Shown here: one piece after another, positions 1 to 37,224 of the stretch
Numbering within the stretch: position 1 is the stretch's first letter
Layout of the letters: every line of letters starts with the position of its first letter
Assembly: GCA_013388755.1 (NCBI GenBank)
Contig: JACAEQ010000019.1
Span: 1 to 37,224, forward strand
Source: Chloroflexota bacterium
Lineage (GTDB): Bacteria > Chloroflexota > Chloroflexia > Chloroflexales > Roseiflexaceae
Reading direction: 5' to 3'
DNA: 37,224 nucleotides
Notes under the pieces: model-generated
Seen by the model: only the letters and a program-made list of their open reading frames with translations
Database searches by the model: none
Told to the model about the DNA's origin: nothing
Program-made: the position numbers and the translations under genes

Positions 1-69
1 CCTCCCCCCGGCGGGGGGAGGTCGGGTGGGGGGCGGTGCGGTGCAGAACGCCTTATTTGAAAGGTATTG
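1..69 (-). mobile_element. MITE-like repeat, family A, partial copy
   Basis: Bases 58-69 are TGAAAGGTATTG, identical to one end of the complete family A element at 23728-23863. Inside it come the same GCAGAACGCCTTATT segment (inverted relative to the other copy) and a GC-rich perfect palindrome at 1-21. The other half lies outside the window. It sits at the 3' end of the methyltransferase frame and supplies that protein's last visible residues. Confidence 0.75.
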
Positions 70-1395
70 CTCGTAGCCCTGGAACGTCTCGTGATGGTAC
101 GGAGTGCACCCGGATACGTTACGCTCTTGCCGGCGAAGAACGGCAACGCTCTCAACATGCGGCGTCTGCGGGAAGAGATCCACCGGTGTCACACGCTCGA
201 CAGCATAGCCAGCGACAAGGAGCATCCTCAGATCGCGGGCGAGTGTCGCCGGGTGGCATGAGACATAGACAATGCATCGCGGCGCCAGTTCCAGCAGCGC
301 CTGCAGTGCGCGCGGGTGGCAACCACGCCGCGGTGGGTCGAGCACCACGGCATCAAACGTGCCATCAAGATGCGCCAGCGCCTCCTCGACGCGCCCCGCG
401 ATGAAGCGCACATTGGTGATGTGATTGGCCACCGATGTGCGCTGCGCGTCGGCGATCGCGCCGGGATGTTCTTCGATCGCGACGACCTCCGTCGCGCGCC
501 GCGCCAGCGGTAGGGTGAACGTTCCTGCGCCGCAGTAGAGATCGAGCAGCCGCCCGCCAGCATCCGCGCCGAGACCGGCGCGGATCAATTCCAGCAGCGC
601 CGTCACCGCGGCAACATTCACCTGGAAGAAGGTCGTTGGCCGGAGCAAAAACACCAGATCGCCGGCCTCTTCGATCAGGGTATCGGCGCCGAGTGGCGGT
701 GGCGTAGCCAGAACCACGCCAGCGAGTACGGGGCACGCCGCCCGCCAGCGTGCCGCCAGTCGCCGGCGATCGCCACGCCCGCGCAGAGTCGCGAGACAGT
801 AGCCGTGCGCCTCGCTGACGCGCAGCGTGATCTTAAGCGGCGGCGCATCCTGCGCTTCGCCGGCGAGTGCCACGTGAAGGGCAGCCAGGGCATCGTTCAA
901 TACCGGGTGCAGGAGCGGATCGTGATCAAGGTCGGTGATATCCTGCGTACCGGCAACATAGTACCCGGTGCGGCGCCCCACGCAATGCAACCGGGCGCTG
1001 TTCCTATATCCCCAGGGTGAGGAAGCGGGAGTCGTTTCTTCAACCAGCTGCGGATCGATCCCGGCGAATTTGGCGAGCTGGTCGGCAAGGATCTGGCGGC
1101 GCAGGCGCTGCTGGGCCAGGAATGCGATATGCTGCCAGGCCATGTGGCTTGCGCCGGGCGCCTGCGGTGCAACGCGATCGGGTGAGACGGCAAGCACGGC
1201 GATAACGTCGCCGCGGGCGTAGGCGACGTGCTTCTCGCGCAGCTGGACGAGCACGCGCTCACCGGGTATACCGCCTGCTGCAAAGACGACCCGCTCGCCC
1301 CGGCGCCCGACGGCCTCACCACCCTGGGCGATGCCGTCAAGCGCGAGTTCCAGCGTATCGGGCCAGTTCCCGGCCGCTATGGTGGCATCATCCAA
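1..1395 (-). CDS. RumA/TrmA-family RNA (uracil-5-)-methyltransferase, 3' end cut by window and by a repeat
   Basis: SAM-dependent methyltransferase predicted to methylate C5 of a uridine in rRNA or tRNA. The frame reads an N-terminal TRAM-like segment (LELALDGIAQGGEAVGR, then PGERVLVQL), the FFQVN segment, the SAM loop LLDLYCGAGTFTLPLA, the DPPRRG motif and the nucleophile motif VYVSCHPATLARD, then TPHVESVAVL, the usual C-terminus of the family. The Cys cluster (CxxxxxCGGC) that normally precedes the QH motif and binds 4Fe-4S is absent; APGASHMAWQH stands there instead. No ATG lies near the 5' end. The TTG at 1395, overlapping the end of the PurD-like gene by 8 bases, is my start choice and implies translational coupling. 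The last residues (QYLSNKAFC...) come from a repeat element at 1-69, and no stop is reached inside the window. Family assignment is firm; target site and exact ends are not. Confidence 0.85.
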   Translation of the reverse strand, partial: MDDATIAAGNWPDTLELALDGIAQGGEAVGRRGERVVFAAGGIPGERVLVQLREKHVAYARGDVIAVLAVSPDRVAPQAPGASHMAWQHIAFLAQQRLRRQILADQLAKFAGIDPQLVEETTPASSPWGYRNSARLHCVGRRTGYYVAGTQDITDLDHDPLLHPVLNDALAALHVALAGEAQDAPPLKITLRVSEAHGYCLATLRGRGDRRRLAARWRAACPVLAGVVLATPPPLGADTLIEEAGDLVFLLRPTTFFQVNVAAVTALLELIRAGLGADAGGRLLDLYCGAGTFTLPLARRATEVVAIEEHPGAIADAQRTSVANHITNVRFIAGRVEEALAHLDGTFDAVVLDPPRRGCHPRALQALLELAPRCIVYVSCHPATLARDLRMLLVAGYAVERVTPVDLFPQTPHVESVAVLRRQERNVSGCTPYHHETFQGYEQYLSNKAFCTAPPPTRPPPAGGR

Positions 1396-2755
1396 AGTCG
1401 CGCTCGCCAATATCGGCGCGGTAGGTACACGCCTCGAACTTCACCCGGTCAGCATTGATCAGGGCGCGTGCGCGTGCGCTGGGGAGCGAGACCCCCTGCG
1501 CAACCACGGTCACGACCAGGCCGCCGGTTGTGCGCAGGCCGCCGGACCACTGAGATGACCCGCCCATGCCGAGCAACCCGCCGATCATCGAATTCAGCGC
1601 GGTTGCGCCGCCACTCCGACCGGCAGAGGCTCGCGAAGTGTAGGGCACGGTCGCCGCCGGATGGGTCGTGGCGCTGTGAAACACCATGACCCCCGGTTCA
1701 ATGTCATCGAGCCCATGCACCTGCCCGCCAGTCGGAAAAAAGGCCGGATAGCCGCGCGCCATGAGGCCCAGGCCGACGCTGGGCGTGATCGTCCACGCTG
1801 GTGGTGGCAATTCGTGGAGGCGGCGGGCAATCGTTGCCTCGACCCATGGTAGCAGGTCGTCTTCGAGGCGCGGCAGCACAACCTGCGCTTCGCCTTCGCG
1901 AAAAGTACAGCGTAACGCCGTTGCGCGTGGCCCGTCGGCGGTAATGATGCAATCAACTCCCAGGATCCCCCAGCAGGGCAGGCCGTCCTGCTCCAGGCCA
2001 GCGACTGCCGGTATGATGAATTTCTCGTGCAGGTAGCGCGCCAGTTGCCGGGCAAATGGTGAGTTGCTGGTGTGCGCTCCGACGCCAGATGCCTGAGCGC
2101 CGCGGTCTCGTTCATCAACCCGGTCGTAGAGACGAACCGCAAGCAATGGAACAGACGTGCGGCCATCGGTGAATGCCGATAGCGCCACTCGCGGGCCGTG
2201 CAACGCGGCTTCCACCACCACGCCTTCGCCGCCGTCGAGCGAACGCGCGGCAAACAGGCGCCGTAACCCTTCCAGTGCCGCGTAGCGGTCATCGAAGATC
2301 TCCTCGCCGCCGGAGGGATGGTCCGTCTTGATCATCACCGGCAACGGCAGTGTGGCGAGGTAGCGCTCGGCAATGGCAAGATCGGTGAATGCGCGCCCGG
2401 TTGCGGTTGGCATCCCATGGCGCAGCATGAACTCTTTGGTCATGCAGCGGCTGCGCTCCAGCGCGGCGGTGCGGCGTGCGGCGCCCCAGACGCCGACCTG
2501 CAGCGACAGGACCTCGTCGACCAGGCCGGCGTGCAGTGGCGCACCGGATGCCGGGATGACCAGGTCAATCTGCTCCTCGAATGTCCAGCGGCTGATGGCA
2601 GCGGCATCGGTCATGTCGAGCATGACGCTCGGTGCAAACGGCGCCGTTCCACCATTACCCGGCGCGCAGATAATCTCGGGCGATCGCGGGCTGTTGATCA
2701 GCTTCCATGCCAGAGCATGCGCGCGGCCATCATCTCCAAGGAGCAGAATCTTCAT
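1388..2755 (-). CDS. PurD-like protein (phosphoribosylamine-glycine ligase homologue), divergent
   Basis: ATP-grasp homologue of GAR synthetase (purine step 2), 455 aa against the usual 420-430. The N-terminus MKILLLGDDGRAHALAWKL and APGNGGT follow PurD well, and the C-terminus VKFEACTYRADIG matches the family end. Key core motifs are changed. The ATP-grasp K-x-D-G-L-A-A-G-K-G region reads KTDHPSGGEEIFD, GGMGAY reads SGVGAH, and the metal-site block EFNxRFGDPETQ reads ALRCTFREGEAQ, so the metal-binding Glu and Asn are gone. An extra Gly/Ser-rich stretch of about 25 residues (around SRASAGRSGGATALNSMIGG) interrupts the C-terminal domain. The start at 2755 was chosen because the family homology begins there; its ribosome binding site is weak. 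It overlaps the methyltransferase gene. It may be a non-catalytic or repurposed paralogue; a canonical purD elsewhere would support that. Confidence 0.75.
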   Translation of the reverse strand: MKILLLGDDGRAHALAWKLINSPRSPEIICAPGNGGTAPFAPSVMLDMTDAAAISRWTFEEQIDLVIPASGAPLHAGLVDEVLSLQVGVWGAARRTAALERSRCMTKEFMLRHGMPTATGRAFTDLAIAERYLATLPLPVMIKTDHPSGGEEIFDDRYAALEGLRRLFAARSLDGGEGVVVEAALHGPRVALSAFTDGRTSVPLLAVRLYDRVDERDRGAQASGVGAHTSNSPFARQLARYLHEKFIIPAVAGLEQDGLPCWGILGVDCIITADGPRATALRCTFREGEAQVVLPRLEDDLLPWVEATIARRLHELPPPAWTITPSVGLGLMARGYPAFFPTGGQVHGLDDIEPGVMVFHSATTHPAATVPYTSRASAGRSGGATALNSMIGGLLGMGGSSQWSGGLRTTGGLVVTVVAQGVSLPSARARALINADRVKFEACTYRADIGERDFG

Positions 2756-2912
2756 AGAGATCAGTATCCTACAGCGTGCATGCGCGCGAGTCGAACCATT
2801 TCGGGCAGGGGTGTCACGACATGCTGCGGAATGCACAGCTTTCGTGAAGTGTACGATGCGGCGCCAGCCGGCTCACTGACACGCAATACGTGCAATCAGG
2901 TCCATCCGCCCC

Positions 2913-4082
2913 TCAGGCGAAGCTCCCCGGAAGCTCGCTCCTGGCAGGTCCTTGTACCACATACTGTCGCATCCTGCGGATGGCGCCCGCCTGCATGGGC
3001 CGGGGCGTGAGTTCCAGACCTTCCTGGAGGGTCGCAACGGTTCGCAGCAACCGCAGGTCGATCCCCAGGCCGACGAGTGTCTGGGCCACCTCGGGTCGGA
3101 TGCCTGCCAGTATCGTTTCGGCACCCATCAACCGGATGGCACTGGCCGTTTGCAGCAACGCCTGCGCGACTTGCGTATCAACAATCGGCACACCGGTTAT
3201 GTCGAAGATGACGATATGGACGTTCCGGCGTTCGATCGTCTGAAGCACGCTGCTGACAAGTCTGCTGGCGCGAGTGCTGTCGATGCTACCGGAGATCGGC
3301 ACAACCACGGTTCCATCGCGGACGGGAATAATCGGCAGCGAGAGATCGACAATCATGCGGCTGAGTTCCTGCTGGGCCGCCAGGCTGCTCTGCAATTCCT
3401 CGGCCAGCGTCTGCTGAGCTACGAGCGTCTGCCGGAGTTCGGTTGTGCGCTCGGCGATGCGAGCTTCGAGATCGGCGTTTGCCTGCGCCAGTGCGCGCTG
3501 TGCCTGCTCGGCCTGCATACGCGCCTGTTGCGCATCCTCAATGGCCTGCCGCGAGATACGTGCTCCGAGATACGAGATGCCGCTGACGACCGCGATCAAC
3601 GCTACGCCGCTCAACACGACCTGTCTCGCATCCACAGACTGCCAGACATCGGGATGCGCCAGGTGCAGAGTCAGGCCGGCGCCGGCCATCGTACATGCAA
3701 CCACCAGCCAGAACTGCATCAGTGTTGTGCTTAACCCGGCAACAACAACGACTGCCGCAAGAAAGAAGAGCACAATCACGGCCTGATCCGTGGTGAGCGA
3801 GGCCATTGCGGCAAACGAACCAGCCAGAAATGCACCGATCATGATCCATGCAGCCACTGCGGCCCTGCCGCGCCGCGCGAACTGGTATGCTGCGAGAAAG
3901 CAGATACTGCTTGCGATGGGTATGGCAACGCCAGAAGGAGGTGACTCCACCAGTGAAATGCCGGCAAAGCCGACGTTTGCCAGCAGCAGCATGAGCGTTA
4001 GCCGGACGATAACCGATGCACGGCGGCGTGTGTCCGGGTCACCAGTGCGAATGTCCATCAACCGTACCAGCATATTCTGCAT
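2913..4082 (-). CDS. Membrane protein with coiled coil and RsbR-like STAS domain
   Basis: 389 aa from the chosen ATG (4082, preceded by GGGGGACAGAGG); an in-frame ATG at 4103 is also possible. Residues 25-180 hold several hydrophobic spans (LTLMLLLANVGFAGISL, AAVAAWIMIGAFLAGSFAA, AVIVLFFLAAVVVVAGL and others). A long charged, Ala/Gln-rich coiled coil follows, then a C-terminal STAS domain of the RsbR/stressosome type: PIIPVRDGTVVVPISGSIDS, IFDITGVPIVDTQVA, ETILAGIRPEVAQTLVGLGI. In B. subtilis RsbR the Thr of the VDT motif and a Thr near the AQT motif are RsbT phosphorylation sites, and both are present here. The inferred role is a membrane sensor for a stressosome-like or partner-switching pathway. 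No RsbS or RsbT gene lies beside it, but an RsbU/W/V set is in the same window (19987-23561). Confidence 0.85.
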   Translation of the reverse strand: MQNMLVRLMDIRTGDPDTRRRASVIVRLTLMLLLANVGFAGISLVESPPSGVAIPIASSICFLAAYQFARRGRAAVAAWIMIGAFLAGSFAAMASLTTDQAVIVLFFLAAVVVVAGLSTTLMQFWLVVACTMAGAGLTLHLAHPDVWQSVDARQVVLSGVALIAVVSGISYLGARISRQAIEDAQQARMQAEQAQRALAQANADLEARIAERTTELRQTLVAQQTLAEELQSSLAAQQELSRMIVDLSLPIIPVRDGTVVVPISGSIDSTRASRLVSSVLQTIERRNVHIVIFDITGVPIVDTQVAQALLQTASAIRLMGAETILAGIRPEVAQTLVGLGIDLRLLRTVATLQEGLELTPRPMQAGAIRRMRQYVVQGPARSELPGSFA

Positions 4083-4593
4083 GCCTCTGTCCCCCGTGAT
4101 CATCTGGCGCCTGCCAGCGCCTGAAACACTGATGCAGGCAGGCGAGTAACGATACCGCCGAGGAAGGTGGCGCTCAGTGAACTGGCCAGTCGTGGTACGG
4201 GGAGCTGCGGTGGCCCGCACGCAATGATTAAGTCCCCGTATGCGCCACAATTCTCCCCAGGCAACGTGCCTGTGCGTATGCGCAGCACTCCAGGCGATCA
4301 TGGCCGACAACCGGCGAGGGCGCATTGATCATAGCATATGGCAGACCTTCCCATGGCATACAGCTTGATGATATTTGATGGGCGAATCTGCAATGTTTAA
4401 CGGCCATGGCGTGTCTTCGAACAAGGTTATGACGTATCCCTTAGAGCCTATCCGAAAACCAGATGTCATGGCGAGCGCGAGCGCAGCACTCTCCGCTCGC
4501 GCCGGTCGAGTGCTTCAGCCACGCTGCGCTCGCTGCAGGCGGTCGCTGGCGCTCCGCGCACTGACCGCAGGCCCATGGGTTTTCGGATAGGTA
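4083..4593. other. Intergenic region largely filled by a repeat element
   Basis: No convincing gene is present. The right part (4447-4591) is a family B repeat. The left part (4083-4446) is the upstream region of the membrane STAS gene on the minus strand; I see no clear promoter consensus or RNA gene in it. Confidence 0.6.
4447..4591. mobile_element. MITE-like repeat, family B, copy 1
   Basis: Bounded by inverted ends CCTATCCGAAAACC (4447-4460) and GGTTTTCGGATAGG (4578-4591). The interior is rich in nested inverted words (GCGAGCGCGAGCGCAGCACT against GCTTCAGCCACGCTGCGCTC). Weaker matching of TTAG/CTAA just outside suggests the terminal repeat may extend to about 20 bases. It is too short to encode a transposase. 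The right end lies 3 bp from the gyrB stop codon. Related copies are at 11772-11919 and 37074-37205. Confidence 0.8.
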
Positions 4594-6990
4594 CTAAATA
4601 TCCAGATTCTTCACCTCCAGCGCATGCGTCTGAATAAATCGTTTCCGCGGTGGCACCAGGTCGCCCATCAGCATGGTGAACGTCTCGTCGGCCTGTTGCG
4701 CATCCTCCAGGGTCACCTGCAGCAGGAGCCGGTTGACCGGGTTCATCGTCGTTTCCCAGAGTTGCTCGGCATTCATCTCGCCAAGGCCTTTGTAGCGCTG
4801 GATTTCCACCCTGTTGCGCTCGGATGCGCTGAGCCCGGCAATATACTGGTCGCGTTCCTGCTCAGAGAAGACGTACTTCTCGGTCTTCCCATGTTTCACC
4901 CGGAACAACGGCGGTTGCGCCAGGTACAGGTGACCATTGGTAATGATCTGGCGCATGTAGCGGAAGAAGAACGTCAGCAACAGGGTGCGGATATGGCTGC
5001 CGTCCACGTCCGCGTCGCACATAAGGACGACGCGATGATAGCGTAGCTTCGCCGGGTCGAACTGCTCGCCGACGCCCGCGCCGATCGCGGTAATCAGGGC
5101 TTTGACCTCGTTGTTGGAGAGCATTTTGTCGAGCCGGCTCTTCTCAACGTTCAGGATCTTGCCGCGTAGCGGCAGAATCGCCTGGTAGCGCCGATCCCGG
5201 CCTTGCTTGGCACTGTTATGGACGAAAACGCCCGAAGCGAGGGCGAAATTATGCGTATTCGGCACTTCAAGATCGTAGACATCAACACGATCGACAAGCC
5301 GCTCGACGCTCACAACTCGATGATTATGGGTACGAACCGCATCGTGTGCGCGCGTCTCATCGTCGTCACAGTACCACGGCATCAGCGAGTCATCAGGCGT
5401 CAGGCTCACCGCTGCCTTGTAGCTGCCATCGCGCAACATAAAGCGATGATCCGGGGTGCATGTGATCGTTTCGCCATTGTCGAGCGTTATCTGCACAACC
5501 TCCGCGTTATGCCTGGTTATGCGCGCATGGATCGCGCGTTCTACCCCGATCGTGCCATCGTGTCGGATGGTATAGCAGAAGTGTTCCTTGCCCTCGGCTT
5601 GCTCGGCGACAAGCTCGCGAAAACATAACGCGCGTCCGTCAGCGAGCGCCACCCGCGTATCACCAGCAAAGCACCCCCCGGCGCTGTCACCCTCCACCAC
5701 AAACAACTCACTACGCGCCGGGTTGGTATCGGAGCAGTCGGCGAGTTTGCCGGGCAGCGAGAAGCCCTCCATCGCGCTCTTGCGTGCCGTCTCGCGGACC
5801 TTCTGCACCGCGATGCGGGTACGCGCCGCCGAGATACATTTCTCGATGATCCGCCGCGCTTCCTGCGGGTTCTCTTCGAGCCAGGCGCTGAACGCATCGC
5901 CGAAGACGGTGTTGACCGCGCCGGTGGCGTTCGGGCTGACCAGTTTTTCTTTGGTCTGTGAACTGAACTGCGGGTCCTTCAGTTTGACGCTGATCACCGC
6001 CGTCAACCCTTCGCGCACGTCATCGCCGGTCAGGTTGCCCTCATTCTCTTTGAGGAACCCCTTGTTGCGGGCATACGCGTTGATCACCCGTGTGAGGGCG
6101 CTGCGAAACCCGGCAACGTGCGCGCCGCCGTCGGTGTTGTTGATGCCGTTGGCGAACGCATAGACCGAGTCGGTGTCGAAACTCTCGGTGTACTGCAGCG
6201 CGACCTCCACCGCTACATCGTCAATGGTGCGCTCCACATAAAATGGCTGCTTGTGCAGCGCATTCTTGTCCTTGTTGAGGTGGCGGACATACGAACGAAT
6301 GCCGCCCTCGAAATAGAAGTTCAATTCATTGTCGTCGCGCTCATCAACGAACTTGAACCGCAACCCTTTGTTGAGGTATGACATCTCGCGGAAGCGCTGC
6401 GCCAGTGTCTTGAAATGGTAGTCCAGCGTCTGGATGATCGTCGTATCAGGAACAAAGCGCGTGATCGTCCCGCGCCGCGTTGTCGGGCCGACTTTCTGTA
6501 CCTCGGCCTGCGGCGCACCGCAGCGGTACTCCTGGAAGTAGTGAAACCCGTCGCGCGCATTGTGGACATCAACGCGCATGTATGCTGAGAGTGCGTTGAC
6601 TGCCGAGACACCGACGCCATGCAGGCCGGAAGACACTTTGTAGCTCTGATTGTCGAACTTGCCACCGGCGTGCAGCACCGTCATCACGACCTGCAATGTA
6701 CTGACCTTCAGTTTGGGGTGCGGCCCGGTCGGAATACCGTAGCCATCGTCGGCCACGGTAACCGACCCGTCGCGATGGATGGTCACTTCGACGCTGGTGG
6801 CGCGCCCTGCCATCACTTCGTCCACCGAATTGTCCACGACCTCGCGCACCATGGTATGCAGGCCGTTGATATCGGTCGGCCCGATATACATGCCGGGGCG
6901 GCGGCGCACCGCCTCCATCCCTTCCAGAACCTGGATCTGGCTCTCATCATAACCGGCGCCGTCGGCCGGTCGCAACAGTTCGCTCGTCAT
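4594..6990 (-). CDS. gyrB: DNA gyrase subunit B precursor with an in-frame intein
   Basis: ATPase subunit of DNA gyrase, which with GyrA introduces negative supercoils. The 798-residue frame is a normal GyrB of about 645 residues plus a 153-residue intein (residues 440-592). Visible landmarks are the GHKL ATPase N-box (EVVDNSVDE), DDGYGIPTG, GLHGVGVSAVNALS, the TOPRIM motif EGDSAGG split directly after the second Gly, the TOPRIM acidic DADVDGSHIRTLLL and the C-terminal QRYKGLGEMN. Both extein parts are full length and collinear with the family, so the protein should be active after splicing. The start at 6990 gives the usual N-terminus before GMEAVRRRPGMYIG, but no strong Shine-Dalgarno is visible. 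The gene ends in KNLDI, a common GyrB ending, 3 bp from a repeat element. Confidence 0.97.
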   Translation of the reverse strand: MTSELLRPADGAGYDESQIQVLEGMEAVRRRPGMYIGPTDINGLHTMVREVVDNSVDEVMAGRATSVEVTIHRDGSVTVADDGYGIPTGPHPKLKVSTLQVVMTVLHAGGKFDNQSYKVSSGLHGVGVSAVNALSAYMRVDVHNARDGFHYFQEYRCGAPQAEVQKVGPTTRRGTITRFVPDTTIIQTLDYHFKTLAQRFREMSYLNKGLRFKFVDERDDNELNFYFEGGIRSYVRHLNKDKNALHKQPFYVERTIDDVAVEVALQYTESFDTDSVYAFANGINNTDGGAHVAGFRSALTRVINAYARNKGFLKENEGNLTGDDVREGLTAVISVKLKDPQFSSQTKEKLVSPNATGAVNTVFGDAFSAWLEENPQEARRIIEKCISAARTRIAVQKVRETARKSAMEGFSLPGKLADCSDTNPARSELFVVEGDSAGGCFAGDTRVALADGRALCFRELVAEQAEGKEHFCYTIRHDGTIGVERAIHARITRHNAEVVQITLDNGETITCTPDHRFMLRDGSYKAAVSLTPDDSLMPWYCDDDETRAHDAVRTHNHRVVSVERLVDRVDVYDLEVPNTHNFALASGVFVHNSAKQGRDRRYQAILPLRGKILNVEKSRLDKMLSNNEVKALITAIGAGVGEQFDPAKLRYHRVVLMCDADVDGSHIRTLLLTFFFRYMRQIITNGHLYLAQPPLFRVKHGKTEKYVFSEQERDQYIAGLSASERNRVEIQRYKGLGEMNAEQLWETTMNPVNRLLLQVTLEDAQQADETFTMLMGDLVPPRKRFIQTHALEVKNLDI
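5215..5673 (-). other. GyrB mini-intein (no homing endonuclease)
   Basis: Protein intron of 153 residues. It begins with the nucleophile Cys1 in CFAGDTRVAL (block A). Block B is ITCTPDHRFML with the conserved T-x-x-H. The C-terminal splicing blocks are VDVYDLEVPNTHNFALASG and then VFVHN, ending in His-Asn; the +1 extein residue is Ser in SAKQGRDR. All residues needed for canonical splicing are present. Only about 45 residues lie between the N- and C-terminal splicing blocks, with no LAGLIDADG motif, so this is a minimal intein that can splice but not home. It splits EGDSAGG/SAKQ in the TOPRIM catalytic site, so unspliced GyrB would be inactive. Confidence 0.95.
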
Positions 6991-7105
6991 AGTGTACTCA
7001 GATCACTTTCAGCACAGAACGGCCGGGCCAGGCCGTTTGCCCGGAACCATCGATGGCGCGCAGGATGGTTCAATCTCGCAGGAACGGTATGAGTACCGCT
7101 GATGG

Positions 7106-8074
7106 TTATACGCGCGGGCGCACCGGCTGCCGTTCTTCCATCCGGCGCAGCCGTTCACGGTAGAATGCCATGCGAGCCGCACTGAGGCCGGCGCCGATAT
7201 AGGCGCTGCCAAGGGCCGCCGCCGTCAGGCCGGCCGTCGTCCCGCTCAACAGATCCCAGATCACCTCCGTCCCGCGCGCAATCAGCAGTGAGAGGAGCAA
7301 CAGGCCAATCGTACCCCACAGATTGCGGCGCACAATGTTGAAACTCGCCTGAATGGCGCGCAATGGCCCGAGCCGGCTCATGACAATCGCTTCGTTCGTG
7401 AAGCCGATGTAAATCTGCACCCAGACCGCCACAACAAACAACAGGCTGAACGCCAGCGCGCCCAATCCTTCATTCAGCGCCAGCAGCAGGCCTGCGGCAA
7501 ATGCGAGTGGTACTCCGAGGATCAGCCCCACCGCCAGAAAGATTGTCATTGCGCCAAGCAACGCCACCGCTACATGGGCCAGTGTGCGCCCCATGCCGCG
7601 TGGCCAGGGCGGTTCACCGCGCACAGCGGCACCGACGAGTGTCAGAAACAGCACGCCAATGGGCAATACCACCAGATTGATGGCCATGATTGCCAGCAGT
7701 GCGCCAGGGATACTCGACACCCGGATCGCCGGGCCGGCTATGCCATCGCTCGCCAGCGCTCCCGGCGCGAAGCGCGGGATGACGAACCGTGGCATAACGT
7801 TCAGCAGTGCAAGCGGCTGGCGCAGATCGGTCTGCCCGAGTTCTTGCAGCAACGTACTGATCTGGCTTTGCACCACGCCGTCGGCTGCGGTCGGGTCGCT
7901 CGCCAGGCGCGTAAGGAACCCGTCGAGCCGGTCGAAAAGCGGTGCGAACGATACCGGCGCGCTGAAGAGCAACACCAGGTTAAACGCGAGCGCCAGCAAC
8001 AGTATGGCCGGCCTCCGGTGAATGGCACGATATCCTTCGCCCAGCGTATCGATCACAGAGGCGGATTGTGGCAT
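7106..8074 (-). CDS. Polytopic membrane protein of unknown function
   Basis: 322 aa from the ATG at 8074. There are about six hydrophobic spans: PAILLLALAFNLVLLF near the N-terminus, ALLAIMAINLVVLPIGVLFLTLVGAAV, VAVALLGAMTIFLAVGLILGVPLAFAAGLLLAL, GALAFSLLFVVAVWVQIYI, IGLLLLSLLIA and a final Gly/Ala-rich helix. A loop of about 90 residues sits between the first and second spans. The C-terminus is basic (RERLRRMEERQPVRPRV) and probably cytoplasmic. The amphipathic segment LGPLRAIQASFNIVRRNLWG before the fifth span is typical of bacterial integral membrane proteins of the DUF4013/YIP-like kind, but I cannot name a family. It lies upstream of gyrB on the same strand, separated by 115 bp. An extended -10 promoter at 8111-8119 fits its transcription. 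Confidence 0.75.
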   Translation of the reverse strand: MPQSASVIDTLGEGYRAIHRRPAILLLALAFNLVLLFSAPVSFAPLFDRLDGFLTRLASDPTAADGVVQSQISTLLQELGQTDLRQPLALLNVMPRFVIPRFAPGALASDGIAGPAIRVSSIPGALLAIMAINLVVLPIGVLFLTLVGAAVRGEPPWPRGMGRTLAHVAVALLGAMTIFLAVGLILGVPLAFAAGLLLALNEGLGALAFSLLFVVAVWVQIYIGFTNEAIVMSRLGPLRAIQASFNIVRRNLWGTIGLLLLSLLIARGTEVIWDLLSGTTAGLTAAALGSAYIGAGLSAARMAFYRERLRRMEERQPVRPRV

Positions 8075-8110
8075 ACTGGCGCTCTGAATACGGATGAAGA
8101 CAACCTCACT

Positions 8111-8119
8111 ATTATACCA
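8111..8119 (-). promoter_or_regulatory. Extended -10 promoter for the 7106-8074 membrane protein gene
   Basis: The minus strand reads TGGTATAAT, a perfect extended -10 (TGn-TATAAT), 36 bases before the ATG at 8074. No good -35 is seen, which is normal for extended -10 promoters. Confidence 0.5.
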
Positions 8120-8186
8120 CATCTCACGCCGGATCGTCGCCAGACAGGAACATGTGTTTCATCCGGCACAAAATCGCCAGCGGTGT

Positions 8187-8192
8187 TATAAT
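8187..8192 (+). promoter_or_regulatory. -10 box for the McrB-like gene
   Basis: TATAAT on the plus strand, 32 bases before the ATG at 8225. The -35 region is not recognisable. Together with 8111-8119 it makes a divergent promoter pair in a 150-bp intergenic region. Confidence 0.45.
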
Positions 8193-8224
8193 AAGCGGGT
8201 TACAGCGCATCAGAAAGCCCTGGA

Positions 8225-10015
8225 ATGACGCATCACGAGCCAGTCGCGCCTGCCCGTTTCCTGCCGGACGCGCTTGCCGCGCTCACGGTTACGGGTGCTG
8301 CCGCGCGCTGGGCCGCGGTGCAACAGCGGCTGCATCCAGTATTTGCCGCGTTTGCCGGGCAGCTACGCGCCGAGGCGTCCCGTCGCCTGCCGCGCATCTG
8401 GCCGCTCTATGAACTGAGTTATCGCAGCCAGCGCTATGTGAACCGTGGGCCGGGTGTGCGCGACCCGATCGATTCGTATTACCTGGCCATCGATCGCCCA
8501 CCGCGCGGCGCCGGGGTGTACCTGGCCGTCAGCGGCGCTGAACGCCTGATTATCGTTGCGCTGCAGGTCTCGCGGCGCCGCAAGCATGACCTGGCGCGTG
8601 TGTGGGAAGAGGCACGCGCCTTCTGGTTGCCGCTGGTCACCCGTATGACCGAGGTACGCTTTGCCGAACGTGAGGCGCGCGGCGATCGGCACGAGAGTGC
8701 TGAGGGGCAGTTCCCGGCGCGCACCGGCGAACCGCCTGGCGCTGCCGGTCTGTGGCTCGACCGTTACCTGGCGACGCACACGGCATCCTCGTTGCTGGCC
8801 GGGTTTGCCTACCACTGGGACGACTCCCGGGTCGCGCAACCGGCATTCAGCCAGCAACTGGTGCACGATGTGCTGGCGCTCTTGCCGCTCAATGAGGCGA
8901 TCATGGAACGTGCCGAGATGCGCGATCCGACCGGTGCAGCCTGGTTGCGCGAACAACGCGCGGCATACGCCGGAGTGGACGAGCCGCCGATCGAGACGAT
9001 CGTGGAACGTATTCGCGCGCGCGGGTTTACGATTGCCGAGCAGATCATCCGCGCCTATCACGTTGCCCTGCAGACGCGCCCACTCGTTATTCTGCCCGGC
9101 ATCTCGGGGACCGGCAAGACGCGACTGACCCGCCTGTACGCCGATGCGCTGGCCGGCGAGTACCTCGCCCCCGGCCAGGAGAACGAAAGGTACCTGCTGG
9201 TGGCCGTGCAGCCAGACTGGCACAACGCGCACGACCTGCTCGGCTACTATAATGCGATCACCGGCAAGTACCATGCCACACCCTTCCTGCGCTTCCTGCA
9301 GCGTGCCGCCGCCGATCCTGCTGCGCGCTACTTCGTCTGCCTCGACGAGATGAACCTGGCGCGGCCAGAGTATTACCTGGCGCCGATCCTGGCGGCCATG
9401 GAAACCGAGGATCGTCTGATTGATCTGGGCGCGCCGGGCGCAACTGTCGAAACCGTTAATGGTGAGGTGCTGCCAGATCCGCTGCGGTTACCGCGAAACG
9501 TGGCGATCATTGGCACGGTGAACGTTGATGAAAGTGCCCACGCCCTTTCCGACAAGCTTCTGGATCGCGCCAATGTCATTGAGTTGACCGATGTCGATCT
9601 GGCCGGATTTCGCGCCGGTTACCGTGGCGCCGTGGACGATGCGCTCTGGGAGAGTATTACTCGTGTGCATGCGGTCATGGCGCGTGCCGGCCAGCCGTTT
9701 GGCTACCGCGTTCTGAGCGAAATGCTGCGCTATATTGAACAGTCGGCGGGCGTGCTGGCGCCGCAACAGGCGCTTGATCTGCAGATCAAACAGAAGGTAT
9801 TGCCAAAACTGCGCGGCGACGACAACCCGCGCCTGCGCCGGGCGCTGACGGCGCTGCTCGAATTGCTGGTGGGAGTACCACAGAGCGCATGGGAGCGGGC
9901 AACCTTGCTTCCGCCTGAGGTGCTTGCCGCTGCACCGTTCCCCGAGTCGGCGGAAAAGGTGCGGCGGATGCTTGAGCGTCTTGACGCCGATGGCTTCACC
10001 GATTTTTATGGCTGA
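8225..10015 (+). CDS. McrB-like AAA+ NTPase, stand-alone
   Basis: 596 aa. Residues 1-240 are a variable N-terminal part with no motif I can name (WPLYELSYRSQRYVNRGPGVRDP, then VYLAVSGAERLIIVALQ). Residues 285-560 are an McrB-type AAA+ domain: Walker A GISGTGKT (292-299), the McrB-family segment VAVQPDWHNAHDLLGYYN, Walker B and extension FVCLDEMNLAR (370-380), and the sensor region IGTVNVDESAHALSDKLLDRANVIEL. McrB is the GTP-driven translocation subunit of modification-dependent restriction and normally works with the nuclease McrC. No McrC gene follows; the next gene is purB. The N-terminal part may recognise DNA or another ligand. It could be a defence component with a distant partner or an unrelated McrB-like machine. 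AAA+ assignment is firm; role is unknown. Confidence 0.85.
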   Translation: MTHHEPVAPARFLPDALAALTVTGAAARWAAVQQRLHPVFAAFAGQLRAEASRRLPRIWPLYELSYRSQRYVNRGPGVRDPIDSYYLAIDRPPRGAGVYLAVSGAERLIIVALQVSRRRKHDLARVWEEARAFWLPLVTRMTEVRFAEREARGDRHESAEGQFPARTGEPPGAAGLWLDRYLATHTASSLLAGFAYHWDDSRVAQPAFSQQLVHDVLALLPLNEAIMERAEMRDPTGAAWLREQRAAYAGVDEPPIETIVERIRARGFTIAEQIIRAYHVALQTRPLVILPGISGTGKTRLTRLYADALAGEYLAPGQENERYLLVAVQPDWHNAHDLLGYYNAITGKYHATPFLRFLQRAAADPAARYFVCLDEMNLARPEYYLAPILAAMETEDRLIDLGAPGATVETVNGEVLPDPLRLPRNVAIIGTVNVDESAHALSDKLLDRANVIELTDVDLAGFRAGYRGAVDDALWESITRVHAVMARAGQPFGYRVLSEMLRYIEQSAGVLAPQQALDLQIKQKVLPKLRGDDNPRLRRALTALLELLVGVPQSAWERATLLPPEVLAAAPFPESAEKVRRMLERLDADGFTDFYG

Positions 10016-10029
10016 CGCGGGTGAAAGGT

Positions 10030-10274
10030 GAAGAGACCGGGAGACAAGAGACCGGGAGAAGGGGGGACGAGGAGACGGGGAGATAAGGAGACGGGGAGAC
10101 CGGGAGAAAGGGGGATCGGGAGACGAGGAGACAAGGAGACAGGGGGAGTGTGGAGTATCCAGATCCAGGCTCGGGTCTGAAAAGCCATCAAGTCTCTCGA
10201 GCTCTCCCCCACTCCCCCACTCCCCCACTCCTCCACTTCCCCACTCCCCCACTCCTCCCACTCCCCTCCTCTCT
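10030..10274. repeat. Low-complexity purine tract followed by pyrimidine tract
   Basis: 10030-10147 is almost pure purine with degenerate GGGAGAC/AGGAGAC units. 10198-10274 is a pyrimidine tract of CTCCCCCA-like 7-8 base units. A 50-bp ordinary spacer lies between. The two arms are roughly complementary in kind (purine against pyrimidine) and could pair, form triplex, or form G-quadruplex on the minus strand of the second arm (GGGAGTGGGGGAGT units). The tract lies between the McrB-like gene and purB, and ends about 20 bp before the purB start. Confidence 0.8.
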
Positions 10275-10294
10275 AGAAAGGGAGCATAAGCCCT

Positions 10295-11653
10295 ATGACG
10301 CTGACCGCACTTTCGCCGCTCGACGGGCGCTACCATGCCGACGTCGCTGAACTCGAAGCCTATTTCAGCGAGGCGGCATTGTTTCGCTACCGGGTGCGCG
10401 TCGAAGTTGAATATCTGCTGTTCCTGACGCGCGCGCGCAATGTCGATTTCGTACCGCAACTTGACCCGCGCGCAGTGGCGGCGCTACGCGATCTGTACCG
10501 CTCATTCTCCGCCGATGACGCCACAGCGATTGCCGCCTGGGATCGCCAGGTCAATCACGACGTCAAGGCGGTCGAGTACTGGTTGCGCGACCGCCTGGAT
10601 GCGCTTGGCCTGGGCGCCTGGAAGGAAGCGGTTCACTTTGCCCTGACATCGGAAGATGTCAACAACCTGGCCTATGCCCTGATGGTGCGTGAGGCGCGCG
10701 ACCTGGTGCTGCTGCCGGTGATCGGTGAGATTGGCGCAACACTACGCGACCTGGCCTTCCTCGAGGCAGAAACGCCGATGCTCGCCCGCACCCATGGCCA
10801 GCCTGCGACGCCAACGACCTTCGGCAAAGAAATGGCTGTCTTCGCCGCGCGCCTGCAACGCGCACAGCAGGGTGTTGCAACGATTCGGCTGACCGGCAAA
10901 TTGAATGGCGCGACCGGCACGTTTGCCGCGCATACCGTGGCACTGCCGCACGTCGACTGGATGGCGTTCAGTCGGGCGTTTGTGCGCTTCCTTGACCTGG
11001 AGCCGGTATTGTTGACCACACAGATCGAGCCACACGATACCCTTGCCGAGTTGTGCGACGCAGTGCGCCGGCTCAATATGATGTTGATCGATCTCAGCCA
11101 GGATATGTGGCGCTATATCAGTGACCGGTATCTGATACAGATTGTGCGGGCCGGCGAGGTCGGCTCTTCCACTATGCCACATAAGGTCAACCCGATCGAC
11201 TTCGAGAATGCGGAAGGTAACCTGGGCCTGGCCGGTGCGTTACTGGAACACTTCAGCCGCAAGTTGCCCATTTCACGCCTGCAACGTGACCTCACTGACA
11301 GCACTGTGTTGCGCAACCTTGGCGTGGCGTTTGGTTACAGCCTGCTGGGCTACCGGCGTGTACTCAAGGGGCTGGGCAAGATCGCCGTGGATCGGGCCCG
11401 CCTGCTCGATGAGTTGCGCGCGCACCCTGAGGTTCTGGCCGAGGCGGTGCAGACCGTTCTCCGTCGTGCCGGCTACCCCGAGCCATACGAGGCGCTCAAG
11501 CGCCTGACGCGTGGCCATGCCCTGACCCTTGACGCGCTGCATGCCTTCATTGAGGGGCTTGATGTGGCGCCAGATGTGAAGGCTGAGTTGCGGGCGCTTG
11601 CCCCCGAGACTTATACGGGCCTGGCGGCTCGCCTGGCGCGAAGCCTGGGGTAG
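10295..11653 (+). CDS. purB: Adenylosuccinate lyase
   Basis: Cytoplasmic homotetrameric lyase acting twice in purine synthesis: it cleaves SAICAR to AICAR and adenylosuccinate to AMP, releasing fumarate. 452 aa, the normal length for the long bacterial (E. coli-like) type. Landmarks are SPLDGRY at the N-terminus, NHDVKAVEYWL, HFALTSEDVNN, ARTHGQPATPTTFGKE, and the fumarase/aspartase superfamily signature GSSTMPHKVNP carrying the catalytic loop Ser. The ATG at 10295 is preceded by AAAGGGAG at a good distance. The 5' leader runs through the pyrimidine tract, so expression may depend on that structure. No other purine gene is adjacent; the divergent PurD-like gene is 7.5 kb away on the other strand. 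Confidence 0.97.
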   Translation: MTLTALSPLDGRYHADVAELEAYFSEAALFRYRVRVEVEYLLFLTRARNVDFVPQLDPRAVAALRDLYRSFSADDATAIAAWDRQVNHDVKAVEYWLRDRLDALGLGAWKEAVHFALTSEDVNNLAYALMVREARDLVLLPVIGEIGATLRDLAFLEAETPMLARTHGQPATPTTFGKEMAVFAARLQRAQQGVATIRLTGKLNGATGTFAAHTVALPHVDWMAFSRAFVRFLDLEPVLLTTQIEPHDTLAELCDAVRRLNMMLIDLSQDMWRYISDRYLIQIVRAGEVGSSTMPHKVNPIDFENAEGNLGLAGALLEHFSRKLPISRLQRDLTDSTVLRNLGVAFGYSLLGYRRVLKGLGKIAVDRARLLDELRAHPEVLAEAVQTVLRRAGYPEPYEALKRLTRGHALTLDALHAFIEGLDVAPDVKAELRALAPETYTGLAARLARSLG

Positions 11654-11981
11654 GAACCTGGTCTGGCCCGTGGGCACTCGGGTATGGTCATAGTACTCTT
11701 GCACACCAGGGTTATGGTACCAGCGGGCGCTTGACCTTCTCGGATCTTCCGTAGTATGCTTGCGCTTAGTGCCTATCCGAAGAACGGATGGTTTGGATGT
11801 CATTGCGAGCGATGCGATCTATCGGCGCGAGAGGAGAGTGCTTCAGCCACGCGTCGCTCGCTGCAGGCTGTCGCTCGCGCTCCGCGCAATGACAGGATGC
11901 GCAGCGGTTTTCGGACAGGCGCTCAGCATGTGCCGGCATACACATACTACAGCCGGTGTGGCCGCACGTACCAGTACCACC
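11654..11981. other. Intergenic region with a family B repeat
   Basis: No gene is supported. Most of the space is taken by the repeat at 11772-11919. Reading frames crossing it and running into cheW are artefacts of the missing stop. Confidence 0.6.
11772..11919. mobile_element. MITE-like repeat, family B, copy 2 (diverged)
   Basis: Left end CCTATCCGAAGAACGGATGG and right end GGTTTTCGGACAGG are degraded forms of the family B ends. The interior keeps TGTCATTGCGAGCGATGCGA, GTGCTTCAGCCACGC and GCGCAATGACAGGATGC. More substitutions than copies 1 and 3 suggest an older insertion. It lies 62 bp upstream of the first cheW start, so it may carry or disturb the operon leader. Confidence 0.75.
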
Positions 11982-12449
11982 ATGACGAATTCGCATGCCG
12001 ATCCCGCCGAACGCGCCGAGTATGACGTATTACTGATCCGCCTGGACGACGAAGTCTATGCGCTGTCATCGGCGAATGTCCGTGAGGTTGGTCGCTATCG
12101 TCAGTTCACCCCCGTTCCCGGTGCACCCCCGACGTTGCCCGGAATTGTGAGCCAGCGTGGCGTCATCCTGCCGATCGTTGATCTGCGCCTTGTCCTGGGG
12201 ATGAGCGCGGCGGAAGCGACTCGCGCATCGCGCCTGGTGACCGTCGTTCACGAAGAGGTCGAGATGGCGCTGCTGGTGGATGCCGTGATCGATCTCACGG
12301 CCATGCCGGCCGCTACGTTCGGGCCCGTTCCGCCGGCACTCGACCCGGCGCGCGCCCGGTTTCTCCGCACGGTTGCGTACCACAACGACCAGACGGTTGC
12401 GCTGCTCGATGTGGGTGAGATTGTTGCCGTTCTCCGGGATTGGACGTGA
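11982..12449 (+). CDS. cheW: CheW-like chemosensory adaptor
   Basis: 155-residue single CheW domain, the scaffold that couples chemoreceptors to CheA. Visible: YDVLLIRLDDEVYALSSANVREVGRY, FTPVPGAPPTLPGIVSQRG, VILPIVDLRLVLGM, then VVHEEVEMALLVDAVIDL and the C-terminal LLDVGEIV, all in CheW order. The ATG at 11982 was chosen because the CheW homology starts about 15 residues later; the frame is open upstream but that part is repeat sequence. No strong Shine-Dalgarno is seen. First gene of an eleven-gene co-directional cluster ending at 23561. Confidence 0.9.
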   Translation: MTNSHADPAERAEYDVLLIRLDDEVYALSSANVREVGRYRQFTPVPGAPPTLPGIVSQRGVILPIVDLRLVLGMSAAEATRASRLVTVVHEEVEMALLVDAVIDLTAMPAATFGPVPPALDPARARFLRTVAYHNDQTVALLDVGEIVAVLRDWT

Positions 12450-12498
12450 TGGCCGGCGCTGGCTGACCGGCGTTGCGCCCGGGTCGCTCCCTTCTGAG

Positions 12499-12909
12499 GT
12501 GCGAGGTCGTCCTGTGCTGATTATCATTCGCACCACACGTCGCAGGTATGCTGTCCGCCACGACGATGTGGCAGCGTTACGGGTTGTCGCACGGGCCGAG
12601 GATCTTCATCGGCAGGATGTGGCCGGCCGCCCCTATGTCGGCGTTGAGCTGGGGCCGCTGCTCGACCCTGCGGATCGGAGCGACGCACAGCGGCGCCATG
12701 CGTTGATCGTGCCGTTACGGCGGCGGAATGTCGCGCTGCTGGTGGATGCGGTCGATACGCTGATCGAACATGCTGCGCCGCAGCCATTGCCATCGTTGCT
12801 TCGCGATCGATTGCGCCCCCCATGGGCAATCGGCGCGGTGCTCATCAACGACCAGCTGGTGGTCCAGCTTGATATACGCGAGGTGGCGCGCAGCGCATTG
12901 TTGCTGTGA
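12499..12909 (+). CDS. Second, divergent CheW-like protein
   Basis: About 136 residues from a GTG at 12499 (another GTG at 12514 is possible; there is no ATG in frame near the domain start). Pattern: PVLIIIRTTRRRYAVRHDDVAALRVV, YVGVELGPLLDP, HALIVPLRRRNVALLVDAVDTLIEH, AIGAVLINDQLVVQLDIREV. This is the CheW fold with its usual hydrophobic strands, but the P-G-I-x-x-x-R-G core loop is missing, so receptor or CheA contacts may differ. It begins about 50 bp after cheW. It may be a specialised adaptor for one of the other signalling proteins of the cluster. Confidence 0.75.
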   Translation: MRGRPVLIIIRTTRRRYAVRHDDVAALRVVARAEDLHRQDVAGRPYVGVELGPLLDPADRSDAQRRHALIVPLRRRNVALLVDAVDTLIEHAAPQPLPSLLRDRLRPPWAIGAVLINDQLVVQLDIREVARSALLL

Positions 12910-13114
12910 CGCGAGTAAGGGTTCGTCGTTGCGGAGCGCCCCCCGGTTGCGCACAATCGGCGGAGGCCCCGGAGCCAGACATTGGCGGCAGGTAGCTTTC
13001 ACAGGTGCGGAGATGTTGCCTCGCCGACAGGGCGTACCGTGCCGGCGAGACTCCCGCGATCCCGGCGTGTACAGGTAAATGACAAAAGGCAGATAGCAAG
13101 AAGCAGGCATTGCA

Positions 13115-14605
13115 ATGGATCATGTTTCTAACCGCCAGATGTTCGCCAACGTTATCACGAACCCGCAGAGCCAGGACGCCGATCGCTCCCGGCTACTGAC
13201 GCGCCTGACGCTGGTGTTTGGCGGAGTAGCCGGCACCGGCTGCCTGCTGGTGATCGCCATGGGGCTGGTAGGCATCATGCCGGCGCAGGTCATCGGCGCG
13301 GCGATCGGTGTCTTTGCGATGGTGGCGCTGATCGCAGGCAGTACGCTTGGTGCTGCGCGAGCCGGCAGGCACCAGCTGGCGGCCAATGTCTTCCTGTACG
13401 GTTCGCTGATCTATGTCGCCGGTATGATCTACCTGGCCGGCGGTGTCGGCGGGCCGGCAGCGGTCGCCTTTCTGTTTCCTATCGTGGTTGCCGGGCTGTT
13501 CGGACGCGCGACGGAAAGCCCGCGCCTGTTTGTGCTGGCGCTGGTCAGTTATCTCGCGCTTGCCGCCGCCGAAACCACGGGCATGCTTCAGCCGCAGAAC
13601 GATCTTCCCGGCCTGCCGCGCACGCTGGCATTCATCCTCTTCTTTGCCAGTGTCGGCGGCTTGCTGACCTACGTGGCATCGCTGTGGTCCACCAGTACGA
13701 GGCGCTTCCTTGAACAGGGCCGTTCGCAATCGGAAGAGTTGTACGATACCAATCAGCGGTTGATCGAGAAAAATATCCAGCAGGTTGAACTGGGCAGCGA
13801 ACTATCGGAGGCTGCCACCGAACTGCTACGGGCATCCCATGAGCAGGCGAGCGGCGCCTCCGAGCAGGCGAGCGCCGTCTCGCAGGTCAGCACGACGATC
13901 GAAGAACTGGGCTCGACCGCGCGCCAGATTGCCATTGCTGCCGAGCAGGTCGCCGAAGCTGCGCGCCAGACGCTGGAGAATCTGAGCGAAGGGCAGGAAG
14001 CGGTCGATAAGAGTATTCAGGCGATGGATCGTATTCGCAGCCGCATGCAGGATGTCTCGGCACGGGTGCTCAACCTGGGTGAACGCTCGCAGCAGATTGG
14101 CGAGATTATCGACCTGATCAACGATCTTTCCGACGAAACGCACCTGCTGGCACTGAATGCCGCGATCGAGGCGGCTGGCGCCGGAGAGCATGGCCGCCGC
14201 TTCGCGGTGGTGGCCGCCGAGGTGAAAAGCCTGGCCAACCGCGCGCTGGCCGCCGCCAAAGAGGTGAAAGGCGTGATCGCCGAGATCCAGCAGGCCACCA
14301 ACTCTGCGGTCCTGGCAGCTGAAGAAGGCGGAAAAGAGGTTGCGGCGGGTGTGGAACTGGCGCATAGCGCCGGCCAGGTGATGGATGCGATTGTCATGGT
14401 TGCTGAACGTACCGCTCAGAGCAGCGCCGAAATCAACCTGGCGACCGCGCAGCAACAGAGCGCCAGCGAGCAGGTGGTCGAAACCATGCGTGAGATTGCC
14501 GACGTGGCACGCCGCACTGCCGCTGGCGCACGCCAGGTGCAGGATGCCGCCCAGCGGCTCACCGCCATCGCGAACCGGTTGCACGGCTTATCGCGCGATC
14601 AATGA
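13115..14605 (+). CDS. Methyl-accepting chemotaxis protein with a membrane-embedded sensor
   Basis: 496 aa. Residues 25-195 contain about six hydrophobic spans (LTLVFGGVAGTGCLLVIAMGLVGI, VFAMVALIAGSTLGAA, AAVAFLFPIVVAGLFG, FVLALVSYLALAAAE, LAFILFFASVGGLLTYVASL) with very short loops and no periplasmic ligand domain. No HAMP domain is evident; a linker of about 30 residues (RRFLEQGRSQSEEL...) leads to the cytoplasmic coiled coil. The MCP signalling tip is at about residues 330-375: IGEIIDLINDLSDETHLLAL, NAAIEAAGAGEHGRRFAVVA. Glu/Gln-rich positions that CheR and CheB could modify occur in the flanking helices. It probably senses a membrane property, or a ligand or redox state within the bilayer. 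It overlaps cheA by 4 bases (ATGA), so the two are co-translated. Confidence 0.93.
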   Translation: MDHVSNRQMFANVITNPQSQDADRSRLLTRLTLVFGGVAGTGCLLVIAMGLVGIMPAQVIGAAIGVFAMVALIAGSTLGAARAGRHQLAANVFLYGSLIYVAGMIYLAGGVGGPAAVAFLFPIVVAGLFGRATESPRLFVLALVSYLALAAAETTGMLQPQNDLPGLPRTLAFILFFASVGGLLTYVASLWSTSTRRFLEQGRSQSEELYDTNQRLIEKNIQQVELGSELSEAATELLRASHEQASGASEQASAVSQVSTTIEELGSTARQIAIAAEQVAEAARQTLENLSEGQEAVDKSIQAMDRIRSRMQDVSARVLNLGERSQQIGEIIDLINDLSDETHLLALNAAIEAAGAGEHGRRFAVVAAEVKSLANRALAAAKEVKGVIAEIQQATNSAVLAAEEGGKEVAAGVELAHSAGQVMDAIVMVAERTAQSSAEINLATAQQQSASEQVVETMREIADVARRTAAGARQVQDAAQRLTAIANRLHGLSRDQ

Positions 14606-16854
14606 CCATGGACCTGACGTCGTTCCATATCCAGTTTCGTGATGAGACGGCGGAGAACATCCGCATCGTCACCGAAGGTCTCATGGCGATCGAGGGCAAC
14701 GGCCTCGATGGTGAGGCGCGCCGCGAGCAGATCGATACGGTCTTTCGCGCCATGCACACGATCAAAGGTTCGGCGCGCATGCTCGGTCTTGAGGCGATCG
14801 GCCGCGTGGCGCACACCTGTGAACACATTCTGGCCGCGGTACGCGAGGGGAGGCGCGATCTCGATCGCAACCTGACCGACGAACTGCTGAAAGGCGGTGA
14901 CGCCATCCTGGAACTGGTCGCTGCCGCGCTGGATGGTAAGCCGTCGGCGATTGACGTCGATGCGCTGACGGCCCGCCTTGGCCGGGGTATGCCGCGATCG
15001 CCGGCGACGCCCGAGCCGCCGCCACTCATGCTGGTCGAGCCGCCGACGGAGACCCCGGGCGATGGCGGTGTGGCGCGTGCCGAGACGATTACGCCGCGCG
15101 CATCGCGTGACCGTTCACGGCAGACGGTGCGTGTGCGCGTTGATCGGCTCGATCGCCTGCTGAACCTGGCGGGCGAACTGGCGATTGGCCGGCAGGCCGA
15201 GGCGGCTCACGTTCAGGCACTTGATGAATTGAAACTGTTGCTCGAACAACAGCAACGCACACTGCTGGCGCTTGAGTCCGAACTGCGCCGCGTGCGCCTG
15301 ACGCCGTCGCAACGCGATGTGTTTGATCGCGAGATCAATGTGGTGCTCAATACGGGCGAACGCGCCGGCACGCTTGTCAAAACGCACCTCGATCGTTTCA
15401 GCCAGCACGCCGGGTTGACGGCGCAGCTCATTGACGATCTCGAGCAGGAGGTCATGGCGGTTCGCCTGATGCCGGTGTCGGCGCTGTATGCTAACATGCC
15501 GCGCGCGGTGCGAGAACTGGCGCGCGACCTGGGCAAAGAGGTGTCGTTGATGCTCGCTGGCGAAACGACCGAGCTTGACCGGAAAGTCATCGAGGCGCTG
15601 ACCGATCCATTGATCCATCTCCTGCGCAACGCTATCGATCACGGTATCGAACCGGCGGACGAGCGCGAACAGCGGGGAAAGCCACGCCAGGGTGCGATCG
15701 AGATCACGGCGCGGGCAATCGGCGGTAATGTACAGATCAGCGTTCGTGACGACGGTCGGGGCATGGATCCGCAGCAGTTGCGCGAAGCCGCCGTGCGGAA
15801 AGGTCTGCTGACCGCCGAGGCTGCCGCGCTGCTGACCGACCAGGAGGCGATTGAGCTCGTCTTCATGCCCGGGTTTACCACCGCCCGGTTGATCACCGAT
15901 GTGTCGGGGCGTGGCGTCGGGATGGATGTGGTACGCACCAATATCGCTGAAATCGGCGGGCAGGTATTGCTCGAATCGCAGGCTGGCGCCGGAACGACCG
16001 TGACGCTGGTGTTGCCGTTGACACTTGTGACCACGCGTGTGCTGCTTGTGGAGGCCGGTGGGCATCTCTTCGGCGTGCCCGCTTCGGGGTGCCAGGGCAC
16101 GGTGTGGGTGCGCCGCAATCAGGTTCGCACCGTTGAAGGCCGGGCGATGTTGCCGCATGAATATGGCCTGACGCCGCTCCTGCGCCTTGATGAGCTGCTG
16201 GGGATCGCGAACGGCCAGCCGTTTGGCAATGCCGCGCGTGTGCCGGCCCTCCTGATTGGCGGCGCGCGCCGGCCCATGGCGATCCTGGTTGACCGGATGG
16301 TCGACGAGCGCGAAGCGGTCATCAAACCGCTCGGCCCATTGCTGGAGAAACAACGTCGCTATAGCGGCGCACTGCAACTTGGCGACGGGCGCCTCGCGCT
16401 GCTGCTCAACCCGATGACACTGGCGCAGATGGGGCGCGGTACTGCGCTCGTTACGCAGACCACCCAGGATCAGAGCCAGCGGCGTCGCTCGCGACTGCTG
16501 GTGGTGGATGATTCATTTGCAACTCGCGAGCTTATCCGTAGCATCCTCAACGCGGCCGGCTATGAGGTGTCCACCGCGGTTGATGGCGCTGATGCGCTTG
16601 AGCGGTTGCGTACCGAAACCTACGACCTGGTGGTCAGCGATGTTGAAATGCCGCGTGTGGATGGGTTCATGCTGACCAGTCGCATTCGAACCGAACTGGG
16701 CAAGATCGATCTGCCGGTGATTATTGTGACCAGTCTGGCATCGGAGTCGCACCGCCGGCGTGGCCTTGAAGCCGGCGCTCAGGCCTACATTGTGAAGAGC
16801 CAGTTCAATCAAAGCAACTTGCTGGAGACCATCCGGCAACTGCTTGGTGCGTAG
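14602..16854 (+). CDS. cheA: CheA-type hybrid histidine kinase with C-terminal receiver
   Basis: 750-aa central kinase of the chemosensory array. Order: Hpt domain (about 1-110) with phospho-His H52 in MHTIKGSARMLGL; a short proline-rich linker where the P2 domain would be; the P3 dimerisation segment (VRVDRLDRLLNLAGELAIGR); an HATPase domain with N-box LLRNAIDHGIE (N343), DDGRGMD and the G2 box SGRGVGMDVV; a CheW-like P5 domain (about 480-620); and a receiver domain (about 630-750) with acidic pair VVDDS and phospho-Asp D680 in VVSDVEMPRVDG. Absence of P2 and presence of the receiver resemble CheA of gliding/twitching systems more than flagellar CheA. The receiver may act as a phosphate sink or output. 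It is the likely phosphodonor for CheY (16927) and CheB (17392). Confidence 0.95.
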   Translation: MTMDLTSFHIQFRDETAENIRIVTEGLMAIEGNGLDGEARREQIDTVFRAMHTIKGSARMLGLEAIGRVAHTCEHILAAVREGRRDLDRNLTDELLKGGDAILELVAAALDGKPSAIDVDALTARLGRGMPRSPATPEPPPLMLVEPPTETPGDGGVARAETITPRASRDRSRQTVRVRVDRLDRLLNLAGELAIGRQAEAAHVQALDELKLLLEQQQRTLLALESELRRVRLTPSQRDVFDREINVVLNTGERAGTLVKTHLDRFSQHAGLTAQLIDDLEQEVMAVRLMPVSALYANMPRAVRELARDLGKEVSLMLAGETTELDRKVIEALTDPLIHLLRNAIDHGIEPADEREQRGKPRQGAIEITARAIGGNVQISVRDDGRGMDPQQLREAAVRKGLLTAEAAALLTDQEAIELVFMPGFTTARLITDVSGRGVGMDVVRTNIAEIGGQVLLESQAGAGTTVTLVLPLTLVTTRVLLVEAGGHLFGVPASGCQGTVWVRRNQVRTVEGRAMLPHEYGLTPLLRLDELLGIANGQPFGNAARVPALLIGGARRPMAILVDRMVDEREAVIKPLGPLLEKQRRYSGALQLGDGRLALLLNPMTLAQMGRGTALVTQTTQDQSQRRRSRLLVVDDSFATRELIRSILNAAGYEVSTAVDGADALERLRTETYDLVVSDVEMPRVDGFMLTSRIRTELGKIDLPVIIVTSLASESHRRRGLEAGAQAYIVKSQFNQSNLLETIRQLLGA

Positions 16855-16926
16855 CCCTTCCCCTGTCTTCTATCGTCGCTCGTGCCCGGTGTGCCGGTTG
16901 CGATGCGAAAGGACACGAGGTTCATC

Positions 16927-17289
16927 ATGGCGGAAAAGATCCTGGTCGTTGATGACAGCAAGCTGGTGACCGATATTGTCAAGATGCGTCTTGGCATGTA
17001 TGGTTATGATGTGCGCCTGGCGCATAGCGGCGAGGACGCGCTCAAGGCGATCGAGGACGAAGTGCCTGATCTCCTGGTGCTTGATGTGCACATGCCCGGC
17101 ATTGACGGGTATGAGGTCTGTCGCCGGTTGCGTGATAACCCGGAACTCGATGATCTGCGCATCATTATGCTCACGTCGAGTGACGACAAGCATGCCGCAT
17201 TTGAAGCTGGCGTGGACGATTACCTGAACAAGGATGTTGATCTCCTCAATCTGCCGAATCGCGTAAAAATGATCCTGGAAATGGATTAG
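16927..17289 (+). CDS. CheY-like single-domain response regulator
   Basis: 120 residues, only a receiver domain. Acidic pair VVDDS, phospho-Asp D53 in LVLDVHMPGIDGYE, switch Thr/Ser in MLTSSDD, and conserved Lys K102 in DDYLNKDVD, where the usual K-P is K-D. The ATG at 16927 follows GGACACGAGG. It lies 72 bp after cheA. With no flagellar motor gene in view, its target is unknown; candidates in the cluster are the RsbU-like phosphatase and the TPR protein. PatA/PilH-like or shuttle roles are also possible. Confidence 0.92.
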   Translation: MAEKILVVDDSKLVTDIVKMRLGMYGYDVRLAHSGEDALKAIEDEVPDLLVLDVHMPGIDGYEVCRRLRDNPELDDLRIIMLTSSDDKHAAFEAGVDDYLNKDVDLLNLPNRVKMILEMD

Positions 17290-17391
17290 TCGTAGGGTGC
17301 GCAGTTTGACTGTACGGCCTGCGCTCTATTGTTGTGCAATCAGAGCCTCCGACCGACCGTCGTTGGCGCCGAGGCGAAAAGAGCAGGTTCC

Positions 17392-18525
17392 ATGACCACG
17401 CCCATCCGTGTTGTTGTCGTTGATGACTCTGCTTTGATGCGGCGCTTCATTACGGAAATGCTTCAGCGCGATCCGGCGATCCGGGTGATTGGCACGGCAT
17501 CGAATGGCCGGGAGGCGATTGATGTCGTGCAGCAGTTGCGCCCGGATGTGGTGACAATGGACGTTCGTATGCCGGTGATGGATGGCCTGGCGACCACCGA
17601 GCATTTGATGGCCTATTGCCCGACGCCCATTCTGGTGCTGACGGCTTCGCTGGCAAGCTACGAGGTGGACATTACCTTCAAGATGCTTGGCGCCGGTGCG
17701 CTGGAGGTGGTGGAAAAGCCACAGAATGCTGATGCCCGCGCGCTCGATCACGCGGCGCGCGATCTGGTGCGGCGGGTCAAAATCCTCTCGCGCGTGAAGG
17801 TTGTCACCCACCTGCGTGGCAGGCGTCGCGCATCCGACACGGGCACACCTGCCGCAACACAGATCAAGCATGGTTCTGAAGCGCCTGAGCGTGAGCGACA
17901 TAGCACTGACGGTGCCGCGCCAGTGCCGCCGGCCCCCGCTGCTGCGCCGTACGGGCTTGCCTTCCCGACGATCGTGATCGGTGCCAGTACCGGTGGACCG
18001 CGGGTCGTCCACCAGATTCTTGCCGGTCTGCCGCGTCATTTTCCAGCCGCAGTGGTGATTGTGCAGCATATTGCCGAGGGTTTCAGCGAAGGAATGGCCG
18101 AGTGGCTTGCGAGCGCCGGTTCGCTGCCGGTGCATGTTGCCACCGAAGGGCGCCCGCTGCGCCCGGGAGAGGCAATCGTTGCGCCCGACCGCCGCGACCT
18201 GCTGGTAACCCCCGAGGGTGCGGTGCATCTAAGTGACTCCGCATTGCTCATCCAGCGCCCATCGATCGACATCACCATGCAGGCGATTGCTGATGTCTGC
18301 GGGCCGCGCACGATCGGCGTACTGCTGACCGGCATGGGGCGCGACGGTGCGTATGGTATGCTTGCGGTACGTCGCCGGCGCGGGTATACGATTGCGCAGG
18401 ACGAAGCGAGTTGCGCGATCTCCGGCATGCCGCGCGCCGCGATGCAGCTTGGTGCCATCATGGAGGTGCTGACCCCGGCTGCAATGGCACCGCGCCTGGT
18501 TGAACTGGCAGCGAGTTTGCTATGA
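17392..18525 (+). CDS. cheB: Chemotaxis response regulator protein-glutamate methylesterase
   Basis: 377 aa. It removes methyl groups from receptor glutamates for adaptation. The N-terminal receiver has VVVDDSALMRR and phospho-Asp D57 (VTMDVRMPVMDG). After a linker of about 60 residues comes the methylesterase domain with catalytic Ser S199 in IGASTGGP, His H226 in VQHIAEG and Asp D318 in LLTGMGRDGAYGM, a complete triad. The ATG at 17392 was chosen because CheB homology begins two residues later. The stop overlaps the cheR start by 4 bases (ATGA), as expected for co-translated adaptation enzymes. Confidence 0.96.
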   Translation: MTTPIRVVVVDDSALMRRFITEMLQRDPAIRVIGTASNGREAIDVVQQLRPDVVTMDVRMPVMDGLATTEHLMAYCPTPILVLTASLASYEVDITFKMLGAGALEVVEKPQNADARALDHAARDLVRRVKILSRVKVVTHLRGRRRASDTGTPAATQIKHGSEAPERERHSTDGAAPVPPAPAAAPYGLAFPTIVIGASTGGPRVVHQILAGLPRHFPAAVVIVQHIAEGFSEGMAEWLASAGSLPVHVATEGRPLRPGEAIVAPDRRDLLVTPEGAVHLSDSALLIQRPSIDITMQAIADVCGPRTIGVLLTGMGRDGAYGMLAVRRRRGYTIAQDEASCAISGMPRAAMQLGAIMEVLTPAAMAPRLVELAASLL

Positions 18526-19976
18526 GCGTGTCAGACGATCGCTCTGCCGTTCCGGCGCTCCGGCTCACATCCGAAGCCTTTGATCGCCTGCGCAACGTGC
18601 TGGCGGGGTATAGCGGCGTGTATCTTGATACGGCGCAACAACGCGTGCTTGAGTCGGGCCTGGCGCAACGTATGGCGCTGCTCGGTGATGCGCTCGACGC
18701 GTATGAGCGGCGGATCATGTCGCCGGCAGGCCGCGATGAATTGCAGCGCCTGTCCGAACTGGTCGTGAACCACGAAACGGTCTTCTTCCGCAACGCGCCG
18801 CATCTGCGCGCCTTGCGCGAGACCATCCTGCTTGAACAGCATCGCCGTAAGCCGGCGGGCGTGCCGATCCGGATCTGGAGCGCCGGCTGCGCGACCGGTG
18901 AAGAAGCGTATTCGCTGGCGATCGTCGCCCTTGAAACGTTTGGTCGAGCACTGGTTCGCCCGGTCGAGATCTGGGCGACCGATCTGAGCGAACTGGCGCT
19001 TGAAAAGGCGCGTGCCGGCTTTTATCGTGGACGTTCGTTGAACAATGTGACGCCATTGTTGCTCGAACGCTATTTCGTAAGCCGTGGTGATGGGTTCGTG
19101 GTCTCGGACGCGGTGCGCGCGCTGGTTCGTTTTGAACGTCTGAATCTGCTGGAGGCATTTCCACCGGCTGCCTACGGCGTTGATGCCATTTTCTGCCAGA
19201 ATGTGACGATTTACTTCCGGCCCGAGACGCGCCGGACGCTGATCGAGCGCTTCCACCGCTGCCTGCCCGAGGATGGGCTGTTGTTTCTGGGCTTTTCAGA
19301 GACGCTGTGGAACGTGTTTGACGGCTTTCGCTCGCGCGAGGTATCGGGCGCCTATGTGTATCACAAAGTTGAACTGCCGTCGCCGCCATTGCGGCGCCGC
19401 CCACCGGCGATCCGCCCGGCCGCTGCGGCGGAAGCACGCCGACGAACACCCCCTGGAACGTTACCGCCTGCACCGGCTGACGACGATGTGTTGCGTCTGC
19501 GCCAGGCCCAGGAATTGCTGGATGCCGGTGCCGTCGAGCAGGCGGTCGAGTTATTGCGTGGCGTGCGACCCAACTCGCCACTGGCGCCACGAGCACTGGT
19601 GCTGGTGGCGCGCGCGCATGCTGACCGTGGCGAACTTGACCTGGCGGTCGCTGAAGCGCGACGCGCGCTCGAAATCGACCCGCTACGCGAGGATGCCTAT
19701 CTGCTGACCGGCACAGTGTATGCCCGGCAAGGGCAGTGGGCCGATGCCATTCGCGAACTTGAGCGCGCGCGCTATTTGAATCCCAATGCTGCGCTTGTCT
19801 CATACCACCTGGCGATCGCTTATCAGCAGGGCGGGCGGGTGGAACTTGCAACACGCGAGTTCCGCAATGCATTGCGCAAACTGGCAACGCACCGCCCGGA
19901 GGAATTGCTGGACGGCGTGGAGGTCGGCTGGTTGCATGCCGCGTGTGAGCGACAACTTGCATTGATCGGGACGTAA
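18522..19976 (+). CDS. cheR: CheR-type protein-glutamate methyltransferase with C-terminal TPR domain
   Basis: 484 aa. Residues 1-285 are a CheR SAM-dependent methyltransferase: N-terminal helical domain, NHETVFFRNAPHLRALRETI, the SAM loop IWSAGCATGEEAYSLA, IWATDLSELALEKAR, and FCQNVTIYF, where the usual R-N-V is Q-N-V. Residues 325-460 are TPR repeats (ALVLVARAHADRGELDLAVA, AYLLTGTVYARQGQWADAI, ALVSYHLAIAYQQGGRVELA), which in other CheR-TPR proteins bind receptors or partner proteins. It methylates the MCP and opposes CheB. The TPR domain could also dock the separate TPR protein or the phosphatase downstream. Confidence 0.95.
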   Translation: MSVSDDRSAVPALRLTSEAFDRLRNVLAGYSGVYLDTAQQRVLESGLAQRMALLGDALDAYERRIMSPAGRDELQRLSELVVNHETVFFRNAPHLRALRETILLEQHRRKPAGVPIRIWSAGCATGEEAYSLAIVALETFGRALVRPVEIWATDLSELALEKARAGFYRGRSLNNVTPLLLERYFVSRGDGFVVSDAVRALVRFERLNLLEAFPPAAYGVDAIFCQNVTIYFRPETRRTLIERFHRCLPEDGLLFLGFSETLWNVFDGFRSREVSGAYVYHKVELPSPPLRRRPPAIRPAAAAEARRRTPPGTLPPAPADDDVLRLRQAQELLDAGAVEQAVELLRGVRPNSPLAPRALVLVARAHADRGELDLAVAEARRALEIDPLREDAYLLTGTVYARQGQWADAIRELERARYLNPNAALVSYHLAIAYQQGGRVELATREFRNALRKLATHRPEELLDGVEVGWLHAACERQLALIGT

Positions 19977-19986
19977 AGCGGATTGT

Positions 19987-21066
19987 ATGAGATATCGTCG
20001 CAAACAACCTGCCCGGCACGCGACATTGCTCGGCCACCTGGGGATGGGCCGTCCGCGGCGGCGTTCGCGCTCAGCGGCGGCGCCGGCTCAGCCGCAACTC
20101 AGCCCTGAGGAACTCCGCCGCCAGGCCGAAATCGAGCGCGAGTTGTTGCTGGCGCGCGACATTCAGCAAGGCCTGTTGCTCGAAGCGGTGCCGCGCCTGC
20201 CAGGCTGGGAGATCCACGCCATTTCGCTGCCGGCGCGTGATCTGGGTGGTGATCTGTACGATTTTCTCCCATTTGAGAACGGCTGTCAGGGGATCATGAT
20301 CGGCGATGTCTCCGGCAAAGGGTTGCCGGCGGCATTGCGCATGGCGGTGGCGCGCACTGTGTTCCGTTTTGCAGCGCGGCGCGGCGCGGCGCCATCCTGC
20401 ACGCTGGCCGAAGTCAACCGGAGCATTATTGCCGATATACCGCAGGGCATGATCACCATGCTGTACGCGGTGCTCGATACACGCAGCGGCATCCTGCGCG
20501 TCGCCAACGCCGGGCATCACTATCCGGTGCTGCTCAATGGTCGCGTCAGCGAACTGGAGTTGTCCGGGTTGCCACTCGGCGTTGACGACGATACCGACTA
20601 CGAGGAAATATGCACTGAGATCGCTCCTGGCGATACGGTGATCCTCTATACCGATGGGGTCGTCGAGGCGACGAATCGAACCGAGGAATATTTTGGCTAT
20701 GAACGCCTGGAACAGATGCTGGTCGAAGGCGCAACACTGAAGCCGCGTGCGCTGGTGGCGCGATTACTGCACGAACTACGCGCCTGGAGTGATAATAATC
20801 AGGATGATGACATCACCGTGGTGGTCATGCGCCGCCGGCTCGAACGGCTGGCGGCTGAGTTGCGCACGATCGCCGATGATGTCCTGGGCGCGGCGCGTGC
20901 CGGCGAATTGTGGGCGGCCCTGCCCTGCCCGGGCGATGAAGAGTCGCCGGCGGCATGGGCCGAGATCTTGCCCGACATGGTCCGGCTGGCGCAGGAACGC
21001 TTTGGCCGTGGCCTGGCGCGTGAATTGAATGCGCAGATCCGCCTGGCGCTCGAAGAGTATCGTTGA
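19987..21066 (+). CDS. RsbU/SpoIIE-like PP2C serine phosphatase
   Basis: 359 aa. A basic N-terminus and a helix (RQAEIERELLLARDIQQGLL) typical of RsbU-type linkers lead into a PPM/SpoIIE phosphatase domain with its metal motifs: RDLGGDLYDF, MIGDVSGKGLPAALRMA, VANAGHHYPVLL, ILYTDGVVEATN and QDDDITVVVM. In partner switching this enzyme dephosphorylates the RsbV-like antagonist so that it can capture the RsbW-like kinase. There is no PAS, GAF or receiver domain, so control must be by protein contact. About 75 residues after the catalytic domain (ERLAAELRTIADDVLG... to the end) form a helical extension I do not recognise. It begins 10 bp after cheR, placing it in the same transcript, and the RsbW- and RsbV-like genes follow two genes later. 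Confidence 0.93.
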   Translation: MRYRRKQPARHATLLGHLGMGRPRRRSRSAAAPAQPQLSPEELRRQAEIERELLLARDIQQGLLLEAVPRLPGWEIHAISLPARDLGGDLYDFLPFENGCQGIMIGDVSGKGLPAALRMAVARTVFRFAARRGAAPSCTLAEVNRSIIADIPQGMITMLYAVLDTRSGILRVANAGHHYPVLLNGRVSELELSGLPLGVDDDTDYEEICTEIAPGDTVILYTDGVVEATNRTEEYFGYERLEQMLVEGATLKPRALVARLLHELRAWSDNNQDDDITVVVMRRRLERLAAELRTIADDVLGAARAGELWAALPCPGDEESPAAWAEILPDMVRLAQERFGRGLARELNAQIRLALEEYR

Positions 21067-21209
21067 ATGTCTTGTAAAAAATAGGGACCAAGGCGCTACC
21101 AAAATGCAACCGAGCTGTACTCGATAACGCGGACAATCGTAGTAGAATAGGGTGGGCTTCGGGGTGCGACGACGGGTCGCGCCGATCGGTGAAAAGGCAC
21201 AGGCTGTCG

Positions 21210-22772
21210 ATGAGCTCGACCGAACCGCTCAATTTCATGCCGCTCGACCTGGATACCTTTACCGGGAGCGAGCGATTTATGGCCGGAACGCGCCTCGGTG
21301 CAGCGTTTGGCCAGGGCATTCGCGCCTACCTGCGCGCTGACTATGGCAATGCGATCGAGCATTTCAAAGCGGCGCTGATCGCTGCCTATATCGAGGGCGA
21401 GGAGCGGGCGCAGATCTATGACCGTGAGCGGGCGATCATCTACCTGTATATCGGCAATGCGCTGGCATTTCAAGAGGATTGGGAGGGTGCGCTGCGCGAG
21501 TACCTCGAAGCAGTGCAGACCGACCCGCAGCTCGCCGAGGCGCACTATAACCTCGGGGTGGCGTTTGCGGCGCAAGGGCGGCTCGATCGAGCGATCGCCG
21601 CGTTCAAGGAGGCGCTTGAGCACAACCAGCGCCTGTACGAGGCGCATTTCTCGCTTGGCCGCTGTTATCAGCGCCTCGATGATGCCGGGCGCGCCTATAT
21701 TCACTATGACCAGGCATGCCAGGCGCGCCCGCAGGCTGCCGAGCCGCGCTACTATATGGGGCTCATGCACCAGAGCCACGGTGCGCATGAACTGGCGCAG
21801 CGCTGTTTTACCGAGGCGTTGCGTGTTGAACCAACCTTCGTTTCGCCGGAAGTGCAGGACGAAGTCCTGGTCAACCGTTCGGAAGAGGAAGTTGCACAGT
21901 GGTACTACCGGCTCAGCCATGATCTGAAGCAGCAGGGGTACGAAGAGGAAGCTGAGCGTATCTATCGCGCGCTGCTGCAGTGGCGCCCGGAAGAACATTA
22001 TGCGCGCTACCTGCTGGGGAACCTGCTGGCGCGTGGCCGGCGGCTCGATCAGGCGCTCGAAACCTACGAGCAGATTCCGCCGCAGGATCGGTACTATGTT
22101 GATGCGCGCATCCGGTTGAGTACCATCCTCAAATTGCAGAACAAGATGCGCGAAGCCTATGATGTCCTGTTTGACTGCGCCCGGCTGCACCCTTCGAACG
22201 GCCAGCTGTTCCTCAACATGGGTAAGTTGCTCTACGATATGAACAAACACGCCGGTGCGGTGAAAGCATTTGAGCGCGCGGTGCAGTTGCTGCCGAATGA
22301 TCCGCAATCACACTACCTGCTCGGTTTCATGTACAACATCATGGGGCGCGAAGGGTGGGCGCTCGCCGCCTGGCGGAAAGCGGTGGATCTTGCGCCGGAC
22401 GCCCATTCATTACGCTATGATCTCGGCTATATGTATGCGCGGCGCAACCGCTACGACCTGGCGGTGAAAGAGTTTGCGCGCGTGCTGCAGTTCTGGCCCG
22501 ACGATATCGAAACCAACTTTATGCTTGGCCTGTGCTACAAGGAGTTGATGGAGCCAGCGCGCGCCATCCCCCTGTTTGAAAAGGTGTTGCGCCGCAATCC
22601 GCGGCATGTGCAGGCGTTGTACTATCTGGGCGCCTCGTATCTGCAGATCGGCAACACATCGCTTGGAAAAGCATACCTCCGGCGCTACGATTACCTGGCC
22701 AGCCAGGATCGCCCCAGCACGCCCGCAATGCGCCGGGCCATACGCCAGCGGAGCGTTGGGGTACCGGGCTGA
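21210..22772 (+). CDS. TPR-repeat protein
   Basis: 520 aa, soluble, almost wholly tetratricopeptide repeats (for example AHYNLGVAFAAQGRLDRAIA, PRYYMGLMHQSHGAHELAQR, GQLFLNMGKLLYDMNKHAGA, SHYLLGFMYNIMGREGWALA, TNFMLGLCYKELMEPARAIP), about a dozen units. TPRs are protein-binding scaffolds. Its place between the phosphatase and the kinase/antagonist pair, and the TPR domain also on CheR, suggest an adaptor linking the array to the partner switch; this is inference. The ATG at 21210 was preferred over the in-frame GTG at 21189; AAAGG at 21194-21198 may be the ribosome binding site. It is separated from the phosphatase gene by 143 bp, so a second promoter is possible (TAGAAT at 21143-21148). Confidence 0.88.
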   Translation: MSSTEPLNFMPLDLDTFTGSERFMAGTRLGAAFGQGIRAYLRADYGNAIEHFKAALIAAYIEGEERAQIYDRERAIIYLYIGNALAFQEDWEGALREYLEAVQTDPQLAEAHYNLGVAFAAQGRLDRAIAAFKEALEHNQRLYEAHFSLGRCYQRLDDAGRAYIHYDQACQARPQAAEPRYYMGLMHQSHGAHELAQRCFTEALRVEPTFVSPEVQDEVLVNRSEEEVAQWYYRLSHDLKQQGYEEEAERIYRALLQWRPEEHYARYLLGNLLARGRRLDQALETYEQIPPQDRYYVDARIRLSTILKLQNKMREAYDVLFDCARLHPSNGQLFLNMGKLLYDMNKHAGAVKAFERAVQLLPNDPQSHYLLGFMYNIMGREGWALAAWRKAVDLAPDAHSLRYDLGYMYARRNRYDLAVKEFARVLQFWPDDIETNFMLGLCYKELMEPARAIPLFEKVLRRNPRHVQALYYLGASYLQIGNTSLGKAYLRRYDYLASQDRPSTPAMRRAIRQRSVGVPG

Positions 22773-22801
22773 GACGCCATCCTGCCGAGGAGAAACGGTC
22801 A

Positions 22802-23236
22802 ATGCAGCGTGTGCTTGTCAACATCCCGTCAGTGCCAATCTTTGAGCGCGTCATCCGCGCCAGCGCCGATGAGGTCGGGCGGGCGCTCGGGTTCAGTGCG
22901 GAACGTATCGAAGATTTGAAACTCGCGGTCAGCGAAGCGGTCAATAATGCCATTGATCACGGCAACCAGCGCCAGCCCGGCAAACTGGTCGAGGTTGTCT
23001 TTGCGCTCGACAGCGATAAGCTTGAGGTGCATATCAGGGACGAGGGCGATGGCGTTGATCACGTCGATTTCTCGCGCAAGATCGTTGAGGATCATAACCT
23101 GGATGCCGGAATGCATCGTGGCTTTGGCATGTATCTGATCAGTGCGCTGGTTGATGACTGTGAAGTGAGTTCGTCACAGTCGGGCACGACGTTGACGTTG
23201 CGGCTGTATCGGAAGGATAACGATCATGACAAGTGA
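22802..23236 (+). CDS. RsbW-like anti-sigma/serine kinase (GHKL ATPase)
   Basis: 144 aa, the normal size of RsbW/SpoIIAB-type switch kinases. N-box LAVSEAVNNAIDHGN; G1-type motif HIRDEGDGVD; G2-like MHRGFGMYLISALVDD. Such proteins bind either a sigma factor or other target, or the unphosphorylated STAS antagonist, which they phosphorylate on Ser. The gene overlaps the downstream STAS gene by 11 bases, the usual tight pairing of kinase and antagonist. No sigma factor is encoded nearby, so the final target is unknown and might not be a sigma factor. The ATG at 22802 follows GAGGAGAAACGG. Confidence 0.94.
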   Translation: MQRVLVNIPSVPIFERVIRASADEVGRALGFSAERIEDLKLAVSEAVNNAIDHGNQRQPGKLVEVVFALDSDKLEVHIRDEGDGVDHVDFSRKIVEDHNLDAGMHRGFGMYLISALVDDCEVSSSQSGTTLTLRLYRKDNDHDK

Positions 23237-23561
23237 AGTGATCCACCGCGAGGAATTTGGCGACGTTGCGGTGCTGCATATTCTGACCAATAGCGTCGAT
23301 GCCGTGTCGGCCAGCGCGATTGAAGCGACGGCGACGGCCAGTGCGATGCGCCCGATTACGGTGCTCGATTTTGCGAATGTGGCGTTTATTAATTCCGCCG
23401 GTATCTCCGCGCTCTTGAAATTTGTCGTCTCGGCGAAGAAGTCGGGATATACGCTGTATGCCATGAATGTGACGCCGCATCACCAGAAGGTATTCAAGAT
23501 GGTTGAGATGTCGCGCTTCATGCCGCCAATCGAGGAGCGCGATCTCGCAGCGTACCGGTAG
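23226..23561 (+). CDS. RsbV-like STAS anti-anti-sigma factor
   Basis: 111 aa, single STAS domain. The key segment VLDFANVAFINSAGISALL carries the Ser that RsbW-type kinases phosphorylate (the NSAG motif), with the fold continuing through YTLYAMNVTPHHQKVFKMVE. When dephosphorylated by the RsbU-like enzyme it should sequester the RsbW-like kinase. It overlaps the kinase gene and is the last gene of the chemosensory/partner-switch cluster. Confidence 0.94.
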   Translation: MTSEVIHREEFGDVAVLHILTNSVDAVSASAIEATATASAMRPITVLDFANVAFINSAGISALLKFVVSAKKSGYTLYAMNVTPHHQKVFKMVEMSRFMPPIEERDLAAYR

Positions 23562-24006
23562 CCGCCGGCAGCATTCACCGTCTCGATCCAAGACGTTTGA
23601 TCCGCCGGATCGATCTGCGCATTCGCCGAGGTTGTGCCAACCCCCTACTGGCGCTGGCCGCCCCGGGGTACATTGCCGGTCGCCAGATACAACGATCTCT
23701 ATCAACGACGCCATTGAGGTCTACAGCCAATACCTTTCAAATAAGGCGTTCTGCATCGCACAGCCCTCCACCCGACCTCCCCCCGCCGGGGGGAGGTGTC
23801 GGACTCCCTCCCCCGGCGGGGGAGGGCCGGGGTGGGGGTGACGGGCGTATGTGAAAGGTATTGGGTCTACAGCGGCGAGCAGCAACCGTACATCCGTAGA
23901 TGCGCCGCCGTTCCTGCGCGCCGCGCGCCCCATCCAGGCGCAAGGTTGTTGCACGTTGCTCTAATTGTGACGATTCCCCGAACCTCCGTCAGTTGCGCGG
24001 CATCCC
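23562..24006. other. Intergenic region holding a complete MITE
   Basis: No gene is supported between the STAS gene and the converging exported-protein gene. 23728-23863 is a family A element; the flanks (23562-23717 and 23874-24006) show no recognisable gene or RNA. Confidence 0.65.
23718..23873. mobile_element. Complete MITE, family A, with target-site duplication
   Basis: Element 23728-23863 (136 bp). Left end CAATACCTTTCA (23728-23739) and right end TGAAAGGTATTG (23852-23863) are perfect 12-bp inverted repeats. Both sides are flanked by GGTCTACAGC (23718-23727 and 23864-23873), a perfect 10-bp direct repeat. The alternative split is 13-bp ends with an 8-bp duplication. Inside are two 21-base perfect palindromes of C and G runs (23776-23796 and 23806-23826). 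It is non-coding and must have been moved by a transposase elsewhere. The intact duplication indicates a recent insertion. The palindromes may also act as terminators for the converging transcripts. Confidence 0.9.
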
Positions 24007-25122
24007 TCAGCGCCGCGAGACGTCGCGTGCCACGCCGTCGTCGGTTATGAGGAAGACGTGATCGGTTGAGGGAAGGTACAGGTAGAAACCGTACCAGAAG
24101 CGGCGATATCCACCGGTTTCTCCCTGCTCGGGCGCGATCGCCCACCCCAGCCGGTTGCGCACCTCGGCATTGCTGGCCCACAGGTAGCCAAAGCCGCGTT
24201 TCGGCGCATACAGCCCGTCTGGCGGCCGGTCGCTTACGCCATCCGGCATCCCCTCGCGCCATTGATCGGCGAAACGCTGCCAGACAAGCCCCTGACCAGA
24301 CGGCGCGGGCGTGATGACGAATACTTCCGGATCGGAGATGACATCGGCGCTGAATTGCCGCAGCCAGAGCATCATACCGCCTTCGAAGCGTTGAACCGCG
24401 AGCGGCACATTGCGCAGCGACAGGGTCACAACTCCGACAGTTTCACGCGATGGAGCGACGGGACAGCCCAGAATGGCGCGGTAGGCATAGGCCGTCGGTT
24501 CGTGGCGCGGATCAAGCGGCATGCAGCTGTCAACCTTCATAACTGCCGCACCGAGCCGCCCGAGCAAGATCTCGTATGGTGTGCCGGCCAGTTCGGCATG
24601 CTGTTCCATCCGGCGGCGCTCGAAATACTGGACCGGGTAGCTACGGCCTTCAATCGTTTCTTCGATGCGCCCGGTGATCGGGTAGCCGAAGCGCTCCAGC
24701 CCACCCCATGCGCGCCAGTAGCTCAGGAACGGCTCACACACCTGGTGCCCGGTGATTGCGAAATAGGCACAGCCGGGTTCAGCCTGCACGATGGTGGGGA
24801 ACGATTGCCAGGGGCGGCCCTGCAGTTCGAGGTAACGTGCGCCGAGTCGCCCGGCCGTCACGCGTCCGTCGGCCTGGATCTCCAGCCGGTCGCGTTCGAA
24901 CCACTGGACGCGCAACATCCGATCCTCAACCATCTCCAGGCGCAAACCGCTGATCGGAAAACCAAATGTACGCAACCCACCGTGTCGTTCCCAGTAGGCA
25001 AGGATCGGCCCGCTGATGCAGTAACCGACCTCGGTGAAACAGCGTTCGCGTGCGGCGGCGCGCCCTGGCGACGCCAGGGCAACAAACATGCAGAGGGTGA
25101 CGCAGAACAGTAGGCGTTGCAT
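24007..25122 (-). CDS. Exported protein with W-GGL-FGFPI repeats
   Basis: 371 aa. The ATG at 25122 has a strong AGGAGGGG upstream. The N-terminus MQRLLFCVTLCMFVALASPG is a signal peptide ending in A-A-A-R. Two clear repeats follow: CISGPILAYWERHGGLRTFG(FPISG) and VCEPFLSYWRAWGGLERFG(YPITG), each preceded by a Cys-containing segment and followed by VQWFERDRLE or VQYFERRRME. These W-GGL-FGYPI units occur in extracellular proteins of Chloroflexi (general knowledge, not checked). The C-terminal half (about 200-371) has no motif I know and contains W/G/F-rich stretches. Probably a cell-surface or secreted protein. It lies 10 bp after the secreted PLD-like gene and is likely co-transcribed with it. 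Confidence 0.8.
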   Translation of the reverse strand: MQRLLFCVTLCMFVALASPGRAAARERCFTEVGYCISGPILAYWERHGGLRTFGFPISGLRLEMVEDRMLRVQWFERDRLEIQADGRVTAGRLGARYLELQGRPWQSFPTIVQAEPGCAYFAITGHQVCEPFLSYWRAWGGLERFGYPITGRIEETIEGRSYPVQYFERRRMEQHAELAGTPYEILLGRLGAAVMKVDSCMPLDPRHEPTAYAYRAILGCPVAPSRETVGVVTLSLRNVPLAVQRFEGGMMLWLRQFSADVISDPEVFVITPAPSGQGLVWQRFADQWREGMPDGVSDRPPDGLYAPKRGFGYLWASNAEVRNRLGWAIAPEQGETGGYRRFWYGFYLYLPSTDHVFLITDDGVARDVSRR

Positions 25123-25132
25123 GTGACCCCTC

Positions 25133-25831
25133 CTATCCAGGATACCTGAAGACCGAACGCACCACGCCGCCAGCATCGCGCAGTGTCGCCGTGTCACCAC
25201 TATTGTTCCAGACCGGCTGGCCGCGCCCCCAGTACAGATCGGTGTTGTTGGTTTTGCCGGTTGAGAAAGCGCCACCGGCCATTTCGGCAAACTCGGTGGC
25301 AAAGATCTGCGCGGTCTGAGTATCGGTAATGATGAGCGTGTTTTCGCCATTGCGCGTGAATGCATTGTTGGAGAAGTTGGTCGAACCGGTCCAGATGGTA
25401 CGATTGTCGAAGACGGCGAATTTATTGTGCTGGAGCGATGTGCGCGGCGCGTCGGTGACGACGGTGATGCCGGCGTCGCGTAGCGCCTGGTAGAACGCCC
25501 CGTCGTCGGACCTGGCGGCTGCGGCGTCATCGCCAACGACTCGTACCGTGACGCCGCGCGCGCGGGCCGCGATCAGGGTATCGCGCACCGTGGCACGGTC
25601 GAAGTCATACAGCGCAATGTCAATTGAGCTAACGGCGGCATCTGCGAGTGAAGCGAAGAGGGCGTCGGCCGGGCCGGGGGCCGTGGTGGCGCTGCCGGTC
25701 AGGCTGCCAAAGAAATGGGCACTGACCCCTTCAGCCGGCTCCGGCGGCGTACTCTGGGCAAGGGTGGCGCGCGGCGCGATCAGCGCACACGCGAGGAGGA
25801 GCGCGATCAGGATGCGGTAGCAATGCGTCAT
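25133..25831 (-). CDS. Secreted phospholipase-D-like protein with one HKD motif
   Basis: 232 aa. The signal peptide ILIALLLACALIAPRATLAQ is followed by a PLD fold: SSIDIALYDFDRATVRDTLI and the catalytic motif LQHNKFAVFDNRTIWTGSTN (H-x-K-x4-D with the G-S-x-N that follows). Only one HKD motif is present, so an active enzyme would need to dimerise, as Nuc-type nucleases do. The final 30 residues (PVWNNSGDTATLRDAGGVV) resemble the start of a lamin-tail domain, found attached to secreted nucleases, but stop before that domain is complete. Substrate (nucleic acid or phospholipid) cannot be told. It is transcribed with the exported repeat protein. Confidence 0.85.
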   Translation of the reverse strand: MTHCYRILIALLLACALIAPRATLAQSTPPEPAEGVSAHFFGSLTGSATTAPGPADALFASLADAAVSSIDIALYDFDRATVRDTLIAARARGVTVRVVGDDAAAARSDDGAFYQALRDAGITVVTDAPRTSLQHNKFAVFDNRTIWTGSTNFSNNAFTRNGENTLIITDTQTAQIFATEFAEMAGGAFSTGKTNNTDLYWGRGQPVWNNSGDTATLRDAGGVVRSVFRYPG

Positions 25832-25865
25832 TGCAGTCTCTCCGCACAGCAGGCAACGATCAGGA

Positions 25866-27293
25866 TCAGGAGTATGATACCATCAGTGCGAGTGCTGCAG
25901 TTGCCGCGTGATAGCCGCACATGCCATGCACCCCCGGCCCTGGCGGTGTCGACGAGGAGCAGAGGAAGATACCGCGCGCGGGGGTGCGGTACGGGTTCAG
26001 GCTGGGAACCGGCCTGGTCACCAGCTGGCGCCAGTCAGTCAGGCCGCCGCTGACATCGCCGCCGATGAGGTTGGCGTTCCAGGCTTCCATATCGGCGCAG
26101 GTCATGGCGCTGCGGGCAATCACGCGATCGCGGAAGCCAGGAGCGAAGCGTTCGATCTGAGCCTCGATTGCGGCGGTCATATCGTGTGTCGAGCCTGTCG
26201 GCACATGGCAGTAGGCCCAGAGGGTGTGTTTGCCCTCCGGCGCTCGCAGCGGGTCAAACAGACTTGGTTGGGCGACGATCGCGTAGGGATGAGCGGCATG
26301 TTCCCCACGGGCGGGCGCCCGCTCAGACGCGGCGATCTCGGCAAGCGTGCCGCCGAGGTGCAGCGTCGCCGTCCGCAGGCAGGCCGGGTTGGCCCAGGGC
26401 ACGGGTGCGTCGAGAGCGTAGTCGAGCTTGAATACGCCAGGGCCGTGACGAAAGCGTTCCAGCTTGCGCCGGTAACCGGCAGGCAGGCGATCACCGGCGA
26501 TACGCAGGAGCTGGCGCGGCGTCACGTCGAAGAGGTAGGCGGCGGCGGGCGGTAGTTCATCAATATGCTCGACACGCCAGCCGGTGCGAATCTCGCCGCC
26601 CTGGGCGCGCAGGCAGGCAGCGAGGGCGTTGGCAATGGCCTGCGCGCCGCCGTGTGGCACGGGCCAGCCGGCAGTATGCCCCAGCGCGCCGAGCACCAGT
26701 GCCGGCGCGGCGGTGAGGGGAGCTTCGAGCGGCAGACATGAATGGCCACCCAGGCCGGCGAGCAGCGCCGGCGCCGCGTCGTCGCGGAAGAGTGCGCGGG
26801 CCAGTAACGTCAGCGGTGCCAGCGCACGCAATCCGAAGCGCGCCGCGGCGACCGGGTGGGGTGGGAACCGCAGCGGGTCGAGCACCGTGGGCTGGATACG
26901 CTGCCACCAGCGCGCCAGGGGTGCCATCAACCGGTGGTAGGCCGCGCCGTCGCGCCCCAGACCAGCCGCGGTCTCGCGCACCGAGCGTTCCAGCAACACC
27001 ACACGACCACCGTCGAGCGGATGGGCCAGCGGCGCCGGCGGCTGGATCCAGCGCAGTCCGAAACGCTCCAGTGCAAGCGCGCGAAATACCGGCGAGGCAA
27101 TGCCGAACGGGTGCACCGCCGATCCAGGATCGTGGGTGAACCCCGGTAGCGTCAGCGCGCCGGACGAGGCCGCGCCGCCGACAGTGTCGCGGGCCTCGAT
27201 CAGCAATACCCGGCGCCCGGCACGGGCCAGCACGCACGCCGCCGTCAGCCCGTTCGGCCCCGCACCGACAACCACAGCATCATAGGGTTCCAT
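25866..27293 (-). CDS. FAD-dependent phytoene-desaturase-like oxidoreductase
   Basis: 475 aa. N-terminal dinucleotide-binding motif YDAVVVGAGPNGLTAACVLA with the distal acidic residue and GG of VLLIEARDTVGGAA; C-terminal FAD motif GIFLCSSSTPPGPGVHGMCG followed by a small-residue helix. This is the CrtI/CrtN/carotenoid-isomerase-like family of NAD(P)/FAD oxidoreductases. No other carotenoid gene is adjacent, so the substrate is unknown; many such proteins in non-carotenoid contexts are uncharacterised. The ATG at 27293 follows AGAGGTCGCG. It is transcribed away from the ArsR gene; the 73-bp gap between the two starts holds both promoters. Confidence 0.88.
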   Translation of the reverse strand: MEPYDAVVVGAGPNGLTAACVLARAGRRVLLIEARDTVGGAASSGALTLPGFTHDPGSAVHPFGIASPVFRALALERFGLRWIQPPAPLAHPLDGGRVVLLERSVRETAAGLGRDGAAYHRLMAPLARWWQRIQPTVLDPLRFPPHPVAAARFGLRALAPLTLLARALFRDDAAPALLAGLGGHSCLPLEAPLTAAPALVLGALGHTAGWPVPHGGAQAIANALAACLRAQGGEIRTGWRVEHIDELPPAAAYLFDVTPRQLLRIAGDRLPAGYRRKLERFRHGPGVFKLDYALDAPVPWANPACLRTATLHLGGTLAEIAASERAPARGEHAAHPYAIVAQPSLFDPLRAPEGKHTLWAYCHVPTGSTHDMTAAIEAQIERFAPGFRDRVIARSAMTCADMEAWNANLIGGDVSGGLTDWRQLVTRPVPSLNPYRTPARGIFLCSSSTPPGPGVHGMCGYHAATAALALMVSYS

Positions 27294-27331
27294 CGCGACC
27301 TCTGACGACTCGAATGTTGCGGCATCACAAC

Positions 27332-27359
27332 TTGACGTATGCAAGAATCTGAATATAGT
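27332..27359 (+). promoter_or_regulatory. Promoter of the ArsR-family gene, possibly leaderless
   Basis: TTGACG (27332-27337), a 16-bp spacer, then TATAGT (27354-27359). The expected start of transcription is at about 27366, one base from the ATG at 27367, so the mRNA may have no leader. No Shine-Dalgarno precedes that ATG, which agrees. Confidence 0.6.
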
Positions 27360-27366
27360 TTAGAGC

Positions 27367-27756
27367 ATGAACGATAACAGCCTGACGCGCCAGGCGCGTC
27401 TGTTCCGAACTCTGATGCATCCGGTGCGTCTCGCCATTCTGGAAGCCCTGCGCGGTGGTGAAGAGTGCGTCTGCCACCTGGAGGCGCATCTCGGTTATCG
27501 CCAGGCATATATTTCGCAGCAGCTTGCCGTGTTGCGCAAAGCCAGGCTGATCGCCGACAGACGAGATGGGCCGAATGTATTCTACCGCATCGCCAGGCCA
27601 GACATTCTGACCTTGCTCGATGCCGCACGCGCCATGGTGGGTGGGGCCGAGCCCGCCGAATTGCGTCCTGCGGTTCCCGCCCGATGCGGTTGCCCGAAGT
27701 GCGCCGGTGCACATACGCCCCTGCCGGTGACACGTGAACTGGTAGAAGCGCCGTAG
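27367..27756 (+). CDS. ArsR/SmtB-family metal(loid)-sensing repressor
   Basis: 129 aa. Winged helix with LFRTLMHPVRLAILEALRGG, then EECVCHLEAHLGYRQAYISQ, QLAVLRKARLIADRRDG and VFYRIARPD. Cys34 and Cys36 in ECVC match the alpha-3 As(III)/Cd-type sensing site of ArsR-family proteins. An extra Cys-rich tail, CGCPKCAGAH, may add ligands. It probably represses its own promoter and the two genes downstream, a thioredoxin-fold protein and a permease. Effector metal is inference; arsenic, antimony or another thiophilic ion would fit. Confidence 0.9.
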   Translation: MNDNSLTRQARLFRTLMHPVRLAILEALRGGEECVCHLEAHLGYRQAYISQQLAVLRKARLIADRRDGPNVFYRIARPDILTLLDAARAMVGGAEPAELRPAVPARCGCPKCAGAHTPLPVTRELVEAP

Positions 27757-27842
27757 ATGGCGCAGTTTCGTAGCAGCGCCCGTATTGCTGTGTTCTGGCC
27801 TGCGCTGGTGATTACACGGTAATACAGCACGAGGAGTTCATC

Positions 27843-28079
27843 ATGCTCAACGTCAAAGTGCTTGGCACAGGATGCGCCAATTGCCGGCGACTGGAAGACC
27901 TGGTGCACAAAGTCGTGAAGGAAGCCGGCCTGGCGGCCGAAGTCGAGAAGGTGACCGATTATGCTCAGATGATGCGCTGGAACCTGATGAAGACCCCCGG
28001 GCTGGTGGTGAATGATACCCTGGTGGCGTCCGGGCGGATCCCGACCGAAGCCGAGATTGCCAGATGGCTGAAGACTTGA
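27843..28079 (+). CDS. Small thioredoxin-fold protein (MTH895-like)
   Basis: 78 aa with redox motif C11-A-N-C14 in VKVLGTGCANCRRLEDLV, the cis-Pro loop MKTPGLVVNDTLVASGRIP, and the length of the MTH895/TM0996 glutaredoxin-like family. AGGAG precedes the ATG. In many genomes such proteins sit between an ArsR gene and a DUF318 permease, as here; they may reduce a disulfide in the regulator or permease, or deliver a thiol-bound metalloid. Confidence 0.9.
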   Translation: MLNVKVLGTGCANCRRLEDLVHKVVKEAGLAAEVEKVTDYAQMMRWNLMKTPGLVVNDTLVASGRIPTEAEIARWLKT

Positions 28080-28102
28080 TGTGGCGCCATCCGTACCGCT
28101 CC

Positions 28103-28119
28103 GGGCGGTGCTGCCGCCC
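28103..28119 (+). terminator. Possible attenuator/terminator hairpin
   Basis: GGGCGG-TGCTG-CCGCCC followed by ATTTCTTT, lying 24 bp after the thioredoxin-fold gene and 55 bp before the permease. It could limit readthrough into the permease gene. Confidence 0.45.
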
Positions 28120-28135
28120 ATTTCTTTGCAAAGGA

Positions 28136-28158
28136 ATATGCGAATTATTGCATATGCA
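28136..28158. promoter_or_regulatory. AT-rich palindromes upstream of the permease (candidate operator)
   Basis: ATATGC (28136-28141) and GCATAT (28150-28155) form an inverted repeat around an 8-bp spacer, and TGCATATGCA (28149-28158) is a perfect 10-bp palindrome. CATAAT (28157-28162) could be a -10. The site is much more AT-rich than its surroundings and may bind the ArsR protein. Confidence 0.4.
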
Positions 28159-28173
28159 TAATGGAGGAAGCTG

Positions 28174-29235
28174 ATGGCACAGCCAGTTACCACGCCCGCT
28201 GCCATCCGGGTCGCCAGCGACCGCCGGGCATGGTTCATTGCCGGTGGCGCGATGGTGATCTGGATCGGCGCCTATCAAGCCATCCAGCCGCTTGCCGACT
28301 GGTTGACATACGAACTATTCGGCATCGCCAGAGATTCGCACCTGGGTAAGTCGGTCGCCTTCTTTCTGTACGACGTCCCCAAGATTCTGCTGCTGCTCAG
28401 TGGTATGATCTTTGCGATAACGACGCTACGCTCCTTCTTCAGTCCGGAGCGCACGCGCGCGTTACTGGGGGGCAAGCGAGAAGGCGTTGGCAACGTGCTG
28501 GCATCTGGTCTGGGCGTGGTGACACCGTTCTGTTCCTGTTCGGCAGTACCGCTCTTCATCGGTTTCGTTGAGTCGGGCATTCCACTGGGTGTCACCTTCT
28601 CGTTCCTGATCGCTGCGCCGATGGTGAACGAAGTCGCGCTGGTGATGTTGTTCGGCCTGTTCGGCTGGCACATTGCCGCGCTCTATCTGGGTGCTGGCCT
28701 GAGCATTGCGGTCATTGCCGGTATGGTTATCGGCCGGCTGAAGATGGAACGGCACATCGAGGATTTCGTCTGGCAGATCAAGAGTGGCGGCGGCGCCGTG
28801 GCGGCGCATAGCCCGACCTGGGCGGAGCGATTCGCCGAGTCGTGGCGCAGCACGCGCGAGATTGTAGGCAGGGTATGGTTGTATGTCGTGATCGGTATCG
28901 CGGTTGGCGCGGGGATTCACGGTTATGTGCCTGAAGCGGCCCTGGCCGATATTCTCGGCAAAGGGGCCTGGTGGTCGGTACCGGTGGCAGTCGTCATTGG
29001 CGTGCCGTTGTATTCGAACGCGGCCGGCGTCATACCGGTGGTGCAGGCGCTGATGGCCAAGGGCGCGGCCCTCGGTACCGTGCTGGCGTTCATGATGTCG
29101 GTGGTGGCGCTCAGCCTGCCGGAGATGATCATTCTGCGCCGGGTATTGAAGCCGCGCCTGATCGCCGTGTTCGTGACCGTGGTTGCGCTGGGAATCATTG
29201 CGATCGGGTATCTGTTCAACCTTCTGATGGCGTAA
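28174..29235 (+). CDS. ArsP/DUF318-type permease
   Basis: 353 aa, about eight membrane spans (AWFIAGGAMVIWIGAY, SVAFFLYDVPKILLLLSGMIFAI, VLASGLGVVTPFCSCSAVPL, FSFLIAAPMVNEVALVMLFG, AALYLGAGLSIAVIAGMVIG, VWLYVVIGIAVGAGIHG, WWSVPVAVVIGVPL, and a last one at the C-terminus). The motif TPFCSCSAVP is the hallmark of this permease family, which includes ArsP, an exporter of trivalent organoarsenicals. GGAGGAA lies just upstream of the ATG. With the ArsR regulator and the thioredoxin-fold protein it makes a likely metalloid-efflux operon; the true substrate is not shown by the sequence. Confidence 0.9.
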   Translation: MAQPVTTPAAIRVASDRRAWFIAGGAMVIWIGAYQAIQPLADWLTYELFGIARDSHLGKSVAFFLYDVPKILLLLSGMIFAITTLRSFFSPERTRALLGGKREGVGNVLASGLGVVTPFCSCSAVPLFIGFVESGIPLGVTFSFLIAAPMVNEVALVMLFGLFGWHIAALYLGAGLSIAVIAGMVIGRLKMERHIEDFVWQIKSGGGAVAAHSPTWAERFAESWRSTREIVGRVWLYVVIGIAVGAGIHGYVPEAALADILGKGAWWSVPVAVVIGVPLYSNAAGVIPVVQALMAKGAALGTVLAFMMSVVALSLPEMIILRRVLKPRLIAVFVTVVALGIIAIGYLFNLLMA

Positions 29236-29517
29236 AGCATTCTTTTCGCTGGCGCAGATGACGCGTGCTGAAAAGGTGCAACTGCTCCAAACCCACCAGC
29301 GCCGTAGTGCAGCGCCGGAGCGCCGAGTCGCGGGGGGATCGCAGCGCGCCATCGGCAACCAGGCGATCGGCAGGCGCCTGCGCGCCAACGATCCAGCGTG
29401 ATGCCATGCCCGCCCGCACCAGGCCACACGCTGTGAATCTGGCGCCTTGCCTGGCTACGTTCCGCCAACGAAAACGCCCGGCGAAATTCGCCAGGCGCTC
29501 TCTGATGCAGTATGTAC
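29236..29517. other. Intergenic region without a supported gene
   Basis: A 204-bp minus frame (29216-29419) is open but has no ribosome binding site or family motif. The only clear element is the tRNA terminator at 29471-29497. Confidence 0.5.
29471..29497 (-). terminator. Intrinsic terminator of tRNA-Asn
   Basis: The minus strand reads CGCCTGGCG-AATTT-CGCCGGGCG then TTTT: a 9-bp stem with one mismatch and a U run, 20 bp after the tRNA 3' end. Confidence 0.75.
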
Positions 29518-29592
29518 TGGCTCCCCGACCAGGATTCGAACCTGGAACCTACTGATTAACAGTCAGCCGCTCTACCGTTGAGCTATCGGGGA
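29518..29592 (-). tRNA. tRNA-Asn (anticodon GUU)
   Basis: 75-nt cloverleaf. Acceptor TCCCCGA pairs with TCGGGGA, discriminator G, CCA encoded. D arm GCTC-AACGGTA-GAGC; anticodon arm GCTGA-CTGTTAA-TCAGT with anticodon GTT; T arm CCAGG-TTCGAAT-CCTGG. All stems pair perfectly. GTT with this acceptor indicates asparagine. Confidence 0.98.
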
Positions 29593-29611
29593 TCGTCCAT
29601 TCCGAAGAGGC

Positions 29612-29640
29612 ATTATACACACGCTTTCTGGAGCTGTCAA
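29612..29640 (-). promoter_or_regulatory. Perfect consensus promoter for tRNA-Asn
   Basis: The minus strand reads TTGACA (29640-29635), exactly 17 bp, TATAAT (29617-29612), ending 19 bp before the tRNA 5' end. Both hexamers match the housekeeping sigma consensus fully. Confidence 0.9.
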
Positions 29641-29691
29641 TTGCTGTTGCAGAGTTGCACACAACACGATCTATACACGAACCTGCCAATG

Positions 29692-29700
29692 TGTTAAAAT
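29692..29700 (+). promoter_or_regulatory. Extended -10 for the TlpA-like gene
   Basis: TGTTAAAAT (TGn-TAAAAT), 23 bases before the ATG at 29724. No clear -35. Confidence 0.45.
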
Positions 29701-29723
29701 AACCGCTGTGAGCGTTTACACCT

Positions 29724-30335
29724 ATGACTGATCGAACCGCACGCCAGGAACACATACACGCTCGCCGAGCGGGATTGAGCCGGCGCGAGGTGGCCATGGC
29801 CGCGTTCGGTGCACTTGCCGGTCTGCTGATCATCGGGCTGGTCTGGCTGATGGTCGGGCGTGAGGATACTCCAGCGTTGCCGGCTGTGGGCGAGTTGAAC
29901 CGCCCCGCTCCGGATGTGACGTTGCCGCTGCTGGATGGGGAACCGATCCGGCTGGCCGATATGCGCGGCAAGGTGGTGCTGGTCAACTTCTGGGGCACCT
30001 GGTGCGAACCATGCAAAGAGGAAACACCCGCGCTCCAGCAAGCATATGAGAAGCTCCGCGCCGACGGGCTCGTGATTGTTGGCATTAACCTGCGCCGCCA
30101 GGAAACCAGTGACGAAGCGGTGCGCGCCTTTGTGCGCCAGTACGGTGTCACCTACCCGATTGCGCTTGATGTTGACGGCGAGGCGGCCAGGTTGTTTCAG
30201 ATATCACCTATTCCAGTCAGCTACTTTATTGATCCGGCCGGTACGGTACGCTATGTACGGGTCGGTACCCTCTCAAGCGAAGATGTAACCGCATTGTTTG
30301 GCCGATTGCGGCAAACCGCCACTACGGCGCCGTAG
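29724..30335 (+). CDS. TlpA/ResA-like membrane-anchored thiol-disulfide oxidoreductase
   Basis: 203 aa. The N-terminal cytoplasmic basic segment (QEHIHARRAGLSRREV) and one hydrophobic anchor (AAFGALAGLLIIGLVWLMVG) place the thioredoxin domain outside the membrane. The domain has APDVTLPLLDGEPIRLADMR, active site VNFWGTWCEPCKEE with the W-C-x-x-C pair, and cis-Pro ISPIPVSYFID. Such proteins reduce disulfides in apocytochrome c or other extracytoplasmic proteins. Neighbours give no clear client. It is followed 25 bp later by a response regulator and is probably co-transcribed with it. Confidence 0.93.
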   Translation: MTDRTARQEHIHARRAGLSRREVAMAAFGALAGLLIIGLVWLMVGREDTPALPAVGELNRPAPDVTLPLLDGEPIRLADMRGKVVLVNFWGTWCEPCKEETPALQQAYEKLRADGLVIVGINLRRQETSDEAVRAFVRQYGVTYPIALDVDGEAARLFQISPIPVSYFIDPAGTVRYVRVGTLSSEDVTALFGRLRQTATTAP

Positions 30336-30360
30336 CGGCACGAAAAGCAGGGGCAGATCC

Positions 30361-31050
30361 ATGCAACGCAACGATCAACGTTACGTCTTGATCGTGGACG
30401 ACGAACCAGGGTTACGTGAACTGGTTCGTATCAACCTGGAACATGAAGGATTCGGCGTGTTACAGGCGGAGAATGGCATCGACGGGTTGCAGATAGTGAG
30501 GGAGCAGCATCCTGACCTGATGATCCTCGATGTGATGATGCCGGAGATGGATGGCTGGGAAGTCTGCCGCCGCTTGCGCGAGTTCTCACAGATTCCTGTG
30601 CTCATGCTGACAGCGCGCACGCAGAGCAAGGATATCGTTACCGGGCTTGAGAGCGGCGCGGATGACTATCTGACCAAGCCGTTCAATATGGATGAGCTGA
30701 TGGCGCGTATTCGGGCATTACTACGCCGCGTGCCGTCGCCGAATCGCCCGGTTGTCGCAGCTGGTGGCGAGTTATCAATCGATAAACAGAAGCGCGAAGT
30801 GCTGGTGCGTGGTGAACTGGTCGATCTGACGCCAACTGAATATGATCTGCTCTTGCTGCTGGCTGAGCACGCCGGTGCCGTGCTGGACCACGAGACGCTG
30901 CTGCGCGGGGTGTGGGGCCAGGAGTATACCAAAGATAACGATTATCTCAAGGTCTATATCTGGCATCTGCGCCGTAAAATCGAGCAGGACCCACGGGAGC
31001 CGAAGCTGCTGCTGACGGAATGGGGCGTCGGCTACCGGCTGGTTCCGTAG
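30361..31050 (+). CDS. OmpR/PhoB-family response regulator, orphan
   Basis: 229 aa. Receiver: LIVDDEPGLREL, phospho-Asp D57 in MILDVMMPEMDGW, MLTART, DDYLTKPFN. C-terminal winged helix (about 130-229): LVDLTPTEYDLLLLLAEHAG, LLRGVWGQEYTKDNDYLKVY, IWHLRRKIE, WGVGYRLVP. It activates or represses transcription on phosphorylation. No histidine kinase gene is adjacent, so its partner is elsewhere. The ATG at 30361 was chosen since the receiver begins within 8 residues. A strong hairpin terminator follows. Confidence 0.95.
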   Translation: MQRNDQRYVLIVDDEPGLRELVRINLEHEGFGVLQAENGIDGLQIVREQHPDLMILDVMMPEMDGWEVCRRLREFSQIPVLMLTARTQSKDIVTGLESGADDYLTKPFNMDELMARIRALLRRVPSPNRPVVAAGGELSIDKQKREVLVRGELVDLTPTEYDLLLLLAEHAGAVLDHETLLRGVWGQEYTKDNDYLKVYIWHLRRKIEQDPREPKLLLTEWGVGYRLVP

Positions 31051-31077
31051 GTTCGTTCTTCTTCAGTAATGGCTTGC

Positions 31078-31120
31078 GAACCGAGAATCGCCCGCATGTG
31101 GCGGCTCTCGGTTCTTGATT
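31078..31120 (+). terminator. Strong hairpin after the response regulator
   Basis: GAACCGAGA (31078-31086) pairs with TCTCGGTTC (31106-31114), with an inner CGCC/GGCG pairing, then TTGATT. It ends 15 bp before the proB start. It either terminates the upstream transcript or acts in the proB leader. Confidence 0.65.
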
Positions 31121-31135
31121 GTCGGCAACCTGTGT

Positions 31136-32257
31136 ATGAGTGAAGATACAAAACGTCGAATCGTGGTCAAAATCGGCACCAACGTGCTGACCGCCGGTAC
31201 CGACCAGTTGTATCGGCCAGGAATCGTCGCGCTGGTCCAGCAGATTGCGGCCGCGCGCGTCCAGGGGGCCGAGGTGGTGCTGGTCAGTTCCGGCGCGGTG
31301 GCCGCCGGCCGTGAACGGCTCCGTTTTCCCCCCAGGCGGCGCGATATCCCGCTCAAACAGTTGCTTGCGGCGGTTGGGCAGAGCCGGTTGATGCATCTGT
31401 ATGAGCAGATCTTCGATCTGTACGGCATCCCTGTGGCGCAAACATTGCTCACCCGCGAAGACCTCGCCGATCGCCATCGCTATCTGAATGCGCGTAATAC
31501 GCTGCTGGCCTGCCTGATGCATGGCGTGTTGCCGATCATCAACGAAAATGATGTGGTCGCTGTGAATGAGATCCGCGTCGGCGACAATGATAACCTCTCT
31601 GCGCTGGTTGCCAACCTGGTTGATGCCGATCTCTTGCTCATCCTGAGTGATATTGACGGTCTCTATACTGCCGACCCGCGGCGCGATCCTTCCGCTACCC
31701 GCATTGCCCTGGTGCCGCAGATTACCGAGGCGGTGTATGCCAGCGCCGGCGGTAGCCATACGCGCGGTACCGGCGGCATGCTGACCAAAATCCAGGCCGC
31801 TGACCTGGCGACGCGCAGTGGCGCGAACGTGGTGATTGCCAGTGGCGCCGAACAGAATGTTATTGTGCGTGTCCTGGCTGGTGAGGCGCTTGGCACGCGC
31901 TTCCCGGCTCAGGCCACGCGAGTCGAGAGCCGCAAGCGCTGGATCCTGGCTGAAACCGTGCGTCACAGCCGGGTGATTGCTGACGATGGCGCGGCGCGTG
32001 CGCTGCTCGAGGGCGGCAAGAGCCTTCTGCCGGCGGGCGTGGTTGCCGTCGAGGGTGACTTTGCGCGCGGGCAGACGGTGCGGGTCTATACTGCCGATGC
32101 AAGGGAAATTGCACGCGGCATCACGCAGTACGCCGCCGCGGACCTGCGTCGTATTCGTGGCCTGCGTTCAGCACAGATCGCCGAGACCCTTGGCTTCGAC
32201 TACGGGCCGGAGGTGGTGCATCGCGACGATATGGTGTTGCTCAAGGGAGATGGATGA
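31136..32257 (+). CDS. proB: Glutamate 5-kinase
   Basis: 373 aa. ATP-dependent phosphorylation of glutamate, first step of proline synthesis. Amino-acid-kinase domain: [109 protein letters not shown]-terminal PUA domain follows (about 280-373). The ATG at 31136 begins the family homology; an upstream in-frame ATG at 31115 lies inside the hairpin and is less likely. It overlaps proA by 4 bases. Proline feedback inhibition is known for the family. Confidence 0.97.
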
Positions 32258-33528
32258 TGACGAATCTGATGGACATGGGTATGCGCGCGCGTGCGGCGGG
32301 GCGGCAACTGGCCCTGACGCCGACGGGGCGCAAGAATGCTGCGCTTGAGGCGATAGCTGCGATGCTGCTGGATGCGACCAGTTGCGCCGAGGTGCTTGAT
32401 GCCAATGCCGCCGATGTCGCCGCCGGTCGCGATGCGGGGCTTTCGCCGGCGCTGATCGACCGGATGACGCTGACGCCGCAGCGCCTGGCGGCGATCGCCG
32501 CCGATACCCGTATGGTCGCTCGCCTCCCCGATCCGGTTGGAGAGCGCTTCGATGCGGCGGTGCTGGAGAATGGTTTGCGCGTGCATAAACGCCGCGTACC
32601 ATTCGGCGTGGTGGGCGTCATTTATGAAGCGCGCCCCAATGTGACGATTGATGTTGCCACACTCTGCCTGAAATCCGGCAATGCGGCGATCCTGCGCGGC
32701 GGCAAGGAGATCACACGCTCCTGCGCCGCGCTGACGCGACTCATCCAGGGTGCCATGGCGCAGGCCGGCCTTCCCGCCGATGCGGTACAGGTCATTGATG
32801 ACCCGGATCGCGCCCTGGTGGAGCAGTTGCTCCGCCTCGACCGCTACGTGGATCTCATCATTCCGCGTGGTGGCGCGGGGCTGCACCAGTTCTGCCGCGA
32901 AAAGGCGACGATCCCCGTGATTACCGGCGGTATCGGCGTCTGCCACGTCTATGTGGATCAGACCGCCGACCTGACCATGGTTGTGCCGATCGTGCATAAT
33001 GCCAAAGTGCAACGGCCAGCTGTCTGCAATGCGCTCGACACATTGCTCGTGCACCGCGCCGTCGCTGCCGAGACGTTGCCCGCCGTCGCGCGCGACCTGC
33101 TGGCCAGCGGGGTTGAATTGCGCGTTGATGAGGAAACACTGGCAATACTGCGCGCCGCCGGTATCGCCAGTGATGCAATCGTGCCCGCGACGCCGGACGA
33201 CTTCGGCGTCGAGTTCATGGCGTTGATCCTGTCCGTCCGCGTGGTTGCAGGGCTGGATGAGGCGCTGGAGCATATCGCTCGCTATGGCGATCATTCCGAC
33301 GCCATTATCACCCGCGACGCGGCGACTGCCGAGGCCTTCGTCCAGGCGGTCGACTCGTCGGCAGTCTTCGTGAATGCGTCAACGCGTTTCAACGATGGCG
33401 CGCAGCTTGGTCTGGGCGCCGAGATTGCCGTCAGTACGCAGAAGCTGCACGTGCGTGGGCCGATGGCACTGCGCGAATTGACTACCTACAAATGGGTCGT
33501 CGAGGGTGACGGGCACGTGCGCCCGTAA
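32254..33528 (+). CDS. proA: Glutamate-5-semialdehyde dehydrogenase (gamma-glutamyl phosphate reductase)
   Basis: 424 aa. NADPH-dependent reduction of glutamyl-5-phosphate to the semialdehyde, the second step of proline synthesis. Family segments: [60 protein letters not shown], catalytic C258 in [76 protein letters not shown]. The ATGATG at 32254 overlaps the proB stop, so the two enzymes, which channel a labile intermediate, are co-translated. GGGAGATGG just upstream may serve as ribosome binding site. Confidence 0.97.
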
Positions 33529-33553
33529 GCGCTCCATACCTCCAACAGGTCTG

Positions 33554-33596
33554 CCGGGAAGGTTGACCACCGCGATTGACCCTTCAATCTTCCCGG
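33554..33596. terminator. Bidirectional hairpin between converging genes
   Basis: CCGGGAAGGTTGA (33554-33566) and TCAATCTTCCCGG (33584-33596) form a 13-bp stem with one G/T position. It lies between the proA stop and the stop of the DHODH-like gene on the other strand. There is no U tract. Confidence 0.6.
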
Positions 33597-33603
33597 ACGG
33601 TCG

Positions 33604-34413
33604 TCAGGGCTCGATTGAGCGCAACTCCTCTGTGATCCGCACGGCGGCAAATGGATCGGCAAGCAGCGCTGAGCCGACCTGCACGGCGGCAGCGCCAGCG
33701 GCCAGGTAGGCTCGGGCGTCGGTGACGGTCGTTACGCCGCCACACGCGACAACCGGCGCCTCGAGCGCGGCGCATGCGTCGGCGATGGCCTCCAGTACCA
33801 GGGGCCGCACGGCAGGGCCGGAAAGCCTGCCGTGCAACAACGCGCCGCTGAGCGGATCAGGCGCGCTGGCGCGCGGCGGGGCGGCGATCGTCAGCGCATC
33901 GGCGCCGGCATCGAGCGCGGCGCGCGCCGTGACTGCCAGGCCTCTGTGGAGCGGTAGTTTTACAAGGAGCGGCAGCAATGTCGTGGCGCGCACGGCCGCA
34001 ATGATTCTGGCGATCCCGGCCAGGTCGTCTCCAAACGACAGTTCCAGGCCGGCAATGCCGTCCACCCCCTCGAGCGCGGCGGCAACGGCACCATGATCGG
34101 ATGCGACACTCAGAATGACTGGCGTCTTCCACGTGGCCCATACTGGCGCATACTCGCGCAGCACACGATCCACCCCCGGGTCCAGCCACGCGCCGACGCT
34201 CAGCAGGCCGGCCGGGGTTTCAATCAGCCGCAGCGGCGGCAACGCGCGCCGGCCACGCAACGAGACACTGCCGGTAACAATCGCGCCGGTCTGCTCAACC
34301 GGTACGATGCGTTCGTACTCGACCCCGAAACCGAAGCAGCCTGCAGCTGTCATCACTGGCGTGGCGAGCGCCAGGCCGTACGGGTTCTTCGGCGCAAGCT
34401 CCACCTTGACCAC
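33604..34413 (-). CDS. Dihydroorotate-dehydrogenase-fold FMN protein lacking catalytic residues
   Basis: 269 aa from the GTG at 34413 (GGAGG 6 bp upstream); class 1B PyrD is about 300-310. The FMN-barrel framework is clear: NPYGLALATPVMTAAGCFGF, LIETPAGLLSVGAWLDPGVD, LLVKLPLHR, GADALTIAAP, LSGPAVRP, VVACGGVTTVTDA, AAVQVGSALLADPF. But positions that bind orotate or act as base are altered. Class 1B has K in VKATT (here TGSVS), N in GMLN (here GLLS), ELNxSCPN with the catalytic Cys (here LELSFGDD), and N in the INT motif (here IAAP). FMN contacts and the VKL lysine remain. It probably binds flavin but is unlikely to oxidise dihydroorotate. Its job is unknown. Confidence 0.8.
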   Translation of the reverse strand: MVKVELAPKNPYGLALATPVMTAAGCFGFGVEYERIVPVEQTGAIVTGSVSLRGRRALPPLRLIETPAGLLSVGAWLDPGVDRVLREYAPVWATWKTPVILSVASDHGAVAAALEGVDGIAGLELSFGDDLAGIARIIAAVRATTLLPLLVKLPLHRGLAVTARAALDAGADALTIAAPPRASAPDPLSGALLHGRLSGPAVRPLVLEAIADACAALEAPVVACGGVTTVTDARAYLAAGAAAVQVGSALLADPFAAVRITEELRSIEP

Positions 34414-34474
34414 GACAAGCCTCCAGGTATATGACAGCAACCGTGCTACTATCTTGATCGTACCATACTTTGTG

Positions 34475-34494
34475 CCTGTCCGAAACCACGATGG
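34475..34494 (+). repeat. Possible remnant of a family B repeat end
   Basis: CCTGTCCGAAACCACGATGG resembles the family B left end (CCTATCCGAAAACCAGATGG). There is no matching right end nearby, so it would be a solo remnant. Confidence 0.4.
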
Positions 34495-34506
34495 TTCGGT
34501 GCCCGG

Positions 34507-34528
34507 AGCAGAGCGGTATCGCTCTGCT
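34507..34528. repeat. Perfect 9-bp hairpin
   Basis: AGCAGAGCG-GTAT-CGCTCTGCT, a fully paired stem with a 4-base loop, between the divergent DHODH-like and P450 genes. No U tract; function unknown. Confidence 0.6.
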
Positions 34529-34653
34529 GACGTGTGCCCTGCGTCCGTCGAAGGGGTGGACGAGCCATACTGCGGGTTGCCCATCAGGGCGACCGCGCAC
34601 CTCATCGATCTGAACCGTCTTGCGCCTGAGCCCTGACAGAAGAGGAGAGACCG

Positions 34654-35859
34654 ATGCCAGAGTCACCCACGCCGCCCGATCTCTGGAGCCAGGAGGCACT
34701 CGCCGATCCCTACCCGATCTATGACCGCCTGCGCGCCGAACAGCCGGTGCGCTGGACCGGCGGCGAATGGCAATTCTTCCGCTATGCCGACGTCCAGGCC
34801 GTGCTGCGCGATCCGCGGCTCGGCGCCGACCGCATACAACCCGACGAGCAATGGCTGGCGGAGACCGGCCTGGCGCCGCTCTTCAATACCCACGCCCGCA
34901 TGATGCTCTTCAGCGACCCGCCCGACCATACCCGGCTGCGTTCTCTCGTCAATCGCGCCTTCACGCCACGCGTCGTCGAAGCGTATCGCCCCCGCGTGCA
35001 GCAGATTGTTGACATCCTCCTCGACGAGGCGTCCACGCGCGGCGAGATCGAACTGATCAGTGAGTTCGCCTACCCGCTACCCGTGACCGTGATCGCTGAA
35101 ATGCTTGGCGTTCCAGCCGATATGCACGGCCAGTTCCGCGCCTGGTCCGACGGCGTCGCCGCGTTTATTGGTGGAACGACGCGGCCCGAGGCCGAGGTCC
35201 TGCCTGCGGCGATGAAAGCGGTTGTCGAAATGGCCGGGTTCTTCCTGGAGCTTGCAGCCGAGCGGCGACGCGCCCCACGCGATGACCTGCTGACAGCGCT
35301 CGCGCTGGCCGAAGATGGCGGGGACCGGCTGAGTGAGGAAGAACTGGTGGCGAACTGCATCCTGTTGCTGGTCGCCGGGCACGAGACAACCACCAACCTG
35401 GTTGGCAACGGCATGCTGGCGTTGCTGCGCCATCCGGACCAGATCGCATTACTGCGCGACCATCCGGAGTTGACTGCCCAGGCGATCGAGGAATTGCTGC
35501 GCTATGACAGTCCGGTTCAGGCAACGAGCCGCAAGGCGCTGACCGGCCTGGAGATTGCCGGGCAACATATCGAGGCCGGCCAGCTAGTGACGGTATTCAT
35601 CGGCGCCGCCAATCGCGACCCGGCGCACTATACCGAACCGGCAAGGCTTGACCTGACGCGCGGTGATGTGCGCCATCTCTCATTCAGCCACGGAGCGCAC
35701 TACTGTCTCGGCGCGCCGCTGGCGCGCCTGGAGGGCCAGGTCGCCATTGGCACGCTGGTACGCCGCTTCCCCCGGATGCGCCTGGCTGATGCCTCGCCGG
35801 CCTGGCGCGATAATTTCGTGCTCCGTGGCCTGGAAGCATTGCGGCTGGACATATCGTAA
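34654..35859 (+). CDS. Cytochrome P450
   Basis: 401 aa, soluble bacterial class. Haem monooxygenase: I-helix oxygen-activation motif LLVAGHETTTN, K-helix ExxR in IEELLRYDSP, haem-ligand loop FSHGAHYCLGAPLAR with Cys351, and the N-terminal substrate region with FSDPPDHTRLRSLVNRAFTP. GAGGAGAG precedes the ATG. No ferredoxin or reductase gene is adjacent, so electrons come from a partner elsewhere. The substrate cannot be inferred. It is divergent from the DHODH-like gene and convergent with the DUF362-like gene. Confidence 0.97.
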   Translation: MPESPTPPDLWSQEALADPYPIYDRLRAEQPVRWTGGEWQFFRYADVQAVLRDPRLGADRIQPDEQWLAETGLAPLFNTHARMMLFSDPPDHTRLRSLVNRAFTPRVVEAYRPRVQQIVDILLDEASTRGEIELISEFAYPLPVTVIAEMLGVPADMHGQFRAWSDGVAAFIGGTTRPEAEVLPAAMKAVVEMAGFFLELAAERRRAPRDDLLTALALAEDGGDRLSEEELVANCILLLVAGHETTTNLVGNGMLALLRHPDQIALLRDHPELTAQAIEELLRYDSPVQATSRKALTGLEIAGQHIEAGQLVTVFIGAANRDPAHYTEPARLDLTRGDVRHLSFSHGAHYCLGAPLARLEGQVAIGTLVRRFPRMRLADASPAWRDNFVLRGLEALRLDIS

Positions 35860-35901
35860 CCGTCGCAGCCATTCACCGCGGCCATGCAACCAGGCGGCCC
35901 G

Positions 35902-36930
35902 TCACTCACGCCAGCGCGCAACGGCGCGCGCCTGGTACGACCGGAAGAGCCGCCCCCACGCTGTGTGACGCAGCCAGCTCGTCAGGGTTGTCTCGTCCGC
36001 TGCAGTCCAGCGTGCAAAGCGACGGGCGCGCACGCGCAGCAGACGCTGATACGCCTGAAGCACCGCCGCAGTTGTCGTGTTGCCAGCGCGGCCTGGCAGC
36101 GCGCCATGGTACGGCGGAGTGACGCTCCAGGGTTCCTCCAGCGCATCAGTGTCTCCCAGCAGCACCGGATCACGTCGGCCTGCGATTCCGCCAGCGTACC
36201 GTTGTGCCACGGAGGGGGCAGTGGTCGCGTGTGGCGGGCCACTCCCGAACCAGGCGCGCGCAACCGTATCAAGCGCCAGCGGGTCATATGAGGCAAAGAG
36301 AAGACCGCGCACCTCGGCGCGATCTGCCAGGCGATCGCGCCCATCGCTGATGGTTGTCGCATCCATGACGGCGAGCCGTGGCCCGTCTACGCGCCGGAAG
36401 CCGATCGCATCGCTGGTAGAAAGACGCTCCATCCCGTGCATCGCTCCGAACAGCGCGTCGCCATACTCGACCCTGCACGGCACAAGGATGGTCACGAGCA
36501 GCGCCCGATCCGGCGCCGGAACGTGCGTGACCCGGGTGATGCCCAGCGCAGTGGCCACCGGCGCGTAGCCGTACAGGTCATCCGGCGGCGCGGGAAGCAG
36601 GGCATACAGCGTCATAACGCCTGCAGCGCGCAGGGCGCGGGCCACACCCTCCAGCTGCCAGGGTGGTGCCCCGGCGCCGGGAAACGGGAAGCGCCGCGCG
36701 CGCAGCGGAACCAGCAGAGCGCTTCCCGGCAGTTCCGCCGCCACGGTAATGCCCGCAAGGGCAAGCAGGCGCGCATAGTCGGCGACAATTGTCGTGGCGG
36801 AAGCACGCACCACCGATACCAGGGGCGATGACTGGTTGGCTTGCATAGCGTCGGGCACGATCCATTCAGGCGGTTGCAACTGCACACATGATACGGCACA
36901 CGGCAAAGCTGGCGTTTCCGCATCTGTCAT
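35902..36930 (-). CDS. DUF362-like protein
   Basis: 342 aa from the ATG at 36930 (no strong ribosome binding site). The segment PRLAVMDATTISDGRDRL, then GLLFASYDPLALDTVARAWF, matches the D-G-x-x-x-x-G-x and DPxAxDxxA pattern of the DUF362 family. There is no ferredoxin-type Cys cluster, which some members carry at the C-terminus. The C-terminal 80 residues (from YHGALPGRAGNTTT, with an Arg-rich helix at the end) have no motif I know. DUF362 proteins are poorly characterised. The gene converges on the P450 gene with a 42-bp gap. Confidence 0.65.
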   Translation of the reverse strand: MTDAETPALPCAVSCVQLQPPEWIVPDAMQANQSSPLVSVVRASATTIVADYARLLALAGITVAAELPGSALLVPLRARRFPFPGAGAPPWQLEGVARALRAAGVMTLYALLPAPPDDLYGYAPVATALGITRVTHVPAPDRALLVTILVPCRVEYGDALFGAMHGMERLSTSDAIGFRRVDGPRLAVMDATTISDGRDRLADRAEVRGLLFASYDPLALDTVARAWFGSGPPHATTAPSVAQRYAGGIAGRRDPVLLGDTDALEEPWSVTPPYHGALPGRAGNTTTAAVLQAYQRLLRVRARRFARWTAADETTLTSWLRHTAWGRLFRSYQARAVARWRE

Positions 36931-37073
36931 ACGCTGCGAGTTCTACCAGGTAGCCGTCGATCGCACCGGATGACAGCACCCCGTAGTCAGTGACCCACGG
37001 CAAATGAACATTCAGTATGAACACCGATAGACGCTCCACCGTGGCCCTGAAGCGCCCGACTCCGTTCTGCTAA
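36931..37073. other. Intergenic, no gene seen
   Basis: Upstream region of the DUF362-like gene. No motif or frame worth calling before the repeat at 37074. Confidence 0.5.
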
Positions 37074-37205
37074 GAGCCTATCCGAAAACCAGATGGTCAA
37101 TGTCATTGCAAGCGCGAGCGAAGCAATCTCCTCTCGCGCCGGTAGATTGCTTCAGCCACGCTGCGCTCGCAATGACAGCATGCCCATGGGTTTTCGGATA
37201 GGCTC
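37074..37205. mobile_element. MITE-like repeat, family B, copy 3 (best preserved)
   Basis: Inverted ends GAGCCTATCCGAAAACCA (37074-37091) and GGGTTTTCGGATAGGCTC (37188-37205), 17 matching bases. Inside, TGTCATTGCAAGCGC pairs with GCGCTCGCAATGACA, and GAAGCAATCT with AGATTGCTTC, so the whole 132-bp element can fold into a long hairpin. No coding capacity and no clear target duplication. Confidence 0.85.
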
Positions 37206-37224
37206 GATGTATGCAGATGATGAG

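Follow-up and report, generated by a model that had tools for sequence, protein, structure and literature searches.

A McrB-like AAA+ protein with a YktB-like N-terminal domain and an unlinked, co-inherited McrC-like gene in the Chloroflexales: a candidate dispersed McrBC system

The analyses described here indicate that the McrB-like protein (T) encoded in the 37,224-nucleotide stretch of DNA under study (the window) is probably the subunit that supplies motor and specificity to a dispersed, core-inherited NxD-branch McrBC nuclease, its specificity module being YktB-like and its partner an McrC-like protein (C) encoded elsewhere in the same genome. T joins a domain homologous to YktB/DUF1054 proteins to an McrB-like AAA+ motor with intact motifs, the genome carries a single, unlinked McrC-like gene, and the two genes are co-inherited across the order. 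The features of T are located in the window as follows.

8225 to 10015, plus strand: McrB-like gene T, an open reading frame of 596 aa, with orthologs in 47 of 60 relatives
8246 to 8917, plus strand: N-terminal YktB/DUF1054-like domain (residues 8–231, fold and profile–profile comparison), proposed specificity module
8492 to 8509, plus strand: DRPPRG motif (residues 90–95), with D90, R91, P93, R94 and G95 invariant in 35 sequences (alignment A3)
8978 to 9868, plus strand: McrB-like AAA+ motor (residues 252–548), by fold match to E. coli McrB and by PADLOC (PDC-M26A, 2e-49)
9098 to 9121, plus strand: Walker A motif GISGTGKT (residues 292–299)
9335 to 9376, plus strand: Walker B region VCLDEMNLARPEYY (residues 371–384)
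9512 to 9535, plus strand: NxD-type signature GTVNVDES (residues 430–437), NxD followed by E
9965 to 10012, plus strand: conserved C-terminal tail RMLERLDADGFTDFYG after a variable linker (alignment A1)

The initial annotation had regarded the AAA+ half as typical of McrB, and this is borne out: in the AlphaFold2 model of T (mean pLDDT 86.4, pTM 0.57), residues 252–548 match E. coli McrB (6ut6_D) with a Z score of 20.1 and an rmsd of 3.5 over 270 residues, and phmmer relates the two proteins at an E value of 9.5e-6. The NxxD signature of classic McrB is absent, all 35 motors compared having instead NxD followed by E. T thus carries the form (NxD, usually with E or D after it) that, according to PMC11090510, defines an McrBC branch without any characterised McrB GTPase; the same paper places this motif's aspartate in contact with McrC, so that an McrC partner is to be expected for T. 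Relatives of the motor bear other N-termini, namely EVE (a Chlorohelix protein, 9e-12, and another Chloroflexota protein, 2e-14) and MrcB_N (on a Salinibacter plasmid, 2.6e-45), and McrB proteins with an McrC next to them end in a tail of the RLKRDGYTSFWR type, related to that of T.

That the N-terminal half of T matches nothing, as was thought at the outset, holds for Pfam at its cut-offs but not for comparison by fold and by profile–profile alignment, both of which lead to YktB/DUF1054. Residues 8–231 align with residues 2–211 of 2a8e, identified as yktB, with a Z score of 16.6 and an rmsd of 3.0 over 193 aligned residues (VIA-align, whole model); 3mqz is another DUF1054 protein. In hhalign, a profile of 35 N-termini matches three DUF1054 proteins, the only sequences on that side of the comparison, with Prob 88.1 and E 3.1e-6 in an alignment of 192 columns that is collinear over its whole length, and the unrelated controls gave Prob 0.2 and 0.3. 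The Pfam model PF06335 finds 4 of the 35 members at E values up to 0.1 (best 0.025), its gathering score not being reached, and one further sequence at E 0.019 (15.4 bits against 27 required); over 400 Chloroflexota genomes it gives no match at E 0.001, which places the fused domain below the reach of Pfam. Since a search of PDB sequences with the N-terminal profile returned no YktB, its best match (E 0.14) being an unrelated chain, the YktB link rests on the fold and profile–profile comparisons. The suggestion that the N-terminus is no known modified-base reader agrees with the lack of any Pfam match to EVE or MrcB_N/DUF3578; an identity with MrcB_N was rejected by hhalign against one MrcB_N sequence (Prob 0.3), and comparison of YktB with MrcB_N gave nothing. 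Alignment A3, in which the DRPPRG motif is conserved, comprises the window and 34 of 55 loci, 36 having been prepared and two (L085 and L104) dropped with a broken frame; the remaining 19 are partial or near-duplicate. Because related motors carry EVE or MrcB_N in their N-terminal part, the simplest interpretation is that the YktB-like domain serves as the specificity module of T.

The description of T as an McrB without McrC is correct for its neighbourhood, the window holding no DUF2357/PDDEXK neighbour of T, but not for the genome. The classic McrC family PF10117 has no match there, and a verdict of "no McrC" from PF10117 alone was rejected as misleading, since one 540-aa ORF with DUF2357 (2.7e-18) and PDDEXK_7 (1.6e-14) is present elsewhere (G000:C56), at a locus unlinked to T. 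The PD (444–445) and DAK (463–465) residues of C, which correspond to motifs II and III of this nuclease family (PMC1913061), are invariant in each of the 20 McrC-like proteins aligned from the order, and a DUF2357 protein with a PF04411 nuclease is the McrC side of the NxD branch (PMC11090510). PADLOC names C weakly as PDC-M26B (3.4e-4) and T as PDC-M26A (2e-49), and searches with alignments A1 and A7 found a single intact motor of the McrB-like kind and a single McrC-like protein in the window's own genome. The neighbours of C are ordinary genes that differ between families: from inspection of the sequences we take them to be an RdgB-like pyrophosphatase for the Roseiflexus group, a CorA-like transporter for genomes of the Chloroflexus type, and priA- and rpsF-like genes in one genome (G016) of genus g8. 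T and C were never found adjacent in the order, as judged from the window, 19 T regions (20 were fetched, the T of L038 remaining unclustered) and 20 McrC-like regions; the distance between them is 53 kb in G001, where they share a contig, and 0.38 Mb or more in the single-contig genomes G003, G042, G045, G047 and G054.

In distant relatives, an McrC-like gene stands directly beside the McrB-like gene in 15 of 18 regions (eight by Pfam, L183 by a DUF2357/PDDEXK_7 match and six by clustering in the tree). The mcrC-like conserved neighbour named in the initial annotation as the finding that would speak against a motor without McrC is therefore seen, in these more distant relatives. One genome of the order also has a second, operonic NxD McrBC pair (L183, G059:C392), standing beside a very large ORF (1885 aa), an apparent toxin–antitoxin pair and a methylase-like ORF; this is a typical defence-island copy.

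Orthologs of T are present, full-length or as contig-end fragments (G013, G019 and G041), in 47 of the 60 genomes of the order; an automatic tally of 50 included three (G002, G008 and G059) that match in the AAA domain only. With fragments scored as presence, T and C are both found in 42 genomes and both missing from 12, five have T without detected C (G005, G010, G013, G015 and G019, of which G015 is 99% complete), and one (G059) has C without T, a further gene, P (see below), ending there 64 bases from a contig end, where T would follow. The Fisher p value for this co-occurrence, 5e-8, is inflated by relatedness, the joint absences falling in two genera. Within one genus (g8), a single genome of 11, G016, has a diverged T, and it alone has a diverged C. 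When 35 motors and as many McrC-like proteins are placed in trees, the T motors of the order form one clade (SH-aLRT 99), as do its C proteins (100), the sub-groups are largely shared, and in both trees the proteins of the pairs that are adjacent in other Chloroflexota fall into a separate clade; 15 of the 18 distant regions were included, L182 (contig ends), L187 (a degenerate motor paralog) and L188 (a neighbour without DUF2357 or PDDEXK_7 match) being omitted. The evolutionary distances of T and C (for T, the motor part alone in both the trees and the rate test) show a partial correlation, given PurB and ProA, of 0.95 over 19 genomes (leaving out G004, in which no PurB was found), of 0.84 without G016 and of 0.87 without G016 and G051, with none of 2000 permutations as high in each case. 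Control gene pairs gave 0.65–0.75, so part of the T–C signal is species history, and the excess alone speaks for a shared function.

T is a single-copy, vertically inherited and conserved gene with housekeeping surroundings. Its identity to three Roseiflexus-group relatives is 75–78%, as against 86% for PurB, and 63–66% where that of PurB is 72%. A conserved-peptide search found 55 T loci, the named carriers of which are almost all Chloroflexota (Roseiflexus, Chloroflexus, Oscillochloris, Chloroploca and Herpetosiphon groups). A Chloroflexales-type ortholog also occurs in a bin labelled Candidatus Gracilibacteria (L104), a label that is probably a binning error or contamination. In a phylum sample of 400 Chloroflexota genomes, 57 of which have any match, whole-profile matches are restricted to the window's order, and beyond it the motor and C-terminal tail alone match; collections of phages, plasmids and viral contigs contain no whole-length match. 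This distribution is unlike that of a mobile defence system. As had been proposed, purB is the next gene (10295–11653; Lyase_1 2.9e-48, ASL_C 2.9e-44), and the gap before it is filled from 10031 to 10266 by low-complexity purine/pyrimidine repeats with units of the GAGACCGG type and CTCCCCCA. On the other side, a gene for a membrane protein (7106–8122, minus strand), weakly DUF7847-like (4e-6, just short of the cut-off), is divergent from T and occupies this position, between T and gyrB, in several relatives too. The gyrB gene itself (4594–6990) has a 153-aa mini-intein at 5215–5673 (minus strand), in an EGDSAGG/SAKQGRD site that holds an insert of about 433 aa in one relative (L034) and none in two others (L031 and L049).

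The slow vertical evolution and the housekeeping surroundings suggest not a mobile defence island but a resident core function, either that of a constitutive barrier or that of a domesticated nuclease. The second of these would be an McrBC whose T–C complex has DNA or RNA of the cell itself as its substrate, in repair, recombination or RNA quality control, and is not mainly directed against phages. We consider this possible, if somewhat unlikely: the order-wide vertical inheritance with a conservation close to that of PurB, the housekeeping neighbours of both genes (rdgB-like, corA-like and priA/rpsF-like genes, gyrB and purB) and the lack of a whole-length match in the phage, plasmid and viral-contig collections speak for it, but both genes have been lost in two genera except in one g8 genome, so that the function is dispensable, and no repair or translation gene is their constant partner.

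It is quite improbable that T is a single-gene defence or quality-control NTPase acting alone, as first imagined, the C gene elsewhere being unrelated. T does stand alone in its locus, five of the 60 genomes have it without a detected C, and it is far better conserved than C (about 57% identity for C to the same Roseiflexus relatives), from which T may have a role beyond C. Against this, 42 genomes with both genes and 12 with neither leave only six discordant among 60, the one g8 genome has both together, the two trees mirror each other and the rates co-vary, the relatives of the motor occur in adjacent McrBC pairs, and the window's own genome has one intact motor and one McrC-like protein. 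The proposal of a single-gene machine is hence not supported in the presence of an unlinked gene of the McrC type.

Two further proteins were considered as partners of T. P, of 220–240 aa, has an invariant C-terminal YL(R/K)PPTA tail (alignment A4; e.g. L095:7288–7977) and is encoded immediately before T in 20 of the 34 genomes that contain it; four further g8 genomes match it weakly, over the first 81 positions only. Its predicted fold is like YbjN and type III chaperones (Z 8.3–8.7, near the stated noise band of the tool). As a needed partner of T it was rejected, because the window's genome and most members of its family lack it, and it is at most an accessory. The notion that T is an AAA+ remodelling chaperone of the MoxR/NorQ type, with a function unlike that of McrB and with P as its adaptor, appears very improbable, for although P so often precedes T and the fold matches that come next include NorQ and CbbQ (Z 16–17), the McrB fold scores higher, the NxD-E motif is present, T is retained where P is missing, and the clustered neighbours showed no conserved vWA partner. 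T2 is a degenerate McrB-like motor paralog that lacks both the N-terminal domain and the tail; its Walker B is broken and NxD is mostly missing. A hand count finds it, as a second and weaker match, in 36 of the 60 genomes (15 copies were read and aligned); the copy in the window's genome (L187:9785–10918, G000:C47) has a broken Walker B and no NxD. T2 was rejected as a strict inactive-subunit partner, as it also occurs where both T and C are missing, in G002 for example.

The assignment of T to a dispersed McrBC of the NxD branch is worth comparing with known systems. With the NxD-branch McrBC of PMC11090510 (PADLOC PDC-M26), T shares the McrB-like AAA+ domain with NxD then E, the DUF2357 and PD-(D/E)XK (PF04411) partner and an N-terminal specificity module. 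It differs in that T and C are unlinked instead of forming one operon, that the N-terminal module is YktB/DUF1054-like, that T is a vertically inherited core gene of the order, and that no constant methyltransferase, HEPN or coiled-coil companion was seen for it. CoCoNuT, described in the same paper, likewise combines an NxD motor with a DUF2357 partner, but T has no long coiled coils, its modelled N-terminus being globular with longest helices of about 30 residues, and no RNA-binding or HEPN neighbours were seen. E. coli McrBC has the same motor fold, two-subunit logic and N-terminal reader, whereas here the motif is NxD instead of NxxD, the reader is different, the genes lie apart and the nuclease is of the PF04411/DUF2357 kind, not PF10117. 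The closest motors found, those of the adjacent McrB/McrC pairs of a Candidatus Chlorohelix plasmid and of Chloroflexota family f24, have the same C-terminal tail type and a DUF2357–PDDEXK_7 partner, there directly adjacent; in contrast to T, they have EVE or other N-termini and are operonic, with overlapping ORFs in several. YktB/DUF1054/UPF0637 proteins (PDB 2a8e and 3mqz) share the fold and a full-length profile match with residues 8–231 of T, but are stand-alone Bacillota proteins of about 12% identity, with no fused motor.

The predicted machine would work as follows. The YktB/DUF1054-like domain would bind a particular nucleic-acid feature, such as a modified base or an unusual structure, and the AAA+ domain of T would assemble into a hexameric NTP-driven ring, on which C, supplied from its unlinked locus, would dock; its DUF2357 stalk would stimulate hydrolysis by the ring, and the PD-(D/E)XK domain would cut DNA or RNA. 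Binding between T and C, the reader role of the N-terminus and cutting are each what we infer.

McrBC systems are usually regarded as patchy, operonic and mobile defence. That both halves are kept by almost the whole order as vertically inherited genes is unusual for a defence system, and the dispersed, order-wide pair demonstrates that no McrC nearby does not mean no McrC. In the open-licence literature, among the papers listed, no description was found of a dispersed or order-wide McrBC or of a DUF1054–McrB fusion; among the matches listed for McrB or McrBC with Roseiflexus, Chloroflexus or Herpetosiphon, none is by its title about the McrBC of these organisms, and none of the publications on YktB/DUF1054/UPF0637 is about McrB, judging from titles and the beginnings of abstracts. 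With T and C, NxD motors become testable as a simple two-protein system, free of RNA-binding or HEPN add-ons, and the function-unknown DUF1054/YktB fold, for no member of which a function was found, gains a testable role as a nucleic-acid reader. We speculate further, although this is rather doubtful, that McrBC here exists outside defence islands as two unlinked core genes with a YktB-like reader, kept nearly order-wide in the role of a housekeeping nuclease, in which T2 might serve as an inactive member of the ring or as a regulator. If true, this would provide the first functional lead for the DUF1054/YktB family.

Follow-up and report, generated by a model that had tools for sequence, protein, structure and literature searches.

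Conserved clustering of a chemosensory gene set with a serine/threonine partner switch in filamentous Chloroflexales

Does the chemosensory array of a filamentous Chloroflexales bacterium act on a serine/threonine partner switch, and which proteins would join the two? The question is raised by eleven genes on the + strand (positions 11982-23561) of the window, i.e. the whole analysed stretch of 37,224 nucleotides, in which a Che set is followed by the parts of such a switch (Table 1, in gene order). An earlier note had described these genes as a co-directional Che set plus switch free of sigma and motor genes. Pfam domains were found for each of the eleven, all lie on the + strand, and neither a sigma nor a motor gene is in the set.

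Table 1. Features of the cluster, in gene order
Feature	Position	Strand	Evidence or remark
CheW coupling protein 1	11982..12449	+	Pfam CheW, 2.7e-26
CheW coupling protein 2, divergent	12499..12909	+	Pfam CheW, 1.1e-5; start GTG 12499 chosen
MCP receptor, multi-TM membrane part	13115..14605	+	Pfam MCPsignal, 9.6e-38
CheA kinase with C-terminal receiver (P1-P3-P4-P5-REC)	14602..16854	+	Pfam Hpt, H-kinase_dim, HATPase_c, CheW, Response_reg
CheY, single receiver domain	16927..17289	+	Pfam; candidate signal to the TPR protein or the phosphatase
CheB methylesterase with receiver	17392..18525	+	identified by domain only
CheR methyltransferase with C-terminal TPR	18522..19976	+	Pfam CheR, 2.2e-52, and TPR repeats; by domain only
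PP2C (SpoIIE/RsbU type) phosphatase, C-terminal helical extension	19987..21066	+	Pfam SpoIIE/PP2C, 6.8e-51
143-bp gap between phosphatase and TPR protein	21067..21209	+	promoter-like site at 21121-21148
TPR protein, two lobes, N-terminal motif MPLDLDTFxGSERFM	21210..22772	+	TPR array (Pfam)
RsbW-type serine kinase	22802..23236	+	Pfam HATPase_c_2, 2.7e-27
STAS protein (RsbV/SpoIIAA type)	23226..23561	+	Pfam STAS, 1.3e-7

Judged by sequence, the Che half comprises MCP, CheW, CheA, CheB and CheR. Catalytic residues were checked in CheA, for which His52 and the receiver Asp680 are invariant in the alignment of relatives; CheB and CheR were assigned by domain. No ligand-binding or HAMP domain was detected in the MCP. 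This MCP is the only one of the genome, and the only proteins with a CheW domain genome-wide are the two CheW and the CheA of the cluster. The bacterium has a single chemosensory system, which the cluster combines with a Ser/Thr partner switch.

The predicted switch has the parts of an RsbU/W/V-type system, namely a PP2C phosphatase, a GHKL serine kinase and a STAS protein with a phospho-acceptor serine, and in these it resembles RsbU/RsbW/RsbV and SpoIIE/SpoIIAB/SpoIIAA of Bacillus. In the phosphatase, the motifs GGD-YD, GDVSG, TDG and DD, which contain the metal-binding Asp residues of PP2C, are invariant. The best matches in a fold comparison were PP2C domains, and its C-terminal helical extension matched no known fold. 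The kinase has a conserved SEAV-NAI-HG box, aligns with RsbW (6m36) and SpoIIAB (1th8), and has RsbW as its nearest match in the solved structures (E 8e-22). In the STAS protein, the NSAGIS motif contains the predicted phospho-acceptor Ser57, invariant in 21 rows of the alignment, which we take to be the equivalent of SpoIIAA Ser58 and RsbV Ser56. It matches the anti-sigma antagonist superfamily (E 3.9e-9), but falls short of the cut-off of that superfamily. A receiver domain on the phosphatase was considered and rejected: scans of the phosphatase from the window and of those from two deep relatives found none, and the order-wide alignment leaves no room for one.

Start codons were chosen by sequence and alignment with relatives, giving GTG 12499 for cheW2, ATG 16927 for cheY, ATG 17392 for cheB and ATG 21210 for the TPR gene as likely starts. 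The MCP/cheA and cheB/cheR pairs overlap by 4 bp each and kinase/STAS by 11 bp, and cheR is separated from the phosphatase gene by 10 bp. The overlaps and the short gap thus agree with the earlier note, which had placed both halves in one transcript; a single transcript is only a possibility, given the promoter-like site in the 143-bp gap. Across relatives, the length of this gap varies between -4 and 1592 bp. No inverted repeats were found within 21060-21220, and no + strand terminator-like sites in the intergenic gaps of the cluster.

Conservation of this exact gene order in related Chloroflexota, proposed in the earlier note as a check, was found. Of 40 loci read in relatives, 25 have ten of the genes collinear, more than chance would give, and contig ends cut several of the remaining loci; the second CheW was left out of the count, as its divergence often prevents detection. 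The order is kept in the relatives Roseiflexus, Chloroflexus, Oscillochloris, Viridilinea and Herpetosiphon, and four families of Chloroflexales show it. In deep relatives (L169-L172), whose TPR protein is 44-48% identical, the same genes apart from the MCP are rearranged yet still clustered, as rsbW-STAS-PP2C-TPR-cheW-cheW-cheA-cheY-(cheB)-cheR. A profile of the TPR protein, searched against 400 genomes of the phylum, gave matches only in the order and in one genome of the same class. Matches outside Chloroflexota were rejected as relatives, being generic TPR proteins with 21-30% identity, and Che and switch genes are lacking beside the three that were checked.

The halves might also be mere neighbours without functional coupling, the operon reflecting co-regulation only. 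This is consistent with the two genomes in which they are apart, one with CheA about 0.54 Mb away (G026) and one with switch and TPR genes but none for Che within the 19 kb examined (G319), and with the promoter that the phosphatase-TPR gap may hold. However, the linkage outlasts the rearrangement of the block in the deep relatives, and both halves were lost together in several genera. Of 21 genera, 16 have both halves, one has Che only, none the switch only and four neither (Fisher's Exact Test, p = 8e-4, phylogeny not corrected). The specific divergence of CheY and the TPR protein where the switch is lost, described below, argues in the same direction, and mere neighbourhood is considered very improbable.

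In Chloroploca, phosphatase, kinase and STAS protein were lost together, while the Che genes and the TPR gene were retained. Distance ratios for this lineage were 1.35 for CheY (bootstrap 5-95% 1.11-1.74) and 1.45 for the TPR protein (1.35-1.59); CheA, MCP, CheB, CheW and CheR showed no speed-up (1.01-1.08). At sites which are otherwise invariant, changes were counted at 6 of 58 positions in CheY, 19 of 196 in the TPR protein, 1 of 143 in CheA and 0 of 104 in the MCP; across eight control clades, the same count was 0-1 in CheY and 0-4 in the TPR protein. Seventeen of the 19 TPR changes affect the N-terminal lobe, with its LDLDTF motif, and 14 are at residues conserved in the deep relatives too. 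The evidence from CheY is weaker, because three of its six changes equal the state of the deep relatives. The rate signal comes mainly from one lineage with three close genomes. In AL-N1, which lost Che and switch and retained the TPR gene, that gene is fast as well (0.589 vs 0.31-0.36), its changes being scattered across both lobes. Since only CheY and the TPR protein diverge faster where the switch is lost, these two are likely to form the bridge between the halves. Taken together, the conserved synteny, the co-loss and the gene-specific rate changes give good support to a joint function of Che set and switch.

A different direction of coupling is also conceivable. The switch could be an input or modulator, the phosphatase sensing something else and the STAS protein tuning the chemosensory output via the TPR protein and CheY. 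The phosphatase of the deep relatives has an N-terminal membrane domain and their cluster is without an MCP; this domain may give the switch an input of its own. A BLASTP comparison of this domain with the membrane domain of the MCP, to which it might have been homologous, gave no similarity. The genus counts, with Che found without the switch and the switch never without Che, would suit either an output or a modulator. Against the latter, receptor, CheA, CheB and CheW of Chloroploca keep their rate after loss of the switch, and the Chloroflexales phosphatase has no recognised sensor domain. We regard a modulating switch as unlikely.

If the switch is the output, its end point has to be considered. 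As in Bacillus RsbU/W/V-SigB, it could end on a sigma factor encoded elsewhere, with the kinase doubling as anti-sigma factor, so that the state of the Che array alters transcription. The similarity of the kinase to RsbW and the match of the STAS protein to the anti-sigma antagonist superfamily, both given above, would suit this, as would the five region-3 sigma factors of the genome. However, the cluster has no sigma gene, and none of 41 region-3 sigma factors in a tree of eight genomes tracks the switch. Relatives of all five occur in genomes without the switch (Chloroploca, AL-N1, G029), although this comparison covered region-3 factors, as distinct from ECF factors, and a sigma factor could outlive its regulator. 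A sigma factor as end point therefore appears improbable, and the target of the STAS protein would be something else than a dedicated sigma factor. The motor of a type IV pilus was likewise considered as target and appears unlikely, since the secretion ATPases examined (three of six matches) score best as TadA/TrbB types. Of the earlier proposal, the functional joining of Che and switch is upheld by synteny, co-loss and rates, and gene expression via a dedicated sigma factor finds no support in the phyletic test.

The computed results (gene set, intact catalytic residues, linkage, co-loss and the rate change specific to CheY and the TPR protein) are consistent with the following pathway, to which we assign a probability of about 0.5. 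Arrayed with CheW and CheA, the membrane receptor would set the autophosphorylation of CheA and hence the phosphorylation of CheY. CheY would act on the large TPR protein, and the N-terminal lobe of the latter would control the PP2C phosphatase, the RsbW-type kinase or both, in their activity or location, by presumed contacts in each case. The balance of phosphatase and kinase would then determine the phosphorylation of STAS Ser57, with the STAS protein as output. Control of STAS phosphorylation by the receptor state, in the direction from Che to switch, is plausible, and we infer that CheY may reach the phosphatase through the TPR scaffold. As a guess, the controlled behaviour might be a non-flagellar one at surfaces, such as gliding, aggregation or the use of Tad pili.

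The closest precedent, judged from published descriptions, is the Hmp/HmpUVW system of Nostoc, a filamentous phototroph in which a phosphatase/kinase/STAS switch likewise accompanies a Che-like system. In Nostoc punctiforme, the chemotaxis-like Hmp system and the HmpU/V/W partner switch serve one behaviour, and the STAS protein is seen as output without known target (PMC6495340, PMC8256260). In contrast, the eleven genes of the Chloroflexales system form a single cluster, and a conserved TPR protein stands where its halves join; Nostoc uses type IV pili, whereas TadA/TrbB-like types were found for the secretion ATPases examined here. Unlike the Bacillus switches, no region-3 sigma factor is in the cluster or tracks it, Pfam recognises no RsbT-binding domain or receiver in the phosphatase, and both a Che array and the TPR protein are linked to the switch. 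All chemosensory pathways of Chloroflexi had been classed as ACF (alternative cellular function), and CheR-TPR was described in Chloroflexi without a prototypal CheR (PMC3447774). The CheR of the cluster, with its C-terminal TPR, resembles these. ACF clusters are marked by multidomain response regulators (PMC3447774), whereas here the receivers are those of a lone CheY, CheB and CheA, and the phosphatase is separate. The cluster was not filed as ACF, because it contains no multidomain response regulator with an output domain. A published link between Che and RsbU, in Chloroflexi or elsewhere, was not found in the open-access literature. Only tentatively do we propose that the array has a serine-phosphorylation partner switch as its dedicated output, with CheY and a TPR adaptor specific to the clade providing the coupling in place of a receiver-output fusion.

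For filamentous gliding Chloroflexota, chemoreceptor-like arrays, Tad-pilus genes and gliding have been reported (PMC7332563). How sensing leads to behaviour in these organisms is poorly understood, and the cluster offers a concrete, order-wide candidate pathway with two candidate bridge proteins (CheY and the TPR protein), one residue (STAS Ser57) and one motif (LDLDTF). After the cyanobacteria, this would be the second phylum where one behaviour may be served jointly by a Che system and a partner switch. If true, the targets open to a Che array would extend beyond motors, cyclases and transcription factors.

The earlier note had placed a chemosensory (Che) set and a partner switch in one cluster, and all eleven genes were found as described on the + strand, in the order CheW, CheW, MCP, CheA-REC, CheY, CheB, CheR-TPR, PP2C phosphatase, a large two-lobed TPR protein, RsbW-type kinase and STAS protein. 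The genome (5.08 Mb, 145 contigs, the window being one of them, 100% complete; closest relatives Roseiflexus, Chloroflexota) was found to contain no CheW-domain protein or MCP elsewhere, hence the cluster is its sole recognisable chemosensory system. Other partner-switch-like genes exist, e.g. on contig C57 (8.7 kb), where a STAS protein and a pair of RsbW-like sequences form a second, unlinked set and no PP2C or sigma gene was recognised. Purine-rich 8-bp tandem repeats (GAGACCGG type), then CTCCCCCA repeats, occupy the gap that precedes the gene at 10295. A single transcript, as also claimed in the earlier note, agrees with the short intergenic gaps and with the lack of + strand terminator-like sites in them; against it stands a promoter-like site within the 143-bp phosphatase/TPR gap, the length of which differs among relatives. 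Both halves are predicted, from sequence, to be likely co-transcribed.

Positions of the features discussed
Feature	Location	Position
Purine-rich tandem repeats	window	10033-10145 and 10204-10266
Che and switch cluster	window (+)	11982-23561
MCP membrane part	window	13115-13760
CheY	window	16927-17289
TPR protein	window	21210-22772
Second partner-switch set	G000 contig C57 (L257)	2306-3647
PP2C with N-terminal membrane domain	L169	8220-9656
PP2C with N-terminal membrane domain	L171	5908-7254
PP2C with N-terminal membrane domain	L265	11225-12646
Single-domain response regulator	Chloroploca (L073)	14489-14857
Single-domain response regulator	AL-N1 (L079)	14829-15275

For the conservation survey, 40 relative loci were read, including Roseiflexus, Kouleothrix, Chloroflexus, Oscillochloris, Viridilinea, Herpetosiphon and Chloroploca. 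Both partners were present on one strand in 33 of the 40 for CheR and PP2C, 35 for PP2C and TPR, 36 for TPR and kinase, and 34 for kinase and STAS. Gene order is kept in related Chloroflexota, ten of the eleven genes being fully collinear in 25 of 40 loci; the count omits the second CheW, which is too divergent in some, and several non-collinear loci run off contig ends. Four deeper relatives (a Chloroheliaceae MAG, L169, and L170-L172; TPR protein 44-48% identical) have swapped blocks, rsbW-STAS-PP2C-TPR-cheW-cheW-cheA-cheY-(cheB)-cheR, with the halves still together and TPR at the junction; the loci in which the second cheW was read are L169 and L171. The L169 and L171 clusters yielded no MCP, nor did the one at L265, and the genomes of L169, L171 and L172 hold 9-24 MCP matches elsewhere. 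The deep-relative PP2C carries an N-terminal membrane domain, instead of which that of Chloroflexales has a C-terminal helical extension to which no fold was assigned.

Exceptions were found. CheA, MCP and CheW lie ~0.54 Mb away from CheY-CheB-CheR-PP2C-TPR-RsbW-STAS in G026, the STAS gene is ~30 kb distant in the Herpetosiphon-type genomes G036 and G044, and G319 has switch and TPR, with Che genes absent within the 19 kb read. Chloroploca (G052, G056, G057) retains Che and TPR; phosphatase, kinase and STAS are gone from the locus, and the best STAS matches found elsewhere share only 31-34% identity. AL-N1 (G006) retains TPR and also misses the three switch genes; a CheA ortholog, an MCP and a close STAS were searched for there and not found. 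A single-domain response regulator follows the TPR gene, directly in the one annotated Chloroploca locus, where it stands in place of the switch genes, and after one other gene in AL-N1; it is possibly a replacement output. No ortholog of either half occurs in G029 or in the small genomes belonging to genera g3 and g8. At genus level, counts for both, Che only, switch only and neither were 16/1/0/4 (Fisher p = 8e-4, phylogeny uncorrected).

CheA (His52, receiver Asp680), CheY (Asp53), STAS (Ser57), PP2C and the kinase all keep their catalytic or phospho-acceptor residues. None of the phosphatases examined carries a receiver domain; therefore coupling, if real, must be by protein contact. CheY would act on PP2C or the kinase by way of the TPR protein, the putative output being the STAS protein. 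This direction, from Che through CheY and TPR to the switch, is favoured; the opposite one, the switch acting on the Che side, is possible. After beta5, CheY has N-K-D versus the usual K-P of receiver domains, and N101, K102 and D103 are invariant in 17 aligned sequences of the order. The MCP membrane part shows weak similarity to ActS/PrrB/RegB redox-sensor kinases (E 3.8e-5, far under the curated cut-off); a redox or quinone signal would be conceivable.

Chloroploca, having lost the switch, serves as a natural knock-out, and its distances to outgroup families were compared with those of other members of its family. The ratios were 1.01-1.08 for CheW, MCP, CheA, CheB and CheR, 1.35 for CheY and 1.45 for TPR; other single members gave 0.94-1.05 (CheY) and 0.95-1.04 (TPR). 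In all 60 column bootstraps CheY and TPR stayed above 1.0 (5-95% ranges 1.11-1.74 and 1.35-1.59); MCP and CheR were just above 1. Among the columns that never vary in the other sequences, Chloroploca differs at 6/58 in CheY, 19/196 in TPR, 1/143 in CheA and 0/104 in MCP; in eight control clades the number of changes was 0-1 for CheY and 0-4 for TPR. The first 205 TPR residues hold 17 of the 19 changes (hypergeometric p = 3e-4, the cut being picked post hoc); the cut coincides with the break between two lobes in a later predicted structure. Fourteen of the 19 affect residues conserved also in deep relatives, including L14, D15, T16 and F17 (numbered from the Met at 21210) within the motif MPLDLDTFxGSERFM, which becomes MPLDPGMYSGSERLM in Chloroploca. 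The alpha4-beta5-alpha5 region, the usual CheY output face, holds 5/6 CheY changes (p = 0.03), of which only D105E, L107F and V113I remain Chloroploca-specific once deep relatives are added. This evolutionary evidence, mainly from one lineage, suggests that the switch constrained CheY and the N-terminal TPR lobe.

Each half is already of a known kind. CheR-TPR is typical of Chloroflexi chemosensory pathways, all earlier classed as ACF (PMC3447774). Hormogonium motility or development in Nostoc is governed both by a Che-like system and by a partner switch whose output is a STAS protein (PMC6495340, PMC8256260). No prior account of the cluster, the TPR adaptor or a TPR coupling role was found in the literature searched, mostly non-subscription papers, and absence from it is weak evidence.

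Among the region-3 sigma factors of the genome, to which the survey was confined, 0/5 follow switch presence. The secretion ATPases examined are TadA/TrbB-like, in agreement with what is reported for three Chloroflexales, in which Tad genes are present and most type IV pilus genes absent, one of them with an observed chemoreceptor-like array (PMC7332563). As a guess, the target may be gliding, aggregation or Tad-pilus control.
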